The position numbers were made by a program, and so were the translations under genes. DNA of 64,000 bases, taken from contig NZ_CP142860.1 in NCBI RefSeq assembly GCF_036287215.1, forward strand, positions 2,232,001-2,296,000, in the 5' to 3' direction. The notes under the pieces are model-generated. The model was not told the origin of the DNA. It did not search any database and saw nothing but the letters and a program-made list of their open reading frames with translations. This DNA is from Caproiciproducens sp. CPB-2. GTDB lineage: Bacteria > Bacillota > Clostridia > Oscillospirales > Acutalibacteraceae. Each line of letters starts with the position of its first letter. Position 1 is the first letter of the stretch. Below, piece by piece: positions 1-64,000 of the stretch.

Positions 1-41
1 ATAATAGTAAAGAAGGGATTATACTGGAAAACCTGACGGAA

Positions 42-356
42 ATGCTCAAAGGCGTGCTTGAGGGCTGCGTCCTTGAAATCATAAGCCGTAAAGAAACCTA
101 CGGCTACGAAATCACGCGGCGGCTGAACGCCCTTGGCTTCACGGATGTTGTGGAGGGAACGGTGTACACCATCCTGCTCCGGCTTGAAAAAAGCAAGTTG
201 GTAGAGATCACCAAAAAGCCCTCCGACCTGGGGCCGCCGCGAAAGTTTTTCGCGCTCAACGACGCGGGGCGCGAGGAACTGCGGAGGTTCTGGGAAAAAT
301 GGGAATTTGTCGCGTCGAAAATCAACCAATTAAAGGAGGAGCAATCAGATGTCTGA
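42..356 (+). CDS. PadR-family transcriptional regulator
   Basis: Winged-helix repressor of the PadR family, which usually controls the exporter gene beside it. The N-terminal half carries the family pattern (LEGCVLEIISRKETYGYEI, then GTVYTILLRLEK) and the wing contains GPPRKFF. About 104 residues from the ATG at 42 is normal for the short PadR class. Six more in-frame codons upstream begin with CTG at 24, seven bases after AGAAGGG (11-17), and would give MENLTEMLKG, the N-terminus I recall for close relatives, so the true start may be that CTG. It overlaps the next gene by 8 bases and heads a four-gene operon, suggesting it represses its own exporter. The inducer is unknown. Confidence 0.9.
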   Translation: MLKGVLEGCVLEIISRKETYGYEITRRLNALGFTDVVEGTVYTILLRLEKSKLVEITKKPSDLGPPRKFFALNDAGREELRRFWEKWEFVASKINQLKEEQSDV

Positions 357-720
357 ATTTTTCGATAATTATTTTAATATCAAAAAAATAATCGGGAGCA
401 AACGCGAATACAAGCAGCAGATGGCAAGGGTGGAGGCTCTGCCGAAAGACTATCAATACGTATTTAAAAAAATCCAAAGTCACATGTGGATGTTCGCGGC
501 GGGATCCGGCTATGACATGATGAAGATCCATTATGACCTGATAGAACTGTTCGAGGCCGGCGCGGCGGAAGGCAAGCCTGTTTTGGAGATTACCGGAGAG
601 GATGTGGCCGCATTCTGCGACGAGCTTTTGCGCAGCGCCAGGACATACACGGAAGACTGGCGTGAGGCGCTCAACCGCGACATACTGAAAAAACTTGGAA
701 AGGGTAAGGCTTCAAAATGA
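349..720 (+). CDS. DUF1048-family protein
   Basis: Soluble 123-residue protein of the DUF1048 type. Such small helical proteins are commonly encoded between a PadR regulator and an ABC-2 exporter, and their biochemical role is not established. The sequence is mainly charged amphipathic helix (IIGSKREYKQQMARVEALP, later ITGEDVAAFCDELL) and lacks a signal peptide or membrane segment. The start overlaps the PadR stop and its last bases overlap the ATPase start (717), so the four genes are probably translationally coupled. Function beyond association with the exporter is unknown. Confidence 0.8.
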   Translation: MSEFFDNYFNIKKIIGSKREYKQQMARVEALPKDYQYVFKKIQSHMWMFAAGSGYDMMKIHYDLIELFEAGAAEGKPVLEITGEDVAAFCDELLRSARTYTEDWREALNRDILKKLGKGKASK

Positions 721-1478
721 CAGAAACCGCTATTCAGGTAAAAGGGCTGCAAAAGTCCTACAAAAAACTTCATGTTCTGAAGGGCGTGGATTTCGAGGTG
801 GAAAAAGGCAGTATTTTTGCCCTGCTCGGTTCCAACGGCGCGGGCAAAACGACGATTGTCAAAATCCTCACCACACTGCTCAAATCCGACGGTGGGACCA
901 CCGTAGTGAACGGCTTTGATGTAACGAAGGAACCCGGCAAGGTCCGGCAGTCGATCAGCCTGACCGGGCAGTTTGCTGCCGTGGACGAGATTTTGACCGG
1001 GCGGGAAAACCTCATCATGATCGCGAGGCTGCGGCATCTTGTTAATTCGCGCCAGGTCGCGGACGATCTGCTGAACCGCTTCGGCCTGACAGATGCCGCC
1101 GACCGCAGGGTTTCCACCTATTCGGGCGGGATGCGCCGCAGACTTGACATCGCCATGAGCCTGATCGGAAACCCGCGGCTCATTTTCCTCGACGAGCCGA
1201 CCACCGGGCTTGACCCCGAGGCGCGCATCGAAGTCTGGAAGACGGTCAAAGAGCTCGCCGACAATGGCACGACGGTGTTCCTGACCACGCAGCATCTGGA
1301 AGAGGCCGAGCAGCTTGCCGACCGGATCGCCATCCTCCATAAAGGAAAAATAATCGTGAGCGGCACGCTCGAGGAGTTGAAAAAGCTGTTCCCGCCCGCG
1401 AAGGTGGAGTATATAGAAAAACAGCCGACGTTGGAGGAAATCTTCTTCGCAATCATCGGCAAGAAGGAGGAAAAATAA
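717..1478 (+). CDS. ABC-2 type exporter, ATP-binding subunit
   Basis: Nucleotide-binding subunit of a DrrA-like ABC exporter, driving efflux of a drug, peptide or lipid by ATP hydrolysis at the inner face of the membrane. Visible motifs are Walker A (GSNGAGKTT, about residues 39-47), the Q-loop region, the signature YSGGMRRRLD, Walker B (LIFLDEPTTGLDP) and the switch His in TTQHLEEA. At 253 residues it is shorter than typical DrrA because the C-terminal extension is trimmed. The stop is adjacent to the permease ATG (1479). Substrate cannot be read from sequence; the PadR regulator suggests induction by a toxic compound. Confidence 0.92.
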   Translation: MTETAIQVKGLQKSYKKLHVLKGVDFEVEKGSIFALLGSNGAGKTTIVKILTTLLKSDGGTTVVNGFDVTKEPGKVRQSISLTGQFAAVDEILTGRENLIMIARLRHLVNSRQVADDLLNRFGLTDAADRRVSTYSGGMRRRLDIAMSLIGNPRLIFLDEPTTGLDPEARIEVWKTVKELADNGTTVFLTTQHLEEAEQLADRIAILHKGKIIVSGTLEELKKLFPPAKVEYIEKQPTLEEIFFAIIGKKEEK

Positions 1479-2249
1479 ATGGAAGCGGCAAAGAACTACT
1501 TGTTCAGCGATATGAGCGTGATGCTTGGACGTTCCATGCGCCATATTTCCCGCAGCATGGACACCATCATCACGGTCTGCCTTACTCCGATAGCGATGAT
1601 GCTGCTGTTCGTCTACGTGCTCGGCGGCGCGATTCAAGCCGGCACAGACAATTATGTAAATTATCTGCTGCCCGGCATCCTGCTGATGGCGATCGCGAGC
1701 GGCATCTCCTACACGGCTTTCCGCCTGTTTACGGATATGCAAAGCGGCATCTTCGAGCGGTTCCACTCCATGCCAATCGCGCGTTCCGCCGCCCTGTGGG
1801 GGCATGTGCTGACCTCGCTGGTATCTAACGCAATTTCGGTCGTCGTCATCATCCTTGTAGCGCTGATAATGGGCTTTCGTTCATCGGCAGGAGTATTGTC
1901 TTGGCTTTCCGTAGCCGGTATCCTCGTGCTTGTGATACTGGCCCTGACGTGGATCGCGGTGATTCCCGGGCTGACCGCAAAATCGGTGGACGGCGCAAGT
2001 GCCTTCTCCTATCCCTTGATTTTCCTTCCGTTTATCAGCTCGGCGTTTGTGCCGACCGAATCAATGCCGGGACCCGTCCGCGCCTTTGCCGAAAACCAGC
2101 CGGTAACTTCGATCGTGGATGCCATCCGCGCGTTATTATTTAATCAGCCTGTCAGCAATGAAATTTGGGCCGCGCTCGCGTGGTGCGTAGGTATCCTCAT
2201 TGTTGCGTATCTGTTCGCAATGAGGGTCTACAAACGGAAAGCGGCATAA
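1479..2249 (+). CDS. ABC-2 type exporter, permease subunit
   Basis: Membrane subunit of the DrrB-like exporter, 256 residues with about six hydrophobic segments (for example MMLLFVYVLGGAI and VVVIILVALIMGF). It begins directly after the ATPase stop, using GAAGGAGG just upstream as its ribosome binding site. With the ATPase it should form the 2+2 transporter. The stretch SSAFVPTESMPGPVRAFAEN near the C-terminus is typical of ABC-2 permeases of the drug-export group. Last gene of the PadR operon, followed by a terminator. Confidence 0.9.
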   Translation: MEAAKNYLFSDMSVMLGRSMRHISRSMDTIITVCLTPIAMMLLFVYVLGGAIQAGTDNYVNYLLPGILLMAIASGISYTAFRLFTDMQSGIFERFHSMPIARSAALWGHVLTSLVSNAISVVVIILVALIMGFRSSAGVLSWLSVAGILVLVILALTWIAVIPGLTAKSVDGASAFSYPLIFLPFISSAFVPTESMPGPVRAFAENQPVTSIVDAIRALLFNQPVSNEIWAALAWCVGILIVAYLFAMRVYKRKAA

Positions 2250-2267
2250 AACCCGGATATGAAACCT

Positions 2268-2311
2268 GACGGCAACGGCTTTGATTTACAAAAGCTATTG
2301 CCGTTATTTTT
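2268..2311 (+). terminator. Terminator of the PadR-ABC exporter operon
   Basis: Imperfect hairpin ACGGCAACGGCTTT / AAAGCTATTGCCGT with a short AT-rich loop followed by a T-rich tail, 20 bases after the permease stop. Confidence 0.75.
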
Positions 2312-2337
2312 ATGCAAGCACAGGAGTTAAGAAACCA

Positions 2338-2381
2338 AAGAATCCGAACTTCTCTCCTTTCGGAAAGAGGTTCGGATTCTT
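2338..2381 (-). terminator. Terminator between convergent operons
   Basis: Perfect 12-base arms AAGAATCCGAAC / GTTCGGATTCTT with an inner partly paired loop. It lies 15 bases past the stop of the leftward importer permease gene and would end that transcript; as a symmetrical hairpin it could also stop rightward read-through. Confidence 0.75.
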
Positions 2382-2396
2382 AACTATGGGATGCTG

Positions 2397-4052
2397 TTAC
2401 AGGCTGAAATCCTTTCCGCCGTTCACTTTGTTAAACGCCAGCAGGGAAACCACCGTGAGCAGGGTCAGAATCGAAGAGAGCGCCGCCGCCACTCCGTAAT
2501 TGCCGCGGACAACCTCCGTATAGACGGCGACGGTCAGCGTTTTTGTCCTGCCCGTATACAGAATGATCGCGGTGGACAGCTCGCTGATCATCGTTACCCA
2601 GCTTAAGATCGCGCCGGAAACAATGCCGGCGGCCATCATCGGAACGGTCACGCGGAAAAAGACCTTCATCTTGGAAGCGCCCAGTGAAATGGCCGCTTCT
2701 TCGATACTGATGGGAATCTGCTGCAGGATGGCCACCGAAGAACGGATGGTATACGGCAGCCTTCGGATGATCAGGGCAATCACCATAATCAGCATTGTCC
2801 CGCTCAGCATCAGAGGCTTCTGGTTAAAGCCCGTCAGCAGGGCAATGCCGAGAACGGTTCCCGGCACGATGTACGGAATCATGGAAAGGATATCGACCGT
2901 ACTGGTAAGGGTGTTTTTGCGCCGCACCACCAGATAGGCAATCAGCACGGCGAGCAGGATAATCGCGATCAGGGAAAGCATCGGGATGATAATGGTATTC
3001 TGGATGCTTCTTCCCAGCTTGGAAAACGCGGATTCGTAGCTGCCCAGAGAATAGCCGCGGATAAAAATTTTGCCCGAGGTCTTTTTAAAGGACGTATAAG
3101 TGACGTATACCTGCGGCAGGATGGCAATCGCCACCACCAGATAGGAAAAAAGATATACGAGCACTTTCCTGCCCCCCCTCGGCTCCCTCTCTTCAATGGG
3201 ATGCAGGGCGTTCAGGGCGAAGGAATTCCTGTTGGAAACATATTTCTGCACAAGGAAGACAACGGTGGTGATGACAATGGCGATAATCGCGATTGCCGCC
3301 GCAAAACCGTCGTTCCCCCCCACTTCATTGATAAACTCCGTATACAGGACGACAGGGAACGTGCGGTACCCCTCGCCGATCAGCATCGGCGTACCGAAAT
3401 CCGCGAACGACCGCATAAAGACCAGCAGGCCGGCCGCGAGCAAAGTCGGCATGATAAGAGGGACTACCACCTTGAAGAAGCATTTGACGCCGGAACAGCT
3501 CAGGTTGTTCGCCGCTTCAATCAGAGAATTGTCGATGTTCTTCAAGGCGCCTCTCGCGTACAGGAACACCAGCGGGAAAAGCTGCAGGGACATGACCAGC
3601 ACGATTCCCCCGAAGCCGTAGATGTCCGGCAGGAGAATGCCCAGCTTCCGGAAGAAAGCCGTGATGACCCCGCTGCGGCCCAGAAGCAGAATCCAGGAGT
3701 ACGCGCCGATGAACGGAGCGGACATGGACGCGACTACAATGAGGATATTCAGCACCGACTTTCCCCTGATCTTAAAAACAGAAAAGAGGTAGGCAAGCGG
3801 AGTACCGATGGCAATGGAAAGGGCGGTTGCCGCCAGCGAGACCTTGAAGCTGTTCAGCAGGGTATCGAAGTAATAGCTCTTTGAAAAGAACTTCACAAAG
3901 TTTGCCATGGTGAACTGCCCGGTCTGTGAATCGTAAACGGACTGCTGCATCAGATGGGCCATCGGATAGATCAGGAACAGCAGATAGACCGCGATGGTGC
4001 ACAGCGTAAGGGTTCCCCAGATGTCCAGGCGGAATTTGCTATTGTCTTTCAT
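2397..4052 (-). CDS. FbpB-like double permease of an ABC importer
   Basis: Membrane component of an ABC importer in which two permease domains are fused, 551 residues with about 12 membrane segments. Each half carries an EAA loop for docking the ATPase: EAANNLSCSGVKCFFKV in the N-terminal half and EEAAISLGASKMKVFFRV in the C-terminal half. Fused permeases of this size are typical of the ferric-iron FbpB/SfuB group and of relatives that carry phosphorylated solutes or phosphonates (AfuB, PgtB, PhnU types). It overlaps the ATPase gene upstream by 14 bases. The substrate is not resolved; the adjacent sensor kinase suggests an externally sensed solute. Confidence 0.9.
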   Translation of the reverse strand: MKDNSKFRLDIWGTLTLCTIAVYLLFLIYPMAHLMQQSVYDSQTGQFTMANFVKFFSKSYYFDTLLNSFKVSLAATALSIAIGTPLAYLFSVFKIRGKSVLNILIVVASMSAPFIGAYSWILLLGRSGVITAFFRKLGILLPDIYGFGGIVLVMSLQLFPLVFLYARGALKNIDNSLIEAANNLSCSGVKCFFKVVVPLIMPTLLAAGLLVFMRSFADFGTPMLIGEGYRTFPVVLYTEFINEVGGNDGFAAAIAIIAIVITTVVFLVQKYVSNRNSFALNALHPIEEREPRGGRKVLVYLFSYLVVAIAILPQVYVTYTSFKKTSGKIFIRGYSLGSYESAFSKLGRSIQNTIIIPMLSLIAIILLAVLIAYLVVRRKNTLTSTVDILSMIPYIVPGTVLGIALLTGFNQKPLMLSGTMLIMVIALIIRRLPYTIRSSVAILQQIPISIEEAAISLGASKMKVFFRVTVPMMAAGIVSGAILSWVTMISELSTAIILYTGRTKTLTVAVYTEVVRGNYGVAAALSSILTLLTVVSLLAFNKVNGGKDFSL

Positions 4053-5127
4053 AAGCTTCGCTCCTCACAAGGTTGCGGCCGCCCTCTTTGTCAAACACAT
4101 TGATTTTGTGTTTTTTCACCTGAAGCAGCACGTTCTGTCCGGGCTTCAGCTCATCTTCCAGGGAAGACTCCTCAACGATTTCCACCGTGAGGCCGCTCTC
4201 GGTCTCCACGGCGTAATGCGTATTCAGGCCAAGATATGTATACTCCTTTACGACGCCGTGAATCCCCTCGCCGCCCTGCTTGCTGATGACAAATTCCTCC
4301 GGGCGCACGGAGCACTGCACTTCCTGGTCCTCCAGCATATTCAGGCATTCCAGTGGCACCCGGTAGCCGTTGGGGAAAATCAGGGTGCCCCGCTCCGCCC
4401 TGGCCGGCAGGATATTGGTCCGGCCGATAAAGGTTGCGACAAACACGTTTTTAGGTCTCTGGTAAATTTCCTTCGGCGCGCCGACATGCTGGATCACACC
4501 GTCCTTCATAACCGCAATGGTATCACTGATGGCCATGGCCTCTTCCTGATCGTGTGTGACATATACGGTGGTAATTCCGACGTTTTTCTGCGTGTGGCGG
4601 ATGACGCTCCTCATTTCCAGACGCAGCTTTGCGTCCAGATTGGAAAGCGGCTCATCCATCAGCAGAACGTCCGGCGAAATCACAAGGGCGCGCGCCAGCG
4701 CGATACGCTGCTGCTGCCCGCCGGAAAGCTGGTTCGGCATTCGTGCGGCATACTGCGCAATCTGCATCAGCTGCAGGTATTTTTCCGTCAGCTCCTGTGT
4801 TTTTTCTTTTTCCATTTTGCGGTTTTTCAGCCCGAAGGCGACGTTATCGCGCACCGTCATATGGGGAAAAATGGCATAATTCTGAAAAACCATGCCGATA
4901 TTCCGCCTGCTTGGATCAATGTCGTTGATACGCGTATCGTTGAAGTAGATATCACCGCCCTCGATGGAATTGAAGCCGGCAATCATGCGCAGCAGGGTTG
5001 TTTTTCCGCACCCGGAGGGACCCAGCAGCGTAAAAAGCTCCCCGTTTCTTATTTCAATATTCAAATCCGGGATAACCGTATTGTTCCCGTATTTCTTTAC
5101 GGCGTTTTGGATCAGGATCTTACTCAT
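4039..5127 (-). CDS. FbpC/PotA-like ATP-binding subunit of the importer
   Basis: ABC ATPase of 362 residues powering the importer. It shows Walker A GPSGCGKTT (about 36-44), signature LSGGQQQR, Walker B VLLMDEPLSNLD and the His switch VTHDQEEA, followed by a C-terminal TOBE-type region (about 230-360), as in the FbpC/PotA/MalK class. It lies between the substrate-binding gene (34 bases upstream) and the permease, giving the standard order SBP, ATPase, permease on the minus strand. Confidence 0.92.
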   Translation of the reverse strand: MSKILIQNAVKKYGNNTVIPDLNIEIRNGELFTLLGPSGCGKTTLLRMIAGFNSIEGGDIYFNDTRINDIDPSRRNIGMVFQNYAIFPHMTVRDNVAFGLKNRKMEKEKTQELTEKYLQLMQIAQYAARMPNQLSGGQQQRIALARALVISPDVLLMDEPLSNLDAKLRLEMRSVIRHTQKNVGITTVYVTHDQEEAMAISDTIAVMKDGVIQHVGAPKEIYQRPKNVFVATFIGRTNILPARAERGTLIFPNGYRVPLECLNMLEDQEVQCSVRPEEFVISKQGGEGIHGVVKEYTYLGLNTHYAVETESGLTVEIVEESSLEDELKPGQNVLLQVKKHKINVFDKEGGRNLVRSEAYERQ

Positions 5128-5161
5128 TTCATACCCCCGCAGTTCTTATCGATGGTTGCTC

Positions 5162-6235
5162 TTATTTACTCTGAAGGCTGGTGTAGATATCCGTGTATTT
5201 GTTTACAATGTCCTGTTTATGAGAGCTGACATAGGGGATATCTTCCTCAATGACGTGGATTTCGGACATCGGGGTCATAAAGTCGCTGGTTTTCGCGTCC
5301 TTCAGCACCGGGCGGTTGGTCAGCGTGCTGCCCCAGATATTCTGCACTTCCTCACTGATAATGAAATCGATGAAGAGCTTCGCATTATCCATGTTCTTGG
5401 CGCCCTTGATGATGGTAGCGGACGCAGGGAGGTAAACCGCGCCTTCCTTGGGATAGATCACCTTGACGGGAGCACCGTCGCGCACAAGCTGCGCACAGGG
5501 GTCTTCGTAGGAAAGTCCAACCACATTTTCGCCGTCCGCGACGCTCTTGTAAACCGCGGAGGAGCTTTCACAGATTTTACCGCCGATATTCGTGAACAGA
5601 TCTTTTACATATTTCCATGCGTTTTCGTCTTCATAGCCGCCCATCGCCAGCAGGATGTTGGTAAGCTGCGCAAAAGCGGAAGAGGAATTGGCCGGGTCGG
5701 CCGTGGCGATCTTGCCTTTGAGCTTCGGGTTCAGCAGGTCGGCATACCCTTCGATCTTGATATCGCCGATCAGGTCGGTGTTGACGATCAGGCAGCTGCC
5801 GTCCAGAACGTTCCCGGTAATGAACCCGCTGGTGTTTTTGTAGGCATCCAGCACACCGGCGTCATTCTTGGAAACATACGGCTCCCACAAATCCTTATTG
5901 TCATACGCCAAAGACCAGGAACCGCCGAACATAACGTCCGCGTACGGGTCTTCCTTTTCGGACTGGATCCGTTTGATCAGCTCGCCGGTACCCGCCTGGA
6001 TGACTTCGACATCCACGCCGTACTTTTCTTCAAACAGCGGGATGGTGGCGTTCATCAGGCCCTCGGAGTTCGGGGAATAGATGACCAGCTTGCCGCCGCC
6101 CTGTTTTTCCGAAGACGCGGCTTCGGAAGCGGCGCTGCCGGCTCCGTTCGCCTGGGAAGCGGCCGGTGCGGAAGAACAGCCTGCCGCGGAAACGGCAAGC
6201 ACAACGGAAAGAATCAGTGCCATAAACTTTTTCAT
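5162..6235 (-). CDS. Extracellular solute-binding lipoprotein (FbpA/AfuA-like)
   Basis: Binding protein of the importer, 357 residues, anchored by a lipoprotein signal: a hydrophobic N-terminus ends in SAAGCSS (Cys about 20), followed by a Ser/Ala-rich linker. The mature part follows the family-1 solute-binding pattern (KLVIYSPNSEGL, PYADVMFGGSW, NTDLIGDI). Relatives bind ferric iron, hexose phosphate, phosphoglycerate or aminoethylphosphonate; I cannot choose among them from residues alone. A good ribosome binding site (GAGGAAAT) precedes the ATG. It is first in the transporter operon and lies next to the two-component pair, a common arrangement for inducible uptake. Confidence 0.88.
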   Translation of the reverse strand: MKKFMALILSVVLAVSAAGCSSAPAASQANGAGSAASEAASSEKQGGGKLVIYSPNSEGLMNATIPLFEEKYGVDVEVIQAGTGELIKRIQSEKEDPYADVMFGGSWSLAYDNKDLWEPYVSKNDAGVLDAYKNTSGFITGNVLDGSCLIVNTDLIGDIKIEGYADLLNPKLKGKIATADPANSSSAFAQLTNILLAMGGYEDENAWKYVKDLFTNIGGKICESSSAVYKSVADGENVVGLSYEDPCAQLVRDGAPVKVIYPKEGAVYLPASATIIKGAKNMDNAKLFIDFIISEEVQNIWGSTLTNRPVLKDAKTSDFMTPMSEIHVIEEDIPYVSSHKQDIVNKYTDIYTSLQSK

Positions 6236-6330
6236 TTCATTTCCTCCTCTAAGTTTGGTGTTTTAATTTGGTATCTTTATTTTATAAAAATATTGCATAA
6301 AATGAATACCTGAATTACGGAACAAAATAG

Positions 6331-6365
6331 AAAAGATACCGAACAATTTTGATCCGGTATCTTTT
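6331..6365 (-). terminator. Terminator after the response regulator gene
   Basis: Arms AAAAGATACCG / CGGTATCTTTT around a 13-base loop, with T-rich sequence on the minus strand, beginning 3 bases after the response regulator stop. It separates the two-component operon from the importer operon. Confidence 0.8.
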
Positions 6366-6367
6366 TC

Positions 6368-7144
6368 TCAGCGAATTTTCAGCTTGTATTCCTTGGGCGA
6401 GCACCCCACATACTTTTTAAAAACATGGCTGAAATATTTGTAATCCCCTATGCCGCACGCTCCCCCGATCTCGGAAATCGGAAGCCGGTTCTCCTGCAGG
6501 AGAGAAAGTGCTTTCTGGATGCGGTACCGGTTCAGGTACTCGATCACCGTGGTCCCCAGCGCTTTCTGAAACCTCTGGTTGATGTACCGGTCGGAATAGA
6601 ACAGCTTCTCCGACAATTCCGCAAGTGTGATTTTTTGAGTATAATTCTGCGCGATGTAATCCAGAATCTGCACGACCACGGGGTCCTCCGGATGCTCCAG
6701 CTTCATATTGCCGAACAGGGAAATATCCTTCAGCTCCGCCACACCTTTATTTTGTTTGTGTAAAATACGGATGTTCTCACATTCCAGGGCGGCGCGGTCA
6801 AGCGCTTCCATCATTTCTTCCTGATTCAGCGGTTTCAGGATATAATCGGAAACTCCGTTCCGGATCGCCTCCTTGGCATATTCAAAGTCGGAATAGCCGG
6901 TTAAAAGAATTGCCACATAATCGTTCTGGCATTTCGTTTCAGCAATCATCTGCAGCCCGTCCATGACCGGCATATTGATATCGGTAATCACGATATCCGG
7001 GTTGAGCGTCCGGATCAATTCCTTTCCTTCCACACCGTTGCGGGCTTCCCCCACCACGGTACAGCCGTGCTCTTCCCACGGCACCGCGTAACGGATGCCC
7101 TTTCGGATAATATCCTCGTCCTCCACCAGTATTACGCTAAACAT
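6368..7144 (-). CDS. YesN-like AraC-type response regulator
   Basis: Response regulator of 258 residues with an N-terminal receiver and C-terminal AraC helix-turn-helix domain. The receiver has the acidic pocket VEDED and phosphoacceptor Asp55 in DIVITDINMPVMDG, plus the conserved Lys in YILKPLNQEE. The AraC half has TLAELSEKLFYSDRYINQRF and ends GCSPKEYKLK. The reading frame extends further upstream, but the ATG at 7144 is preceded by GGGGGAG and begins the receiver exactly, so the longer version is rejected. Its start overlaps the kinase stop by 8 bases. Likely activates the adjacent importer operon. Confidence 0.93.
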   Translation of the reverse strand: MFSVILVEDEDIIRKGIRYAVPWEEHGCTVVGEARNGVEGKELIRTLNPDIVITDINMPVMDGLQMIAETKCQNDYVAILLTGYSDFEYAKEAIRNGVSDYILKPLNQEEMMEALDRAALECENIRILHKQNKGVAELKDISLFGNMKLEHPEDPVVVQILDYIAQNYTQKITLAELSEKLFYSDRYINQRFQKALGTTVIEYLNRYRIQKALSLLQENRLPISEIGGACGIGDYKYFSHVFKKYVGCSPKEYKLKIR

Positions 7145-8849
7145 CTTTTCTCCCCCTGCGCAGCAGCTTTGCCGTAACGGTAAAGTTTTTTCCTTCCTCA
7201 CTGTTGATAAACAGGCCGCACTCCTCCCCATATTCCAGAATGATCCGGCGGGAAAGGTTCTGCAGGCCGTTGTGCTCGGTCTTGATTCCTTCGGAAACAA
7301 TCATGCTCTGCAGGCGTTCCAGCATCTCCACAGGAACCCCCGGACCGTCGTCCTCCACACGCAGAAACAGATAATCGTCCTCGCACCAGGCCCTGATCTG
7401 AACAGAAAGCTCCATCTGCTTCTGAAAACCGTACTTGATGCTGTTTTCAATCAGCGGCTGCAAAAGCAGCTTCGGAATCATGCACTGGCTACAGTCCGGC
7501 TCTATTTTCATCCGGCACCGGAAACGCTCCCCGAACCTTGTTTTCTGGATATACAGATAATCCTCTATGTAACCGATATCCTCCGAAAGAAGGACGTCCT
7601 GTTTGGTATTGTTGATGCTGTAGCGAAGAATGTGAGTAAATTTTTCCAGCAGATACGAAGCTTTTTCCGCGTCTCCAAGGATGAGGTACTTGATATTGTC
7701 CAGCGTATTGTAAATGAAGTGCGGATTAATCTGCGTCTGCAGGTTCCTCATCTCAATCATACTGTTCAATTTAATCAGATCGGTGTTGCGCGTGTTGAGT
7801 TCGTTGATGCTTTTCACCATTTTATTGATCTGCGCCGCGATCTCCTCGACTTCGTCCCCGGTGTCAATCTGAATGATATGCTCGTTGTCCCCGTGACGGA
7901 TGACGCGGATCTCCCCCACCAGCGCCTCTACGGACTGAGCGGTTTTTTCCGCCATCATCTGGGACAGCTTTCGGAACATTACCAGCCAGATGCAGCCCAG
8001 CAGAACGATCGTCATCACGCCGATGATGATATAGAGCGAATTCCCGGGAGAATACACAAACGAATAGAGCACCGCTTTTTTATCCGTCAGAACCCGCGCG
8101 CCGGTCCGGTACCGGTTCTCCTGCACCGTTACAAAGTGCTGGGAGGGATCCGCCTTGTATTTGTTGGTGTTGCGCTCGGAAAGGAACGCGCTTTTGGAGC
8201 AGTAGATGATATCCCCGTTCAGGTTTGTGATAATGCAGTCATACTGATATCCTGAAAAAAGGCTGCCCCAGTCGTTTCCGTTCAGATAAGCCATGACAAA
8301 TCCGGCCAGCACCCCATGCTGGTAAACGGGTTTTGCAAAAACGCACTCCGAGCTGTCTCCGGAAAAATAATAAACGGTCGTGTAAATGGGCAGGTTGGCT
8401 TTCAAGGCATTATCCGCCACAATTTTATTGAATTCCGTTCTGTGCAGGTTCATCGCTTCCTGCCCAAAGCTGGTATAGACGATCTGTTTTTCCCGGTTCA
8501 TCAGAATCATACGAACGCGCACCGGGCTTACCACGTTATGCTTGCTGAGGGAGTACTGCACCTCCCGGCTGTCGGAAACGCCGGTCATACAGCGAAGAAA
8601 AAGCCCCTCGTTTTCTTCATCCTCCAGATAAGCGGTGACATCTTCATAAACCTCATCAAACGTGCGGTTCAGAAAGTTCAGATGTTCCTCCATATTAAAA
8701 TTCTGATTGAGATAATTCAGCCCGAAAATGGGGATACAGAACAGCAGGCAGCCGACAATGACCAAAAAAATGATCTTTTGCAGCGCCTGCTTTTCCAGTT
8801 GTTTTTTAAAAGGACTGTCCGCTGTTTCTCCCGTCCGCAATTCTATCAT
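7137..8849 (-). CDS. YesM-like sensor histidine kinase
   Basis: Membrane sensor kinase, 570 residues. It has one membrane segment near residues 27-49 (IIFLVIVGCLLFCIPIFGL), a large extracellular sensing region, a second segment near residue 290, a HAMP-like stretch, the His-kinase region LQTQINPHFIYNTLDNIKYL (His phosphoacceptor) and a GHKL ATPase domain (N box IENSIKYGF, G1 DDGPGV). A TTG at 8891 could lengthen it, but a TATAAT element at 8891-8896 overlaps that codon, so I take the ATG at 8849 behind AAGGCAGGG. Paired with the AraC regulator downstream. Confidence 0.9.
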   Translation of the reverse strand: MIELRTGETADSPFKKQLEKQALQKIIFLVIVGCLLFCIPIFGLNYLNQNFNMEEHLNFLNRTFDEVYEDVTAYLEDEENEGLFLRCMTGVSDSREVQYSLSKHNVVSPVRVRMILMNREKQIVYTSFGQEAMNLHRTEFNKIVADNALKANLPIYTTVYYFSGDSSECVFAKPVYQHGVLAGFVMAYLNGNDWGSLFSGYQYDCIITNLNGDIIYCSKSAFLSERNTNKYKADPSQHFVTVQENRYRTGARVLTDKKAVLYSFVYSPGNSLYIIIGVMTIVLLGCIWLVMFRKLSQMMAEKTAQSVEALVGEIRVIRHGDNEHIIQIDTGDEVEEIAAQINKMVKSINELNTRNTDLIKLNSMIEMRNLQTQINPHFIYNTLDNIKYLILGDAEKASYLLEKFTHILRYSINNTKQDVLLSEDIGYIEDYLYIQKTRFGERFRCRMKIEPDCSQCMIPKLLLQPLIENSIKYGFQKQMELSVQIRAWCEDDYLFLRVEDDGPGVPVEMLERLQSMIVSEGIKTEHNGLQNLSRRIILEYGEECGLFINSEEGKNFTVTAKLLRRGRKDV

Positions 8850-8890
8850 CCCTGCCTTGCCCGCAATTCCGTATGCAGGATACAAATTCA

Positions 8891-8896
8891 ATTATA
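8891..8896 (-). promoter_or_regulatory. Putative -10 element of the sensor kinase operon
   Basis: TATAAT on the minus strand about 42 bases upstream of the chosen kinase start; the -35 side is weak. It helps to exclude the upstream TTG as start codon. Confidence 0.45.
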
Positions 8897-9064
8897 ATTC
8901 GTTTTCATTAAAGCATATTTTGTCAGAATTAACAAGTGTTCCCGCCATCCCGTATCCTTAAAATATGGAGATAAGGTATCCCGTCCGGACATCGGCACAA
9001 ATAAATGCGCCGATCCCGGCGGCATTGCCCCGTCAGGACCGGCGTATATGAGTTCTATAGAGGA

Positions 9065-9130
9065 TCAAAAAACGGCTGGTTACCAAGACAGCCCTTCTAA
9101 CCGTTTTTATCCGGCTAAAAGGGCTGTTTT
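9065..9130 (-). terminator. Overlapping terminator hairpins after the agr operon
   Basis: Two hairpins share bases. One pairs AAAAACGG with CCGTTTTT and reads as a terminator on the minus strand, where T-rich sequence follows. The other pairs ACAGCCCTT (about 9088) with AAGGGCTGT (9119-9127) and is followed by TTTT on the plus strand. They cannot both form. This 256-base gap (8892-9147) otherwise holds only the kinase promoter region. Confidence 0.6.
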
Positions 9131-9147
9131 ATAAATGCAAAGAATTT

Positions 9148-9348
9148 TTAATCAACCGTTTTTGTTTCTCCGATTTTCATAAAGCACGGCCATTGCTCGA
9201 TACTCAGCAAATCGGGATGCTTCTTAAAGTATTTCACAAAATCGCCGTTTGGATGAGCCACATTATACCATCTTTCGCATAGCTCAATGATTTGCATGTG
9301 GGCTTCTATTTCCGTAACTTCGTCACGGGATAAATCACTGTAATACAT
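9148..9348 (-). CDS. Small hypothetical protein of the agr operon
   Basis: A 66-residue soluble protein beginning MYYSDLSRDEVTEIEAHMQ, not recognised. It is mostly charged helix with a short aromatic patch (CERWYNVAHPNGDFVKYF) and has no signal peptide or membrane segment. A longer start at 9372 exists, but GAGGTG seven bases before the ATG at 9348 supports the shorter form. It follows agrB, with its ribosome binding site inside the agrB end, so it is probably co-transcribed with agrD and agrB. No homologue known to me; a role in peptide export or immunity would be guesswork. Confidence 0.65.
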   Translation of the reverse strand: MYYSDLSRDEVTEIEAHMQIIELCERWYNVAHPNGDFVKYFKKHPDLLSIEQWPCFMKIGETKTVD

Positions 9349-9358
9349 AGAGGGCACC

Positions 9359-9952
9359 TCACACTGATACATTATCAGCCATCATCATCCGGGCCTTTCC
9401 GAGAATCAGCATAACAGAGACCCAAAATATACTCAGGCTGACGATAAAAGAAAATTGAATACTGCTTATAAGTAAGAAGATAATTGTTACGATGAATTCT
9501 ACGGAGAGAATAATTCTGGTTTTCCTTCTGTAGTGGTGTACTTCAGCATCATCAAGTGGTTTATTGATATTTTCTACGGGCGCTAAAATCACAATAATCA
9601 GGGAAGCTGGAATGAGAACTGCAATCGACGTGATAAATGCCATATAGCCCGGGCAGAATTTCGTCAGCAACAGCACAAAAAGGATCATCAGCCACGACAT
9701 CCCATAGCAGCCCAGTTTGGTTTTGGCGTGGTAACCGCCCGCATAAACCCGAAGGAAGGAATACGATACGATAAATACAAAAGTCTCTAACAGCATACCG
9801 AGGAACAAACCGACGAAAAGCATAGTGGAAAAATGAATCATTTTGAGGAGAGCGGTCTGCACTCCAAAAGAATAGAGATCCTTATCTTTTTCCGAGATCA
9901 AGCCGCTCTCACTCAGGGCTTTCACGATCCAGTTGGAAAAATTGGTCAGCAT
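9359..9952 (-). CDS. agrB: AgrB-like membrane peptidase processing the AgrD pheromone
   Basis: Membrane cysteine protease of the accessory gene regulator B family, 197 residues with several membrane segments. AgrB removes the C-terminal tail of AgrD and forms the thiolactone ring. The catalytic pair is visible as His75 and Cys82 in GGYHAKTKLGC, with the same seven-residue spacing as in staphylococcal AgrB. Its ATG overlaps the agrD stop (ATGA type), which indicates coupling of enzyme and substrate. A small unknown gene follows. The sensor-regulator pair lies just upstream on the same strand. Confidence 0.95.
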   Translation of the reverse strand: MLTNFSNWIVKALSESGLISEKDKDLYSFGVQTALLKMIHFSTMLFVGLFLGMLLETFVFIVSYSFLRVYAGGYHAKTKLGCYGMSWLMILFVLLLTKFCPGYMAFITSIAVLIPASLIIVILAPVENINKPLDDAEVHHYRRKTRIILSVEFIVTIIFLLISSIQFSFIVSLSIFWVSVMLILGKARMMMADNVSV

Positions 9953-10107
9953 CAGAATTTTCTGAGGCTCTTTACCGCTTCAGGGAGCTTGTCCTGATAA
10001 GCAAGTAGTACGCAAGACGTATTGGCGGACTGGCGAGCTTCCTGCATCGCGATTTTAGAAACCAAATCCAGTGCCTTCATTTTTACATTTTTCTGACCGT
10101 TTTTCAT
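9952..10107 (-). CDS. agrD: AgrD-like cyclic thiolactone autoinducer precursor
   Basis: A 51-residue peptide too short for routine gene calling, read directly from the minus strand. It has an amphipathic N-terminal helix (KALDLVSKIAMQEAR), a core NTSCVLLAYQ and an acidic/charged tail DKLPEAVKSLRKF. This matches clostridial AgrD peptides in which a five-residue ring begins at Cys and is followed by YQ and a Pro-Glu motif; the predicted ring is C-V-L-L-A (Cys32 to Ala36), with a few exocyclic residues such as T-S. The ATG at 10107 follows AAGGGGTG at suitable spacing, and the stop overlaps agrB. The mature N-terminus is unknown. Confidence 0.9.
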   Translation of the reverse strand: MKNGQKNVKMKALDLVSKIAMQEARQSANTSCVLLAYQDKLPEAVKSLRKF

Positions 10108-10138
10108 TTTCAACACCCCTTGTTAATTTATTGACTCC

Positions 10139-10166
10139 ATTATAATCGAATTTTGGCTGTTCACAA
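10139..10166 (-). promoter_or_regulatory. Promoter of agrD-agrB
   Basis: On the minus strand, TTGTGA (10161-10166), a 16-base spacer and TATAAT (10139-10144), about 32 bases upstream of the agrD start. Confidence 0.7.
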
Positions 10167-10238
10167 GGGGGTTTACCTAACTTACAGTTTTTTGGACTGA
10201 AATACAGAGATTATGCCGTTATCGGAAAATAAACACAT

Positions 10239-11558
10239 TTACAGACTGCTGCTTCTTCGGCTCACCGGAAAGATAATGCTCACAGAAAATTTGCCCTGTT
10301 CAACTTCTATATTAATATCTCCGTCGTATTTTTTTACAGAGGAGTTCACATTGGAAAGGCCGATCGCTTTATGGTTTTTCTTATTGGAAAGAAATTTTTC
10401 TTCACTTTTTACGGGGATTTCCTGAATGGAATTGATGAGGTTAATAATAAACATATCGTGAAACTGATAAATACGCAGTTCAATTCTTTTTGTGCCGTCG
10501 ATAATCCTGTTGCACGCCTCTATGGCATTATCCAGTAAGTTGGCAAAAATCGCCGTAATGTCGATATCATCAATAAAATTCAGATTCAGGTTTTCCACAG
10601 AATAAATAAATTCGATTCCATCCAGATGACAGATTTTCATCTTTTCATTTACAATGATATTTAAAATCCTGTTGTTGCAATTGAATTTCATCCCCAGTTC
10701 ATCTACGATTTCTGATATTTTTTTAGCATATTCAAGGCCTTCCGTATTTTGTCCCGCCGTGTAAAGCCGTTCAAACACTCTGACGTGATTTTTGATATCA
10801 TGCATGATTTTCTGGGAGTTATTATACTCAATTTCCAGCTGCTGGTAATAATTGTACTGCATGTCCATTCTTTGCTGAATCAAAACGATTTCACTCTCCA
10901 GTTGATCTGATTTGGATACATTTTCAAAGAAATAGATCACTGCCAGATTCAGTATGATGGAAATAACCGCAAGCATCATCATAATAAAATGAGTAGTAGT
11001 AGGATCAACCTTGTAGGCGGCCAATATCGCAATAAAATAAATAATCGCAACATTCGAGACAGGAAGCAGGGCCAGAAAAATATACTGCTTTTTATACAGA
11101 TAGGTAATCTTCTGTCTTTTAAAACAAATAATCAACAACTTACAGACGGCAAACATAAAGGTCTGAACAACAATCACATTAAACAAAAAGACAGCAGAAT
11201 TATGATTATAAAGAGGAATCGAGCCTGTTATAATCGTCAGTAAGGAAGAAACGAGCGCATCGCATCCCGCAAAAGTAATATTAAATACGATAATGTGGAG
11301 ATATTCTTTGACCCGCCTGACATTATAGAGATACGCTACGAGAAAGGTGATAGCCACAAAATATGTAAAATTGAGGAACGGGATATCCATTAAGTTGATA
11401 CTGATCCACAAGATTGTAAATAAAAAATATAAAATGATCTTTGTTCTTTTTTTCAAATATTGAGGCTCATACATTTTGTTCATAAAGTCAAATAAAATCG
11501 CTGTACCGGCGCTACACGATATCACGTAAGACAGCCATTTTATGATTGTTTCTAACAT
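10239..11558 (-). CDS. agrC: AgrC-like sensor histidine kinase
   Basis: Sensor of the quorum peptide, 439 residues. About six to seven membrane segments fill the first 220 residues, followed by a dimerisation helix with the phosphoacceptor His in KIMHDIKNHVRVFERLY and a GHKL ATPase domain (N box FANLLDNAIEACNRI, then KAIGLSNVNSSVKKYDG). This is the AgrC/ComD class rather than the YesM class. It lies 4 bases after the response regulator on the same strand; the pair precedes agrD-agrB. Assignment as receptor for the adjacent AgrD peptide is by context. Confidence 0.88.
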   Translation of the reverse strand: MLETIIKWLSYVISCSAGTAILFDFMNKMYEPQYLKKRTKIILYFLFTILWISINLMDIPFLNFTYFVAITFLVAYLYNVRRVKEYLHIIVFNITFAGCDALVSSLLTIITGSIPLYNHNSAVFLFNVIVVQTFMFAVCKLLIICFKRQKITYLYKKQYIFLALLPVSNVAIIYFIAILAAYKVDPTTTHFIMMMLAVISIILNLAVIYFFENVSKSDQLESEIVLIQQRMDMQYNYYQQLEIEYNNSQKIMHDIKNHVRVFERLYTAGQNTEGLEYAKKISEIVDELGMKFNCNNRILNIIVNEKMKICHLDGIEFIYSVENLNLNFIDDIDITAIFANLLDNAIEACNRIIDGTKRIELRIYQFHDMFIINLINSIQEIPVKSEEKFLSNKKNHKAIGLSNVNSSVKKYDGDINIEVEQGKFSVSIIFPVSRRSSSL

Positions 11559-11562
11559 ATCA

Positions 11563-12291
11563 TCATCTCTTTATTAATATATTAAAATTATTTTTTAGAA
11601 AAGAGTGAAATTCCGCTTTGAATTCCACCGCTCTTTTCTGAGATATTGGAATTAAATCACCACTCGTCAGGGTAACGTCATATCCCTTGATACTCGATAT
11701 ATGCAGCAGATTAATCACAAAACTTTTGTGCGGCATGGAAAACCCATATGGCTTGAAACTGTTAAAAATATTATTAATACTATCATTAATTTTATAGGTC
11801 CTGTCCTTTGCCACAATTTCAATTTTGTGATCGCAGGATTCAAAATAATAGATATCTTCCAAGTTAAGCGTTTTGATACCTAAGTTCGTATCAAAAGTAA
11901 AAGTAATTTTATTTTTCTCCATTTTCGTATATTCGATGGCGTCGTCCAACTGCTTGCAAATCGTCTCATAAGTAAACGGTTTCGTTACATATCCAAAGGC
12001 TCTGACGGAAAAAGCGTCCGTTTGATAGTTTGAAAAATTTGTTACATAAATGATTTTGACGTTCTTATCCCTTGAGCGGATTACTTTAGCAACTTCAATT
12101 CCGTCCATTTGGTCCATCCGAATATCCAAAAAAATAATATGAAATTTTTTTGTGCTATGTAATAACTCCTCCCCTTTTGCATATAAGCTTGTAAACATTC
12201 TGATACTTTTTTCATTGCAATACTTTGCAATCATGGTATTTAGCTGATCCAGTTCGTATTTATCGTCATCGCAAATAGCAATTTCCAACAT
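11563..12291 (-). CDS. agrA: AgrA-like LytTR response regulator
   Basis: Response regulator of 242 residues with a receiver (acidic pocket CDDD at 8-10, phosphoacceptor Asp56 in FLDIRMDQMDG, conserved Lys in TKPFTYE) and a C-terminal LytTR DNA-binding domain (YYFESCDHKIEIVAKDRTY, then FSMPHKSFVINLLHI). The open frame continues far upstream, but AGGTG before the ATG at 12291 and the MLEIAICDDD start fix the N-terminus. It is the first gene of the regulator-sensor operon. It likely activates agrD-agrB and other targets through paired LytTR sites. Confidence 0.92.
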   Translation of the reverse strand: MLEIAICDDDKYELDQLNTMIAKYCNEKSIRMFTSLYAKGEELLHSTKKFHIIFLDIRMDQMDGIEVAKVIRSRDKNVKIIYVTNFSNYQTDAFSVRAFGYVTKPFTYETICKQLDDAIEYTKMEKNKITFTFDTNLGIKTLNLEDIYYFESCDHKIEIVAKDRTYKINDSINNIFNSFKPYGFSMPHKSFVINLLHISSIKGYDVTLTSGDLIPISQKRAVEFKAEFHSFLKNNFNILIKR

Positions 12292-12331
12292 ATAATCACC
12301 TGTCTTTAATTCGTTTTCCACTACATTACCT

Positions 12332-12360
12332 ATTAAACCCATATCAAACCGGATTGTCAA
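12332..12360 (-). promoter_or_regulatory. Promoter of the agr regulator-sensor operon
   Basis: TTGACA (12355-12360), a 17-base spacer and TTTAAT (12332-12337) on the minus strand, about 40 bases before the AgrA-like start. Confidence 0.65.
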
Positions 12361-12445
12361 GATTTCCAGAAAATATTGTAATGATGATACAGAAATAAAT
12401 AGAACCTGTCGTTTCCTGTTCTTTTTCAGCCAACACAAAATTTCA

Positions 12446-12471
12446 CCCTCTCTGCCGGATGGCCGAGAGGG
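12446..12471 (-). terminator. Terminator after the HxlR regulator
   Basis: Hairpin with arms CCCTCTC / GAGAGGG a few bases beyond the regulator stop, followed on the minus strand by GAAATTTTG. The T tract is weak. Confidence 0.55.
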
Positions 12472-12476
12472 CGTTT

Positions 12477-12860
12477 TCAGGAATTCGTATTTTTGTTTTC
12501 TGCGGAGTCCCGGCAGGCGGCGTCCAGCATCCTGCCCTTCCCCCACTCATTGATGATTTCCAGCGCAGGCAGCAGCTGCTTGCAGCTTTCGGTCAGGGAA
12601 TACTCCACATGGGGCGGTATCTGGCAGATTTCCGTACGCAGTACCAGCCCGTTCTTCTCCAAACCGTTCAGTGCCCTGGTCAGCATGATATTGGTGATCC
12701 CGTCCAGATGCCGTTTCAGCTCGTTGTAGCGCATGCTGTCCTTCGCGGAAAGCTCCCAGATAATCGGCAGCCTCCATTTTCCCCCGATGATTTCCAGAGC
12801 GTGTGCCACCGCGCACTTTTTGCTGTGAATCGATTTTATTTTTTCCGGTTCTTTTGACAT
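12477..12860 (-). CDS. HxlR-family transcriptional regulator
   Basis: Winged-helix regulator of 127 residues with the HxlR pattern: CAVAHALEIIGGKWRLPIIW, then SMRYNELKRHLDGITNIMLTRAL and the wing PPHVEYSLTE. HxlR proteins often respond to electrophiles or redox-active compounds, here suggested by a Cys in the usual N-terminal position (KKCAVAHAL). It is divergent from two nitroreductase genes, the common arrangement in which the regulator controls the reductases. Divergence leaves a 145-base shared control region. Confidence 0.92.
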   Translation of the reverse strand: MSKEPEKIKSIHSKKCAVAHALEIIGGKWRLPIIWELSAKDSMRYNELKRHLDGITNIMLTRALNGLEKNGLVLRTEICQIPPHVEYSLTESCKQLLPALEIINEWGKGRMLDAACRDSAENKNTNS

Positions 12861-12898
12861 ATGATTTCTCCCGTTTTAAGGCACAAAAATGTGCGTAC

Positions 12899-12927
12899 TT
12901 GTAGATATGTTCCCTGCTGAATATACT
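12899..12927 (+). promoter_or_regulatory. Promoter of the nitroreductase genes
   Basis: TTGTAG (12899-12904), a 17-base spacer and TATACT (12922-12927) in the divergent region; the HxlR protein probably binds here. Confidence 0.5.
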
Positions 12928-13005
12928 AATAGATAAAGAGCCGCACAGGGCGATTATAGGGCGCACTGCCACGCGGCAAAAATAAATAAAAAGGTGGAGA
13001 TGCAG

Positions 13006-13527
13006 ATGAAATTCATAGAACTTGCACAGGACCGGTATTCCCTTCGCAAATTCAGCGAGAAACCGGTGGAGAAAGAAAAGCTCGACCTTGTGCTGCAGGC
13101 AGGCCGGCTGGCCCCGACCGCCTGTAATAATCAGCCGCAGAAAATTTTAGTCATTGAAAGTGAGGAAGCGGTTGCAAAGCTGAAGGACTGCACCCGGTAC
13201 CATTTCAGCGCACCGATGGCGCTGCTGGTCTGCTACGACAATACGGTAAGCTGGAAACGCAGCTACGACAGCAAAGACAGCGGGGACATTGACGCAAGCA
13301 TCGTTGGCACCCACATGATGCTGCAGGCTGCCGAGCTTGGGCTGGGTACCACCTGGGTCGGACATTTTGATCCCGCCGCCGTGAGAAAAGCTTTTTCCAT
13401 TCCGGAAAATCTGGTGCCGGTCGCCCTGTTCCCGCTGGGATACCCCGCGGATGACGCCGGACCCAGCAACCAGCACACAAGCAGAAAACCGCTGGAAGAA
13501 ACCGTATTTTACAACCGGTTTTCCTGA
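13006..13527 (+). CDS. Nitroreductase-family flavoprotein
   Basis: FMN-dependent oxidoreductase of the nitroreductase fold, 173 residues. The FMN-binding start is RYSLRKFSEKPVEKEKLD, followed by AGRLAPTACNNQPQKILV and the second FMN region AELGLGTTWVGHFDP. Three possible starts lie close together; AAGGTGGAG at 12991-12999 fits best with the ATG at 13006. Such enzymes reduce nitro compounds, quinones or flavins with NAD(P)H. Divergent from HxlR and followed 45 bases later by a second nitroreductase, suggesting an inducible stress or xenobiotic response. Confidence 0.9.
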   Translation: MKFIELAQDRYSLRKFSEKPVEKEKLDLVLQAGRLAPTACNNQPQKILVIESEEAVAKLKDCTRYHFSAPMALLVCYDNTVSWKRSYDSKDSGDIDASIVGTHMMLQAAELGLGTTWVGHFDPAAVRKAFSIPENLVPVALFPLGYPADDAGPSNQHTSRKPLEETVFYNRFS

Positions 13528-13572
13528 GATACGGATTTCCAAAATAAACGCAAAAAGTCAGGAGGATTTCAC

Positions 13573-14157
13573 ATGATTCAGAATGAAGTGCTAAACTGCA
13601 TCCACAAGCGCAGAAGCACCCGCCGGTTCCAGGAGCGCCAGATCGAGTCCGAACAGCTGGAAACCCTGCTCGACGCCGCAATCTGGGCGCCCAGCGGAAG
13701 TAACAGCCAGAGCTGGCTGTTTACCGCTATTCAAAATAAAGAAACCCTGCTTCAATTGAACGGGTTGGTAAAAAAAGGCTTCCAGAACTGGGTTCCGGAC
13801 GACAACTATCCCGGAAAAGTCAGGGCCAAGGCCAGATCGGAAAAGGAAAACTTCAATTTTTATTACCACGCACCGACCCTTGTCGTCGCTTCGAACCGGC
13901 CGGATTACGAAAACGCCATGGCGGACTGCGCACTTGCGTTGGAAAACATCTTTTTAGCCGCGCAGTCGATTGGGCTGGGCACCTGCTACATCAATCAGCT
14001 GCACTGGCTGCGCAGTGACCCCGGCGTACGCGAATTTCTGTTCCAACTCGGGATTCCCAGAGAGCACACCATCTGCTCCGCAGCCGCGATCGGGTATATC
14101 GATGTGGAGTCAGCCGCTCTGCCGCGCAAGGAAGGGACCATCCGCATGATCAAATAA
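13573..14157 (+). CDS. Second nitroreductase-family flavoprotein
   Basis: Nitroreductase-fold protein of 194 residues: RRSTRRFQERQIESEQLE at the N-terminus, AAIWAPSGSNSQSWLF, and GLGTCYINQLHWLR near the C-terminal FMN site. It is a different subfamily from the neighbour, with an internal lid region (residues about 65-95). AGGAGG precedes the ATG. Probably co-transcribed with the first nitroreductase. Physiological substrate unknown. Confidence 0.9.
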   Translation: MIQNEVLNCIHKRRSTRRFQERQIESEQLETLLDAAIWAPSGSNSQSWLFTAIQNKETLLQLNGLVKKGFQNWVPDDNYPGKVRAKARSEKENFNFYYHAPTLVVASNRPDYENAMADCALALENIFLAAQSIGLGTCYINQLHWLRSDPGVREFLFQLGIPREHTICSAAAIGYIDVESAALPRKEGTIRMIK

Positions 14158-14169
14158 GGGGCTTCCTTT

Positions 14170-14718
14170 TCATACGCCGGGCGGCAGCTTATCCTCCATC
14201 AGACTGCGCAGATCGATCGTGCCGCCGTCCACCGCAAAGGTGCCGTCTCCGTTTGCATGAAAGGTCCGGCGTTCTTTCCGGTCATAATCCATCCACGCGC
14301 GTACGCCCTCCAGAAGAAAGATACCCTGCGGTTCCAGATAGTCCGTTACGCGGCATTCCAGACAGCCGAGGCATTCCGCGATCAGCGGCGCTTTTACCTG
14401 GGCCGCGGGCAGCGGCGTAAGCCCGAATTTTGCAAACTTATCCGTTTGTTCGCCGGAGCAGTCGCCGATTGCGACCACCTTTTCCGCAAGGTCTACCGTG
14501 GGAACCGCAAGCACACATTCCCCGGTATGCCTGAGCGCCTGAAAGGAATAATTCCACGGGCCCGTTGTCAGAGCAATCTGTGGGGTAAAATCCATCACCA
14601 TGTGCCAGGAGATGGTCATCACATTATTGCGGCCTTTGTCGTGCGTGGTAACCAGCAGCACCGGTCCCGGCTCAATCAGCATAAAGGCCTTTTCAATTGG
14701 AAGTTCCGCCAGAGACAT
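14170..14718 (-). CDS. Flavin reductase-like FMN-binding protein
   Basis: Protein of 182 residues in the flavin reductase-like split-barrel family. The family signature region is PGPVLLVTTHDKGRNNVMTISW, followed by ALTTGPWNYSFQAL and TGECVLAVPTVDLAEKV. Such proteins bind FMN and may reduce it or transfer electrons. It is convergent with the nitroreductase pair, with a 12-base gap, so it is a separate transcript in a redox-flavoured neighbourhood. An oxidoreductase role is probable; the partner is unknown. Confidence 0.85.
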   Translation of the reverse strand: MSLAELPIEKAFMLIEPGPVLLVTTHDKGRNNVMTISWHMVMDFTPQIALTTGPWNYSFQALRHTGECVLAVPTVDLAEKVVAIGDCSGEQTDKFAKFGLTPLPAAQVKAPLIAECLGCLECRVTDYLEPQGIFLLEGVRAWMDYDRKERRTFHANGDGTFAVDGGTIDLRSLMEDKLPPGV

Positions 14719-14810
14719 TTTCCCACCGCCCTTTTTTATTTTTTAATAACCGACTATAAAACTGCTTCAGAAAGCGCCGCTTTTGGGAGCAGTTTTATTT
14801 TGTTCTCTTG

Positions 14811-15371
14811 TTACCATTCCCTCAGCGCGAGCTGCGGAAGGGGAATGAACGGGTCTGGGTTCTCAACATGTTCTCCGATCATTTTTTCCATCCAGATCAT
14901 GTCGTACCAGGTGTGGAATTTATATCCGCACTTGGTAAAATGAGCGACGGTTTTGTATCCCAGATGCTCATGAAAACCGACGCTTTCCGCATTGGAGCAG
15001 GTGATGCAGGCATTGAGATTGATGATATTCTGCTTCTTTAAAATTTCTTCCAGCGCCTGATAAAGCTTTTTGCCGGTTCCTTTCGCTTTGCAGTCCCCTT
15101 TGACATAGACCGTGGTCTCCACCGCCCAATCATAGGCGGCGCGCCCTTTGAACGCACAGGCATAAGCATAGCCGACGACGGAACCGTCCCGCACCGCCGC
15201 CAGGTAAGGATATTTTTTCAGGGTATTGCGGATTCTCTGCGTAAATTCTTCGATGTCCGGCACATCGTATTCAAACGTAATCGCCGTATCCGTGACATAC
15301 GGCGCGTAAATGTCCAGTATCTGCTGCGCGTCCGATTCCGAGGCCATGCGAATGGTGATCGTTTTATCCAT
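14811..15371 (-). CDS. GNAT acetyltransferase, phosphinothricin acetyltransferase-like
   Basis: N-acetyltransferase of 186 residues with the pattern of the Pat/Bar group: IRMASESDAQQILDIYAPYV, TFEYDVPDIEEFTQRI, VGYAYACAFKGRAAYDWAVE and the acetyl-CoA loop VKGDCKAKGTGKKLYQAL. The ATG at 15371 behind GGAAG is preferred over an in-frame start at 15419 that would translate through a leader hairpin. Relatives detoxify amino-acid analogues or are poorly characterised. It stands alone between the flavin protein and the ABC transporter. Confidence 0.87.
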   Translation of the reverse strand: MDKTITIRMASESDAQQILDIYAPYVTDTAITFEYDVPDIEEFTQRIRNTLKKYPYLAAVRDGSVVGYAYACAFKGRAAYDWAVETTVYVKGDCKAKGTGKKLYQALEEILKKQNIINLNACITCSNAESVGFHEHLGYKTVAHFTKCGYKFHTWYDMIWMEKMIGEHVENPDPFIPLPQLALREW

Positions 15372-15388
15372 ATCCGGTTCTTCCTTCC

Positions 15389-15425
15389 GCTGAGTGATCC
15401 CATCAAAACAAAGGATCACTCAGCG
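15389..15425. promoter_or_regulatory. Strong stem-loop in the leader of the acetyltransferase gene
   Basis: Thirteen-base arms CGCTGAGTGATCC / GGATCACTCAGCG around a 12-base loop. On the plus strand it is followed by TCTTTTTTC, like a terminator; on the minus strand it sits directly before the acetyltransferase ribosome binding site. Confidence 0.6.
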
Positions 15426-15501
15426 TCTTTTTTCTTTATTTTACCACGATTTGAGGGAATTGGAAATCAGCATAATCATAATTTTCACAATAAAAGCAAA
15501 C

Positions 15502-15527
15502 ATGCCGCCCCCATAACGGAGCGGCAT
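15502..15527 (-). terminator. Second hairpin downstream of the electron-transfer/ABC operon
   Basis: Arms ATGCCGC / GCGGCAT, with GTTTGCTTTTATTG following on the minus strand. The rest of the 335-base gap (15372-15706) shows no gene. Confidence 0.5.
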
Positions 15528-15643
15528 ATCGCAAGAAACTTTCATCCGGAAGACTTATTACTATCTCTGGGCCCAAATTACTCATTTCTCATAGCACCCC
15601 ACTATTTTACTAAAAAAAGGGCGGATTTGCAAATGTAAATGAT

Positions 15644-15672
15644 GGCAGGGAATCATGAAAATGATACCTGCC
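15644..15672 (-). terminator. Terminator of the large leftward operon
   Basis: GGCAGG...CCTGCC with inner ATCAT/ATGAT pairing around GAAA, 35 bases beyond the permease stop and followed by moderately T-rich sequence on the minus strand. Confidence 0.6.
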
Positions 15673-15706
15673 GCTGCACGGATGCCCCAAACCGGGACCC
15701 GGCTCA

Positions 15707-16462
15707 TCACCCGGCCGGCCGGCTCCACCTGCACAGCAGGTCCGAAAACAGGTCGATGGCGACAAACAGGGCAAAGCCCACAATGGAAATCACGATAATT
15801 CCCGTATACATGTCGATATAATCAATTCTTGACCACGCATCCAGAATGTAATATCCCATGCCGTATTTTGTTCCGTAGCCCTCCACGAAAAACAGGACGG
15901 ATACCGCGGTTCCCAGAGAAACGCGGATGCTGGTGAACAGCTCCGGCAAAATGGCGGGCAGCGTGATATGCCGGATAATCTGCGCGGGGCCCGCTCCCGC
16001 GCTGACGGTTACCAGATAAACGGAGGGGTCGATGTTGCGTACGCTGTCCCTGGCGGCAACAATCACCTGAAAGACGATGATCAGAAAAATAATGGCGACC
16101 TTGGAGCCGTCCCGCATGCCCCAGAGGATCATGGCGACCGGCAGAAAGGCCGTCTTGGGAATGGGGTAACTGAAGTAGATGAGCGGATACAGAACCTTGT
16201 TGGCGCTTTCGGAATACGCCATCAGGACGCCGACCGGGACCCCCACCGCAAGGGAAAGGCCCAGACCGGCCGCGATTCTTTTCAGGCTGGCAAGGATATG
16301 GAGGAAAATATGGTTTGAAAAAGCGTCGCCGAAATTCCGGTAAATGACCGCCGGGTCCGGGATGACCGTCGTGTGCATCAAAAGATACGCCAGAAACCAG
16401 AGGACATTTAAAAGCAGGAAGCCCTGCAAAAACAGCAGGCACTTATTCAGCAGTCTGTTCAA
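15707..16462 (-). CDS. NitT/TauT-type ABC importer, permease
   Basis: Membrane subunit of 251 residues with about six segments, in the SsuC/TauC/ThiX class. The EAA-like docking loop is visible as VTVSAGAGPAQIIRHITLPA and the family signature GVPVGVLMAYSESANKVLYP precedes it. The start overlaps the ATPase gene by 20 bases, so the two are coupled. It is the last gene of a 13-gene leftward cluster. Substrates of the class include sulfonates, nitrate, pyrimidine precursors and aromatic acids; here I infer a naphthoate-type quinone precursor from context only. Confidence 0.9.
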   Translation of the reverse strand: MNRLLNKCLLFLQGFLLLNVLWFLAYLLMHTTVIPDPAVIYRNFGDAFSNHIFLHILASLKRIAAGLGLSLAVGVPVGVLMAYSESANKVLYPLIYFSYPIPKTAFLPVAMILWGMRDGSKVAIIFLIIVFQVIVAARDSVRNIDPSVYLVTVSAGAGPAQIIRHITLPAILPELFTSIRVSLGTAVSVLFFVEGYGTKYGMGYYILDAWSRIDYIDMYTGIIVISIVGFALFVAIDLFSDLLCRWSRPAG

Positions 16463-17246
16463 TATTGCCCCGCCTTTCGCCCTCCGGCCCTAATTTTTCA
16501 TGAAGAATCCGTTTCGCTGTCAGATAATCCACCGACTCCGGGTCGGATTGCCCGAAATAAGGATTTTTCATCGAATACCGGAGCACTCCGCGGCGGTTCC
16601 CCATGACCGCAACGGTATTTCCCAGATACAGCGCCTCCTCAATGCTGTGGGTCACCAGAATCGTGGTCGGCCGGTTCCGCTTCCAGATCCGTAAAAACAG
16701 CTCCCGCGCGTCCTGACGGGTAATCGCGTCCAGCGCGGAAAAAGGCTCGTCCATCAGAAGCAGATCGGGGTTGAAAATAAACGCCCGCGCAAGCGCCGCG
16801 CGCTGGACCTGTCCGCCGCTGAGCTGCGCGGGATACCGATGGAGCAGCCGCGAAACATCCAGCGCGTCGCAGATCCCGCTGATCTCCCGCCTGCGCTCTT
16901 CGGTGACGGTCTCTCTGCGGAGTTTGAGCGGAAGCAGGCAGTTTTCCCCGACCGTTTTCCACGGCAGCAGCCCGCAGTTCTGGGGGATCACCCCGATCTT
17001 ATGCGTTCTGGGATTCAGCGGCCGCTTTTCTCCTCCGGTCACGCTGGATACGCTGCCGCCGTCCAGAGGGAGCATCCCCGCCAGCGCGTTGATCAGCGTC
17101 GACTTGCCGCAGCCGGAAGGCCCGAGTACGGCAAGGACCTCCCCCTCCTCTATTTGCAGGGAGAGTCCTTCAATCACCGGCGTTCTGCCTTTTTTTGTTT
17201 TGTAGCTGACCGTTACCCTGTCGATTACAAGCATCTTGCTCTCCAT
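16443..17246 (-). CDS. NitT/TauT-type ABC importer, ATP-binding subunit
   Basis: ABC ATPase of 267 residues: Walker A GPSGCGKST, Q-loop IPQNCGLLPWKT, signature LSGGQVQR, Walker B LLLMDEPFSALD, His switch VTHSIEEALYLG. The Q-loop proline-tryptophan and the EAL after the switch His are typical of the SsuB/TauB group. It lies 12 bases after the binding protein gene and overlaps the permease gene. Role: energising import of the same ligand as the adjacent lipoprotein. Confidence 0.92.
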   Translation of the reverse strand: MESKMLVIDRVTVSYKTKKGRTPVIEGLSLQIEEGEVLAVLGPSGCGKSTLINALAGMLPLDGGSVSSVTGGEKRPLNPRTHKIGVIPQNCGLLPWKTVGENCLLPLKLRRETVTEERRREISGICDALDVSRLLHRYPAQLSGGQVQRAALARAFIFNPDLLLMDEPFSALDAITRQDARELFLRIWKRNRPTTILVTHSIEEALYLGNTVAVMGNRRGVLRYSMKNPYFGQSDPESVDYLTAKRILHEKLGPEGERRGNIEQTAE

Positions 17247-17258
17247 AAACTTCCGCCG

Positions 17259-18227
17259 TTACGATGCGGAATAAACGTCATACACCATCTGGTCATACTG
17301 CAGGGTCGGCTTGCAGAGGCCCTTTTTGCTTGCCCACTGCACGGCGTTCTCCACTTCCGCTTTGGTGGGAAGCTTGCTGGTACGGAAGGGTTTCACCGTG
17401 ATCTTGCCGATCATTTCTTCCGGGTAGCCCACCGCCTTGATCACGGTTTTTTCATATTTGCGGATATCCGTATGGTTCATATAGTCCACGGCCTCGTTAT
17501 AGGCCTGATACAGCTTGTGGATCGCGGCGGCCTTGCTGTCCAGCGCGGTCTTCGAAAATGCGGAAACCGCCGGGTACAGCCCGAACTGGTTCGCGCTGCC
17601 CAGATAGACGGCGCCGTCGTTCAGCGCCAGAGTGGCGAAGGGCTCCGGCAGCAGGCCGAGGTCGATTTTTTTATTGCGCAGAAGCTCCAGACGGTCCGGA
17701 ATTTTCGGCACTATTTCCTTCACAACGTCGTCGCCGGTCATGTCATTGTGGCTTAAAATATCTTCCAGCGTGTATTCGATCAGCGTTTTTTCGGAGATCG
17801 CGATGCTTTTCCCTTTGATCTGGCTGATGTCCCTGATGCCCGTGTCCTTGCCGGCTACAAGGATGTAGTCCCCGTCGGTAATCCCGGTGATCTTCACGTC
17901 CAGCCCGGCGTTCTGATACATGCAGACCCCGATAAAATCGGTCAGCACGCCGTCCAGTTCCCCCGCCTGCAGGGCGGCGTCCCGGTCCTTCGCGGAGGTA
18001 AAGACCTCCAGATCGAGCCGGAAGCCGTATTTGTCGGCGAGCTTGTTTTCATTGATCAGCACATAGGGAATCACGTCGGAGGACGACATCATCCCGATGC
18101 GGACGACCGGTTTCTCCGTACCCCCGGACACACTGCCCGGCGTACTGCCTGCAGTGTTTTGCGGCGCGCACCCCGCCGTGAATGCCATTAACAAAAGAAC
18201 GAAAACTGCTATGATTTTATTTTTCAT
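17259..18227 (-). CDS. NitT/TauT-type substrate-binding lipoprotein
   Basis: Binding protein of 322 residues with lipoprotein signal (LLLMAFTAGCAPQ, Cys about 20). The mature part resembles the SsuA/NMT1 group: GMMSSSDVIPYVLINENKLA, AALQAGELDGVLTDF, and IKGKSIAISEKTLIEYTLED. A longer frame reaches 18296, but GGAAAGGAAACC before the ATG at 18227 and the signal peptide fix the start. It overlaps ubiX by 11 bases. The MqnA/MqnD enzymes of the futalosine menaquinone route share this fold, but this one is exported and lipidated, so binding rather than catalysis is expected. Ligand unknown. Confidence 0.88.
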   Translation of the reverse strand: MKNKIIAVFVLLLMAFTAGCAPQNTAGSTPGSVSGGTEKPVVRIGMMSSSDVIPYVLINENKLADKYGFRLDLEVFTSAKDRDAALQAGELDGVLTDFIGVCMYQNAGLDVKITGITDGDYILVAGKDTGIRDISQIKGKSIAISEKTLIEYTLEDILSHNDMTGDDVVKEIVPKIPDRLELLRNKKIDLGLLPEPFATLALNDGAVYLGSANQFGLYPAVSAFSKTALDSKAAAIHKLYQAYNEAVDYMNHTDIRKYEKTVIKAVGYPEEMIGKITVKPFRTSKLPTKAEVENAVQWASKKGLCKPTLQYDQMVYDVYSAS

Positions 18228-18804
18228 GGTTTCCTTTCCACCTTTGATAACAATCGTTTTCAATTTCAAGGCTGTCCAGCACCTTGCCCGCGACAAAACC
18301 GACGATTTCGTCCAAAGTCTGCGGATGCCCGTAAAACCCGGGCATGGCGGGCAGGATGGTCACGCCGAGCTCCGAAAGCTCGGCCATTCTTCTGAGGTGA
18401 ACCGTCGACAGCGGCGTTTCCCGGGGGACCAGCACCAGCCTGCGTCTTTCCTTGATCATGACGTCGGCGGCCCGGGTCAGAAGCGTTTTGGTGATGCCGC
18501 AGGCGATTTCGGCCACGGTGGACATGGAGCACGGCAGAATCACCATGGCGTCGCACCGGAAAGAGCCGCTCGCGACCGGGGAAAACATGTTTTCATTGTC
18601 TTCCAAAACGATCTCTGCCCTCCCGCCGCCCCAAAGCCGCGCCTTTTCCTCCAGGACCGCCCCGGTTTCATAGGCCAGCACTTTACGGCCCTGTTCGGAA
18701 GCAATCAGATGGATTTCCAACTCCTGCTGCGACAGCGCTTCCATCACGCGAAGAAAATACGCGCTTCCGCTCGCCCCCGTGATTCCCACGATGATTCTCT
18801 TCAT
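18217..18804 (-). CDS. ubiX: UbiX-type flavin prenyltransferase (MqnM-like)
   Basis: Makes prenylated FMN, the cofactor of UbiD decarboxylases, from reduced FMN and dimethylallyl phosphate. The 195-residue length and the motif IVGITGASGSAYFLRVMEAL at the N-terminus are characteristic, as are VILPCSMSTVAEIACGITKTL and LVPRETPLSTVHLRRMAEL. It sits in the expected context, downstream of ubiD and a UbiA prenyltransferase; this trio corresponds to MqnM/MqnL/MqnP of the late futalosine menaquinone route. It overlaps the following binding-protein gene, which ties the importer to this pathway. Confidence 0.95.
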   Translation of the reverse strand: MKRIIVGITGASGSAYFLRVMEALSQQELEIHLIASEQGRKVLAYETGAVLEEKARLWGGGRAEIVLEDNENMFSPVASGSFRCDAMVILPCSMSTVAEIACGITKTLLTRAADVMIKERRRLVLVPRETPLSTVHLRRMAELSELGVTILPAMPGFYGHPQTLDEIVGFVAGKVLDSLEIENDCYQRWKGNHEK

Positions 18805-18815
18805 GTTATCCCTTC

Positions 18816-19685
18816 CTAAACAAACGCATCCAGAAGCCCGAACACCAGCAGGACGATGCTCACGAGCTGGTTCACGCTGTAGGACGCAATATTGACGTGG
18901 GTCAGATTGCCGGGCGACACCATCCGGTACTCCGCGGTAAACAGGACGGCGATGACCACCACACCCACATAATAGATCACGCCGAACTGCGGCACAAGAA
19001 GCCCGATGACGACGAGGCAGATCAGGGTGACGATGTGAAACAGCATGGCGATGCGCAGGGCGTTTTTCACGCCGAAGGCAACGGGGATGGAATGCAGCCC
19101 GTTCTGCCTGTCAAAGTCGTAATCCTGCGAGCCGTAGATAATGTCGAACCCGGCGACCCACAGGGTATTGGCGGCGCCCATAACGAGCGGGACCAGTGCG
19201 GGCTTTCCCGTGACGGCAAGCCACGCGCCGACCGGCGCGCAGGCGCAGGTAACGCCGAGGATCAGATGGCACAGAAAAGTGAACCGTTTGCAGTAGGAGT
19301 AAATAATCAGCAAAAACAAAGCGACCGGGGACAGGGCAAAGCAGACCCAATTCAGCCGGTACGCTCCGTACAGCATAACGAGGAAACAGACCGCGGTAAA
19401 AACAACGACCTCGCCTTTTTTCATTTCTCCTTTTGGAATCTGGCGGCCGGCCGTGCGCGGATTTTTCGCGTCGATCTTCGCGTCGATCACGCGGTTGACG
19501 GCGTTCGCGCCCGTGCGCGCCCCCAGAAAGCAGACCACGATCCAAAAGACGGTGGAAGCTCCGGGAAGGCCGTTCGCGGCCAGCACCATGGAAACCAGCG
19601 CAAAGCTGAAAGAAAAAATCGTGTGCGAAAACATGACCAGCTTGCCGTATGATTGAATCTTATCGATGATTTTAGTCAATCCCAT
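18816..19685 (-). CDS. mqnP: UbiA-family prenyltransferase, MqnP-like
   Basis: Integral membrane aromatic prenyltransferase, 289 residues with about eight to nine membrane helices. Both Asp-rich motifs are intact: NRVIDAKIDAKNPRTAGRQI and DIIYGSQDYDFDRQNGLHSI. Together with FSHTIFSFSFALVSMVLAA and YSYCKRFTFLCHLILGV this is the pattern I know from the clade used for 1,4-dihydroxy-6-naphthoate or 4-hydroxybenzoate. With UbiD and UbiX adjacent, the likely reaction is prenylation of a naphthoate before decarboxylation. It overlaps ubiD by 14 bases. A second UbiA protein (24587-25489) is encoded in the same cluster. Confidence 0.9.
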   Translation of the reverse strand: MGLTKIIDKIQSYGKLVMFSHTIFSFSFALVSMVLAANGLPGASTVFWIVVCFLGARTGANAVNRVIDAKIDAKNPRTAGRQIPKGEMKKGEVVVFTAVCFLVMLYGAYRLNWVCFALSPVALFLLIIYSYCKRFTFLCHLILGVTCACAPVGAWLAVTGKPALVPLVMGAANTLWVAGFDIIYGSQDYDFDRQNGLHSIPVAFGVKNALRIAMLFHIVTLICLVVIGLLVPQFGVIYYVGVVVIAVLFTAEYRMVSPGNLTHVNIASYSVNQLVSIVLLVFGLLDAFV

Positions 19686-21372
19686 ATTCGTTCCACCTTT
19701 TGTCGACCTGCCGTTTCATCGCGTCCGTCATGACGATGTCATCCGGCCAGGGGCGGGTCAGGCCCTCCTGCTTCCATTTTTTCGTAGCGTCCACCCCGAT
19801 CTTGAAATCGATGACCGCAATGTCCCTTTTGGCGTCTATATTATTGAACACCTTCCACATAACGGTGGAAAGGTCCCTCGTATCCACATCCTCGTCCACC
19901 ACGATCACAAACTTGTCCGGGTGGTTCCAGAGGTAATTCTCGACCAGCTCCCTGCCCTTTCCCGGGCGGTCCTTGCGGACGGGCAGGATCCTGAAAGTAT
20001 CGGTAACCTCGTCGTTGAAGCCCTTCGCGGGGCTGGCGGCGTCGATTCCCAGCCGGCACCCGTACAGCGCGCGGTTGGAGGAATGATCCAGCGCGTCCAG
20101 CGGGCCTTCCGAAAAAAGCAGGCTCTGCGGCCCGCTGACATTTTTCAGCACCGCGTCCCGCACGGCGGCCAGGTTCTGAACGTCCACGGATTCGTCCACG
20201 GCGACGATCAGCTTCGTATACATCATCTGCCCCATGCCCCAGACCGCGTTCATCACTTTGCGCGCGCAGCCGGGGTATTTGTTTTTGATCGAAACAATGG
20301 CGCAGTTGTGAAAAACCCCTTCCAGCGGCAGGTTCAGGTCCGTTAGCTCCGGAATCTGCATCCGCAGCAGCGGGAGGAAAATACGCTCCGTCGCCTTTGC
20401 CATGTAGCAATCCTCCATCGGCGGCTTGCCCACAACCGTGGCGGGATAGACGGCTTCCCTTTTATGGGTGATGCAGGTCACATGAAATTTCGGATAATAA
20501 TCCGCAAGGGAATAATAGCCCGTATGGTCGCCGAACGGCCCTTCCAGCACCGGTTCTTCCGCGGGGTCGACGTAACCCTCCAGCACAAATTCGGCATCCG
20601 CGGGAACATAGATGTTATTCGTAATGCATTTGACCATTTTGACCCTTTTCCTGCGCAGCCATCCGGCCAGCATCATTTCATCCAGCATTTTCGGCAGCGG
20701 CGCGGTGGCGGCGTAGGTAACGGCGGGGTCGCACCCCAGCGCGACCGAAACCGGCATCCTCAGGTTCTGCTCCGCGTAACCGCGGTAGATTTCGGAGCCG
20801 TCCTTATGCTTGTGCCAGTGCATCGCGGTGGTGGTGCTGTCAAGGACCTGAAGGCGGTACATTCCGGCGTTCTGCCGCTTCGTTTTCCGGTCACGCGTAA
20901 AGACGATGGGAAGGGTAATAAACGGTCCCGCGTCCTGCGGCCAGCACTTCAAAACGGGCAGGGAGGACAAATCCACGAACCGTTCCACCACCTGCTGGCA
21001 TTCTCCCCGAAACAGGCTTTTTCGCGGAAACGCGCTCAGCAGGCGGAACAGATGGGAAACACTTTTGATCAGCCGGGGAACGGACAGGCGGTTGACGATA
21101 TCCAGATACTTCTGGATATCGTCCGCAATGTCGTCCAGCTTTTCCACGCCCAAAGCCATGCTCATTCTCTGATAGCTGCCCATCGCGTTCATCAGGACGG
21201 GATACCTTGACCCGTTTACCTCCTGGAACAGCAGGGCGGGGCCGTTGGCTTTGGAAACGCGGTCGGTGATCTCCGTAATTTCCAGCTCGGGCGACACGGG
21301 CGCGTCGATCTTCTTCAGTTCCCCGCTCGTTTCCAGTTTTCTGATAAAATCCTGAAGGCCTTTGTATGCCAT
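19672..21372 (-). CDS. UbiD-family decarboxylase (MqnL-like)
   Basis: Prenyl-FMN-dependent decarboxylase, 566 residues from the ATG at 21372, which follows AATGGGGAAT; the frame opens earlier (21480) but that would overlap apbE. Family landmarks are PALLFQEVNGSRYPVLMNAM, the VPADAEFVLEGYVDP region and the EGPFGDHTGYY motif. Probable reaction: removal of the ring carboxylate from a prenylated naphthoate, giving a demethylmenaquinone-type quinol. The adjacent UbiX makes its cofactor. A general aromatic decarboxylase is possible, but the UbiA neighbour favours the quinone pathway. Confidence 0.9.
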   Translation of the reverse strand: MAYKGLQDFIRKLETSGELKKIDAPVSPELEITEITDRVSKANGPALLFQEVNGSRYPVLMNAMGSYQRMSMALGVEKLDDIADDIQKYLDIVNRLSVPRLIKSVSHLFRLLSAFPRKSLFRGECQQVVERFVDLSSLPVLKCWPQDAGPFITLPIVFTRDRKTKRQNAGMYRLQVLDSTTTAMHWHKHKDGSEIYRGYAEQNLRMPVSVALGCDPAVTYAATAPLPKMLDEMMLAGWLRRKRVKMVKCITNNIYVPADAEFVLEGYVDPAEEPVLEGPFGDHTGYYSLADYYPKFHVTCITHKREAVYPATVVGKPPMEDCYMAKATERIFLPLLRMQIPELTDLNLPLEGVFHNCAIVSIKNKYPGCARKVMNAVWGMGQMMYTKLIVAVDESVDVQNLAAVRDAVLKNVSGPQSLLFSEGPLDALDHSSNRALYGCRLGIDAASPAKGFNDEVTDTFRILPVRKDRPGKGRELVENYLWNHPDKFVIVVDEDVDTRDLSTVMWKVFNNIDAKRDIAVIDFKIGVDATKKWKQEGLTRPWPDDIVMTDAMKRQVDKRWNEYGID

Positions 21373-21416
21373 CCGCGCATTCCCCATTTGCTCCATACTT
21401 TTTGAATCCGTGAAAT

Positions 21417-22460
21417 TCAGCTCTTGATATATTTCTGAAAATGGTCGCTGTACTTGATCTCGTTGTCGGGAAGCACCCAAAGCGCTTCCGTATCCGGCAG
21501 CGTCCTGATATAAGCCAGCCCCTGCTCGTAAGGGACGTTGAAAATCAGCTTGCAGTAGATATCCGCCATACCGGAATCCGGCGTGATAATGGTGACGGCT
21601 TTAAAATAAGTAGACGGCATCAGGGTTTTCGGGTCTATGATATGGTGGTAGGTCTTGCCGTCCACCGTGTAATACCGCTCGTAAATCCCGCTGGTCACAA
21701 CGGATTCATCCTTGATATTGATCGTGCAGAGGGACTTCTTCTCGCTTTCCTTATCCGGGTTCTGAATCCCGATATTCCAATCCTCCTGATTGACGCCCTT
21801 GTCGCCGATGGCCCGCACATTGCCGCCCACACTGAGAAGTGCGGAGTTGTAGCCGTGTTCCATCGCGATTTTCGCCACCTGCTCCGTCGCGTAGCCTTTT
21901 GCGATTCCGCCGACGTCCAGACTCATCTCCGGGTCTTCTAAATATACCGTGGAAGCTTTTTCATCGATGACGACCTTGCTGATATCCGTATGCTTCATAG
22001 CTTCTTTCAGGTCGGCCATTGGGGGCAGGGCGGCGTTTTCCGGGTCGTCTATCCCCGCTTCCCTGTACTGGTGCCATATTTTCAGCACCGAGCCCAGCGC
22101 GATATTGAAAGCGGAGCTGTTGTCCGCGCTTTCCTTTTTGCCCAGCAGGAGCATATCGATAATCTTCTTATCTACCTTGACCGGCTTCTTCCCCGCGTTG
22201 TCATTGATCGTTTTGATGTTGCTGACGCCGGGGTAATCATTATAAATATCGTAAAGTTCGTGGTAAACCTTTAGATTATTATAAATCAAATTGGAAAGGT
22301 TTGTAAACTCCTCTTTGGTTTCCGTATAAGCCACAATTTCCGTCATGGTGTCGAAAAGCTGTAAAAATTGCGCTTCATAGCGTGTTTTCTTACTGGTATT
22401 GCAGGCCGGAAGCTGAACGATCAGCGCCATGGCGAGAATCGCCGAAATCAGTTTTTTCAC
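21417..22460 (-). CDS. apbE: ApbE-type FAD:protein FMN transferase (FmnB-like)
   Basis: Extracytoplasmic enzyme that attaches FMN covalently to a Thr/Ser of target flavoproteins, using FAD. A lipoprotein signal (MALIVQLPACNTSKKTR) places it outside the membrane; 347 residues is normal. Family motifs seen are LDVGGIAKGYATEQVA, LLSVGGNVRAIGDKG and YHHIIDPKTLMP. It starts with GTG at 22460 behind GAGGTGG. The obvious substrate is the two-domain flavoprotein encoded just upstream. In Listeria FLEET the ApbE homologue FmnB has this role. An internal terminator separates it from the upstream gene. Confidence 0.93.
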   Translation of the reverse strand: MKKLISAILAMALIVQLPACNTSKKTRYEAQFLQLFDTMTEIVAYTETKEEFTNLSNLIYNNLKVYHELYDIYNDYPGVSNIKTINDNAGKKPVKVDKKIIDMLLLGKKESADNSSAFNIALGSVLKIWHQYREAGIDDPENAALPPMADLKEAMKHTDISKVVIDEKASTVYLEDPEMSLDVGGIAKGYATEQVAKIAMEHGYNSALLSVGGNVRAIGDKGVNQEDWNIGIQNPDKESEKKSLCTINIKDESVVTSGIYERYYTVDGKTYHHIIDPKTLMPSTYFKAVTIITPDSGMADIYCKLIFNVPYEQGLAYIRTLPDTEALWVLPDNEIKYSDHFQKYIKS

Positions 22461-22474
22461 CCGTTTTCCACCTC

Positions 22475-22508
22475 AAAAAATGGAGAGGTAGAAATGAATC
22501 TACCTCTC
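22475..22508 (-). terminator. Internal terminator/attenuator between the PplA-like gene and apbE
   Basis: Perfect ten-base arms GAGAGGTAGA / TCTACCTCTC with a six-base loop, followed on the minus strand by CATTTTTTGAGG. It lies inside the operon and probably lowers transcription of apbE and the genes after it. Confidence 0.8.
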
Positions 22509-22538
22509 GCGAATCACTTTGTGAATTGAGCTTTCCCG

Positions 22539-23603
22539 TTATTTTGCTCCGGAAACAGCCTTATCGATAACCTTGATGAAATCGCCGACATGCACGGTAA
22601 CGGATGCGGTCAGTTCCTTATCGGTCGCCTTGCCTTCGGAGTCAACGGCAATCCCCTTGACTTCGTCCAGCGTTTTGCCGACTACATACTTCGCAAAGGC
22701 AGCGGCTTCTTCGTTCCACTCTTTGCCGATCTTGGAAGCCTTCTTCATGCCGTAAGCGTCGCCCAGTTCGTTCTTCGTCTTCTGCTCCGCTTTCAGGTCG
22801 GACGTAATCTTGCCCGCTTTGGAGAAGTTCACGTTGGTCTGGGAAGCGTCGATGATGCAGCTGGTGATTTTGCCGTCGGCGCCGGTGGTGGTAACGGTGT
22901 AGTAGGAATAAGCCTGCGCAAGGCCGTCTTCGGCACCGGCATCCTTGGAGCCGGAAATGCTGGTCTCAATGCCGAGGCCCAGCTTGTCGTCCGCTTTTGC
23001 GCCGTTATCGGCTGCATTGGCGACTGCCTTTTCAACGGCGGCGATAAAGTCGCCGACATGGATGGTAACGGATGCGGTCAGTTCCTTATCGGTTGCTTTG
23101 CCCTCGCTGTCGACGGCAATGCCCTTGACCTCGTCCGCTGTTTTGCCGACTACATAGCTTGCAAACGCGTCGGCCTGCTCGTTCCATTCCTTCTTGATGC
23201 CGGAAGCTTTGCCAAGGCCGTACTCTGTGCCGAGTTCCTGCTTGGACTTCACGACGGTGTCAAGCGGGGTCAGAACTTTTCCGGCGTCGGAGAATTCGAC
23301 TTTGCTCTGGACTGCGTCGATCAGGCATTTTGCGATTTTGCCGTCCTGGTCGACTGCGACGGCCACAACAGTGGAATCCGCCTCTGCAAGGCCCTTTCCG
23401 TCTTTGACATCCGTGGATTTCGCGATAGAGGTAATGACGGCAAGACCTGTTTTCCATGTACCGGACGCCGGGGTCGATTCAGCGGCCTGTGAGCTCACGG
23501 CGGGCTGAGAAGCCGCGGAGCTGGCCGTGGTGGTTGTGCCGCATCCCGCAAAGCTGACTGCGGTAATCGCTGCGGCTAAAAATGCTGCTAGTGCTTTTTT
23601 CAT
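22539..23603 (-). CDS. pplA: PplA-like two-domain FMN-binding lipoprotein
   Basis: Surface flavoprotein of 354 residues and likely terminal electron shuttle of flavin-based extracellular electron transfer. A lipoprotein signal (AVSFAGCGTTTT) is followed by two near-identical domains (about 50-195 and 210-354). Each contains EWNE..A.FA.YVVGKT, then VKGIAVDSEGKATDKEL and TASVT(I/V)HVGDF. The TASVT stretch is my candidate for the FMN attachment site made by ApbE. GGAGG precedes the ATG at 23603. In Listeria, PplA likewise carries two FMNylated domains. The repeats suggest recent internal duplication. Confidence 0.88.
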   Translation of the reverse strand: MKKALAAFLAAAITAVSFAGCGTTTTASSAASQPAVSSQAAESTPASGTWKTGLAVITSIAKSTDVKDGKGLAEADSTVVAVAVDQDGKIAKCLIDAVQSKVEFSDAGKVLTPLDTVVKSKQELGTEYGLGKASGIKKEWNEQADAFASYVVGKTADEVKGIAVDSEGKATDKELTASVTIHVGDFIAAVEKAVANAADNGAKADDKLGLGIETSISGSKDAGAEDGLAQAYSYYTVTTTGADGKITSCIIDASQTNVNFSKAGKITSDLKAEQKTKNELGDAYGMKKASKIGKEWNEEAAAFAKYVVGKTLDEVKGIAVDSEGKATDKELTASVTVHVGDFIKVIDKAVSGAK

Positions 23604-23624
23604 ATTTTCCTCCAAAATTTCAAT

Positions 23625-24170
23625 TTATTTACTGAAGCCGATCTTTTTTAAAGCCGGCAGAGTAACCTTGAGCAAGGCGGATGTCGCCGCGCCCGCTATC
23701 ACGCCCGAAAGTAACAGCACGGGAGCATACGCCCACAGAAACAGATTCGTATATAAAAGGGAAACCGCAGCCATCTGCCCGATATTGTGAAAGACCGCGC
23801 CCAGAATACTAATCATCAGGTAAGAGATTTTTTCCTTGAAAAGAAATAGAAACAGGATCATGCCCAATACGGAAAGAAGCCCGCCGCAAAAGCTCAGCAG
23901 CGCCGCAACCGCGCCTCTGGTCAGAAACACAAAGACGGATTTCAGCACCGCCAGAAGCAGCGCTTCCTTTTTTTCAACGAAAAAAAGGGAATACATCACC
24001 ACAATATTGGACAGCCCGAGCTTGACGCCGGGAACCGGAACGGGAATCTGTAGCTGGTTCTCGACAACGGACAGCACAAGGACCACCGCAAAAAGAAGGC
24101 CCGTCAGAACCATCCGTCTGATCCTCAGGGAGTTGATCTCACGTTTCGTCAGGTTTTTGTCTTCAGCCAT
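23625..24170 (-). CDS. eetB: EetB-like membrane protein (Gx transporter family)
   Basis: Membrane protein of 181 residues with five to six hydrophobic segments, in the family annotated Gx transporter or heptaprenyl diphosphate synthase component I. The diagnostic region is VPVPGVKLGLSNIVVMYSLF. In the Listeria FLEET locus the EetB protein of this family works with EetA to move electrons from membrane quinol to the outside. It follows eetA by 12 bases and precedes the PplA-like gene by 21 bases; GAGGAAAAC precedes its ATG. A direct electron-transfer role is established only genetically in related systems. Confidence 0.9.
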   Translation of the reverse strand: MAEDKNLTKREINSLRIRRMVLTGLLFAVVLVLSVVENQLQIPVPVPGVKLGLSNIVVMYSLFFVEKKEALLLAVLKSVFVFLTRGAVAALLSFCGGLLSVLGMILFLFLFKEKISYLMISILGAVFHNIGQMAAVSLLYTNLFLWAYAPVLLLSGVIAGAATSALLKVTLPALKKIGFSK

Positions 24171-24182
24171 TCTTTGTTTTCC

Positions 24183-24572
24183 TCATCCAATCACAGCATC
24201 CAGATCGTCCGAACTGCGCTGATCCTTCGCCACTATTTTCATTACGATGCCGTTCGGAAGGCAGGCCGCGCTCTCACCGATCATGTGGAGCCTGCCCGCG
24301 TGGATACAGACTTTATCCGGGCAATTGGATTCCTCAAAGCAAATGCTGCCATCTTTAAAAACGTGAAAAATCACATTCTTATTCTGCTCAATTGAAAAGC
24401 GCTTATCCACTCCCGCCGTCAGATCGACCGTGTCCACCAGCTCCGATTTGTAATAGATCTCGGCTTTCGCCGCCTTCTTCCCAACGATGGACTGATAGGA
24501 AAACCACGCGGCCGCACAGACCACAAGCGCAACGGCAAGAATCACAAGATCGGTTTTTTTGACAAATTTCAT
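24183..24572 (-). CDS. eetA: EetA-like NusG domain II membrane protein
   Basis: A 129-residue protein with one N-terminal membrane anchor (LVILAVALVVCAAAWFSY) and an extracytoplasmic NusG domain II-like fold. The diagnostic motif is ESNCPDKVCIHAGRL followed by AACLPNGIVMKIV; the three conserved Cys may matter for redox or metal binding. EetA pairs with EetB in flavin-based extracellular electron transfer. GGCGGAG precedes the ATG. It is located between dmkA and eetB, the same order as in known FLEET loci. Confidence 0.92.
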   Translation of the reverse strand: MKFVKKTDLVILAVALVVCAAAWFSYQSIVGKKAAKAEIYYKSELVDTVDLTAGVDKRFSIEQNKNVIFHVFKDGSICFEESNCPDKVCIHAGRLHMIGESAACLPNGIVMKIVAKDQRSSDDLDAVIG

Positions 24573-24586
24573 CGATAAACTCCGCC

Positions 24587-25489
24587 TCAGTTAAAAAAAC
24601 CGCCGATAAAAATCAGCAGGCTGTTGGTACCCACAAGGATGACGTAATTTTGGACCGAAAGGACAAACGTTTCCTCTTTCTGCTGTTTCTTTTTGAACCG
24701 GTTAACATTGTTCCTGATGGGAACGATCGTCAACAGGGATAACAGACAGACAGAAGGCAGGATTTTCAAAAACACCATCCCGACAACCGAGACATACGAA
24801 ACGGAATACAGCCCCGCGAATACGGACAGGGCCTTTTCGCCAAGATAATACGGGAGCGTGTATCGTTTTGCCCCAATGTCTTTTTCCAGATCGCACAGGT
24901 TGTTGGCGAGCATAATGTTTGCGGTCGCGCAGGCCGGCGTTACCGAAAGCAGCGCGAGCGAAAAAAGCGGAAAAAGATTCAAATCCAGATGAAGCGTTTG
25001 AAAATCAAATGCAAAAGTCAGGAAGGTTCCCGCGGGCATATTGATGTACAGTAACAGGAAAGGGATGAACAGCCCGTAAAACACGCCGGAAAAAAGCTCT
25101 CCCAGCGGCTGACGGGAAAGAGGGATCGGGCCCCACGAATAGAGCACCCCGAACAGAAAGCACAGCCCGCCCAAAAGCAGCACGACCGCGTCCGTCAGAA
25201 AGGCCAAAGCCAGCCCAAGAGCCGTACTGACCAAAAGCAGAAGAAAAATGGTTGCCTTCGCCGTCGAGCGGCGGAAAGGCAGGAGCTCCCCGGCCGTTTT
25301 GGCCCCCTCATAATTATTGATTGCCGTAGCGGTTAAATCAAAGAGAAGCATGGAACCGAAAAAGAGCAGGGTCAATGTCCAGTTTACCGGCTGCTTTTTG
25401 TAAGAAAGATACGCAAGCGCCATCAAAAAGGCAAAGACGCTGGTGATTTTTGTCCGCAGCTCCACAAAATTCAAAAACCTTTTCAGCAT
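24587..25489 (-). CDS. dmkA: DmkA-like UbiA-family prenyltransferase
   Basis: Membrane prenyltransferase of 300 residues, MenA/DmkA type, expected to join a polyprenyl diphosphate to dihydroxynaphthoate to make demethylmenaquinone dedicated to electron export. The second Asp-rich motif is clear (NNLCDLEKDIGAKRYTLP). The first is unusual: TAINNYEGAKTAGE has Glu where MenA normally has Asp. About eight membrane helices are visible. It lies between dmkB and eetA. It is not close to the other UbiA protein of the cluster, so the two may accept different naphthoates. Confidence 0.88.
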   Translation of the reverse strand: MLKRFLNFVELRTKITSVFAFLMALAYLSYKKQPVNWTLTLLFFGSMLLFDLTATAINNYEGAKTAGELLPFRRSTAKATIFLLLLVSTALGLALAFLTDAVVLLLGGLCFLFGVLYSWGPIPLSRQPLGELFSGVFYGLFIPFLLLYINMPAGTFLTFAFDFQTLHLDLNLFPLFSLALLSVTPACATANIMLANNLCDLEKDIGAKRYTLPYYLGEKALSVFAGLYSVSYVSVVGMVFLKILPSVCLLSLLTIVPIRNNVNRFKKKQQKEETFVLSVQNYVILVGTNSLLIFIGGFFN

Positions 25490-25494
25490 CGTTT

Positions 25495-26475
25495 TTATAA
25501 CCCGCGGTAAGCTTTATCTAAAATAGACTGAAGCCTTTCTTTTTTCGTTTCGGAAGCGCCCAGCTCCCGGATCATTTTAAAGGCCTTGTCGTAATACTTT
25601 TTTGAAACTGTCTTTGTGTAGCTCAGGCCTCCCGTTTCCGCCACGGCGGCATTGATTTCCTCCCTGGAAATCTTTTCCGCCCTCGCCTTTTCCTTGAAAG
25701 CGGCGCGCGTCTGAAACGCATAGATCAGCGGAAGGGTGATGACGCCCTGCTCGTAGTCGGACTGGACCGGTTTTTTGGCCAGCTGCCGAGGCGCTTCAAA
25801 GTCAATGCAGTCGTCGGTAAGCTGAAAGATCATGCCGATCAGGTGGCCAAGGCGCATGTATTTCTCCACCGCATCCTTCTCCTCCTCGCAGAGGATCGCC
25901 CCCGCGTAAAAGGAAGCCTCAAAGAGGGCCGCGGTTTTCCCGGAGATAATCCTGAGATAGCCCGCAACGGAAAGGTCCAGATTGTAATTGTTCTGGTTCT
26001 GCCTTAACTCACCCAGACAGATTCTGGTCATGTAATCGGGAATATTGAAATCCAGATAATCCCTCTTGTTCGGTATGGAAGCAGCCTGTTCAAGAGCCAG
26101 ACAGAAAAGATAGTCCCCGCAGATAACGGCGGTGCGCTTTCCGTATTTTTTCTGGAGAGTGACAAAGCCCCTGCGGAGATCGGCGTTGTCGATGACGTCG
26201 TCATGCACCAGCGTGGCCAGATGCAGAACCTCTATCGCGGAAGCGAGCTTCACCGCGTTGGGATGAAGCAGCCCTTCCCTGTTTTCGGCACAGGCAAGCA
26301 AAGCGCGGGAACGAAGGAACTTGCCCCAGGAAAGAGTCAGGTGCTGCGTATAATTGCGGATGGGTTTAGGAGAGGCGGACAGCAATCTGCCCACCTCCTG
26401 TTTTACCTGTTCCGCCGCGTCGTCAAAAGTAAGAAATTCAACTGCGGCATTTTCTGCAGTGTGTTCATTAATCAT
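25495..26475 (-). CDS. dmkB: DmkB-like polyprenyl diphosphate synthase
   Basis: Trans-prenyltransferase of 326 residues that elongates isopentenyl units to the quinone side chain. Both Asp-rich motifs are intact: LVHDDVIDNADLRRG (DDxxD) and FQLTDDCIDFEAPRQ (DDxxD). Also seen are VTLQKKYGKRTAVICGDYLF and the Gln-rich helix. It overlaps ndh2 by 8 bases and is followed 5 bases later by dmkA, its partner. FLEET loci encode exactly this enzyme pair. The chain length is not predictable with confidence. Confidence 0.92.
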   Translation of the reverse strand: MINEHTAENAAVEFLTFDDAAEQVKQEVGRLLSASPKPIRNYTQHLTLSWGKFLRSRALLACAENREGLLHPNAVKLASAIEVLHLATLVHDDVIDNADLRRGFVTLQKKYGKRTAVICGDYLFCLALEQAASIPNKRDYLDFNIPDYMTRICLGELRQNQNNYNLDLSVAGYLRIISGKTAALFEASFYAGAILCEEEKDAVEKYMRLGHLIGMIFQLTDDCIDFEAPRQLAKKPVQSDYEQGVITLPLIYAFQTRAAFKEKARAEKISREEINAAVAETGGLSYTKTVSKKYYDKAFKMIRELGASETKKERLQSILDKAYRGL

Positions 26476-28546
26476 TGTAAATATATAACTTTCTTGCGAA
26501 TTTCACATTTTTCCAGTGCTTTTTCAGATACGGCATCGCGTAATAGTCCAGTCCAAAGGCCCTGCCTCCGCCGATCAGGACCGCGATTGCCGCGAAAATC
26601 ATCCAGAAGGTGTTGAGGTACAGGCCCGTGGTGCAGACGAACATGACCTGAAGAACCAGCGAAAGCCCGGAGGACAGCGTGGTAAACAGGCCGCCGATCA
26701 GCGACAGGCCGATCAGGATTTCCGCAACCACAATAAAGATCTGCATAAAAAGCTGTACCTTGGGGTTGGGGAGAATAAACGTACTGACAAACCAGTTCAT
26801 CAGCGGCACGTCAAGCTTGAACGCCAGATCGTTCAGCGTGGATTTCGCCAGCTCCTTGCCGCTTACAAAGATCACCTGGAACCAGCCGAGGAAACTGAAA
26901 TTCATCAAAACCTGCCCGACGGCCGCAGCGGCGGCACCCGCCGCCTGACCGGCCGCGTCGGCGGCGCCGGACGTGGCGGAGGAAATCGCGTCTACCGCAA
27001 CGGAAGCCGCTCCGGCTACCGCGTTTACTGCATTCGCCGCACCGGTGGCCGCAGTGGTGGTCGCGCTGCTTGTCGCGTCCGGTGTGGCGCCGCCGGCGGC
27101 CGCACCGCTCAGGATGGTGTTGTACCATGTGTTTGCGCCGCCGAAGAAACCGGTCAGCTGGGGAGAATTGAACCAGCCTTCCACAATCTTCATAACGCCT
27201 TCATACAGCCAGACCATACCCAGCCAGATCCGGAGAGCGACGAGCAAAAAGCTCGGGGTTTTATTGGAGAAGTGGCCGCCGACAAAGCTTCTGTCGTGGC
27301 GCACCGTAAAGAACTCATGCTTCATATAGCTGAAAATCTTGTTCCAGCCAAGGACCTGAATGAAATAGATGATATTGATAAAATGCTTCGCGAACATGGC
27401 GAGGAAGGACGGAAGGCTGAACATGTGGTTCGGCAGGCCGACATGGGCGACGCCGTAACGGCCGCCCACACAAACCATGACCCCGTGGAACTTCGGTTTG
27501 TACGCTTCCATTTCGCCCGTGCCGGTAAGGGCGGCGATGATATTTTTCGCGGCGACGCCGGAGCTTTGCTCACAGTTTTCGACCAGCTGCGGAACCGGCA
27601 TCTTTTCGCCTTCCGGCGTATAAAGGATATCGTCGCCGACGACATAGACGTTCGGATTATCCACGGAACGCAGATAAGCGTCGGTCTGGATTCTTCCGCG
27701 GCGGGCCGACTGGAGCACCTTTGCCGCCTCGCCCGCAATTTCGGCGCTTTCGATTCCCGCCGTCCAGATCACGGTGCCGGCAGTTTCGCGGGTTACCGTC
27801 TCGCCGTTCTTGATTTCAATATAGTCTTTGCCAATGCTGACGACACCGGAGTTCAGCTTGAGGCCAACGCCCATTTTGGAAAGGCGTCTTTCTATTTTGT
27901 CGGAAAGTTTGTCAGGTAAAATCGGCACGATGCGCGGAAGGACATCCACGTCGTAAATCGTGACGAGGGAGCGGTCGATTTCGTATTTGTCGCAGAGGAC
28001 CGGCACATACTCGGCCAGCTCTCCCACCATTTCAATTCCCGTAAAGCCCGCGCCCACGACATAAAACGTAAGCAGCTTTTTCTTTTCTTCCAGATCGGTC
28101 TCGCGGGCGGCCTTTCTGAAGAACTCGTGGATATGATCCTTCAGATGCACGGCGTCGTCGTACGACCACAGCGTGTGGGCGTATTCCTCCGCTCCCGGGA
28201 TGCCGAAAAAGGAGGGTTTGGAACCGGCCGCAAGCACAAGGTAATCGTAGCCGTAGCTTTCGCCGGTTCCGGTTACGGACTTCTGCTCAAAATCAATGGA
28301 CTGAATCGTATCCAGCCTGACGTTTACCTTTCTTCCGGCAAACACCCTGCTGAGGCTGATCTTGATGCTGTCTTCATCCACCCGTCCGGCAGCCACCTCG
28401 TGCAGTTCGGTCAGCATGGTGTGGAACGGATTTTTATCAATAACGGTAATGCTGACGTCCTCTTGCTTTTTCAGCCGTTTGGCTAATTTTTTGGCGGTCA
28501 GCAATCCCGAATAACCCGCACCGATAATCACGATTTTTTTCTCCAT
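26468..28546 (-). CDS. ndh2: Type II NADH dehydrogenase with C-terminal membrane domain (Ndh2)
   Basis: Entry point of the electron-export chain: oxidises NADH and reduces membrane quinone without proton pumping. The 692 residues comprise an FAD/NADH oxidoreductase (VIIGAGYSGLLTAKKLA at the N-terminus; YVVGAGFTGIEMVGELA about 165; VIWTAGIESAEIAGE; NVYVVGDDI) and, from about 430, a DoxX-like membrane region with several helices. The added membrane domain is typical of FLEET Ndh2. Unusually, a stretch of about 65 residues (about 477-540) inside the membrane region is almost pure Ala, Gly, Thr, Ser. AGAGGATTG precedes the ATG. First gene of the 13-gene cluster. Confidence 0.93.
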   Translation of the reverse strand: MEKKIVIIGAGYSGLLTAKKLAKRLKKQEDVSITVIDKNPFHTMLTELHEVAAGRVDEDSIKISLSRVFAGRKVNVRLDTIQSIDFEQKSVTGTGESYGYDYLVLAAGSKPSFFGIPGAEEYAHTLWSYDDAVHLKDHIHEFFRKAARETDLEEKKKLLTFYVVGAGFTGIEMVGELAEYVPVLCDKYEIDRSLVTIYDVDVLPRIVPILPDKLSDKIERRLSKMGVGLKLNSGVVSIGKDYIEIKNGETVTRETAGTVIWTAGIESAEIAGEAAKVLQSARRGRIQTDAYLRSVDNPNVYVVGDDILYTPEGEKMPVPQLVENCEQSSGVAAKNIIAALTGTGEMEAYKPKFHGVMVCVGGRYGVAHVGLPNHMFSLPSFLAMFAKHFINIIYFIQVLGWNKIFSYMKHEFFTVRHDRSFVGGHFSNKTPSFLLVALRIWLGMVWLYEGVMKIVEGWFNSPQLTGFFGGANTWYNTILSGAAAGGATPDATSSATTTAATGAANAVNAVAGAASVAVDAISSATSGAADAAGQAAGAAAAAVGQVLMNFSFLGWFQVIFVSGKELAKSTLNDLAFKLDVPLMNWFVSTFILPNPKVQLFMQIFIVVAEILIGLSLIGGLFTTLSSGLSLVLQVMFVCTTGLYLNTFWMIFAAIAVLIGGGRAFGLDYYAMPYLKKHWKNVKFARKLYIYND

Positions 28547-28581
28547 AGCAATCCTCTTTCAAAATAAAGAATAATTCACAG

Positions 28582-28693
28582 TGTCGAAAAACTTGTCAGG
28601 CGCCGAGAAATTGTGCAAGACAAGGCGGCAAACACAGCCAACGCAGTAAGCAAAATTGTAAAACAATTTTGCGGTTGCGCGACTTTATCGACA
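28582..28693. repeat. Putative non-coding palindromic repeat (MITE-like) in the ndh2 leader
   Basis: A 112-base element with imperfect terminal inverted repeats (TGTCGAAAAA at the left, TGTCGATAAA as the complement of the right end) and a perfect internal palindrome GCAAAATTGT/ACAATTTTGC. It lies between the promoter and start of ndh2. Its style resembles short intergenic repeats seen in clostridial genomes, but copy number cannot be judged here. An open frame across it (28596-28811) is not credible as a gene. Confidence 0.5.
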
Positions 28694-28722
28694 GCCTGAA
28701 TATATAAATATACCTCGACAAT

Positions 28723-28750
28723 ATTATAACAAGCAATTTCAATAAGTCAA
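28723..28750 (-). promoter_or_regulatory. Promoter of the electron-transfer operon
   Basis: TTGACT (28745-28750), 16-base spacer and TATAAT (28723-28728) on the minus strand, giving a leader of about 170 bases before ndh2. The rest of the 501-base gap to gerAB is AT-rich and shows no gene. Confidence 0.7.
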
Positions 28751-29003
28751 TATGCGTAAATTGATAAGGAATGCCGCTATATTGTTGGAAAAATAAAGAA
28801 ATCTTATCCAATGAGACAAATTTTTAAATTCAAATAATAAGAATTAATATTATTTTTCCTATCAAACAGCGGAAAAATTGTTTCTTTCTTGAAATCGCTT
28901 TCAAATTATGAGACATATGATAAAAATTTAACTCTTAAAAAATTTTTTTTGATTTCCGCCTGGTTCATCTAAAAAAATCCTCTGAAAACGATCCCGAACG
29001 AAC

Positions 29004-29031
29004 CTTCGCCGGACGGTTGCGTGCGGCGAAG
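29004..29031 (-). terminator. Hairpin after the germination operon
   Basis: CTTCGCCG / CGGCGAAG stem downstream of the gerAB stop, followed by GTTCGTTCGGGATCGTTTTC on the minus strand; the T tract is weak. Confidence 0.45.
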
Positions 29032-29047
29032 ACGCCGCTGTTTCCGT

Positions 29048-30148
29048 TTACGCGGGTTTTTCCGCCGCTTTCCCCTGTATGCGCGCCCTGATTTCACCGC
29101 CGATCCAGATCATGAGCGGGATGACGATCTGGAAAGGAATGGAGTAAATTTTATAAAATTCCAAAAAGTTAATCATTTCCATCGTGTTCCGGTAAAGGAT
29201 AACGCAAAGGGCCAGCATGCTGAGGCCGACCGGAAAAATCAGTTTTTTGCAGCTCTGTATATTGAACAGACTGGACAGCCCTTTGGACGCCGCCAAAAGA
29301 CAAACGGTAATTTTGGTGATTCCACCCAAAATAAAGTTCGTTGAGATAAAGCCTTCCACCCTGGCAAGAAAATCACTGAGGCTGATGATCCTGGTCGCCA
29401 CATAAGAGGGAAAAAGCTCCGCCTTCAACAGGGTCGCGCCCAGAACCGAGATATTTCTCAGCGCGACAGTCAGCATAATCAAAGCCCCCAGCACTTCGCC
29501 CCAAACATATATTTTGAAAGGATTGTCCTCTTTTTTAACAGAATCGGCCAGCGCCAAAAACAGTACCGTTTCGGCAAGCGGAAAGCTGAAAAGCGAATAG
29601 GAGCTGCTTAGAATTTCTTTGGTGCTGTATTCCATAACGGGCAGAAAATTGCTCGCATCCAGCCGATTGTACAGCAGCAGTATCGTAATAAACATAAAGG
29701 AAACGATAATGGCAAGGCTTATCAGCGACCACTTTCCCAAAATCTGCACGCCGCTTTTCGCCATGTAAACAACCACCACGATCATCGCCATCATCAGCGC
29801 AAGCTGCGGAGTTTCCGGCATAGACGTTATTTCCACAAACTCGGAGAAATTCCTCAGGACCATTGCTCCCAGGTGAAGAGCGTACCAGGAAATCAAAACG
29901 GTCACGATTTTCCCTGCAATTTTTCCGAACAGGATTTCCACTGCCTCAAAAATATTTTTTTCCGGAAACAGCTTGATGATTTTCGCGTAAACCAGAACCG
30001 TTGGAATCGCAATGACCTGCGACAGGAGCAGAGCAATCCAGGAATCCTGTCCCGATTCGGAGTTTCCACCCAGCACAACGCTGCTCCCGCAGATAAAAAC
30101 GATAAGAATGCATATGGCCTGACGCACTGAGAGGTACTGTTTCTTCAT
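29048..30148 (-). CDS. gerAB: GerAB-type germinant receptor permease subunit
   Basis: Membrane protein of 366 residues with about ten helices in the APC-like spore germination family. It begins KKQYLSVRQAICILIVFICG and shows SSVVLGGNSESGQDSWIALL, characteristic of GerAB proteins, which bind small germinants such as amino acids in the spore inner membrane. It is the last gene of a four-gene operon with GerAA, GerAC and a small membrane protein. Specificity cannot be predicted from the sequence alone. Expression is expected in the forespore. Confidence 0.92.
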   Translation of the reverse strand: MKKQYLSVRQAICILIVFICGSSVVLGGNSESGQDSWIALLLSQVIAIPTVLVYAKIIKLFPEKNIFEAVEILFGKIAGKIVTVLISWYALHLGAMVLRNFSEFVEITSMPETPQLALMMAMIVVVVYMAKSGVQILGKWSLISLAIIVSFMFITILLLYNRLDASNFLPVMEYSTKEILSSSYSLFSFPLAETVLFLALADSVKKEDNPFKIYVWGEVLGALIMLTVALRNISVLGATLLKAELFPSYVATRIISLSDFLARVEGFISTNFILGGITKITVCLLAASKGLSSLFNIQSCKKLIFPVGLSMLALCVILYRNTMEMINFLEFYKIYSIPFQIVIPLMIWIGGEIRARIQGKAAEKPA

Positions 30149-30191
30149 CGGAGCATGTTCCTTTCCATGTTAATCATTTCTTTTTTCTATT

Positions 30192-30404
30192 TTACCGTAC
30201 AGGGAAAATTCCGACAATCTGCTGGATGGCCTCGGAAGGGCCGGGAAGAAAAATATCAAACGTATACAGAACCAGCACGCAAAAGCTGGCCGCGAGAAGT
30301 ACGGAATAAATCCAGGTGATCTTTTTTTCACCGTTTTTGACAACGGGGATAAAATCGGTAAGAATAACGACCAAATATAAACTGATTACAAGAAACGTTA
30401 TCAA
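30192..30404 (-). CDS. Small two-helix membrane protein of the ger operon
   Basis: Seventy residues with two hydrophobic segments (TFLVISLYLVVILTDFI and ITWIYSVLLAASFCVLVLY). It starts with TTG at 30404, preceded by GGGGA at good spacing, and lies between gerAC and gerAB with short gaps. Small membrane proteins in this position are known in some Bacillus ger operons (GerD-independent accessory subunits), so a modulatory role at the receptor is plausible. I do not recognise a named family. Confidence 0.65.
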   Translation of the reverse strand: MITFLVISLYLVVILTDFIPVVKNGEKKITWIYSVLLAASFCVLVLYTFDIFLPGPSEAIQQIVGIFPVR

Positions 30405-30419
30405 GGCGCATCCCCACTT

Positions 30420-31562
30420 TCAACTGTGCTTAAGAAAGGCGGTATTGACGATATTTACTTTGGATTGCACCTCTACCTGTACGGACGGAAAGATTTTATC
30501 CCACTGGGGTTTCAGCTGCTTCCAAAGCTTCAGGTCCTTTTTATAGATCATATTGCCGAATCCGAAAATATCCGAGTTGTATTCCTTTTGGACCTTCCGA
30601 ATAACGCCCTCGGTCTTCTCTTTGATCATTTCCTGTGCTTTCTGTTCAATTTTGCCGGTCGTTTTTTCATCCAGCAGATCCACCTCCGCTTCGGATTCGT
30701 CTACAAAGACATCGGTTTCGGTCTGAAGGGTCACCTTCAGCTTCCCTCCTGAATAAGAATAGGAAGATTTCGTCGTGCTTTTTGCAATTTCGAGCGATAT
30801 GTCCGGGCTGCTCTGCTCCTCAGAGGATAAGGTCAGGATTCCGCCGTGAAGGCCGTCCACCGCAGCCAAATAATATTTGCCGTCCTCCGGGGACAGGCGC
30901 CCCACCATTTTATTCCCTTTGAAAATCGCTTCACCGTTCGATTCCACGACCATTTCCCCATCGTTTGCCACATCGCGGAAAACCGGGAGAGTAAGGGACT
31001 TACCCTCGCCTTTTAAAACACTGAACGCGCGATACAGCTGAATGTTTTCTATGGTGCCCACGGTGCTCTGGTCACCATCAAGAATCTTCTTGATTTCATA
31101 GGAGACGACCGAATTGTCAAGCCCATAGAGACTCAGAATATCTTTCGCCGTCCTTTCCTCGGAAACGACGATCTCCACCGTTTCACGGCACTCCTCGTCG
31201 GATAAAAACCAGACGAGCACATTGTCCAGCTTTCCGCTTTCGGCAAGCTCATTGCCTATGATCAGGATCTCGTTATTGCCCCAATACAGCTTGTTGAGCA
31301 GCCTTTTCTTTGCATTTCTGACCGCGTCCATCACCGTTTTGCCCCGCGACTCCACAAGTTTGGCTTTGGTGCCCGCTTCGTCTTGAGAGGTGGTTAAATC
31401 GATGACTTCACAGCTGAGCAAATACTCCTGAGTGTCCGGATCCAGGTCGATCCCCACACCCGCGACAACTGTGATTTCGTTCAGTCCCCGGTAACTCCAA
31501 CAGCCCGACAGGAAAAACAGCAGCACAAAGCTCATCACCAGGCAGACTATTTTCTTACTCAT
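30420..31562 (-). CDS. gerAC: GerAC-type germinant receptor lipoprotein
   Basis: Ger(x)C family protein of 380 residues with a lipoprotein signal (FVLLFFLSGCWSYRGLNEI, Cys about 21). The start of the mature part, CWSYRGLNEITVVAGVGID, is the strongest family signature. The C-subunit is tethered to the outer face of the inner spore membrane and is needed for receptor function. Its start overlaps the gerAA stop by 8 bases. Ends normally with the conserved C-terminal domain (QEMIKEKTEGVIRKVQKEYN). Confidence 0.93.
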   Translation of the reverse strand: MSKKIVCLVMSFVLLFFLSGCWSYRGLNEITVVAGVGIDLDPDTQEYLLSCEVIDLTTSQDEAGTKAKLVESRGKTVMDAVRNAKKRLLNKLYWGNNEILIIGNELAESGKLDNVLVWFLSDEECRETVEIVVSEERTAKDILSLYGLDNSVVSYEIKKILDGDQSTVGTIENIQLYRAFSVLKGEGKSLTLPVFRDVANDGEMVVESNGEAIFKGNKMVGRLSPEDGKYYLAAVDGLHGGILTLSSEEQSSPDISLEIAKSTTKSSYSYSGGKLKVTLQTETDVFVDESEAEVDLLDEKTTGKIEQKAQEMIKEKTEGVIRKVQKEYNSDIFGFGNMIYKKDLKLWKQLKPQWDKIFPSVQVEVQSKVNIVNTAFLKHS

Positions 31563-33126
31563 GATTTCCTCCGTTGCTTTCTCCAGGACTGCTCTTCATC
31601 CGCACAAGATTATTTGTCATTGACTTTGTTCTTGTAAGCATTTCCCACCATGGCGCCCTGATAAAAGTATCCTTGATTTCCTGGAACTGAAGCGACCCGT
31701 TGAAGTGAAGCTGAGAAACTCCGAACGAGTGCAGATTCAGAATATGGATGAGCACGGCCGAAGAGCCCAGAACAAATCCGAATAACCCAAAGCAGGTAGC
31801 CATCGCCAGCAGGAACACGCGCGTATAAATCACCGGCGCGTTCATTTTAGGAACCAGCAGGCCGGTGATCCCCGTAAGCGCGACGACAATGATCATGGGA
31901 GCGGCCACCAGACTGGCATCCACCGCGGCTTGTCCGATCACAAGAGCGCCGACAATGCTGAGCGGCTGCCCGATATTGGAAGGCATGCGGATTCCGGTTT
32001 CACGCAGAATATCAAATACGGCGAGCATGATAAACGCTTCCGCGGCGGCTGGCAGCGGCACGCTCTTTCTGGAGCTGGCTATGCTGATCAAAAGCTGGGT
32101 AGGCAGCATCTGCTGTTGAAACGCCACAATTGCGACATAGAGCGCCGGAACGCCGATCGTCAGGAAAAATCCCAGGATACGCACAAACCGCGACAGGGAG
32201 GTATAGTAAAAGCTCAGGTAATAATCCTCGCTGCTTTGAAAATTTTCAATAAAAAGATAGGGAACGGTCAGTACGACCGGCGTTCCGTCCAGAAAAATAG
32301 CGATCCTGCCTTCCAGAAGCTTTCCCACGACGACGTCGGGGCGCTCCGTATACCCCGTCGTGCGGAAAGGGGACCACATGGAATCCCTGGTCAGCTCGGT
32401 AATGTAGTTGGTGTCCAGAACCCCGTCGATATCGATCAATTCGAGACGGCGGTAAAGCTCTTTCAGAATATTTTTGTTGACAATTTTATCGATATAGCAG
32501 ATACAGGCTTTGGTTCTTGTGACCTTTCCCATCGTGGTAAATTTCATTTTCAGCTCATTGGTACGCACTTTGCGGCGGACCAGCGAAAGATTCTGGAGCA
32601 GGGATTCGTTAAACCCTTCCCTGGGTCCCGAAAGGATTTTTTCATTTTCCGGCTCGTCCATCGAGCGGGTTATAAATCCTTTGGAATTCAGAACGACGGC
32701 TTCCTCCACGCCCTCCACAAATAAAATGGTGTCGCCGTAGGTGACGGACTCCACAATTTCTTTTATTTCCTTCGTTTTTTTGATCTCGTTGATGAAAACG
32801 ACGTTTTCGATCAGATCGTCGGCGAGGGGCTCGTCCGGATGCCGGCCGGCCGCGTCGGAAAGCATCAGCGGCTTGATGATATTTTCGTTGATGATCTCTG
32901 AATTGACCACGCCGTCGCAATAGACGATGCAGTATTTCAGGTCTTTGTCATGGTTGTTCTGAAAATACCTGACAATCAGGATGTCCACATCGGTAAAAAG
33001 CTTTTTGACGATTTCCACATTGGTATTCAGCGACCGGCTCAAATGATTTTCGTCCAGCTTCCGATTCAGATTCTCAACCTGTTCTGTTACAACCGTATTT
33101 TTTCGCTTTGAAGAAAAATGAAACAT
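31555..33126 (-). CDS. gerAA: GerAA-type germinant receptor subunit
   Basis: Protein of 523 residues in the GerA/SpoVAF family: a hydrophilic N-terminal domain (1 to about 290) with ILIVRYFQN and LLEGRIAIFLDGTPVVLTVP, then about five membrane helices with GVPALYVAIVAFQQQMLP and SRKSVPLPAAAEAFIML. The frame extends upstream to 33207, but GGAGGG before the ATG at 33126 supports the shorter start. First gene of the operon AA-AC-small-AB. The receptor triggers exit from dormancy when it senses nutrients. Confidence 0.93.
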   Translation of the reverse strand: MFHFSSKRKNTVVTEQVENLNRKLDENHLSRSLNTNVEIVKKLFTDVDILIVRYFQNNHDKDLKYCIVYCDGVVNSEIINENIIKPLMLSDAAGRHPDEPLADDLIENVVFINEIKKTKEIKEIVESVTYGDTILFVEGVEEAVVLNSKGFITRSMDEPENEKILSGPREGFNESLLQNLSLVRRKVRTNELKMKFTTMGKVTRTKACICYIDKIVNKNILKELYRRLELIDIDGVLDTNYITELTRDSMWSPFRTTGYTERPDVVVGKLLEGRIAIFLDGTPVVLTVPYLFIENFQSSEDYYLSFYYTSLSRFVRILGFFLTIGVPALYVAIVAFQQQMLPTQLLISIASSRKSVPLPAAAEAFIMLAVFDILRETGIRMPSNIGQPLSIVGALVIGQAAVDASLVAAPMIIVVALTGITGLLVPKMNAPVIYTRVFLLAMATCFGLFGFVLGSSAVLIHILNLHSFGVSQLHFNGSLQFQEIKDTFIRAPWWEMLTRTKSMTNNLVRMKSSPGESNGGNHE

Positions 33127-33285
33127 ATCCGACCCTCCGCGTGAAACAATTGTTTTTATTATTGCATATCGTTGAGAAAATATGTAAATTGCATGGAAGT
33201 TCCGCAAAGCCCCGCCTTCTTTGAGTATAATTGTTTCTGTTTTATGCAGACTATTCTCTGAACATCAAACGAATCGGAGAGAAAA

Positions 33286-33951
33286 ATGAGCAGGTTATCT
33301 TTCGGCAGACTGCCCCGGCACATTGGGATTATTCCGGACGGCAACAGACGATGGGCTGAAAAGAACGGATATGAAAAACAGGACGGCTACAAATTCGGGA
33401 TTTCACCGGGATTTGAGCTCTACAAAACCTGTCTTGAGCTCGGGATTCAGGAAATGACTTTCTACGGCTTCACCATCGACAACACGAAGCGTCCGTCCGT
33501 TCAGACAAAAGCCTTTCAGAGCGCCTGTGTGGACGCGGTCAGGAACCTTGCCAATCAGGACGCCGACCTCTTAATCGTCGGCAATACGGAGTCGCCGTTA
33601 TTCCCGAAAGAGCTTCTGCCTTATTCCAAAAGGGTGCGTTTCGGCCGAGGCCTTATGAAAGTCAATTTCCTTGTGAACTACGGATGGAACTGGGACTTAA
33701 ACTGCTCCCTGAAAAACAGCGAAGCCGGCATCGGAGGCAACATGGCAAATACGATCGCATCCTCCGATATTTCGAGAATCGATTTGATCATCCGCTGGGG
33801 AGGAAGACGCCGCCTGAGCGGCTTTCTGCCCATTCAGTCCATCTACGCGGACATTTATGTGCTGGACGAGCTGTGGCCGGATTTCAAACCCGAGCAGTTT
33901 TACCGGGCCCTTACATGGTATCAGGACCAGGATGTCACCCTCGGCGGCTGA
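33286..33951 (+). CDS. Divergent undecaprenyl diphosphate synthase-like cis-prenyltransferase
   Basis: Protein of 221 residues in the UppS fold. The first motif is nearly canonical (HIGIIPDGNRRWAEKNGY, with the catalytic Asp), FYGFTIDNTKRPSVQ replaces the usual YAFSTENWKRP, and IDLIIRWGGRRRLSGFLP replaces IRTSGEQRLSNF. The loss of the Glu in the last motif and the shorter length suggest a paralogue rather than the housekeeping enzyme. GGAGAG precedes the ATG. Divergent from gerAA and convergent with the YtaF-like gene. Product chain length and role are unknown. Confidence 0.82.
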   Translation: MSRLSFGRLPRHIGIIPDGNRRWAEKNGYEKQDGYKFGISPGFELYKTCLELGIQEMTFYGFTIDNTKRPSVQTKAFQSACVDAVRNLANQDADLLIVGNTESPLFPKELLPYSKRVRFGRGLMKVNFLVNYGWNWDLNCSLKNSEAGIGGNMANTIASSDISRIDLIIRWGGRRRLSGFLPIQSIYADIYVLDELWPDFKPEQFYRALTWYQDQDVTLGG

Positions 33952-33965
33952 TTTTCGGCACCGGA

Positions 33966-34583
33966 TCAGATCAGCATCTCAAAAATTCCGAGCGCAATGA
34001 CGATCCCGCCCGAAATCAGCGGGACAAACCGGGAAAGCGACTTCGGAATGCATCCTCTTCCCACACGGTACCCCAGGGTAATGGAAAACATACTGATCAG
34101 AAAAGTAAAAATCGTCGTGGCGCATATGTTCAGCCCCGAGATGCTCGCGCCAACACCCATGCCGAAATTATTGACGGTCAGCGCCAGAGCCAGAATTGCG
34201 GACTCTCGGACATCGATCGTTCCCGAACTGTCCAGATCCGCTTTTTCGGGGTCTTTGAGCATGGTATTGAGATTCACCTTTTCCTCCTGTCCGGCTTCGT
34301 CTTCTTCCCGCGGCTTTTTAAAGAAATCCCTGAGAAACCAAAGTCCGATGAGAATCAGGAGGATGCTGCCAAGCGTATTGGATACCGACGCGGGGAAAAA
34401 CCGGCCGATGATCCCGCCGATCCACATGGAAAGGAAGGTGCCGGCGCCCGTGATAACGGCAATCAGAAAATTAATAAAAAAATTCATTTTAATTTTCCGC
34501 ATTCCAAAGGTAATTGCCACGGTAAAATTGTCAAGGTTTGCCGACAGCGCAAATAATAATACGGATATCAGATACAAATTCAC
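33966..34583 (-). CDS. ytaF: YtaF-like sporulation membrane protein (MntP superfamily)
   Basis: Membrane protein of 205 residues with six helices in two halves, each with the family motif: FALSANLDNFTVAITFGMRK in the first and LALTVNNFGMGVGASISGLN in the second. The halves are joined by a charged loop (about 75-120). This is the pattern of YtaF, a sporulation membrane protein related to the manganese exporter MntP. It starts with GTG behind GGCGGTGA. The role in transport is inferred from the superfamily. Convergent with the UppS-like gene, 14 bases apart. Confidence 0.85.
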   Translation of the reverse strand: MNLYLISVLLFALSANLDNFTVAITFGMRKIKMNFFINFLIAVITGAGTFLSMWIGGIIGRFFPASVSNTLGSILLILIGLWFLRDFFKKPREEDEAGQEEKVNLNTMLKDPEKADLDSSGTIDVRESAILALALTVNNFGMGVGASISGLNICATTIFTFLISMFSITLGYRVGRGCIPKSLSRFVPLISGGIVIALGIFEMLI

Positions 34584-34770
34584 TCACCGCCAAAACATTA
34601 TTTCTACCATAATAATGTCGGCGGCAAATTTATGTGATTGAATTTTTTAATCGAATAATGGCTTAACAATAACTGTCAGCCGCCGTAAAGGATATCGCGG
34701 CGGTATTTCGTCAAAACTATATCTGTCCGTACCAAATCCATTTTGCGTGCGGTACAGGAGGGATGAATAA

Positions 34771-35154
34771 ATGACACACGAAGGGCATATGGATACCGAG
34801 CATTCAACGCAGTCAGCCGGTTCGGAATTTCTCCGCTGGTTTGGCAGAATGATCATTACAGCAGTCGTTCTTGCAGTCGTATCGTTTTTGACCCCGGGCT
34901 TTTCCATCCGAGGATTATGGTCATTTCTGCTTGCTGCAGTAGTCATCAGCGTGATTGACTATCTGGTGGAAAAGATGATGAAAGTGGACGCAGCTCCCTT
35001 TGGGAAAGGATTGAAAGGATTTATTATATCCGCAATTATCATCTACGTCGCACAGTTTTTAGTCCCCGGCATGAGCGTTTCGATTATCGGCGCCATTCTG
35101 GGAGCTTTGGTCATCGGCATTGTCGATGCGGTCTTTCCAGTCAGAGTCATGTAG
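34771..35154 (+). CDS. Holin-like four-helix membrane protein
   Basis: A 127-residue protein with an acidic/polar first 25 residues and four hydrophobic segments (MIITAVVLAVVSFLTPGF, FLLAAVVISVIDYLV, GFIISAIIIYVAQFLVPG, IIGAILGALVIGIVDAVF). It resembles the phage holin family IV proteins often found alone in clostridial and bacillar genomes, where no lytic role is shown. GGAGGG precedes the ATG. No phage genes surround it, so I regard it as a chromosomal membrane protein. It ends in a shared terminator. Confidence 0.75.
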   Translation: MTHEGHMDTEHSTQSAGSEFLRWFGRMIITAVVLAVVSFLTPGFSIRGLWSFLLAAVVISVIDYLVEKMMKVDAAPFGKGLKGFIISAIIIYVAQFLVPGMSVSIIGAILGALVIGIVDAVFPVRVM

Positions 35155-35182
35155 CATGGAGTAATTCCTGAAACATTTGTAA

Positions 35183-35224
35183 AGGAGGTCTGAAAAGCGA
35201 AACGCTTTCAGACCTCCGTCTTTT
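35183..35224. terminator. Bidirectional terminator overlapping the glycosyltransferase stop
   Basis: Stem GGAGGTCTGAAA / TTTCAGACCTCC followed by GTCTTTTG on the plus strand. It ends the holin-like gene, while the last codons and stop of the leftward glycosyltransferase (35208) form the other arm. Confidence 0.85.
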
Positions 35225-36464
35225 GATTTAAAAAACAATAATAATAGCCGCGGGCACTTTTTATCTCAGCCATCCCCAGACTCCCGAAAAGCGTCCTGAT
35301 GCGTTCATGCAGCTCCTCAGCCGGCGCGGTACAGACAATCTGGCCGCCGTCCTTCAGGATTCCTTTCAGGTCGCCGGCCAGTCCCTCCAGGTCGCCGATC
35401 TGGTCCATTTCGCTTTCCAGAACGATGATGTCATAGGTTCTTGAACCGAACAGGGGTACCAGAGCGTCCATATCCGCATGCGTGCAGTATTCGCAGATGG
35501 AAGAAAGGTCGGCCATGTTATCTTCCCTTCCGGAAAGATAATACAGCTTGATATCGGCCGCGCCCTTTTCCTTTAATAAATTTTTGATCTGAAGCAGGGT
35601 CGCGCCGCAGGACATGCCGATTCCCAGAATGTTTTTGCCGCTGCCGCCGTCGTAGTTCAGCACGGTCAGGAGCGTGCCGTCAATAAACGCGGCCTGCCAC
35701 GGATGGACGCCGAATTTGCTGATAAACAGGTTCAGATTTCTTTGCGCCAGATTATTTTTTGCATATTCCGCATTAAAGGTCACGGAACCGAAATGATGCA
35801 CAAACGTGTCTTTTGCCAAAATGAGTTTATAACCCGCCCTGCGGATGCGGAAGCTGATGGCGTCGTCGTCATAGGCCCCGGGATTGAAATCCTCGTCAAA
35901 TCCTCCCAGCTCCTTCTGCAGGCTCGTGCGGAACAGGCAGGTGTAGGTGACAAGCTTCATCTTCTCTTCCCAGAGGCACGGGTTGCTCATGTTGTACGCC
36001 TGAGCCATCCGCTGCATTTCCGGGATCGACTGATAGGGAAGGTCCACCTGCTGCCCGTTGGAGGACGCGCTGCACACCGGCACGACCATCCCGATTTTTT
36101 CATCCGATTCCATACAGGCGATCAGGTTGTCAAGCCAGTGGGCGGTAACGACAATGTCGTTGCTCAGATTCAGGGTATATTTTCCCTGTGCGATTCTGAA
36201 CCCGCAGTTGACTGCTTTGTCCACCCCGACATTTTCGGGGAAACTGATTTTTTTGCTGTTGGGCAGGCTGTTGAAGAACTCTTCCGTCCCGTCCGTGGAG
36301 CCGTTATTGACGGTAATCAGCTCAAAATCGATATGGGAGGTATATTGGAACAGGCTTTCCACACACAGCTTCGTATAACTGAGATGATTGTAGGCGAGCA
36401 GGACAACGCTCACGGCCGGCGTGTGCCGGTCTTCCGATTTTGCTGGTACAGGTTCCGTATTCAT
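35208..36464 (-). CDS. Family 2 glycosyltransferase with C-terminal methyltransferase-like domain
   Basis: A 418-residue protein. The N-terminal GT-A domain (about 15-260) begins VSVVLLAYNHLSYTKLCVES and contains VNNGSTDGTEEFFNSL, LNLSNDIVV in the DxD position and FDEDFNPGAYDDDAISFRI. The C-terminal 150 residues look like a Rossmann fold with ILGIGMSCGATLLQIKNLL and IIVLESEMDQIGDLEGLAG, similar to a SAM-dependent methyltransferase but not certain. The start at 36464 avoids overlap with rfbH. It is the last gene of the glycosylation island and probably transfers a sugar to protein or glycan. Confidence 0.85.
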   Translation of the reverse strand: MNTEPVPAKSEDRHTPAVSVVLLAYNHLSYTKLCVESLFQYTSHIDFELITVNNGSTDGTEEFFNSLPNSKKISFPENVGVDKAVNCGFRIAQGKYTLNLSNDIVVTAHWLDNLIACMESDEKIGMVVPVCSASSNGQQVDLPYQSIPEMQRMAQAYNMSNPCLWEEKMKLVTYTCLFRTSLQKELGGFDEDFNPGAYDDDAISFRIRRAGYKLILAKDTFVHHFGSVTFNAEYAKNNLAQRNLNLFISKFGVHPWQAAFIDGTLLTVLNYDGGSGKNILGIGMSCGATLLQIKNLLKEKGAADIKLYYLSGREDNMADLSSICEYCTHADMDALVPLFGSRTYDIIVLESEMDQIGDLEGLAGDLKGILKDGGQIVCTAPAEELHERIRTLFGSLGMAEIKSARGYYYCFLNQKTEV

Positions 36465-36495
36465 CACCGCTTTCTTGTGCCGGTCCCGGCTGAAA

Positions 36496-37821
36496 TCAGG
36501 ACATAAACCGGTCGATCGTCCGGATAACATACTCGATCATTGCGTCGCTCAGCCCCGGATACACGCCGATAAAAAAGGTGTTGAGAAGAACATCGTCCGT
36601 GTGCTCCAGGCTGCCGCAGACCCGGTGACGGATATTCCGGTAGCCGGGGTGGCGTAAAATATTCCCCGCAAACAGCATCCGCGTTTCGATCTGGTTTTCC
36701 TCCAGAAACCGCACAATATCCCTGCGGGAAAACGCGGCTTCCTTTCTGACCGTCAGCGGCAGGGCGAACCACGAGGGGTCGGCCTTCGGCAGAGAGCGCG
36801 GCAGCAGAAAGCTGTCCTGATATTTTTCCAGCGCGCGGTACAGCCGCCGGAAATTCCGCTTCCGCTTTTCGCTGAAGGACGGCAGCTTTTTCAGCTGTTC
36901 GATCCCCATGGCGCACTGAATGTCCAGCGGCTTCAGATTGTAGCCGATATTGCCGTATACATATTTGTGGTCGTAGCCGTACGGCAGGCTTTCATAGGTG
37001 TGGTCGAACCGATGGCCGCAGGCGCCGTTGGGGTTCTGTTCGCCCGTGCGGCAAAAGCAGTCCCGTCCCCAGTCGCGCAGGGACAGGGCCTGACGGTACA
37101 GGTCGAGGCGGTTGGTCAGCACCGCGCCCCCCTCCCCCATGGTGATATGGTGGGCGGCGTAAAAGCTGTAGGTCGAAAAATCGCCGAAGGTACCGCAGAG
37201 CTTCCCGTCGTAACGGGAATCCAGCGCGTCGCAGGTGTCCTCAATGACATAGAGATCATACCGGCGGGCAAAGTCCATGACCGCGTCCATCTGCGCGGGG
37301 TTGCCGAGCGTGTGGGCCAGCACAACCGCGCGGGTAAGGTCCGACCTTGCGTCTTCGAGCCGGCCGGCGTCCAGATTATAGGTTCCCTCCTCAACATCGA
37401 CAAAGACGGGGACAAGCCCGTTTTGCAGGAGGGGATTCAGCGTAGTGGGAAAGGCAAGCGCCGGTGTAATCACTTCGTCCCCCGGCCCGAGCGGATTTTC
37501 CAGCCGGGGCGAGCACAGCGCCCCGACCGCGACCAAATTGGCGGACGACCCGGAATTGACAACCAGCCCGTACCGCATCCCGGTATAGGAAAGGAACTGT
37601 GTGAGAAACTCTTTGCCCTTCGGTCCCAGCGTCAGCCAAAAGTCCAGCACGCTGTCCACCATGGCCTGCATTTCCTTTTCGTCAAATACCCTGCCGGAAT
37701 AATGCACCCTTGTTTTTCCCGGGACAAACGGTCTGTCCTGTTCCCTGAGCTCATAAATACGGGCGACACGGTCGAGGATTTCCTGCCGGAACTTTTGCTC
37801 CGCTTCCATACGCTCCTCCAT
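36496..37821 (-). CDS. rfbH: RfbH/E1-type CDP-4-dehydro-6-deoxyglucose 3-dehydratase
   Basis: PMP- and [2Fe-2S]-dependent dehydratase removing the 3-hydroxyl of CDP-4-keto-6-deoxyglucose, 441 residues in the DegT/DnrJ fold. Decisive features: the PLP lysine is replaced by His in SFYAAHHITMGEGG (His224/225), and the cluster Cys pattern is present as Cys197, then Cys255 and Cys257 (DCFC) and Cys268, close to the E1 motif CX57CX1CX7C. The partner reductase E3 is not in this window. It lies 1 base after a second DegT-type gene. Substrate agrees with the rfbF-rfbG genes upstream. Confidence 0.93.
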   Translation of the reverse strand: MEERMEAEQKFRQEILDRVARIYELREQDRPFVPGKTRVHYSGRVFDEKEMQAMVDSVLDFWLTLGPKGKEFLTQFLSYTGMRYGLVVNSGSSANLVAVGALCSPRLENPLGPGDEVITPALAFPTTLNPLLQNGLVPVFVDVEEGTYNLDAGRLEDARSDLTRAVVLAHTLGNPAQMDAVMDFARRYDLYVIEDTCDALDSRYDGKLCGTFGDFSTYSFYAAHHITMGEGGAVLTNRLDLYRQALSLRDWGRDCFCRTGEQNPNGACGHRFDHTYESLPYGYDHKYVYGNIGYNLKPLDIQCAMGIEQLKKLPSFSEKRKRNFRRLYRALEKYQDSFLLPRSLPKADPSWFALPLTVRKEAAFSRRDIVRFLEENQIETRMLFAGNILRHPGYRNIRHRVCGSLEHTDDVLLNTFFIGVYPGLSDAMIEYVIRTIDRFMS

Positions 37822-37822
37822 A

Positions 37823-38932
37823 TCAGCCCCCCCGCATCAGCCCCGTCAGGCTGGAACACACGAAATCGATATCGTCTTCTTCCAGATTTGCCGCCGACGG
37901 CAGGGAGATCCCGCGTTTTTCCACCAGCGCCGCGACCGGGTTTTCAAAGCGCTGTTTGTAGACGGGGAAGCGGCTCATCTGCGGAAATCCGGGACGCGCA
38001 TGGATGTTCAGCTTCCTTAGCCCGGCGAGGATTTCGTCCCTGTCCGCCGTTACCGAATCCTCCAGCAGAAGGGAGGGATAGCAGTAATTGCTTCTGCAGC
38101 CCGGCTTTTCCCGGACGATTTTCAGGCCCTTCACATCCTTCAGACGGGTATCGTACCAGTCGAAAATCCGCCTTTTTTTCGCAATCAGCTCTTCTACACG
38201 TTCCAGCTGCGCAAGGGCGAGCGACGCGGAAACATTGCTCATGACATATTCAAAGCCCAGAAGATCCGACCAGAAAACAGCCTCGCGGTCGGTGCGGCCC
38301 ATGTCGGCCAGAAGCTTTGCGCGCTGGTAGACGTCCTCGTTGTCGGTCAGAAGCACGCCGCCTTCCCCGCTGACCGTCATCTTTGCGCCCTGAAAGCTGA
38401 AGCACGCGGCGTCGCCGAAGCCGCCGACCGGTTTCCCGTGGTACTGCGCCCCAACCGCGGGCGCGGCGTCCTCTATGACAAAGAGGCCGTATTCCTTCGC
38501 GATGCCCATGATCTCATCCATTTCGGCGGGGTGCCCGAACGTGTGCACCAGCATGACGGCCTTTGTCTTTTTCGTAACGGCCTTTCGGATACACGCCGGA
38601 TCGATCGTCCAGGTGTCGGGGTCGATGTCCACAAAAACGCAGTCCGCGCCGGTATAGGAAACGGCGTACGCCGTCGCCACCCAGCTGAAATCGGTGACGA
38701 TCACTTCATCCCCCGCTTTCAGCCCTACGGCGGCCGCGGCAAGGTGCAGCGCATGGGTGCAGCAGTGGGTCGCAATGGCGTATTTGACCCCGACGTAATC
38801 CGCGAACGCTCTTTCCAGCTTTCTGATGTACCCGTCGAAATTTTCGTACCATCCGTTCCGGACCGCGTCCGTGACGTAGGCCACCTCTTTTTCCGTAATG
38901 GACGGCCCCGCAAAGCTGATTTTTTTCCTCAA
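37823..38932 (-). CDS. DegT/DnrJ-type nucleotide-sugar aminotransferase
   Basis: PLP-dependent sugar aminotransferase of 369 residues. Unlike its neighbour it keeps the catalytic lysine (Lys184 in SFQGAKMTVSGEGG). Other family marks are FAGPSITEKEVAYVTDAVRNGWYEN (N-terminal part), THCCTHALHLAAAAVGLK and VIEDAAPAVGAQYHGKPVG. It should transfer an amino group from glutamate to a keto-sugar, so the final sugar may carry an amino group that the adjacent acetyltransferase could modify. Position of amination cannot be told. Confidence 0.9.
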   Translation of the reverse strand: MRKKISFAGPSITEKEVAYVTDAVRNGWYENFDGYIRKLERAFADYVGVKYAIATHCCTHALHLAAAAVGLKAGDEVIVTDFSWVATAYAVSYTGADCVFVDIDPDTWTIDPACIRKAVTKKTKAVMLVHTFGHPAEMDEIMGIAKEYGLFVIEDAAPAVGAQYHGKPVGGFGDAACFSFQGAKMTVSGEGGVLLTDNEDVYQRAKLLADMGRTDREAVFWSDLLGFEYVMSNVSASLALAQLERVEELIAKKRRIFDWYDTRLKDVKGLKIVREKPGCRSNYCYPSLLLEDSVTADRDEILAGLRKLNIHARPGFPQMSRFPVYKQRFENPVAALVEKRGISLPSAANLEEDDIDFVCSSLTGLMRGG

Positions 38933-38945
38933 GGCAAATCCTCCT

Positions 38946-39641
38946 TCAAATGGGAATGGTATCGTTTTGCCGCTTCCATTTTTTGATATCGAGCTTCATT
39001 TGCATATAATGCTTTTCCGCCCGCTGGTGGCGTTTGGTTTTCGATTCCGACCAGGATTCGCCCCGCGCCGTGAAAGCCCGGTAAAGGGGAATGTCCCCCG
39101 AGGGATAAAAGCCGTTTCTCCTGTAAAAGGCGATTGCCCGCGTATTGTCGGACAATACGCGCAGCCGCACCTGCCGGAGCTTCAATTTGCGCAGGCCCCA
39201 GCGGATCAGCGTATTCAGCGCAAACGCCATCATCCCCGGATATCCGATTTTCAGCCCCCGGACGACGGCGTCGATTTCACTGGAGCGGCGGCGGTAGTCA
39301 AAAGACGAAAAGCCGATATGCCCCACCCTCGCGCCATCCGCGGCTACGATCAGGAACAGGACCCGGTCATCCCGCGCGATAATCCCGTCCAGCCATTTTT
39401 CGGTGCTCCCGGCGGTCGCTTCGAATTGAGTCGGGGACATATGGGGATTTTCATTCCGCCATCCGGCAAACAGGGCGGCGCAGTCCGGAACCGCATAGCG
39501 GTACTCCTTTGTGACGGGACGCAGGTATCCCTGAATGATTCCGTGCCGGTCATAGACGGGAAGATAGAGAAACGGCTCGTAGGGGCTGATCCGTTTGACC
39601 GCGTCCAATGTTTTTTTCACATACTTTTTATAATGGCGCAT
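38946..39641 (-). CDS. GNAT-family acetyltransferase of the CDP-sugar cluster
   Basis: Acetyltransferase of 231 residues. The GNAT core is in the second half: VAADGARVGHIGFSSFDYRR, DAVVRGLKIGYPGMMAFALN and LRVLSDNTRAIAFYRRNGFY (the usual acceptor/CoA helix). An N-terminal extension of about 90 residues precedes it. Two ATGs lie two codons apart at 39647 and 39641; GGGGGAGG favours the latter. It overlaps the TPP enzyme gene by 14 bases. A sugar N-acetyltransferase acting on the aminotransferase product is the natural inference. Confidence 0.82.
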   Translation of the reverse strand: MRHYKKYVKKTLDAVKRISPYEPFLYLPVYDRHGIIQGYLRPVTKEYRYAVPDCAALFAGWRNENPHMSPTQFEATAGSTEKWLDGIIARDDRVLFLIVAADGARVGHIGFSSFDYRRRSSEIDAVVRGLKIGYPGMMAFALNTLIRWGLRKLKLRQVRLRVLSDNTRAIAFYRRNGFYPSGDIPLYRAFTARGESWSESKTKRHQRAEKHYMQMKLDIKKWKRQNDTIPI

Positions 39642-41394
39642 CGTCATTCCCTCCCCCGCCGTCATAGAGTCCGATCAGCATATTTTCAGCAAGCTCCGTC
39701 CGCGGCAGCAGCGGTTCCTGATCTTCGATGGGCCGGTTGACGGACAGCTTCGGCCACACCTGCGTATCCTGTTCGAGCCGGATATCGATCAGGACGGGGT
39801 CGTTGGATTCCAGCAGGGGCCGGACGGCGAAAAGCTCCTCCGGTGTTTCCACCCGGACGCCCGCGATGCCGTAGGCTTTTGCGATTCTGCAAAACTCCGG
39901 GGCCTCGTAATCCTTCACGGTGGCACAGAAGCGGTTTTCAAAATACTGCTCCTGAAAATGGCGGATCATCCCCAGGCAGCGGTTGTTCATAACGATGATC
40001 TTCACGGGGATACGGTTCCGCTTGACGGTCTCCAATTCCTGAATGTTCATCTGCAGCCCGCCGTCCCCGTTGATGGAAAGGACGGCTCCCCCGCTTCGCT
40101 TTCCGAAGCTTGCGCCGATCGCCGCCGGCAGGGAAAAGCCCATCGCTCCCATTCCCCCGGAAATCAGCATCCGCTGTCCTTTCCGAACGGTCATGGACTG
40201 CGCCGCCCACATCTGGTTCTGCCCGACGTCAAGACAGAGGATGTCGTTTTCCCCCGTCATGGCGGAAATCCTGGAAAGGATATAATTGGGGTCCGGCATT
40301 TCCGGCTTCTCCACAAATGGGTAACGCTTCCTGTAGCCCTTCACGCGCTCGATCCACGGGCCGTAAGCGTACTCCCCTTCGGGAATCTGATGAATGTGCC
40401 CCCGCATTTCCGCAAGGAACCGCCCCGCGTCCATGGCAACGGCAACCTCATCCTCTTTGACTTTTCTGCTCAGCTCGTTCCCGTCGATATCCACCCGGAT
40501 CAGCCGGGCCCCGCGCGCGAAGCTGCTCACGTTTGTGCCGGTCTGGCGGGTGTCCAGCCTTGTGCCGAGCGCGAGGATCAGGTCGCTGTTGGCAATAGCC
40601 AGATTGGCGCAGCGGTTGCCGTACACACCGATCATCCCGAAATAATTGTCGTGGGTGCCGTCGTACGCGTCGCGTCCCATCAGCGAGCTGACCACCGGGA
40701 TTCCCGTCGTCTCGGCAAAGCGGCTGAAAAGCTCCTGGGCGCAGGAAAGCCGCACCCCTCCGCCGGCCAGCAGAACCGGCCTGCGGGCACGGCGGAAATA
40801 CTCCACAACCTTTTCGGGGCTGAACGAATCGGCCGTTTCTCCGGCTGCCTCGTATCCCTCAAGGGCGCGGGCATCCACCTCCGCCCGCTGGACGTCCATC
40901 GGGATATCCAGCAAAACGGGGCCCTTCCTGCCGGAATTGGCGATATGAACCGCCTTTTCCAGCTCATAACGGATTTTTCGGGGGTCCGTGATGCGCACGG
41001 CGTATTTGACAATCGGTGCGGCAACGCTGACAATATCGGTTTCCTGAAAGCCCCTCTGCCGGATGGGAAGGTCCCCCTTGTATTCGTAGGTGTTTACCTG
41101 ACCGGTCAGGTAAAGGCAAGGGATGGAATCGAAATATGCGCTGCCGATCCCCGTGATCAGATTGGTGGCGCCGGGGCCGCTGGTCGCGACCGCCACGCCG
41201 ATGTCGTTGCGTACTCTCGCGTAGCCCTCCGCGGCAAAAGCGGCTCCCTGCTCGTTGCAGGCGGCGATAAACCGGAGGTCGCCGCGCCGGTACAGGGAAT
41301 CCACCAGATGGGTCACGGCGCCGCCCTGATAGCCGAACACATAAGTACAGCCGTATTCCGCCAAAAACTCCGCGATATAATCGGACAGCTTCAA
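39628..41394 (-). CDS. Thiamine-diphosphate-dependent enzyme, acetolactate synthase-like (YerE-like candidate)
   Basis: A 588-residue ThDP enzyme in the acetohydroxyacid synthase family. The activating Glu48 is in CNEQGAAFAAEGYARV, the ThDP/Mg motif is INGDGGLQMNIQEL with Asn in KIIVMNNRCLGM, and a central FAD/ADP-type domain lies at about 190-340. It sits between rfbG and sugar-modifying genes, far from branched-chain amino-acid genes. In Yersinia the related YerE adds a two-carbon unit from pyruvate to CDP-3,6-dideoxy-4-keto-glucose, making the branched sugar yersiniose. That assignment is inference; ordinary acetolactate synthase remains possible. Confidence 0.8.
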   Translation of the reverse strand: MKLSDYIAEFLAEYGCTYVFGYQGGAVTHLVDSLYRRGDLRFIAACNEQGAAFAAEGYARVRNDIGVAVATSGPGATNLITGIGSAYFDSIPCLYLTGQVNTYEYKGDLPIRQRGFQETDIVSVAAPIVKYAVRITDPRKIRYELEKAVHIANSGRKGPVLLDIPMDVQRAEVDARALEGYEAAGETADSFSPEKVVEYFRRARRPVLLAGGGVRLSCAQELFSRFAETTGIPVVSSLMGRDAYDGTHDNYFGMIGVYGNRCANLAIANSDLILALGTRLDTRQTGTNVSSFARGARLIRVDIDGNELSRKVKEDEVAVAMDAGRFLAEMRGHIHQIPEGEYAYGPWIERVKGYRKRYPFVEKPEMPDPNYILSRISAMTGENDILCLDVGQNQMWAAQSMTVRKGQRMLISGGMGAMGFSLPAAIGASFGKRSGGAVLSINGDGGLQMNIQELETVKRNRIPVKIIVMNNRCLGMIRHFQEQYFENRFCATVKDYEAPEFCRIAKAYGIAGVRVETPEELFAVRPLLESNDPVLIDIRLEQDTQVWPKLSVNRPIEDQEPLLPRTELAENMLIGLYDGGGGNDDAPL

Positions 41395-41412
41395 AGCAGC
41401 CTCACCTCCCCG

Positions 41413-42516
41413 TCAGTCCGGAGCCGCCTTTATGCACGCCGCGGAGTAAGCGGCGATCTGCCTCCTGCAGAGGGCGTAAACATCCTCCCTGCGGTAATCC
41501 CGGTACCACTCCACGGTATATTCCAGCGCTTTCTTCAGATTCATACGGGGCTTCCACCCGAGAAACGTCTTCGCTTTGGTGCAGTCAAGGCTCAGCATAG
41601 CGGTCTCATGCAGGGACGTATATTCCGAGCAGTCCACCCATTCCCCGCTTCCCCAGAGCGAGATCAGCTCGTCGGCCAGCCGGCCGACCGGGACAACGGA
41701 GTCCGGATCCGGGCCGAAATTCCATGCCCCCGTGTACCGCGAGCCCTTCTCCGCCATTTGATACGCCAGCAGAAGATAGCCGTAAAGCGGTTCCAGAACA
41801 TGCTGCCACGGCCGGACGGACTCGGGATTGCGGATCATAACGGGGCTGCGGGACTGCAGGGCGCGGATACAGTCGGGAACGAGCCTGTCTTCCGCCCAGT
41901 CCCCTCCCCCGAAGACGTTGCCCGCCCGAGCGGTAGAAACGCATTTTCCGGGGCGGGTACTGAAAAAGGAGCTCCGGTACGCGGCCGCAACAAGCTCCGC
42001 GCAGCCCTTGCTGGCGCTGTACGGATCATATCCGCCCAGCGCGTCCTCTTCCCGGTAGCCCCAGAGCTGCTCCCTGTTTTCATAGCATTTGTCGGACGTA
42101 ACGATCACGCCCGTTTTTACGGTCCGGGAAAGCCGGATGTTTTCCAGCACCTCCACGGTTCCCATGACATTGGTCTCAAACGTTTCGCCCGGGATCTCAT
42201 AGGAACGGCGGACAATGGGCTGCGCGGCAAGGTGAAACACGATTTCCGGCTCGTACAGGTCGAAAATCTGTTTGAGCCTCGCCCCGTCGCGGATGTCCCC
42301 GCGGATATCCACCGTTCTGTGCCGCAGCCCGCAAAGGCTGAAATTGCCGTTTTCCGCCGGGGGATCCAGCGCGTAGCCGACCACCCTTGCGCCCAGCAAA
42401 TACAGCCACAGGCAAAGCCAGGAGCCCTTAAAGCCCGTGTGGCCGGTCACCAACACATTTTTCCCGCGGTAAAAGCCCCCGAACATTCTGCTCAGGTCTA
42501 TTTCCATATCTTCCAT
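41413..42516 (-). CDS. rfbG: CDP-glucose 4,6-dehydratase
   Basis: Short-chain dehydratase of 367 residues converting CDP-glucose to CDP-4-keto-6-deoxyglucose with bound NAD. The Rossmann motif VLVTGHTGFKGSWLCLWLYL is characteristic of RfbG; the catalytic Tyr-Lys pair is in YDPYSASKGCAELVAA, and PFVSTRAGNVFGGGDW-like sequence (STARAGNVFGGGDWAEDRLV) follows. GGGGGAG before the ATG at 42516 supports that start, which overlaps rfbF by 19 bases. It acts directly after RfbF and before RfbH. Confidence 0.95.
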   Translation of the reverse strand: MEDMEIDLSRMFGGFYRGKNVLVTGHTGFKGSWLCLWLYLLGARVVGYALDPPAENGNFSLCGLRHRTVDIRGDIRDGARLKQIFDLYEPEIVFHLAAQPIVRRSYEIPGETFETNVMGTVEVLENIRLSRTVKTGVIVTSDKCYENREQLWGYREEDALGGYDPYSASKGCAELVAAAYRSSFFSTRPGKCVSTARAGNVFGGGDWAEDRLVPDCIRALQSRSPVMIRNPESVRPWQHVLEPLYGYLLLAYQMAEKGSRYTGAWNFGPDPDSVVPVGRLADELISLWGSGEWVDCSEYTSLHETAMLSLDCTKAKTFLGWKPRMNLKKALEYTVEWYRDYRREDVYALCRRQIAAYSAACIKAAPD

Positions 42517-43268
42517 GGCGTCTCCCCCGTTTTCCATAGCATATTGACCCTTTCCACATCCTTGTAAGTATCAATCGCCGTCCAGAAGCCGCCGTGCCTG
42601 TAAACGGCGAGCTCGCGGTCAAGGGCAAGCCTGTGCAGAGGCTCCTGTTCAAAAGCGCAGTCCTCTTCCGGCAGATATGCAAACACCCTGCGGTTCAGGA
42701 CCATATAGCCGCCGTTGATGGTGTCCTCCAATACCGGCTTCTCCTTAAACGCGGTCACGATTCCGTCCCGCGTTTCGATCACCCCAAAGGAGGAGTTCGG
42801 GCTTACGCCGGTCAGAGTCGCGATTTTCCCGCTTTTTTTATGGTAGACATAGAGCCTGCGGATATTGACGTCGCTCAGGCCGTCGCCGTACGTCAGCATG
42901 AAATCTTCATCGTCAATGTATTTCTCGATCTGCTTGATCCGGCCGCCTGTCTGCGTTTCCGCCCCGGTGTCCACAATCGTAACGTTCCAGTCCTCTTCCC
43001 CGGCGGTATGATATTCCACGGCTTCCCGCGGTCCCGTCTTTACGGTGAAATCATTGTTCCGCCACCGCATTTCCATGAAATACCGCTTGATCATATCGCC
43101 TTTGTACCCCACGCACAGGATGAAATCGTTGATTCCGTAATAGGAATAGGTTTTCATAATGTGCCAGATAATCGGATTTTCGCCCACCTCCACCAGGGGC
43201 TTGGGGCGGAATTCCGTCTCCTCCCGCATACGCGTGCCTTTTCCTCCGCAAAGAATGACTGCCTTCAT
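42498..43268 (-). CDS. rfbF: Glucose-1-phosphate cytidylyltransferase
   Basis: Nucleotidyltransferase of 256 residues making CDP-glucose from CTP and glucose-1-phosphate. The N-terminus MKAVILCGGKGTRMREET is the classical activation loop, with PKPLVEVGENPIIWHIMKTY and DFMLTYGDGLSDVNIRRLYV following; the latter Asp residues bind Mg. A GTG three codons upstream is possible, but the ATG at 43268 fits the family. First step of the CDP-sugar pathway and separated by 118 bases from the glycosyltransferase gene upstream. Confidence 0.96.
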   Translation of the reverse strand: MKAVILCGGKGTRMREETEFRPKPLVEVGENPIIWHIMKTYSYYGINDFILCVGYKGDMIKRYFMEMRWRNNDFTVKTGPREAVEYHTAGEEDWNVTIVDTGAETQTGGRIKQIEKYIDDEDFMLTYGDGLSDVNIRRLYVYHKKSGKIATLTGVSPNSSFGVIETRDGIVTAFKEKPVLEDTINGGYMVLNRRVFAYLPEEDCAFEQEPLHRLALDRELAVYRHGGFWTAIDTYKDVERVNMLWKTGETPWKIWK

Positions 43269-43386
43269 AACCCGCACCCGTCTTTCTGTGCAAAACTGCG
43301 GTTTTCCTTCGTTGATGCCCTGTTTTATTTATATATGCGAATATTGGAGCGTTTACCACTGCTGAAAAGCTGTCCCCGCGCCCCTT

Positions 43387-44475
43387 TTAATGATTTGCTT
43401 TCAGCTCGATCAGCCTGAGGTTGTTTTGCAGCCTTTCGTCCTTGGGGCTGAACGCCAGCGCCGCCTTTGCGTGGGCAAGGGATTCCCCGTACATGCCGAG
43501 CCGGTAACAGGCGATCGCGCACAGGTCATCCGGCGTATAATCCCACGCGTATCCCATGTTGACATAGACCATGGACTTCTGCCTGATCTTGAGCGCTTCC
43601 GCCGCCATATAGTACGCCATGGGCCAGTTTGACGTCTGATAGGCCATTTGGGCGCACTCCACATAGGGTTCGCGCATATAAGGCGCTTCCGCGATGGCGC
43701 GGCAATACCAGCTGAAAGCCTCCGTCAGATCGGAAAGCCGGAAGCAGGATTTTGCGATCCAGCGCATGGACGCGCACCGTTCTTCCTTCCAGACGGAGGA
43801 CGGCAGCGCCAGATGCCGTTTTAATTCCGCGATGCATTCTTTCCACATGCCCTTGTACATATATTCCCGTCCAAGGTAATACGCCACGCGGTCGTCCTGA
43901 GGCGTTTCCTTCGCCGCAAGCTCCAGCAGAGGCAGATAGGACCCCCTGGATTTTGCGGCGTCCGGGTAGTGATTCAGCTCCATTCCGGTAATGTAGATGA
44001 TTTTTTCCGGCCCGGCGCCGACATATTTCAGGCACTCGTGAACGGGATAAGCCCATTGATAGCTGTGCCTGTCATGGATTTTGAAGTAGCTGAACTGCAC
44101 GTCGGGCGTACCGTCCTCTTTCAGGCTCCAGTTGTAAAGGTATTTTCCCATGGTGGTGCCGGGCTGCCACGATTTTTCCACACAGTCGCGCCATCCCTTG
44201 GTAAATACTTCGTCAAGATCGGTGCATACGCAGATATCGGCGTCCTCGGGAACATGGCCGAGGGACAGGTTCCGTGCCACGTCGAACCGCCACGGCTTTA
44301 TTTCTTCCGTGCAGACCACCGCGCCGCGCTCCCTCAATTTTTCAACGGTGCCGTCGGTGGAGCCCGTGTCCGTCACAACGATCACGTCCGCCTCCCCCAT
44401 GGAATCCATCCAGCGGTCGACAAACTTTTCCTCATTCTTACAGATCGCATACACGCAAATTCGATACTTTTTCAA
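43387..44475 (-). CDS. Family 2 glycosyltransferase with C-terminal TPR-like region (copy 2)
   Basis: A 362-residue protein: an N-terminal GT2 domain (1-about 180; RICVYAICKNEEKFVDRWMD, VTDTGSTDGTVEKLRERGA, and DxD in CTDLDEVFTKGW) and a helical tetratricopeptide-like C-terminal half. It is clearly a tandem duplicate of the neighbour at 44485-45594. Closest themes are SunS-like or TPR-GT2 enzymes that glycosylate peptides or proteins. Its place next to Thr-rich collagen-like proteins makes these a candidate acceptor. Last of the two before the rfb genes. Confidence 0.88.
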   Translation of the reverse strand: MKKYRICVYAICKNEEKFVDRWMDSMGEADVIVVTDTGSTDGTVEKLRERGAVVCTEEIKPWRFDVARNLSLGHVPEDADICVCTDLDEVFTKGWRDCVEKSWQPGTTMGKYLYNWSLKEDGTPDVQFSYFKIHDRHSYQWAYPVHECLKYVGAGPEKIIYITGMELNHYPDAAKSRGSYLPLLELAAKETPQDDRVAYYLGREYMYKGMWKECIAELKRHLALPSSVWKEERCASMRWIAKSCFRLSDLTEAFSWYCRAIAEAPYMREPYVECAQMAYQTSNWPMAYYMAAEALKIRQKSMVYVNMGYAWDYTPDDLCAIACYRLGMYGESLAHAKAALAFSPKDERLQNNLRLIELKANH

Positions 44476-44484
44476 AAGATCACC

Positions 44485-45594
44485 TCAAACCTTCGGGTCC
44501 GGCTGCGCATCGGGAAGCTTCAGCTTAATCAGTTCCAGGTTCTTTTTCAGGCGCTCGTCGTCCGGCTGCAGTTCGCACGCCCGGGTAGCATAATCGCAGG
44601 ATAACCGGTACAGTCCCAGCCGGTAGGCGCTGATCGCCCCAAGGTCGTACAGCGAATACCCCCACGCGGCCGGCTCAAACAGATAGCTGCCCGATTTTTC
44701 CGTGATTTTCAGCGCCTCGCTGACCATGAAAAAGACAAGGGGCCAGTCATTCATCCGGTACCCGAGCTGGGCCATCTGGTGATAGGGCTCCCGAATCGTC
44801 GGGCATTCGGCAATCGCCCTGAACAGCCACAGGCGGGCCGCATTTTTATCTTCCTTTCCCTGATAACTGCTTGCGATAAAGCGCATGGCGGCGCACCGCT
44901 CCTCGTTCCAGAGAGCGGTGGGCATCTTCAGGTAATTGCTCAATGTTTCGATGCTTTTATCAAGCATTCCCTTATACATGTATTCCCGGCCAAGCCAGAA
45001 AGCGACCCGGTCGTCCTGAGGATTCTCCTTAGCGGACAGCTCAAGCAGGGGCAGGTACTGGCTTCTGGGTTTACTGGTATCCGGATAGTGGTTAAGCACC
45101 AGGCCGGGGATCCAAACCGTTCTGTCCGGATCCTCGCCGCTGTAGGCCAGAATCTCATGGACCGGATGCACCCAACGGAAGCCGTGCCGCCGGTGAATTT
45201 TCTCCATTGTGAACTGCTTGCCGTATGTCCCGTCGCTGTTGTGGCTCCAAGTAAACAGATACCTTGCGCGTGTATAGATGGGAAGCCAGGCGTTTTCCAG
45301 CTTCTCCCTCCATCCTGCTTCAAATACTTCATCCAGATCATTGGAAACGCAGATATCCACGTCCTCAGGGATATGGTCCATGGCCAGATTTCTCGCCGCG
45401 TCGAATCGCCAGGGGCTGATGGTTTCCACGTAGACGGCGGCCCCTCTTTCGCGGAGTTTTTCCACCGTTCTGTCCGTGGAACCCGTATCCGTTACAACCA
45501 CCAGGTCCGCCTCGCTGACCGCGTCCATCCAGCGGTCGACGAATTTTTCCTCGTTTTTTGTAATGGCATAAACACAGATTTTATACCGGTTCAA
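44485..45594 (-). CDS. Family 2 glycosyltransferase with C-terminal TPR-like region (copy 1)
   Basis: A 369-residue paralogue of the following gene with the same layout: KICVYAITKNEEKFVDRWMD, VTDTGSTDRTVEKLRERGA, metal site SNDLDEVFEAGW, then LNHYPDTSKPRSQYLPLLEL and a TPR-like tail. The copies have diverged most in the C-terminal part, suggesting different acceptors or different steps on one glycan. It begins 93 bases after the last collagen-like gene, with a terminator-like hairpin between. The 9-base gap to copy 2 shows co-transcription. Confidence 0.88.
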   Translation of the reverse strand: MNRYKICVYAITKNEEKFVDRWMDAVSEADLVVVTDTGSTDRTVEKLRERGAAVYVETISPWRFDAARNLAMDHIPEDVDICVSNDLDEVFEAGWREKLENAWLPIYTRARYLFTWSHNSDGTYGKQFTMEKIHRRHGFRWVHPVHEILAYSGEDPDRTVWIPGLVLNHYPDTSKPRSQYLPLLELSAKENPQDDRVAFWLGREYMYKGMLDKSIETLSNYLKMPTALWNEERCAAMRFIASSYQGKEDKNAARLWLFRAIAECPTIREPYHQMAQLGYRMNDWPLVFFMVSEALKITEKSGSYLFEPAAWGYSLYDLGAISAYRLGLYRLSCDYATRACELQPDDERLKKNLELIKLKLPDAQPDPKV

Positions 45595-45624
45595 TTTCGC
45601 ACCCTCTTCTCAGTAATTATGTAA

Positions 45625-45659
45625 ATCGTTTGGTCCCCCTTTCGGAGAGGCCAAACGAT
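45625..45659 (-). terminator. Hairpin between collagen-like gene and glycosyltransferases
   Basis: Arms ATCGTTTGG / CCAAACGAT with a partly paired inner region, downstream of the collagen-like stop. The T tract on the minus strand is weak, so read-through into the glycosyltransferases is possible. Confidence 0.55.
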
Positions 45660-45687
45660 CATAATATTATTTTTTTGTGAGATGCAT

Positions 45688-47337
<1,650 letters not shown>

Positions 47338-47374
47338 TTAAAATCCTCCAATACTATCTTGCTCAATGAGGTAT

Positions 47375-47505
47375 TCTTTACAGATTTACCTCTGTGATAA
47401 CTGCCTGAACAGGGCCGCCAAACCGAAGGTTACCCAGTGGCATTGGTAAGCGTAATAGCGCCTGTGACCGCTCCCACGGTTACTAAAACAATCACACTGG
47501 CTCCG
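47375..47505 (-). pseudogene. Remnant of a collagen-like gene C-terminus
   Basis: This non-coding stretch matches, base for base over long runs, the 3' end of the intact gene at 49963: compare TTACCTCTGTGATAAC (47386-47401) and GACTGCTCCCACGGTTAC-like sequence (near 47468-47486) with the corresponding bases at about 49972 and 50058. It has lost the reading frame through small deletions. It marks an old duplication of a two-gene unit followed by decay. Confidence 0.65.
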
Positions 47506-47611
47506 TTCGGCAGCCATACCTACACTGCCAAGAAACTATGCCTGAATTTCCAGAAAAGCGACAGCGGACCAGGGACCTTCAGACCCGTGGGGTCGTTTAC
47601 ATTGGAAAACT

Positions 47612-47647
47612 GTACGAGAACATGCCCGAAAGGGCATGCTCCCGTAC
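47612..47647 (-). terminator. Terminator of collagen-like gene 2
   Basis: Long stem GTACGGGAGCATGCCC / GGGCATGTTCTCGTAC with a TTTC loop on the minus strand, followed by AGTTTTCC, 8 bases beyond the gene's stop. Confidence 0.75.
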
Positions 47648-47655
47648 AAAGGGAA

Positions 47656-49923
<2,268 letters not shown>

Positions 49924-49962
49924 TTAAAATCCTCCAATGCTATCTTGCACAACGAGGCATCT

Positions 49963-51141
<1,179 letters not shown>

Positions 51142-51191
51142 TCAAATTTGTTTACGAATATTAGCATGAACAAACACTTTACGCTTTTTAA

Positions 51192-51218
51192 TATAATATG
51201 TGGTGACCCGCGAAAAGT
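51192..51218 (-). promoter_or_regulatory. Sigma-K-like promoter of the collagen genes
   Basis: On the minus strand: AC (51217-51218), a 16-base gap, then CATATTATA (51192-51200), a full match to the sigma-K -10 consensus CATANNNTA with the short -35 AC at standard spacing. Start of transcription would be about 60 bases before the first collagen-like gene. Confidence 0.7.
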
Positions 51219-51280
51219 GCAGTATACGCCTGTGTAATGGGAGCGGGCACACCCAGGGATCACATGGATTTTCAGAACAT

Positions 51281-51304
51281 CCTTCCGGCCATCCGGCCGG
51301 AAGG
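51281..51304 (-). terminator. Hairpin after the small membrane protein gene
   Basis: CCTTCCGGCC / GGCCGGAAGG with a four-base loop, 33 bases beyond the stop of the upstream gene; T tract is poor. Confidence 0.5.
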
Positions 51305-51336
51305 ACATTCCTTTCCACAGCGGAACGTTACTTCAT

Positions 51337-51627
51337 CTATTTGTTTTCTTTGGTCCCGGTGGCCCTTAATACAGCGGAATACGCCCCATTGGCACTAAGG
51401 GCAATGATGACCGCGTTAAACGGTATCAATGCGCCCGACGACCATGTCAGCGCGCCGGTAAAATACGTTGCCCCCAGTAAAAGGATTATCGCAACGAAAT
51501 AGGACACCCACTGGGTGGCAATGTTTTTAAAAAACGATGCGCTCTTCACGAACTGGGTAATCACCGCAGTCGCGGCGGCGCATCCTGCAAAGGTAGCCAG
51601 CGTTTCCCAGGTAAAAAAATTATTCAT
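51337..51627 (-). CDS. Small three-helix membrane protein
   Basis: A 96-residue protein starting MNNFFTWETLATFAGCA, with three hydrophobic segments (about 8-28, 40-60, 65-90). AGGAGG seven bases before the ATG at 51627 rules out the longer frame from 51744. Size and layout recall small holin-like or phage-holin superfamily proteins, but no sequence family is clear to me. It is in its own transcript between the CAP gene and the collagen cluster. Function unknown. Confidence 0.6.
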   Translation of the reverse strand: MNNFFTWETLATFAGCAAATAVITQFVKSASFFKNIATQWVSYFVAIILLLGATYFTGALTWSSGALIPFNAVIIALSANGAYSAVLRATGTKENK

Positions 51628-51752
51628 ACTCATTCCTCCTGCTGAAGACCTTTCCAACAGCCCTCTGGTCATTGTCCAGGCCTCCAGTAAACACTTTATG
51701 ACACTGCTCTCCATCTTGTTCCAACGTTTTCTGACACGTTCCATGACGGCAA

Positions 51753-51786
51753 AAAAAGAAGGCCGCCGATAAACGGCTGCCTTCTT
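51753..51786 (-). terminator. Terminator of the CAP-domain gene
   Basis: AAGGC-GCCG / CGGC-GCCTT hairpin with ATAAA loop, followed on the minus strand by seven T; about 30 bases beyond the CAP gene stop. Confidence 0.8.
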
Positions 51787-51814
51787 TCACATCATTTGAA
51801 AGGAATTGAGATTT

Positions 51815-52795
51815 TTAACCGATGAACTGCTGGGTCCAGTAATAACGGCCCTGTGCGTTCTGGGCAATGCCCACGCCAATCTGGGTAAAGGAAGCATTCA
51901 GGATGTTTGCTCTGTGTCCGGGAGAATTCATCCAGCCCTGCATAACCTGCTGCGGGGATGTCTGGCCCATGGCGATGTTTTCGCCGGCGGCCCTGTAGCT
52001 GATCCCATACTGCTTCATCATATCAAACGGAGAACCGTAGGTAGGAGACTGATGGTCAAAATAGTTCAGTTTCGCCATGTCCTGCGACTTTAAGGTCGCG
52101 GTCTTTGTCAGAGAGGAATTGACGGTAAGGGGCTTGAGTCCGTTTGCGGCCCTTTCCTGATTGACAAGCTGAACTACCTGATTCTGGAAGGAAGCATAGC
52201 TTCCGCCCGTAGTGGACGGTGTGCTGGAAGTGCCGCCCTGAGAACTGGAACTCGGCTTGGAACTGGAACTCGGCTTGGAGCTTGCGCTCGGTTTTGAACT
52301 GGAGCTCGGCTTAGAGCTTGCGTTCGTATTGGGGCAGGTGTATGTTTTTCCGCCAATCGTGATCTGATATTTGTTTCCGTTGGAGGAATTGGTCAGACAG
52401 TTGGAATTGACTGTGCAGGTGGTGCCTGCTTTGCAGTTGGAGTTGTTGATGCAGCCGTTTGCCGTGCTGCAGATCTGGTTGCTGGCACAGCTGTTGCCAA
52501 CCTTGCAGTTGGTGGAATCGGTTCCCGCCATGGTTCCGTTGGAAGCGGAAGTTTTGGGGCAAACGCTGGATGTACCGGATTTAACGATATCGGCAACGGT
52601 GTTGCCTGTTTCCTGTGTGTCCGCCGCCGGTGCTTCGCTGGTTACTTCCACGGCTTCCGCCTGAGAATCGACAGAAACGGTACTTGTGGTGGTGCTTTCG
52701 CTTGGTGCAGCCGCGGTATCGCCGCTGTTTACAATCGCGCCGGCCGTACCTGACATCAGCACACATGCAATTAACGCAAGTATTTTCGTTTTCAT
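51815..52795 (-). CDS. Secreted CAP-domain protein (YkwD-like) with Cys-rich segment
   Basis: Secreted protein of 326 residues. A signal peptide (ILALIACVLMSGTAGAIV) is followed by an acidic linker, a Cys-rich stretch (about 78-155; KVGNSCASNQICSTANGCIN with about ten Cys), a Ser-Lys-Pro linker (about 160-185) and a CAP/SCP domain (about 205-326) with LVNQERAANGLKPLT, AGENIAMGQTSPQQVMQGW and NSPGHRANILN, including the conserved His and Glu. Role likely at the cell surface or cell wall; catalytic function of bacterial CAP domains is unproven. A WalR-like box lies upstream. Confidence 0.88.
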   Translation of the reverse strand: MKTKILALIACVLMSGTAGAIVNSGDTAAAPSESTTTSTVSVDSQAEAVEVTSEAPAADTQETGNTVADIVKSGTSSVCPKTSASNGTMAGTDSTNCKVGNSCASNQICSTANGCINNSNCKAGTTCTVNSNCLTNSSNGNKYQITIGGKTYTCPNTNASSKPSSSSKPSASSKPSSSSKPSSSSQGGTSSTPSTTGGSYASFQNQVVQLVNQERAANGLKPLTVNSSLTKTATLKSQDMAKLNYFDHQSPTYGSPFDMMKQYGISYRAAGENIAMGQTSPQQVMQGWMNSPGHRANILNASFTQIGVGIAQNAQGRYYWTQQFIG

Positions 52796-52830
52796 GTATT
52801 ATCTCCTTTTCATGCTTCTCGATTTTGAAT

Positions 52831-52847
52831 TGTTACAGGTTTGTAAC
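52831..52847 (+). promoter_or_regulatory. WalR-like box upstream of the CAP gene
   Basis: TGTTAC-AGGTT-TGTAAC, two TGTWAH half-sites separated by five bases, a full match to the WalR consensus, 36 bases upstream of the CAP start codon. The same bases also form the palindrome GTTACA/TGTAAC. Confidence 0.6.
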
Positions 52848-52942
52848 TTTTCTTGCACTTATCGTAACACCAATGCATGAAGAAAACAATACTGAAAATT
52901 ATGTAAACTAATGAAGATACTGGAAAAATTATGAATTCGAAA

Positions 52943-54829
52943 TTAATGATTTAATCTTCTGATAATATCGTACGCCTTGTCTTCATTCCTGACAAAGCCT
53001 TGAACCGTCGTATCGATCCCGCTGTAGTCGCTGAAGTCCACAAAGGCGCCGCTGAGCTTTTCCGCAAGCGCCGCGGGCATGTCCTTTCTGGCAGCCAGGG
53101 CATCCTTCGGAATTTCCTCCGTACGGGCGACAATGATCAGCTCGTCCGTGAAAAGCCCGTCGGCACGCGCCTGATTGTAAACCTCGTCGTAGGTCGCGCC
53201 CGCGTCCACCTCCCCGGCCAGAACGGCGTTGACAACATTATTGTGGTTGCCCAAAAAGACGACCTTTTCAAAAATGGTGTCCGGGTCCATATGGTTCTGC
53301 TTCATCATATCGCGGGCGTACAGATACCCCGACGCGCTTTTTTCATCGACATAGGCAAAGGTCTTTCCCTTTAAGTCATTGAGGGAATGCACCCTGCCGT
53401 CCTTGCGGGCCACAACGTACCCGTTGTAGGAGCAGCGGCCCTGGACCTTCGGCGTAACCAGCACATTCGCCCCGCATTTTTCATGCGCGTTGACATACGC
53501 GAACGGAGAAAACCAGCCGACGTCGATGATGCCCTTCTCCACGCTTTCACTGAGCGCGTCGTAGCTTCTGACGATCAGGGTGCGGCATTTCAGCCCCACG
53601 CTGGCGCATACCCGCTCGAGGATGGGCACATAGGTTTTCCGGATACGGTCGGGCTCGACGAAAGGATTGACGCCGAAGATGATCTCGTCCTGCTTTTTGA
53701 AAGCCATGGCATCCTGCTGCAGCATTTCCGCGGTTTCGCCGATCTTGTTGCAAAAGGAAAGGATCGTTTCGTTTTTCTTCTGCTGGACATTTACCATCTC
53801 AATGGCGGAGCAGGAAACATCGTGGGTCTTTTGTACCGCCTCCGCGACATTTTCCACTGCTTTTTCAATTTCAGCCGCCGTATTCTTCTGCATCAGCGAC
53901 TCCTGGGTAAGTCCGGAAATCGCGTTCTGAACATCCTTCAGGATCGAATTGATTTCCTGAATGATCTGAGACGATTCCGTGACAATGCCGTCCACATTTT
54001 TCATCTTGCCGCCGATTTCGGTCATGGCCGTGTTGGATGTCTGTATTTTATCGACAATATTTCTGACCACGCCTTCAATAACGGAGATCGCGTCGTCCGT
54101 CTGCACCGCGAGCCGCCGGATTTCCCCGGCAACAACGGAGAATCCCTTGCCGGCCTCCCCCGCCCGCGCGGCCTCTATGGCGGCATTCAGCGCCAGAAGA
54201 TTGGTCTGGCTGGATATCTTTCTGATATAGTCCACAATTTCATTGATTTTCGCAGAGGATTCCCGAAGCTCCAGGTTGCTGTCGGAAGCGACCTTGATGA
54301 CCGACGTAAGGTCGAGGATGAAGCTCCCGATGCTTCGGATGGTCCGCTCATTTTTGTTCAGCATTTCGATGGAGGTTTTGGAATGATCCTCGATTTTTAT
54401 GATCCCGGAATTCAGATTGGTACATGCTCCGGCAAGCTCATTGATGCTTGCATTGATTTCTTCCGAACTGGCCGCATTCTGTTCGCTGAGCTTTTCAATT
54501 TCATAAGAAATCTTTGCAACCTTTTCAAAGGTTTTCATGTTGTCCTTGGAAAGCCAGATCAGCTGCTGGGAGTCAAAGCCCATGGTTTCCGCGACCTGAA
54601 AAAGCCGTTCTCCCAGGTCGTCCTGTCCATGGTCCTTCTGCTTTACGGGGTGGGGTTCCCCTCCGTTTTTTCCAAACAGGGCGTCGGCGGCAATTAGAAT
54701 CAGGATGCTCCCGATCACGGAATAGAAAAAGCCGCCCACCCCGTGGAATTGGAACAAAAGTCCTGCCGTCTGAAGAATGAGGATTGCAATTGCAGAAATT
54801 AAAACAGACCGTTTCGATGTAAAATTCAT
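52943..54829 (-). CDS. Methyl-accepting receptor fused to a PhnD-like solute-binding domain
   Basis: A 628-residue hybrid. Two membrane helices lie close together at the N-terminus (about 7-48) with almost no extracellular loop, then a methyl-accepting signalling domain (about 60-345, hairpin tip region AGEAGKGFSVVAGEIRRLAV) and, from about 375, a type-2 periplasmic-binding fold of the PhnD/PtxB group (KGIIDVGWFSPFAYVNAHEK, LNDLKGKTFAYVDEKSASGY, AGEVDAGATYDEVYNQ). This topology puts the ligand domain in the cytoplasm. Such fusions may sense an internal phosphonate, phosphite or similar anion. No other chemotaxis gene is near. Confidence 0.9.
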   Translation of the reverse strand: MNFTSKRSVLISAIAILILQTAGLLFQFHGVGGFFYSVIGSILILIAADALFGKNGGEPHPVKQKDHGQDDLGERLFQVAETMGFDSQQLIWLSKDNMKTFEKVAKISYEIEKLSEQNAASSEEINASINELAGACTNLNSGIIKIEDHSKTSIEMLNKNERTIRSIGSFILDLTSVIKVASDSNLELRESSAKINEIVDYIRKISSQTNLLALNAAIEAARAGEAGKGFSVVAGEIRRLAVQTDDAISVIEGVVRNIVDKIQTSNTAMTEIGGKMKNVDGIVTESSQIIQEINSILKDVQNAISGLTQESLMQKNTAAEIEKAVENVAEAVQKTHDVSCSAIEMVNVQQKKNETILSFCNKIGETAEMLQQDAMAFKKQDEIIFGVNPFVEPDRIRKTYVPILERVCASVGLKCRTLIVRSYDALSESVEKGIIDVGWFSPFAYVNAHEKCGANVLVTPKVQGRCSYNGYVVARKDGRVHSLNDLKGKTFAYVDEKSASGYLYARDMMKQNHMDPDTIFEKVVFLGNHNNVVNAVLAGEVDAGATYDEVYNQARADGLFTDELIIVARTEEIPKDALAARKDMPAALAEKLSGAFVDFSDYSGIDTTVQGFVRNEDKAYDIIRRLNH

Positions 54830-55007
54830 TTTTCTACCGCCTCAGCAATCAAAAAATTCAGTTCAAAACTGATAAAATTTTACTTCTTTACTTTCATTCC
54901 ATGTCTCTTTTATACACAATATTATTATATTTCAAATCTTATAATCTGTCAATGTTATCTATATTTCTGCAAAAACCTTCTTTTTTCAAATTTCAGCCTG
55001 TAATCAG

Positions 55008-55052
55008 AAAAAAAGCGCCCCGAAAAGGCTTGAAAAGCCACTCGGAACGCTT
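55008..55052 (-). terminator. Terminator of the copA-csoR operon
   Basis: AAGCGTTCCGAG...CGGGGCGCTT hairpin with inner GGCTT/AAGCC pairing and seven T following on the minus strand, about 50 bases past the csoR stop. The 272-base gap to the chemoreceptor gene holds nothing else I recognise. Confidence 0.8.
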
Positions 55053-55101
55053 GTATTCTGCGGCCCTTTTCCGCCGGACATTTATGCGGCAGCTACGGGC
55101 G

Positions 55102-55365
55102 TTATTTTGAAAGCTTATCCATGACAGCCAGTATCTCGTCTATCTTTTCTTCGGCGTCTCCCTGTTCAAACGCTTCCTTGACACAGCAGCCAAGGTGCGC
55201 GTGGATAATTTCAATGTTGGCTTTTTTCAGGATTGCCTGCGTGGCCATCAGCTGGTTGGAGATGTCGATGCAGTAGCGGTCCTCTTCCACCATTTTCAAA
55301 AGTCCGTCAAGCTGTCCCCGTGCGGTTTTCAGCAACCGGGTCACCTTTTCTTTGTCTGCTTTCAT
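55102..55365 (-). CDS. csoR: CsoR-type copper-sensing repressor
   Basis: An 87-residue all-helical repressor of the CsoR/RcnR family. The Cu(I) ligands appear as Cys32 (YCIDISNQL), His57 and Cys61 (HAHLGCCV), with the same 25- and 4-residue spacing as known CsoR proteins. Copper binding releases it from DNA. It lies 19 bases downstream of copA on the same strand, so it probably regulates its own operon through the GC-rich palindrome before copA. Confidence 0.94.
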   Translation of the reverse strand: MKADKEKVTRLLKTARGQLDGLLKMVEEDRYCIDISNQLMATQAILKKANIEIIHAHLGCCVKEAFEQGDAEEKIDEILAVMDKLSK

Positions 55366-55384
55366 GGCAGCCCTCCGTGTAAAA

Positions 55385-57982
55385 TTATTTGCCGAACAGG
55401 CCCTTCTTTTCCTCTACGGAAACCACCTCATAGCCGGCTTCCTGCACGGCGTTTTTCAGCGCTTCGTTGGAAACCTCCGTTTTCAGCGAAACCGTGGCGT
55501 TGTTCTTTTTCAGATCCACTTTTGCTTCCACGCCGCCAATGGCGTTCAGCGCCTTTTCGACCCTGGCCTTGCAGTGTTCGCAGCTCATGCCGTTAATGGT
55601 AATGACTTTTTTCATTTCAGAAAGATCTCCTTCCGCTTCTGTTTTGATCGGGTTTTCGATTTCGTTCTGTCTTTGCCCCGCAGAGATTCTGCGCGGTTTA
55701 AACAGCTTTAGCCGCAGCGCGTTGGAAACAACGCACACGGAGCTCAGGCTCATAGCCGCCGCGCCGAACATCGGATTCAGCTTCCAGCCCAGCAGGGAGA
55801 AAAACACGCCGGCCGCAAGCGGGATGCCGATGCTGTTGTAAAAGAAAGCCCAGAACAGGTTTTCCTTGATGTTGCGGATGACGGCCTTGCTCAGCTGCAC
55901 CGCGGTCACGGCGTCGAGCAAATCGCTTTTCATCAGCACAATGTCCGCCGATTCAATGGCGATATCCGTTCCCGCCCCGATGGCGATCCCGACGTCGGCT
56001 CTTGCGAGCGCGGGTGCGTCATTGATGCCGTCGCCGACCATCGCGACCTTTTTGCCGCCTTCCTGAATCCTGCGGACCTCGCTTTCCTTGTCCTGCGGCA
56101 TGACTTCCGCCACAACGCGGTCAATATGAAGCTGGCGGCGGATCGCTTCAGCTGTTCTTTTATTATCGCCCGTCAGCATGACTACGTCAATACCCATTGC
56201 CTTAAATTCTTCAATTGCCTGACGGCTGGTCGGCTTTACAACGTCCGCCACCGCGATGACGCCCAGCAGATTCTGCCCCTGCGCAAAATACAGCGGCGTT
56301 TTTCCGTCCTCCGCCAGCGCGTCGCAGGCACTTTGCAGGGAGGAGATATCCACCTTTCTGCTTTCCATCATCGCGCGGTTTCCGGCAAAATACTGTTTGC
56401 CGTCCAGCACCGCGGCAACGCCCTGGCCGGAAACGGAGTCAAACTGATCGACCGCTTTGATCTCCAGCCCCAGTTCGGACGCCCTTTCCACAATGGCGTC
56501 CGCAAGAGGATGCTCCGAGGGCTTTTCCATGGAAGCAGCAACTGTAAGCAGCTCCTGCTCCGCGGCCAGTCCGGTGATCAGGATATCCGTCACCTTCGGC
56601 TTGCCTTCCGTAATGGTTCCGGTCTTATCCAGAACCACCGTATTCACGGTATGCGCCGTTTCCAGAGCCTCCGCGGATTTAATCAGGATGCCGTTGGAAG
56701 CGCCTTTGCCCGTACCGACCATAATGGCGACGGGAGTCGCCAGCCCCAGCGCGCACGGGCAGGAAATAACCAGCACCGCGATGCCGATGGAGAGGGCGAA
56801 TTCAAACGACTGGCCGGCGATCAGCCACGCGGCCGCCGAAACAATGGCAATGCAGATTACGACCGGAACAAAGATGCCGCTGATCTTATCCGCAAGCTTT
56901 GCGATCGGCGCCTTGGAGGAGCTTGCTTCCTCCACCAGATCGATGATCTGTGCCAGTGTCGTGTCGTCACCGACCTTCTGCGCCTCAAACTTGAAATATC
57001 CGGTTTTGTTAATGGTTGCGGCAATGACCTTATCGCCGGCATGCTTTTCCACAGGAATGCTCTCGCCGGTCAGCGCGGACTGGTCGACGGAGGAAGAGCC
57101 CTCCACGATGATTCCGTCCACCGGGATACTCTGGCCCGGGCGGACCGGCAGGATATCGCCGACAACGACCTCTTCCACCGGAATTTCAACCTCGGCGCCG
57201 CCGCGGATCACCACCGCGGTTTTCGGTGCCAGATCCATCAGCTTGGTAATCGCTTCCGAGGTTTTTCCCTTTGACCTGGCCTCCAGATATTTTCCGAGCG
57301 TAATCAGCGCCAGAATGGTTCCCGCCGATTCAAAATAGAGGTCCATCAGAAAATGGTCCGCCGTCTCCATATCGCCGTGTCCCAGCGCATAACCGATTTT
57401 GAAAATGGCGAAGATTCCATACACGATCGCCGCCGTGGAACCGATGGCGATCAGGGAGTCCATGTTGGGCGCGCGTTTTGCCAGCGTTTTGAATCCGACC
57501 TGAAAATATTTGCGATTGACATAGGCGATCGGCAAAAGCAGCAGGAACTGCGCAAACGCGAACACCACGCCGTTTTCCGGACCGTGGAAGGTCGCTTTGA
57601 TCCATTCCGGCACCGGCAGGCCGATCCATTCCTTCAGCATATGATGCATGGCAAGATACAACAGAGGAATCAAAAATGTAAAAGAAACAATCAAGCGCGT
57701 TTTCATCGACTGCAGTTCTTTCTGGACCGGGCTCTCCTGCGGCTGGCTTTTCGCGTTTGCATTCGCCTTACGGGAATATACGGAAGCGCCGTACCCCGCG
57801 TTTTCCACCGCCCGGATCACCTCAGCGTCATTGGCAACCGTATCGTCGTAGTCCACCGTCATGCTGTTTGAAAGCAGATTGACGTTAACGGAGTTCACTC
57901 CGTTCAGCTTCCGGACGCTTTTTTCCACATTGGCCGAGCAAGCCGAACAGGTCATGCCCGTTACATTGAATTTTTTATTCAT
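55385..57982 (-). CDS. copA: Copper-exporting P1B-type ATPase with N- and C-terminal metal-binding domains
   Basis: An 865-residue copper pump. An N-terminal HMA domain carries [13 protein letters not shown] (Cys12, Cys15). The ATPase core has the transmembrane CPC motif ([15 protein letters not shown]), the phosphorylated Asp in [14 protein letters not shown], the HP motif [10 protein letters not shown] and [10 protein letters not shown]. Behind about residue 790 is a second HMA ([20 protein letters not shown]), normally a separate CopZ chaperone, here fused through a charged linker. GAGGTGAAG precedes the ATG. Exports Cu(I) from the cytoplasm; regulated by CsoR. Confidence 0.95.
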
Positions 57983-57997
57983 CGCTTCACCTCACTC

Positions 57998-58048
57998 CAC
58001 CCCTGGGGGGTGTATTAATACTATAAACATATTTTTAGTTTTTGTCAA
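57998..58048 (-). promoter_or_regulatory. copA promoter with CsoR operator
   Basis: Minus strand: TTGACA (58043-58048), 17-base spacer, TATAGT (58020-58025), followed at 57998-58012 by CACCCCCCAGGGGTG, a GC palindrome of the CsoR type placed at the transcription start. The remainder of this 317-base gap contains the TrkA upstream repeats. Confidence 0.82.
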
Positions 58049-58220
58049 TAGGCAAAAAATAATTCTGTTTCCTCTTTTACGAAAATAATGGTATATACCG
58101 CAAAACAGCTTCTGCGCTTATTTCTGCGAATAACGGGCAAAGATCCTGCCCGCCCGTGCTGCGTTATCTCGGAAGCGGACACCGCCGTTCTGCAAATGGG
58201 GACCGAACCCTTTTACGGAA

Positions 58221-58248
58221 TCTTAACGTCTTTCCGCCATTCTTAACG
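58221..58248 (+). promoter_or_regulatory. Tandem TCTTAACG repeats upstream of the TrkA-like genes
   Basis: TCTTAACG occurs at 58221-58228 and 58241-58248, one 20-base period, like tandem sites of an OmpR/PhoB-class regulator. Regulator unknown. Confidence 0.35.
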
Positions 58249-58299
58249 CCACGATAATATCCGTTGTGCTAAGATAAGCAACAGAAAGAGGGAATCTTC

Positions 58300-58746
58300 A
58301 TGCGATTGTTTGACAGCAAAAAAGACGGGACGATTCTCATAATCGGCTGCGGACGCCTGGGCAATTCCCTGGCGTGCGCTATGTCCAGTAAGGAATGGGA
58401 CGTCACCGTAATTGACCCTGATGAGACTGCACTCAAAAGGCTGCCTTCCTCCTACAGCGGTTCCGTCCTTCTGGGGGACGGTACAGACAGCGATATTCTG
58501 GAATCTGCGGGAATACGAAAGGCCGATGCTTTGGTGGCGGCGACCGATGATGATGCCACTAATATTATGATTGCTCAGATTGCCGACTGTCACTACCCTG
58601 TAAAAAATATTCTTGCGTACATCAATGACATATCAAAAGCGATTTCCTGTTCTGAAATGAATATTACCGTGCTCTGTCCCGCCGCTCTTTCTGTTTACGA
58701 AGCTCAGCGGGTGTTACTTCATGATAAGGAAGCGAAAACCCTATGA
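58300..58746 (+). CDS. TrkA/KtrA-like NAD-binding potassium regulator, first half protein
   Basis: A 148-residue RCK N domain: GxGxxG in TILIIGCGRLGNSLACAM, Asp in VTVIDPDETALKRL, and GDGTDSDILESAGIRKADAL. It lacks the RCK C domain present in normal TrkA/KtrA (about 220 residues). Its last 4 bases overlap the next gene, which has a related fold, so the two may assemble as a hetero-complex gating a potassium channel. No TrkH/KtrB membrane gene is in the window. GAGGGAATC precedes the ATG. Confidence 0.85.
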   Translation: MRLFDSKKDGTILIIGCGRLGNSLACAMSSKEWDVTVIDPDETALKRLPSSYSGSVLLGDGTDSDILESAGIRKADALVAATDDDATNIMIAQIADCHYPVKNILAYINDISKAISCSEMNITVLCPAALSVYEAQRVLLHDKEAKTL

Positions 58747-59183
58747 ATGTATTATTGGTGGGCGAACAAACGAAAACCCGCTTTCTGACAGGAGCACTGA
58801 AAGCACACGGACATCGCGTAAAAGTGATCGGCAAAGACTTCTGCTGGTGTAAAAAACTTACGGATGAATACGAAGTGGAAACCGTCTGCGGTGATGGAAC
58901 CGATCCCGCCATACTAAAAGCAGCAGCGGCGGATAAAATGGATTTGATTGTAGCGCTCAGCAGTAAGGATGCGTTTAACCTGCTTGTCTGTGAAATAGCG
59001 AAAAAATATTTTCACACCCAGAAAACATTTGCCGTCGTAAACGACCCGAAAAACCAGGTGCTCTTTAAGGAACTCGGCGTAGATAAATGCGTTAGCATTA
59101 CCCGGTTTCTGGAAGATCTGATCGAACAAGAAGAAACAGCGGATGAAACTGCGGCAATTCTATCCGGCTACGGAAAGGAATAA
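58743..59183 (+). CDS. TrkA-like second half protein with degenerate nucleotide site
   Basis: A 146-residue paralogue. VCGDGTDPAILKAAAADKMD and LIVALSSKDAFNLLVCEIA match the RCK fold, but the glycine-rich loop is lost (LLVGEQTKTRFLTG instead of GxGxxG). That pattern suggests a regulatory partner with altered or no NAD binding. Its ATG overlaps the previous stop (ATGA), ensuring equal synthesis. An extended C-terminal tail is acidic. Followed by a terminator. Confidence 0.8.
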   Translation: MNVLLVGEQTKTRFLTGALKAHGHRVKVIGKDFCWCKKLTDEYEVETVCGDGTDPAILKAAAADKMDLIVALSSKDAFNLLVCEIAKKYFHTQKTFAVVNDPKNQVLFKELGVDKCVSITRFLEDLIEQEETADETAAILSGYGKE

Positions 59184-59242
59184 AACACCATACCATTCGG
59201 AACAGGAGGCCGTTACAAAACAGTCTTACCGAAAACATTATA

Positions 59243-59297
59243 CAAAAAATGCACCTTGAACAGACTTTGCAAAAGTCGATTCAGGGTGCATTTCTTT
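59243..59297 (+). terminator. Terminator after the TrkA-like genes
   Basis: AAATGCACCTTGAA / TTCAGGGTGCATTT stem with inner CAGACTTT/AAAGTC pairing, then TTCTTTCTG. The 283-base gap to the next gene shows nothing else except an AT-rich promoter-like region. Confidence 0.75.
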
Positions 59298-59466
59298 CTG
59301 AGACCGTATGCCTGGTTTCGGGACCCTTTATGGTTTACACAAAGATCATATCTGGTATTGCAAAAAAATATAAACAATCCATAAGGATTGATTTTTCAAA
59401 AGATGAACGTTGCAAATTTATGGTGTTGTGGTAAACTAAGTAAAAATGAATATTATTTAGGAGTAC

Positions 59467-60795
59467 TTGCAAATGCCCAAAATCGGAATGCGAATCATCA
59501 AATCCTCTGTGGCGGTTTTCCTTTGCTTCGCAATCTATCTTCTCCGCGGCGACGGAATTCCGTTTTATTCCGCAATAGCGTCCATTCTGTGCATGCAGCC
59601 GTATGTCTCCAACAGCCGGAAGGTCGCCTTTAACCGCATCATCGGCACCTTGATCGGCGGGACCGCCGGCATGCTTGTCATGATGGCGGAAAAGAGCTTT
59701 ATCCCGCCGAATGTGCCGGTGCTGAAATATCTGCTGATTTCCGCCGTAATCATCCCGCTCATTTATATTACCGTACTTGCCAAAAAGACCTCCGCTTCCT
59801 ATATTACCTGTGTTGTCTTTATGAGCATTACCGTTTCTCACGGCCAGGATGCGAGTCCTTATTTTTTCGCGCTGAACAGAATTTTAGACACGCTGATCGG
59901 CATCTTCGTGTCGCTGGGCGTGAACGCGTTTCATCTTCCCCGCAGAAAGAACGGCAATCTGCTGTTCGTAAGCGACCTGGACGGCACACTGACCAACTCC
60001 GACGGGCAGATCGGCAATTTCACCCGTTTCAAGCTGAACCAGCTCCTGCAAAGGGGCGCTATGATCACGGTGGCGAGCAAACGTTCGTCCTCTTCCATGG
60101 AGCCGATCCTGAAAGGAATCTCTTTTTCGCTTCCGGTGATTGCCATGAACGGCGCGGCGCTGTATGATATCAGGAAAAAGACCTATCTTTACAGCAAAAA
60201 TATCCCTTACGCGACAGCGAAGGAAGTGCTGGGGGTATTTGACAAATACGGGCTGAACTGCTTTGTGCACACGATCATCAACGATATCCTTCATATTTAT
60301 TACGGTGATTTTACCAATGCGGCGGAGGAGCGCTTTTACCACGAACAGAAGCTGCGGCCCTTAAAAAATTATATCTGCAACCCGCTGCCCGAAAACCGCG
60401 ACGTGGTCTATATCATGGCGGTTGACCGGCTGGAAACCATCCGGAAGCTGCGCGAAGAAATTCTGAGCCTGAGCTGCGCCGGGCAAATCAGCGCGGTCTA
60501 TTACCCCGACCGGAACAACGAAGGCCACTATTTTCTGGAAATCTACAGCGTGGAAGCCTCCAAGGAAAATGCCGTACTGGAACTGAAAAGGCGGTACGGG
60601 ATGGAAAAGGTCGCCGCTTTTGGCGACGACGAGAGCGACGCGGGCATGATCGCAGCGGCGGACTACGGCTATGCGGTCGCCAACGCGACGGCCGGCCTGA
60701 AGGAAGCGGCGCCGCAGATCATCGGCAGTCAGGACAGCGACGCAGTTGTCAGGACCATAGAAAAGCTGTTCCATGCAAAACTCTTCCTAATATAA
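59467..60795 (+). CDS. FUSC/aromatic-acid exporter-like membrane domain fused to a HAD-IIB phosphatase
   Basis: A 442-residue two-part protein. Residues 1-155 form about six helices in the FUSC/DUF939 (ArAE) pattern: SVAVFLCFAIYLLRGDGIPF and FNRIIGTLIGGTAGMLVMMA. From 162 a Cof-type HAD phosphatase follows: DLDGTLTNSDGQ (Asp168, Asp170), an altered motif II (VASKRSSSS in place of ATGR), the capping region, and VAAFGDDESDAGMIAAADYG as motif IV. Joining a transporter-like half to a cytoplasmic phosphatase is unusual. Substrate unknown; a sugar phosphate or phospho-conjugated metabolite would fit HAD-IIB. Confidence 0.85.
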   Translation: MQMPKIGMRIIKSSVAVFLCFAIYLLRGDGIPFYSAIASILCMQPYVSNSRKVAFNRIIGTLIGGTAGMLVMMAEKSFIPPNVPVLKYLLISAVIIPLIYITVLAKKTSASYITCVVFMSITVSHGQDASPYFFALNRILDTLIGIFVSLGVNAFHLPRRKNGNLLFVSDLDGTLTNSDGQIGNFTRFKLNQLLQRGAMITVASKRSSSSMEPILKGISFSLPVIAMNGAALYDIRKKTYLYSKNIPYATAKEVLGVFDKYGLNCFVHTIINDILHIYYGDFTNAAEERFYHEQKLRPLKNYICNPLPENRDVVYIMAVDRLETIRKLREEILSLSCAGQISAVYYPDRNNEGHYFLEIYSVEASKENAVLELKRRYGMEKVAAFGDDESDAGMIAAADYGYAVANATAGLKEAAPQIIGSQDSDAVVRTIEKLFHAKLFLI

Positions 60796-60891
60796 TCTCT
60801 CTGCGGAAAGGACGCTTGAATTGAATCATTTCTACACCACCAAATTGGCCCGCGCAAAGACCTCTCTGACAAAGATCGGGGTGGATTTCTG

Positions 60892-61815
60892 ATGCTTACT
60901 TCCTTTTTGACCATTTTTGAGAAGGTCATGATTCTGTTTATTATGATCCTCATCGGCTATCTCTGCGGGAGGACCGGGATGATTACGAAGCGCGGCGCGC
61001 AGCAGATTACTTCCATTCTGATGTACGTTGTAACGCCGTGCCTGATTATCGCCTCGCTGCAGAGCATCATCGGACAGATCGGCATCAAAGAGCTGATTTC
61101 CGCCGTATTCTGGTCGGCTTTTGCCATGGGTCTGGCGATTCTCGCCAGTATGCTCTTTTTCCGGAAAAATCCCGATCACCAGAAAAAAATTCTGCGTTTC
61201 GCAGCCGCCTACTCCAACAGCGGATTTATGGGGATTCCGCTTGTGGAAGCCGTCTTCGGCAGCACGGGAGTCGCCTACGCTTCCATGTACAATGCCGTGT
61301 TCAGTTTTTTTATGTGGACGCACGGTTATGCCAGCGTCAGCAGCAAACGCGCCCCGGGATTGAGGCAGATCGCCACCAATCCGGGAATTCTCGGGCTGGC
61401 GGTTGCCTTTCCGCTTTTTGCGTTCTCCGTCAGGCTGCCGGAAATTCTGGAATCCCCGATCGACTCTCTGGCCTCGATAAACACGCCGCTCGCCATGATC
61501 GTGGTGGGAGTTTACATTTCCGGAATCAACCTGAAGGAGCTGTTTACGGACCGCGGCCTTTACCTGCTTTCCGCTTTGAGGCTGGTCCTGCTCCCGGGCC
61601 TGACCCTTGTGCTGATGCTCCCGTTCAGCATTGACAAAATCGTGGCCTCCACCGTTTTACTGCTCTGCGCCGCTCCGTCGGCTACCGCCACCGCGATGTT
61701 TGCAGTCCAGTTCGGCGGGGACGCAAAGCTCGCCTCCAAGGCCGTGGCGCTGACGACCCTGTTTTCCGTGGCGACAATGCCTTTTTTCTGCGTTCTGGCA
61801 AAGCAGCTGTTCTGA
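60892..61815 (+). CDS. AEC-family transporter (auxin efflux carrier-like)
   Basis: A 307-residue membrane protein with about ten helices in two inverted halves. Typical marks are MILIGYLCGRTGMITKRGAQ, CLIIASLQSI, YSNSGFMGIPLVEAVFGSTG and LCAAPSATATAMFAVQFGGD. The family transports small organic anions such as malate or lactate, or amino acids. It is a stand-alone gene; a small non-coding gap (96 bases) separates it from the FUSC-HAD gene. Direction and substrate cannot be judged. Confidence 0.88.
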   Translation: MLTSFLTIFEKVMILFIMILIGYLCGRTGMITKRGAQQITSILMYVVTPCLIIASLQSIIGQIGIKELISAVFWSAFAMGLAILASMLFFRKNPDHQKKILRFAAAYSNSGFMGIPLVEAVFGSTGVAYASMYNAVFSFFMWTHGYASVSSKRAPGLRQIATNPGILGLAVAFPLFAFSVRLPEILESPIDSLASINTPLAMIVVGVYISGINLKELFTDRGLYLLSALRLVLLPGLTLVLMLPFSIDKIVASTVLLLCAAPSATATAMFAVQFGGDAKLASKAVALTTLFSVATMPFFCVLAKQLF

Positions 61816-61951
61816 AAACCCCGTTTTACATAACAATGAGAACTGTCGACATAAAAATATTTTTTTGAGGGGATGTTGCTTTAACGCTCTAACAAGGTGC
61901 AAAATGCATAAAACAGCCCAATCTGATGCATGATTTTTCAAGAAACAGCCA

Positions 61952-61980
61952 TTGACATTTCCCTATAATCATATTATAAT
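61952..61980 (+). promoter_or_regulatory. Strong promoter of the amino-acid ABC importer
   Basis: TTGACA (61952-61957), 17-base spacer, TATAAT (61975-61980): consensus sigma-A promoter, leader about 135 bases. No T-box or riboswitch fold was evident in that leader. The rest of the 307-base gap (61816-62122) has no gene. Confidence 0.85.
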
Positions 61981-62122
61981 TTGCAATAATTCAGCAGGTT
62001 TAACAGATAAAGCGGTGTTTTTTTGCAGTCTTCATTCATCTTTCCTGCATATCAATCTGCTTCACTCAGGATTTCACCGGCGGTTTGCCGGTATTGCTTT
62101 TTTTAACGGAAGGGGTATTATT

Positions 62123-63010
62123 ATGAAAAAGACAAAAAGGATTTTATCCGCCGTGCTCTGTGCGGCGATGGCAATCAGCCTGTTTTCTTTGGCGGGCTGT
62201 TCCAAAAGCGAGGCACAGTCCGCCGCTCCCGCCGCATCCGGCGCGGGAAGCACCGCTTCAAAAAAGGTGCTCAAGGTCGGCATGGAGTGCGCGTTTGCCC
62301 CGTACAACTGGACGCAGGCGGATGATTCCAACGGTGCGGTCCCGATTTCCAACAGCAGCGGCGAGTATGCCAACGGCTACGACGTTATGATGGCCAGGAA
62401 GATTGCCGACGCAATCGGATACGACCTGCAAATCGTCAAAACCGAATGGGACGGTCTTGCCCCCGGCGTATCCTCCGGCAAGCTGGACGCGGCGATCGCG
62501 GGCATGAGCATTACCAAGGAGCGTCTGCAGACCGTCGATTTCACGGATGTTTACTACAAAGCCTCCATTTACGCTCTTGTAAAGTCCGACAGCAAATACG
62601 CTTCCGCCAAGGGTGTGGCCGACCTGAAGGGCGCTTCCTGCACTTCCCAGCAAAACACCATCTGGTACGATATGCTCAACCAGATCCCGGACGCGAAAAT
62701 CCATCCGGCCATGAAGAATGTTCCCGCGCTGATCGTGGCCCTGACCTCCGGCAAGACCGAGGTTTTTGTGACGGACAAGCCGACGGCCATGGCCGCCACC
62801 TCTACGAATAAAGATCTTGTCATGCTCGACTTTTCCACCGGCGGAGACGATTTCAAGGCGTCTGACGAAGACGTCAACCTCGGCATTGCGGTTTCGAAAT
62901 CCGCCGCGGACTTAAAAGAAACCATCAATAAAGCCCTCGCTGAAATCAGTGAAGCCGACCGCGACAAAATCATGCAGGACGCGATTTCAAAGCAGCCGAT
63001 GGCTCAATAA
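62123..63010 (+). CDS. Amino-acid ABC importer, substrate-binding lipoprotein
   Basis: A 295-residue family-3 solute-binding protein. The signal peptide ends ISLFSLAGCSKSEAQ (lipidated Cys about 25) and an Ala/Ser linker precedes the binding domain: VGMECAFAPYNWTQADDSNG, GYDVMMARKIADAIGYDLQI, and GKLDAAIAGMSITKERLQTV. These are standard polar amino-acid-binding residues. The frame opens earlier, but GGAAGGGG before the ATG at 62123 is clear. It is first in an operon with a permease and an ATPase. Exact amino acid not resolved; the fold covers His, Arg, Cys and Gln binders. Confidence 0.93.
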   Translation: MKKTKRILSAVLCAAMAISLFSLAGCSKSEAQSAAPAASGAGSTASKKVLKVGMECAFAPYNWTQADDSNGAVPISNSSGEYANGYDVMMARKIADAIGYDLQIVKTEWDGLAPGVSSGKLDAAIAGMSITKERLQTVDFTDVYYKASIYALVKSDSKYASAKGVADLKGASCTSQQNTIWYDMLNQIPDAKIHPAMKNVPALIVALTSGKTEVFVTDKPTAMAATSTNKDLVMLDFSTGGDDFKASDEDVNLGIAVSKSAADLKETINKALAEISEADRDKIMQDAISKQPMAQ

Positions 63011-63047
63011 CGATTGACTGCGTTCAGGCAGGAAGTGAGTGTAATCT

Positions 63048-63860
63048 ATGAATCTCCCCAACGAAACCGATTTTTTCGGTTGGGTACTGTATCTGCTCGA
63101 CAAATACGGAATGATTTTTCTGCGCGGAGCGGGCGTAACGCTGATGCTGGCGCTGGTCGGCACCCTGATCGGATGTTTGATCGGCCTTCTGGTCGGCGTA
63201 TTGAGGACCTTGCCCTACAACAAAAAAGCCAATCCGGTCATCAAAATCCTGTATAAGGTCCTGCAGTTTATTTTAGCAGTATACATAGAAGTCTTTCGCG
63301 GGACCCCGATGATCGTTCAGGCCATGGTGCTCTACTATGGCTCCAAGCAGATGTTCGGCGTGGATATGAGCGCGATGTTCGCCGGGTTTTTCATCGTATC
63401 CATCAACACCGGGGCCTACATGGCGGAAACCGTACGCGGCGGCATCGACTCCATCGACGTGGGTCAGACGGAGGCCGCAAAGGCGATCGGCATGACGCAC
63501 TGGCAGACCATGGTAAGCGTCATTATGCCGCAGACCCTGCGCAACATCCTTCCGCAGATCGGCAACAATCTGATTATCAACATCAAAGATACCTCCGTAT
63601 TGAACATCATTTCTGTCACGGAGCTGTTCTTCTCCGGAAACTCCGCCGCCGGCGCCTACTTCCGGTATTTTGAAGTATTCTTTATCATCTGCGTGATCTA
63701 TTTTATCATGACCTTTACCTGTTCGCGCCTGCTGCGCTGGATGGAGCGCAAGATCGACGGCTCCGGCTATTACTCTCTGGTAGAGACCGATATGATGGCC
63801 GACCCCTGCGGCCACAATCCTGTTAAGAAGCACGGAGGCAATCAAATATGGAAGAAGTAA
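63048..63860 (+). CDS. Amino-acid ABC importer, permease
   Basis: A 270-residue HisM/GlnP-type permease with about five helices. GAGVTLMLALVGTLIGCLIG is the first family motif, then EVFRGTPMIVQAMVLYYGSK and the EAA docking loop EAAKAIGMTHWQTMVSVIMP. It starts with GGAAGTGAG at good spacing and overlaps the ATPase gene by 13 bases. Partner of the lipoprotein before it. No unusual feature. Confidence 0.93.
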   Translation: MNLPNETDFFGWVLYLLDKYGMIFLRGAGVTLMLALVGTLIGCLIGLLVGVLRTLPYNKKANPVIKILYKVLQFILAVYIEVFRGTPMIVQAMVLYYGSKQMFGVDMSAMFAGFFIVSINTGAYMAETVRGGIDSIDVGQTEAAKAIGMTHWQTMVSVIMPQTLRNILPQIGNNLIINIKDTSVLNIISVTELFFSGNSAAGAYFRYFEVFFIICVIYFIMTFTCSRLLRWMERKIDGSGYYSLVETDMMADPCGHNPVKKHGGNQIWKK

Positions 63861-64000
63861 ACGCCCCGATCCTGCGGGTAAGCCATCTGAGCAAAAGCTT
63901 CGGCGACCATCAGGTGCTGAAGGATATCGACTTTGAAACCTATCACGGGAACGTCATCTGTATTATCGGCGCTTCCGGTTCCGGCAAGTCCACGCTCCTG
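63848..64000 (+). CDS. Amino-acid ABC importer, ATP-binding subunit (partial)
   Basis: First 51 codons of an ABC ATPase cut off by the right edge. Walker A is present (GASGSGKST) after VSHLSKSFGDHQVLKDIDFE, which is typical of GlnQ/HisP. It overlaps the permease end. The remainder lies outside the window. Confidence 0.9.
   Translation, partial: MEEVNAPILRVSHLSKSFGDHQVLKDIDFETYHGNVICIIGASGSGKSTLL

Follow-up and report, generated by a model that had tools for sequence, protein, structure and literature searches.

The thirteen-gene cluster of Caproiciproducens sp. CPB-2 at positions 15707–28546 of the window, the 64,000-nucleotide stretch analyzed here, is probably a FLEET electron-export operon that carries a quinone salvage module of its own; this module would be fed by imported 1,4-dihydroxy-6-naphthoate and would finish it to demethylmenaquinone. 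The gene content, the gene order, the conservation, the co-occurrence and the missing upstream pathway, on which this reading builds, are established for the cluster.

Gene Content of the Cluster

As shown in Table 1, all thirteen genes lie on the minus strand, and a recount bore out the claim of the sequence-only reading that they are closely spaced and follow the order listed from Ndh2 to the permease: neighbors overlap by about 20 bases at most, and the largest gap is 78 bases. The host genome is a single contig of 3.45 Mb, of the genus Caproiciproducens. Pfam and NCBIfam support the names of all the genes except the PplA-like lipoprotein, for which no significant match to a family of either collection was found. 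The start of UbiD is probably at 21372 or 21393. We infer that the cluster is co-transcribed, and the stem between the PplA-like gene and ApbE could reduce the expression of the downstream half.

Table 1. Genes and signal-like sites of the cluster, from upstream to downstream on the minus strand.
Feature	Length (aa)	Positions	Strand	Family match or remark
Promoter-like site TTGACT-16-TATAAT (11/12)		28723..28750	-	Upstream of Ndh2; consensus match only
Ndh2, type II NADH dehydrogenase of the FLEET type, C-terminal part hydrophobic	692	26468..28546	-	Pfam Pyr_redox_2
DmkB, polyprenyl diphosphate synthase	326	25495..26475	-	Pfam polyprenyl_synt, 180 bits
DmkA, MenA-like prenyltransferase	300	24587..25489	-	NCBIfam 1,4-dihydroxy-2-naphthoate prenyltransferase, 240 bits (cut-off 289)
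EetA, NusG domain II protein	129	24183..24572	-	Pfam NusG_II
EetB, ECF-like membrane subunit	181	23625..24170	-	Pfam Hpre_diP_synt_I
PplA-like lipoprotein	354	22539..23603	-	Two internal repeats, each with DKELTASVT
Terminator-like stem		22483..22508	-	Between PplA-like and ApbE; consensus match only
ApbE/FmnB flavin transferase	347	21417..22460	-	Pfam ApbE, 228 bits
UbiD/MqnL decarboxylase		19672..21393	-	TIGR03701, 628.2 bits (over curated cut-off 495.9)
MqnP-like UbiA prenyltransferase	289	18816..19685	-	TIGR01475, 302 bits (over cut-off 180.8)
UbiX flavin prenyltransferase	195	18217..18804	-	NF004685, 224 bits (over 188); TIGR00421, 204 bits (over 108.9)
Solute-binding lipoprotein (SBP)	326	17259..18239	-	Pfam NMT1_2/NlpA
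ABC ATPase	267	16443..17246	-	Pfam ABC_tran
ABC permease	251	15707..16462	-	Pfam BPD_transp_1
Terminator-like stem, 13 pairs		15499..15530	-	Downstream of permease; consensus match only

The locus was assigned to the FLEET type from the clustering of Ndh2 with a hydrophobic extension, DmkB, EetA, EetB and ApbE/FmnB. The C-terminal part of Ndh2 matches Pfam DoxD slightly under the cut-off. The repeats of the PplA-like lipoprotein were set by eye against DAxSGxS in the lipoproteins of related loci; the available part of PMC8906456 describes Listeria PplA as carrying FMN on two threonines.

Missing Upstream Quinone Synthesis

Each step (MqnC, MenB, PF02621 and MenG) was searched for with a single family model. 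The search covered 50 of the 80 named genomes and seven G handles, giving 57 handles for 56 distinct genomes, as G002 and G426 look like the same genome. In the 11 genomes of the genus, 5 of which have the UbiD family, neither MqnC (TIGR03699) nor MenB (TIGR01929) was found over cut-off. In the host genome, no MenG was found, and the quinone genes found were futalosine-type finishing genes only. Its single PF02621 match (G000:C1:1698488, 32 bits) was rejected as MqnA/MqnD, being a phosphonate/NMT1-type binding lipoprotein adjoining a permease.

A complete futalosine or classical Men pathway elsewhere in the host genome was rejected because MqnC, MenB and a credible MqnA/MqnD are absent; without these and MenG, the host should not make menaquinone. 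Since MqnC and MqnA/MqnD are missing, the earliest futalosine intermediate that could be used is the MqnD product, and the import of an earlier intermediate was rejected on the same grounds. Precursor uptake, to which the sequence-only reading had attached a "perhaps", thus becomes the central point.

Across the 57 handles, MqnC was over cut-off in five, and PF02621 at E ≤ 1e-12 was found in the same five genomes. MenB was over cut-off in one, Oceanirhabdus, the locus of which also has DmkA, and MenG only in six, namely the five MqnC-positive genomes and Oceanirhabdus. In G474, one of the MqnC-positive genomes, there is in addition a MenB-like match of 310 bits, which is below the cut-off.

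Conservation and Co-Occurrence of the Block

The block of UbiD, MqnP, UbiX, SBP, ATPase and permease recurs, whole or in part, in Clostridia, Sphaerochaeta and Enterococcus. At least one importer gene lies near UbiD in 66 of the 80 named loci, and the full SBP-ATPase-permease set in 50. At least two of Ndh2, Eet and DmkB are present in 34 of the 80, and a FLEET-type Ndh2 lies within 11 kb of UbiD in 33, so the occurrence of the UbiD/UbiA/UbiX/ABC part beside FLEET genes is not confined to this genome. The earlier proposal that quinone finishing and precursor uptake are coupled to electron export is supported by this neighborhood and by the co-occurrence described below.

Among 391 genomes of the class, an SBP of at least 350 bits was found in 19 of the 22 UbiD-positive genomes and in 0 of the 369 UbiD-negative ones (p = 1.6e-29), with a cut chosen once the scores had been seen to drop from 353 to 290; at a looser E ≤ 1e-60, the counts were 20/22 and 9/369. 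The 19 SBP-bearing genomes are spread over 10 families, and in 18 of them the SBP shares a contig with UbiD and lies no more than 5 kb from it. The FLEET-type Ndh2 was found in 20/22 UbiD-positive and 63/369 UbiD-negative genomes (p = 7.6e-13), with a profile that was derived from Ndh2 genes beside UbiD blocks and may favor such genomes. The Fisher p values given here take the genomes as independent and ignore shared ancestry. The SBP alignment held 44 of the 56 listed SBPs, over-long or near-identical ones being left out, and the Ndh2 alignment of 22 members took in 21 of the 29 listed. In 47 loci, the pairwise distances between block proteins, compared among block proteins alone, correlate at 0.59–0.91.

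An importer gene is near UbiD in 43 of the 50 named genomes, none of which has MqnC, and 5 of the 7 genomes without one have MqnC (Fisher p = 9.9e-6); counted from the other side, the importer gene is at the UbiD locus in 0 of 5 MqnC-positive vs 43 of 45 MqnC-negative genomes. There are exceptions among the loci. L079 and L100, both MAGs, have neither an importer gene nor MqnC, and L083 has no importer gene. An SBP stands without a recognized ATPase or permease nearby in L049, L064, L065, L067 and L102, and an ATPase and a permease stand without an SBP over the threshold in the fetched stretch of L063, L069, L091, L094 and L101. G694 (L115) has MqnP, the importer and FLEET genes and no UbiD. 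Brevibacillus L106 has MqnC, UbiD-MqnP and FLEET genes and no importer, so salvage cannot be read from the presence of finishing genes alone.

Substrate of the Importer

The SBP has a confidently predicted fold (pLDDT 91.3), the neighbors of which in the PDB are SsuA, CmpA, PqqT, THI5 and MqnD. The ligands of these neighbors are varied, comprising sulfonates, taurine, nitrate, bicarbonate, pyrimidines and PQQ, and an assignment of the SBP as an SsuA aliphatic sulfonate binding protein was rejected because it scores 90 bits against TIGR01728, below the cut-off of 163.5. The substrate of the importer is one that we infer.

The importer might instead carry 1,4-dihydroxy-2-naphthoate for DmkA, with UbiD, MqnP and UbiX as neighbors of another role. 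The cluster includes DmkA, and the available part of PMC10746273 reports that 1,4-dihydroxy-2-naphthoate from outside supports extracellular electron transfer in a FLEET bacterium. This explanation is unlikely, however, because DmkA is missing from 75 of the 80 named UbiD loci and importer genes lie close to UbiD in 66 of these 80; in G004, from the same genus, the cluster (L023) has the full importer and no DmkA; and an SBP of at least 350 bits never occurs without UbiD in the 391 genomes. The five named UbiD loci with DmkA comprise three of this genus and two of Oceanirhabdus, and DmkA is retained in 4 of the 5 UbiD clusters of the genus. As a control, 38 loci (L108–L145) were taken from the 63 genomes that have a FLEET-type Ndh2 and no UbiD, roughly by descending score, with some skipped and several loci cut by contig ends. 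DmkA over 290 bits was found in 10/38 of these, vs DmkA in 5 of the 34 named UbiD loci in which two or more FLEET genes are present, which does not support a replacement of DmkA by the block; most FLEET loci, with or without UbiD, have no DmkA nearby.

It is similarly improbable that the importer serves a flavin, metal or other need of electron export, or that it is an unrelated nutrient importer that hitchhikes. The sulfonate, taurine and nitrate/bicarbonate binding proteins among the nearest folds would agree with such a role. Against it, no importer accompanies UbiD in the five MqnC-positive genomes, and the block is kept with UbiD in loci whose fetched stretch shows no FLEET gene (among them the long loci L029–L031, L034, L036–L039 and L041, and L052, L058, L060, L093 and L104), which indicates that the importer is tied to quinone finishing. 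A physical link of the block to FLEET is thus not seen in all lineages.

Predicted Quinone-Finishing Enzymes

The product of UbiX is the prenylated FMN used by UbiD. A separate decarboxylase is required if the carboxyl group sits off the prenylation site, and its presence in the cluster thus fits 1,4-dihydroxy-6-naphthoate and not 1,4-dihydroxy-2-naphthoate. The cluster MqnP-like protein scores 298 bits against the MqnP_DT model, below its cut-off of 430, and the MqnP proteins of L105 (333) and L106 (273), two genomes with MqnC, are likewise under it. A tree of 79 rows, made of the MqnP rows over 350 bits, the DmkA rows and E. coli UbiA, has unsettled bootstrap values. In this tree, the MqnC-positive L105 and L089 group with the importer-less L083 and L100, and the MqnC-positive Brevibacillus L106 sits among importer-bearing rows. 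MqnP and UbiA are not separated by the tree, since E. coli UbiA, with a branch of 6.5, stems from a fork that is unresolved.

The least probable explanation is an importer for another aromatic acid, such as 4-hydroxybenzoate, with UbiA, UbiX and UbiD making a prenylated phenol or benzoquinone: these are also ubiquinone-type enzymes, E. coli UbiA lacks a resolved place in the tree, and a U32 protein (a UbiU/TrhP relative, under both cut-offs) is near the block in 18 loci, but U32 is absent from the window cluster, the UbiD of which scores 628 bits as a menaquinone decarboxylase vs 394 as a 4-hydroxy-3-polyprenylbenzoate decarboxylase (cut-off 788), and the UbiD proteins of L043 (672/430), L065 (652/419) and L085 (658/432) show the same pattern.

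Proposed Salvage Route

In the futalosine pathway, 1,4-dihydroxy-6-naphthoate is the final intermediate that is still soluble. In the salvage reading, this compound would be released by futalosine-pathway bacteria and taken up via the SBP, ATPase and permease; MqnP would attach the prenyl chain made by DmkB, and UbiD, with the prenylated FMN made by UbiX, would remove the carboxyl group. The end product would be demethylmenaquinone, as MenG was not found. Ndh2 would reduce it with NADH, and the electrons would leave through EetA/EetB and then the PplA-like lipoprotein flavinylated by ApbE; these enzyme activities and the direction of the electron flow are predictions. Because DmkA is usually kept in the genus, it may provide a second inlet, through which 1,4-dihydroxy-2-naphthoate from classical-pathway neighbors could enter.

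On balance, though with less assurance than for the cluster itself, we favor a widespread and undescribed salvage system. In it, menaquinone-less anaerobes would use a dedicated ABC importer to take up 1,4-dihydroxy-6-naphthoate that futalosine-pathway bacteria leak, and the demethylmenaquinone made from it would serve extracellular electron transfer for the most part; Caproiciproducens, with DmkA, would have a two-inlet operon for the precursors of both known routes to menaquinone. The locus hints at cross-feeding from futalosine-pathway producers to Clostridia, Sphaerochaeta and Enterococcus, and it singles out three specific genes as a candidate importer with a predicted ligand, for which demethylmenaquinone and electron export would be the readout.

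Comparison with Known Systems

Among the matches listed in open-licence PMC, no paper linked FLEET with UbiD/MqnP and none named a dihydroxynaphthoate importer; mqnL and mqnP are each named once in the available part of PMC5738691. Quinone-precursor importers are stated to be undescribed in the available parts of two published papers, and naphthoate uptake pathways are expected and still to be identified according to that of PMC10746273.

The cluster shares Ndh2, DmkB, EetA, EetB and ApbE/FmnB with the eight-protein FLEET locus of Listeria monocytogenes, as given in the available part of PMC8906456, and it has a MenA-like gene at the position expected for DmkA and a candidate counterpart of PplA in the PplA-like lipoprotein. 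It differs in that FmnA, the eighth protein, is absent from the thirteen genes, UbiD-MqnP-UbiX and the ABC importer are added, and the host genome lacks MenB. The UbiA-, UbiD- and UbiX-family enzymes resemble MqnP/MqnL/MqnM, the last steps of the futalosine menaquinone pathway predicted by Ravcheev and Thiele in 2016 (PMC4746308, available part); the host, however, lacks MqnC, MqnA/MqnD and MenG and has an importer in place of the upstream steps. PqqT, the PQQ-binding periplasmic protein of Methylobacterium extorquens (PDB 9b1u/9ooz), has low sequence identity to the cluster SBP, and its ligand is a finished cofactor, unlike the lipid-quinone precursor proposed here. Lactiplantibacillus plantarum, in the available part of PMC10746273, is likewise a FLEET bacterium that lacks quinone synthesis and depends on external naphthoate; it uses 1,4-dihydroxy-2-naphthoate, whereas the Caproiciproducens cluster encodes an importer together with enzymes of the 6-naphthoate type.

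Gene Cluster and Its Conservation

The sequence-only reading had placed thirteen genes on one strand, from the flavin-based extracellular electron transfer (FLEET) genes Ndh2, DmkB, DmkA, EetA, EetB, PplA-like and ApbE through UbiD, MqnP and UbiX to an importer of solute-binding lipoprotein (SBP), ABC ATPase and ABC permease, and their position, strand and order were all reproduced. Family searches returned the same names for all except the PplA-like product, which had no family match; it is lipoprotein-like and contains two repeats with DKELTASVT. Neighboring genes overlap or are separated by at most 78 bases, and we infer that the cluster is a single transcript. The Ala/Ser/Thr-rich insert in Ndh2 holds two ApbE-target-like stretches, DATSSATTT and DAISSATSG; a pattern written for the ApbE target motif was matched in 11 of 22 aligned Ndh2 proteins, where low complexity raises the number of chance matches.

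Features in and around the cluster (window positions)
Feature	Position	Location	Remark
Promoter-like site	28750-28723	upstream of Ndh2	consensus match only
Ndh2 insert	26969-27079	residues about 490-526	
Terminator-like stem	22508-22483	between PplA-like and ApbE	consensus match only
Terminator-like stem, 13 pairs	15530-15499	177 bases past permease	consensus match only
HxlR regulator, two nitroreductases, flavin-reductase-like protein, ArsN1-like acetyltransferase	12477-15374	directly downstream of cluster	acetyltransferase below cut-off

A scan with the window UbiD gave 427 relatives, and the best 80 of these, three of them from the host genus, were taken as named loci. Among these 80, MqnP adjoins UbiD in 78. 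One or more importer genes lie within 9 kb of UbiD in 66 (L048 being counted on a possible paralogue), and the full SBP-ATPase-permease set is found in 50. FLEET-type Ndh2 lies within 11 kb of UbiD in 33 loci, and 34 contain at least two of Ndh2/Eet/DmkB. The MqnP tree alone does not set MqnP apart from UbiA. The 14 loci with no importer gene consist of six that reach contig ends (L035, L040, L053, L088, L097, L099), five with MqnC (L081, L087, L089, L105, L106) and three exceptions (L079, L083, L100). Five of the 80 loci contain DmkA, three of the host genus and two of Oceanirhabdus; a test of whether the block substitutes for DmkA gave no support for this idea.

Other arrangements were observed near the block. 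In four loci (L064, L065, L067, L102), three from Enterococcus and one from a Streptococcaceae MAG, UbiD-MqnP and an SBP occur with no recognized adjoining ATPase or permease. A U32-family protein, related to TrhP/UbiU and, in the single example scanned, scoring under both cut-offs, occurs together with a class III aminotransferase in 18 of the 80 loci (L043, L044, L045, L052, L054, L057, L058, L060, L064, L065, L067, L070, L071, L072, L074, L076, L078 and the MqnC-positive Brevibacillus locus L106), and the two perhaps perform an additional quinone-modifying step. A response regulator (sigma-54 type) and a histidine kinase with Cache and PAS domains (one example of each scanned), a candidate precursor sensor, share the locus in L051, L059, L064-L066, L070-L072, L074, L076, L090 and L094.

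Importer and Quinone Pathway

Pathway models were run on 57 genome handles (56 distinct), including 50 named genomes. MqnC exceeded its cut-off in five of the 57, the same five that had PF02621 (MqnA/MqnD) at E<=1e-12, and MenB did so in Oceanirhabdus only; MenG exceeded its cut-off only in these six genomes (Fisher p 2.8e-8). An importer gene was present and MqnC absent in 43 of the 50 named genomes, and five of the seven named genomes with no importer gene have MqnC (p 9.9e-6).

The host genome (3.45 Mb, single contig, 98.4% complete) belongs to the genus of Caproiciproducens faecalis. Neither MqnC nor MenB reached the curated cut-off in 11 genomes of this genus. Here and above, a step counts as missing on the result of a single family model, and the MAGs are incomplete genomes. 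The one PF02621 match in the host was rejected as a pathway enzyme, being a phosphonate/NMT1-type binding lipoprotein with a permease gene after it. The upstream steps were not found in the host, and therefore no internal substrate source was found for UbiD, MqnP and UbiX.

UbiD is present in five of the 11 genomes, and four of these five clusters contain DmkA (not that of genome G004), which suggests that the kept DmkA is a second inlet, for the 2-isomer of the naphthoate, in most of the genus. In genome G008 (L005, L008, L024), UbiD and Ndh2 are each broken into two frames, with one stop noted in UbiD, reflecting either decay or assembly error.

Occurrence across the Class

In a sample of 391 genomes of the class, judged from named relatives to be Clostridia, UbiD (E<=1e-120) was found in 22. 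An SBP of at least 350 bits, a cut placed in a score gap (353 to 290) after the scores were known, was found among the best five candidates per genome in 19, all UbiD-positive and spread over ten families; 18 of the 19 share a contig with UbiD and lie no more than 5 kb from it. Three UbiD-positive genomes scored lower: G589 carries a 290-bit relative on a different contig; in G657 (L077) and G756 (L053), matched by coordinates, the SBP is truncated at the contig end. At E<=1e-60, the SBP was found in 20/22 UbiD-positive versus 9/369 UbiD-negative genomes. FLEET-type Ndh2 (E<=1e-100, profile built from Ndh2 genes adjoining UbiD blocks) was found in 83 genomes, 20/22 UbiD-positive versus 63/369 UbiD-negative. 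The Fisher p values against UbiD, 1.6e-29 for SBP and 7.6e-13 for Ndh2, ignore shared ancestry.

Nine UbiD-negative genomes (G495, G510, G528, G537, G639, G688, G694, G702, G807) have a lower-scoring SBP branch (215-277 bits), possibly importers of another quinone precursor, and seven (not G510 and G639) have FLEET-type Ndh2. In G694 (L115), the FLEET locus also includes MqnP, ATPase and permease together with an SBP-type protein of 285 bits; UbiD was found neither in this locus nor, at E<=1e-120, in the genome.

Proposed Mechanism

In 1,4-dihydroxy-6-naphthoate, the carboxyl group is away from the prenylation site, and because of this the compound needs two steps, UbiA-type prenylation and UbiD-type decarboxylation; the 2-isomer loses its carboxyl group in the course of MenA/DmkA prenylation. 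Since neither MqnC nor MqnA/MqnD was found in the host, the MqnD product would be the earliest usable futalosine intermediate. The two-step chemistry and the missing upstream enzymes therefore lead to the prediction that 1,4-dihydroxy-6-naphthoate is taken up, finished and used. The importer would bring in this putative substrate, the finishing enzymes, with the activities assigned to them, would turn it into demethylmenaquinone, and this would serve Ndh2 and the Eet/PplA chain. Demethylmenaquinone is the predicted end product because MenG is absent, and a passage of PMC10746273 names it as the extracellular electron transfer carrier of Listeria and Enterococcus.
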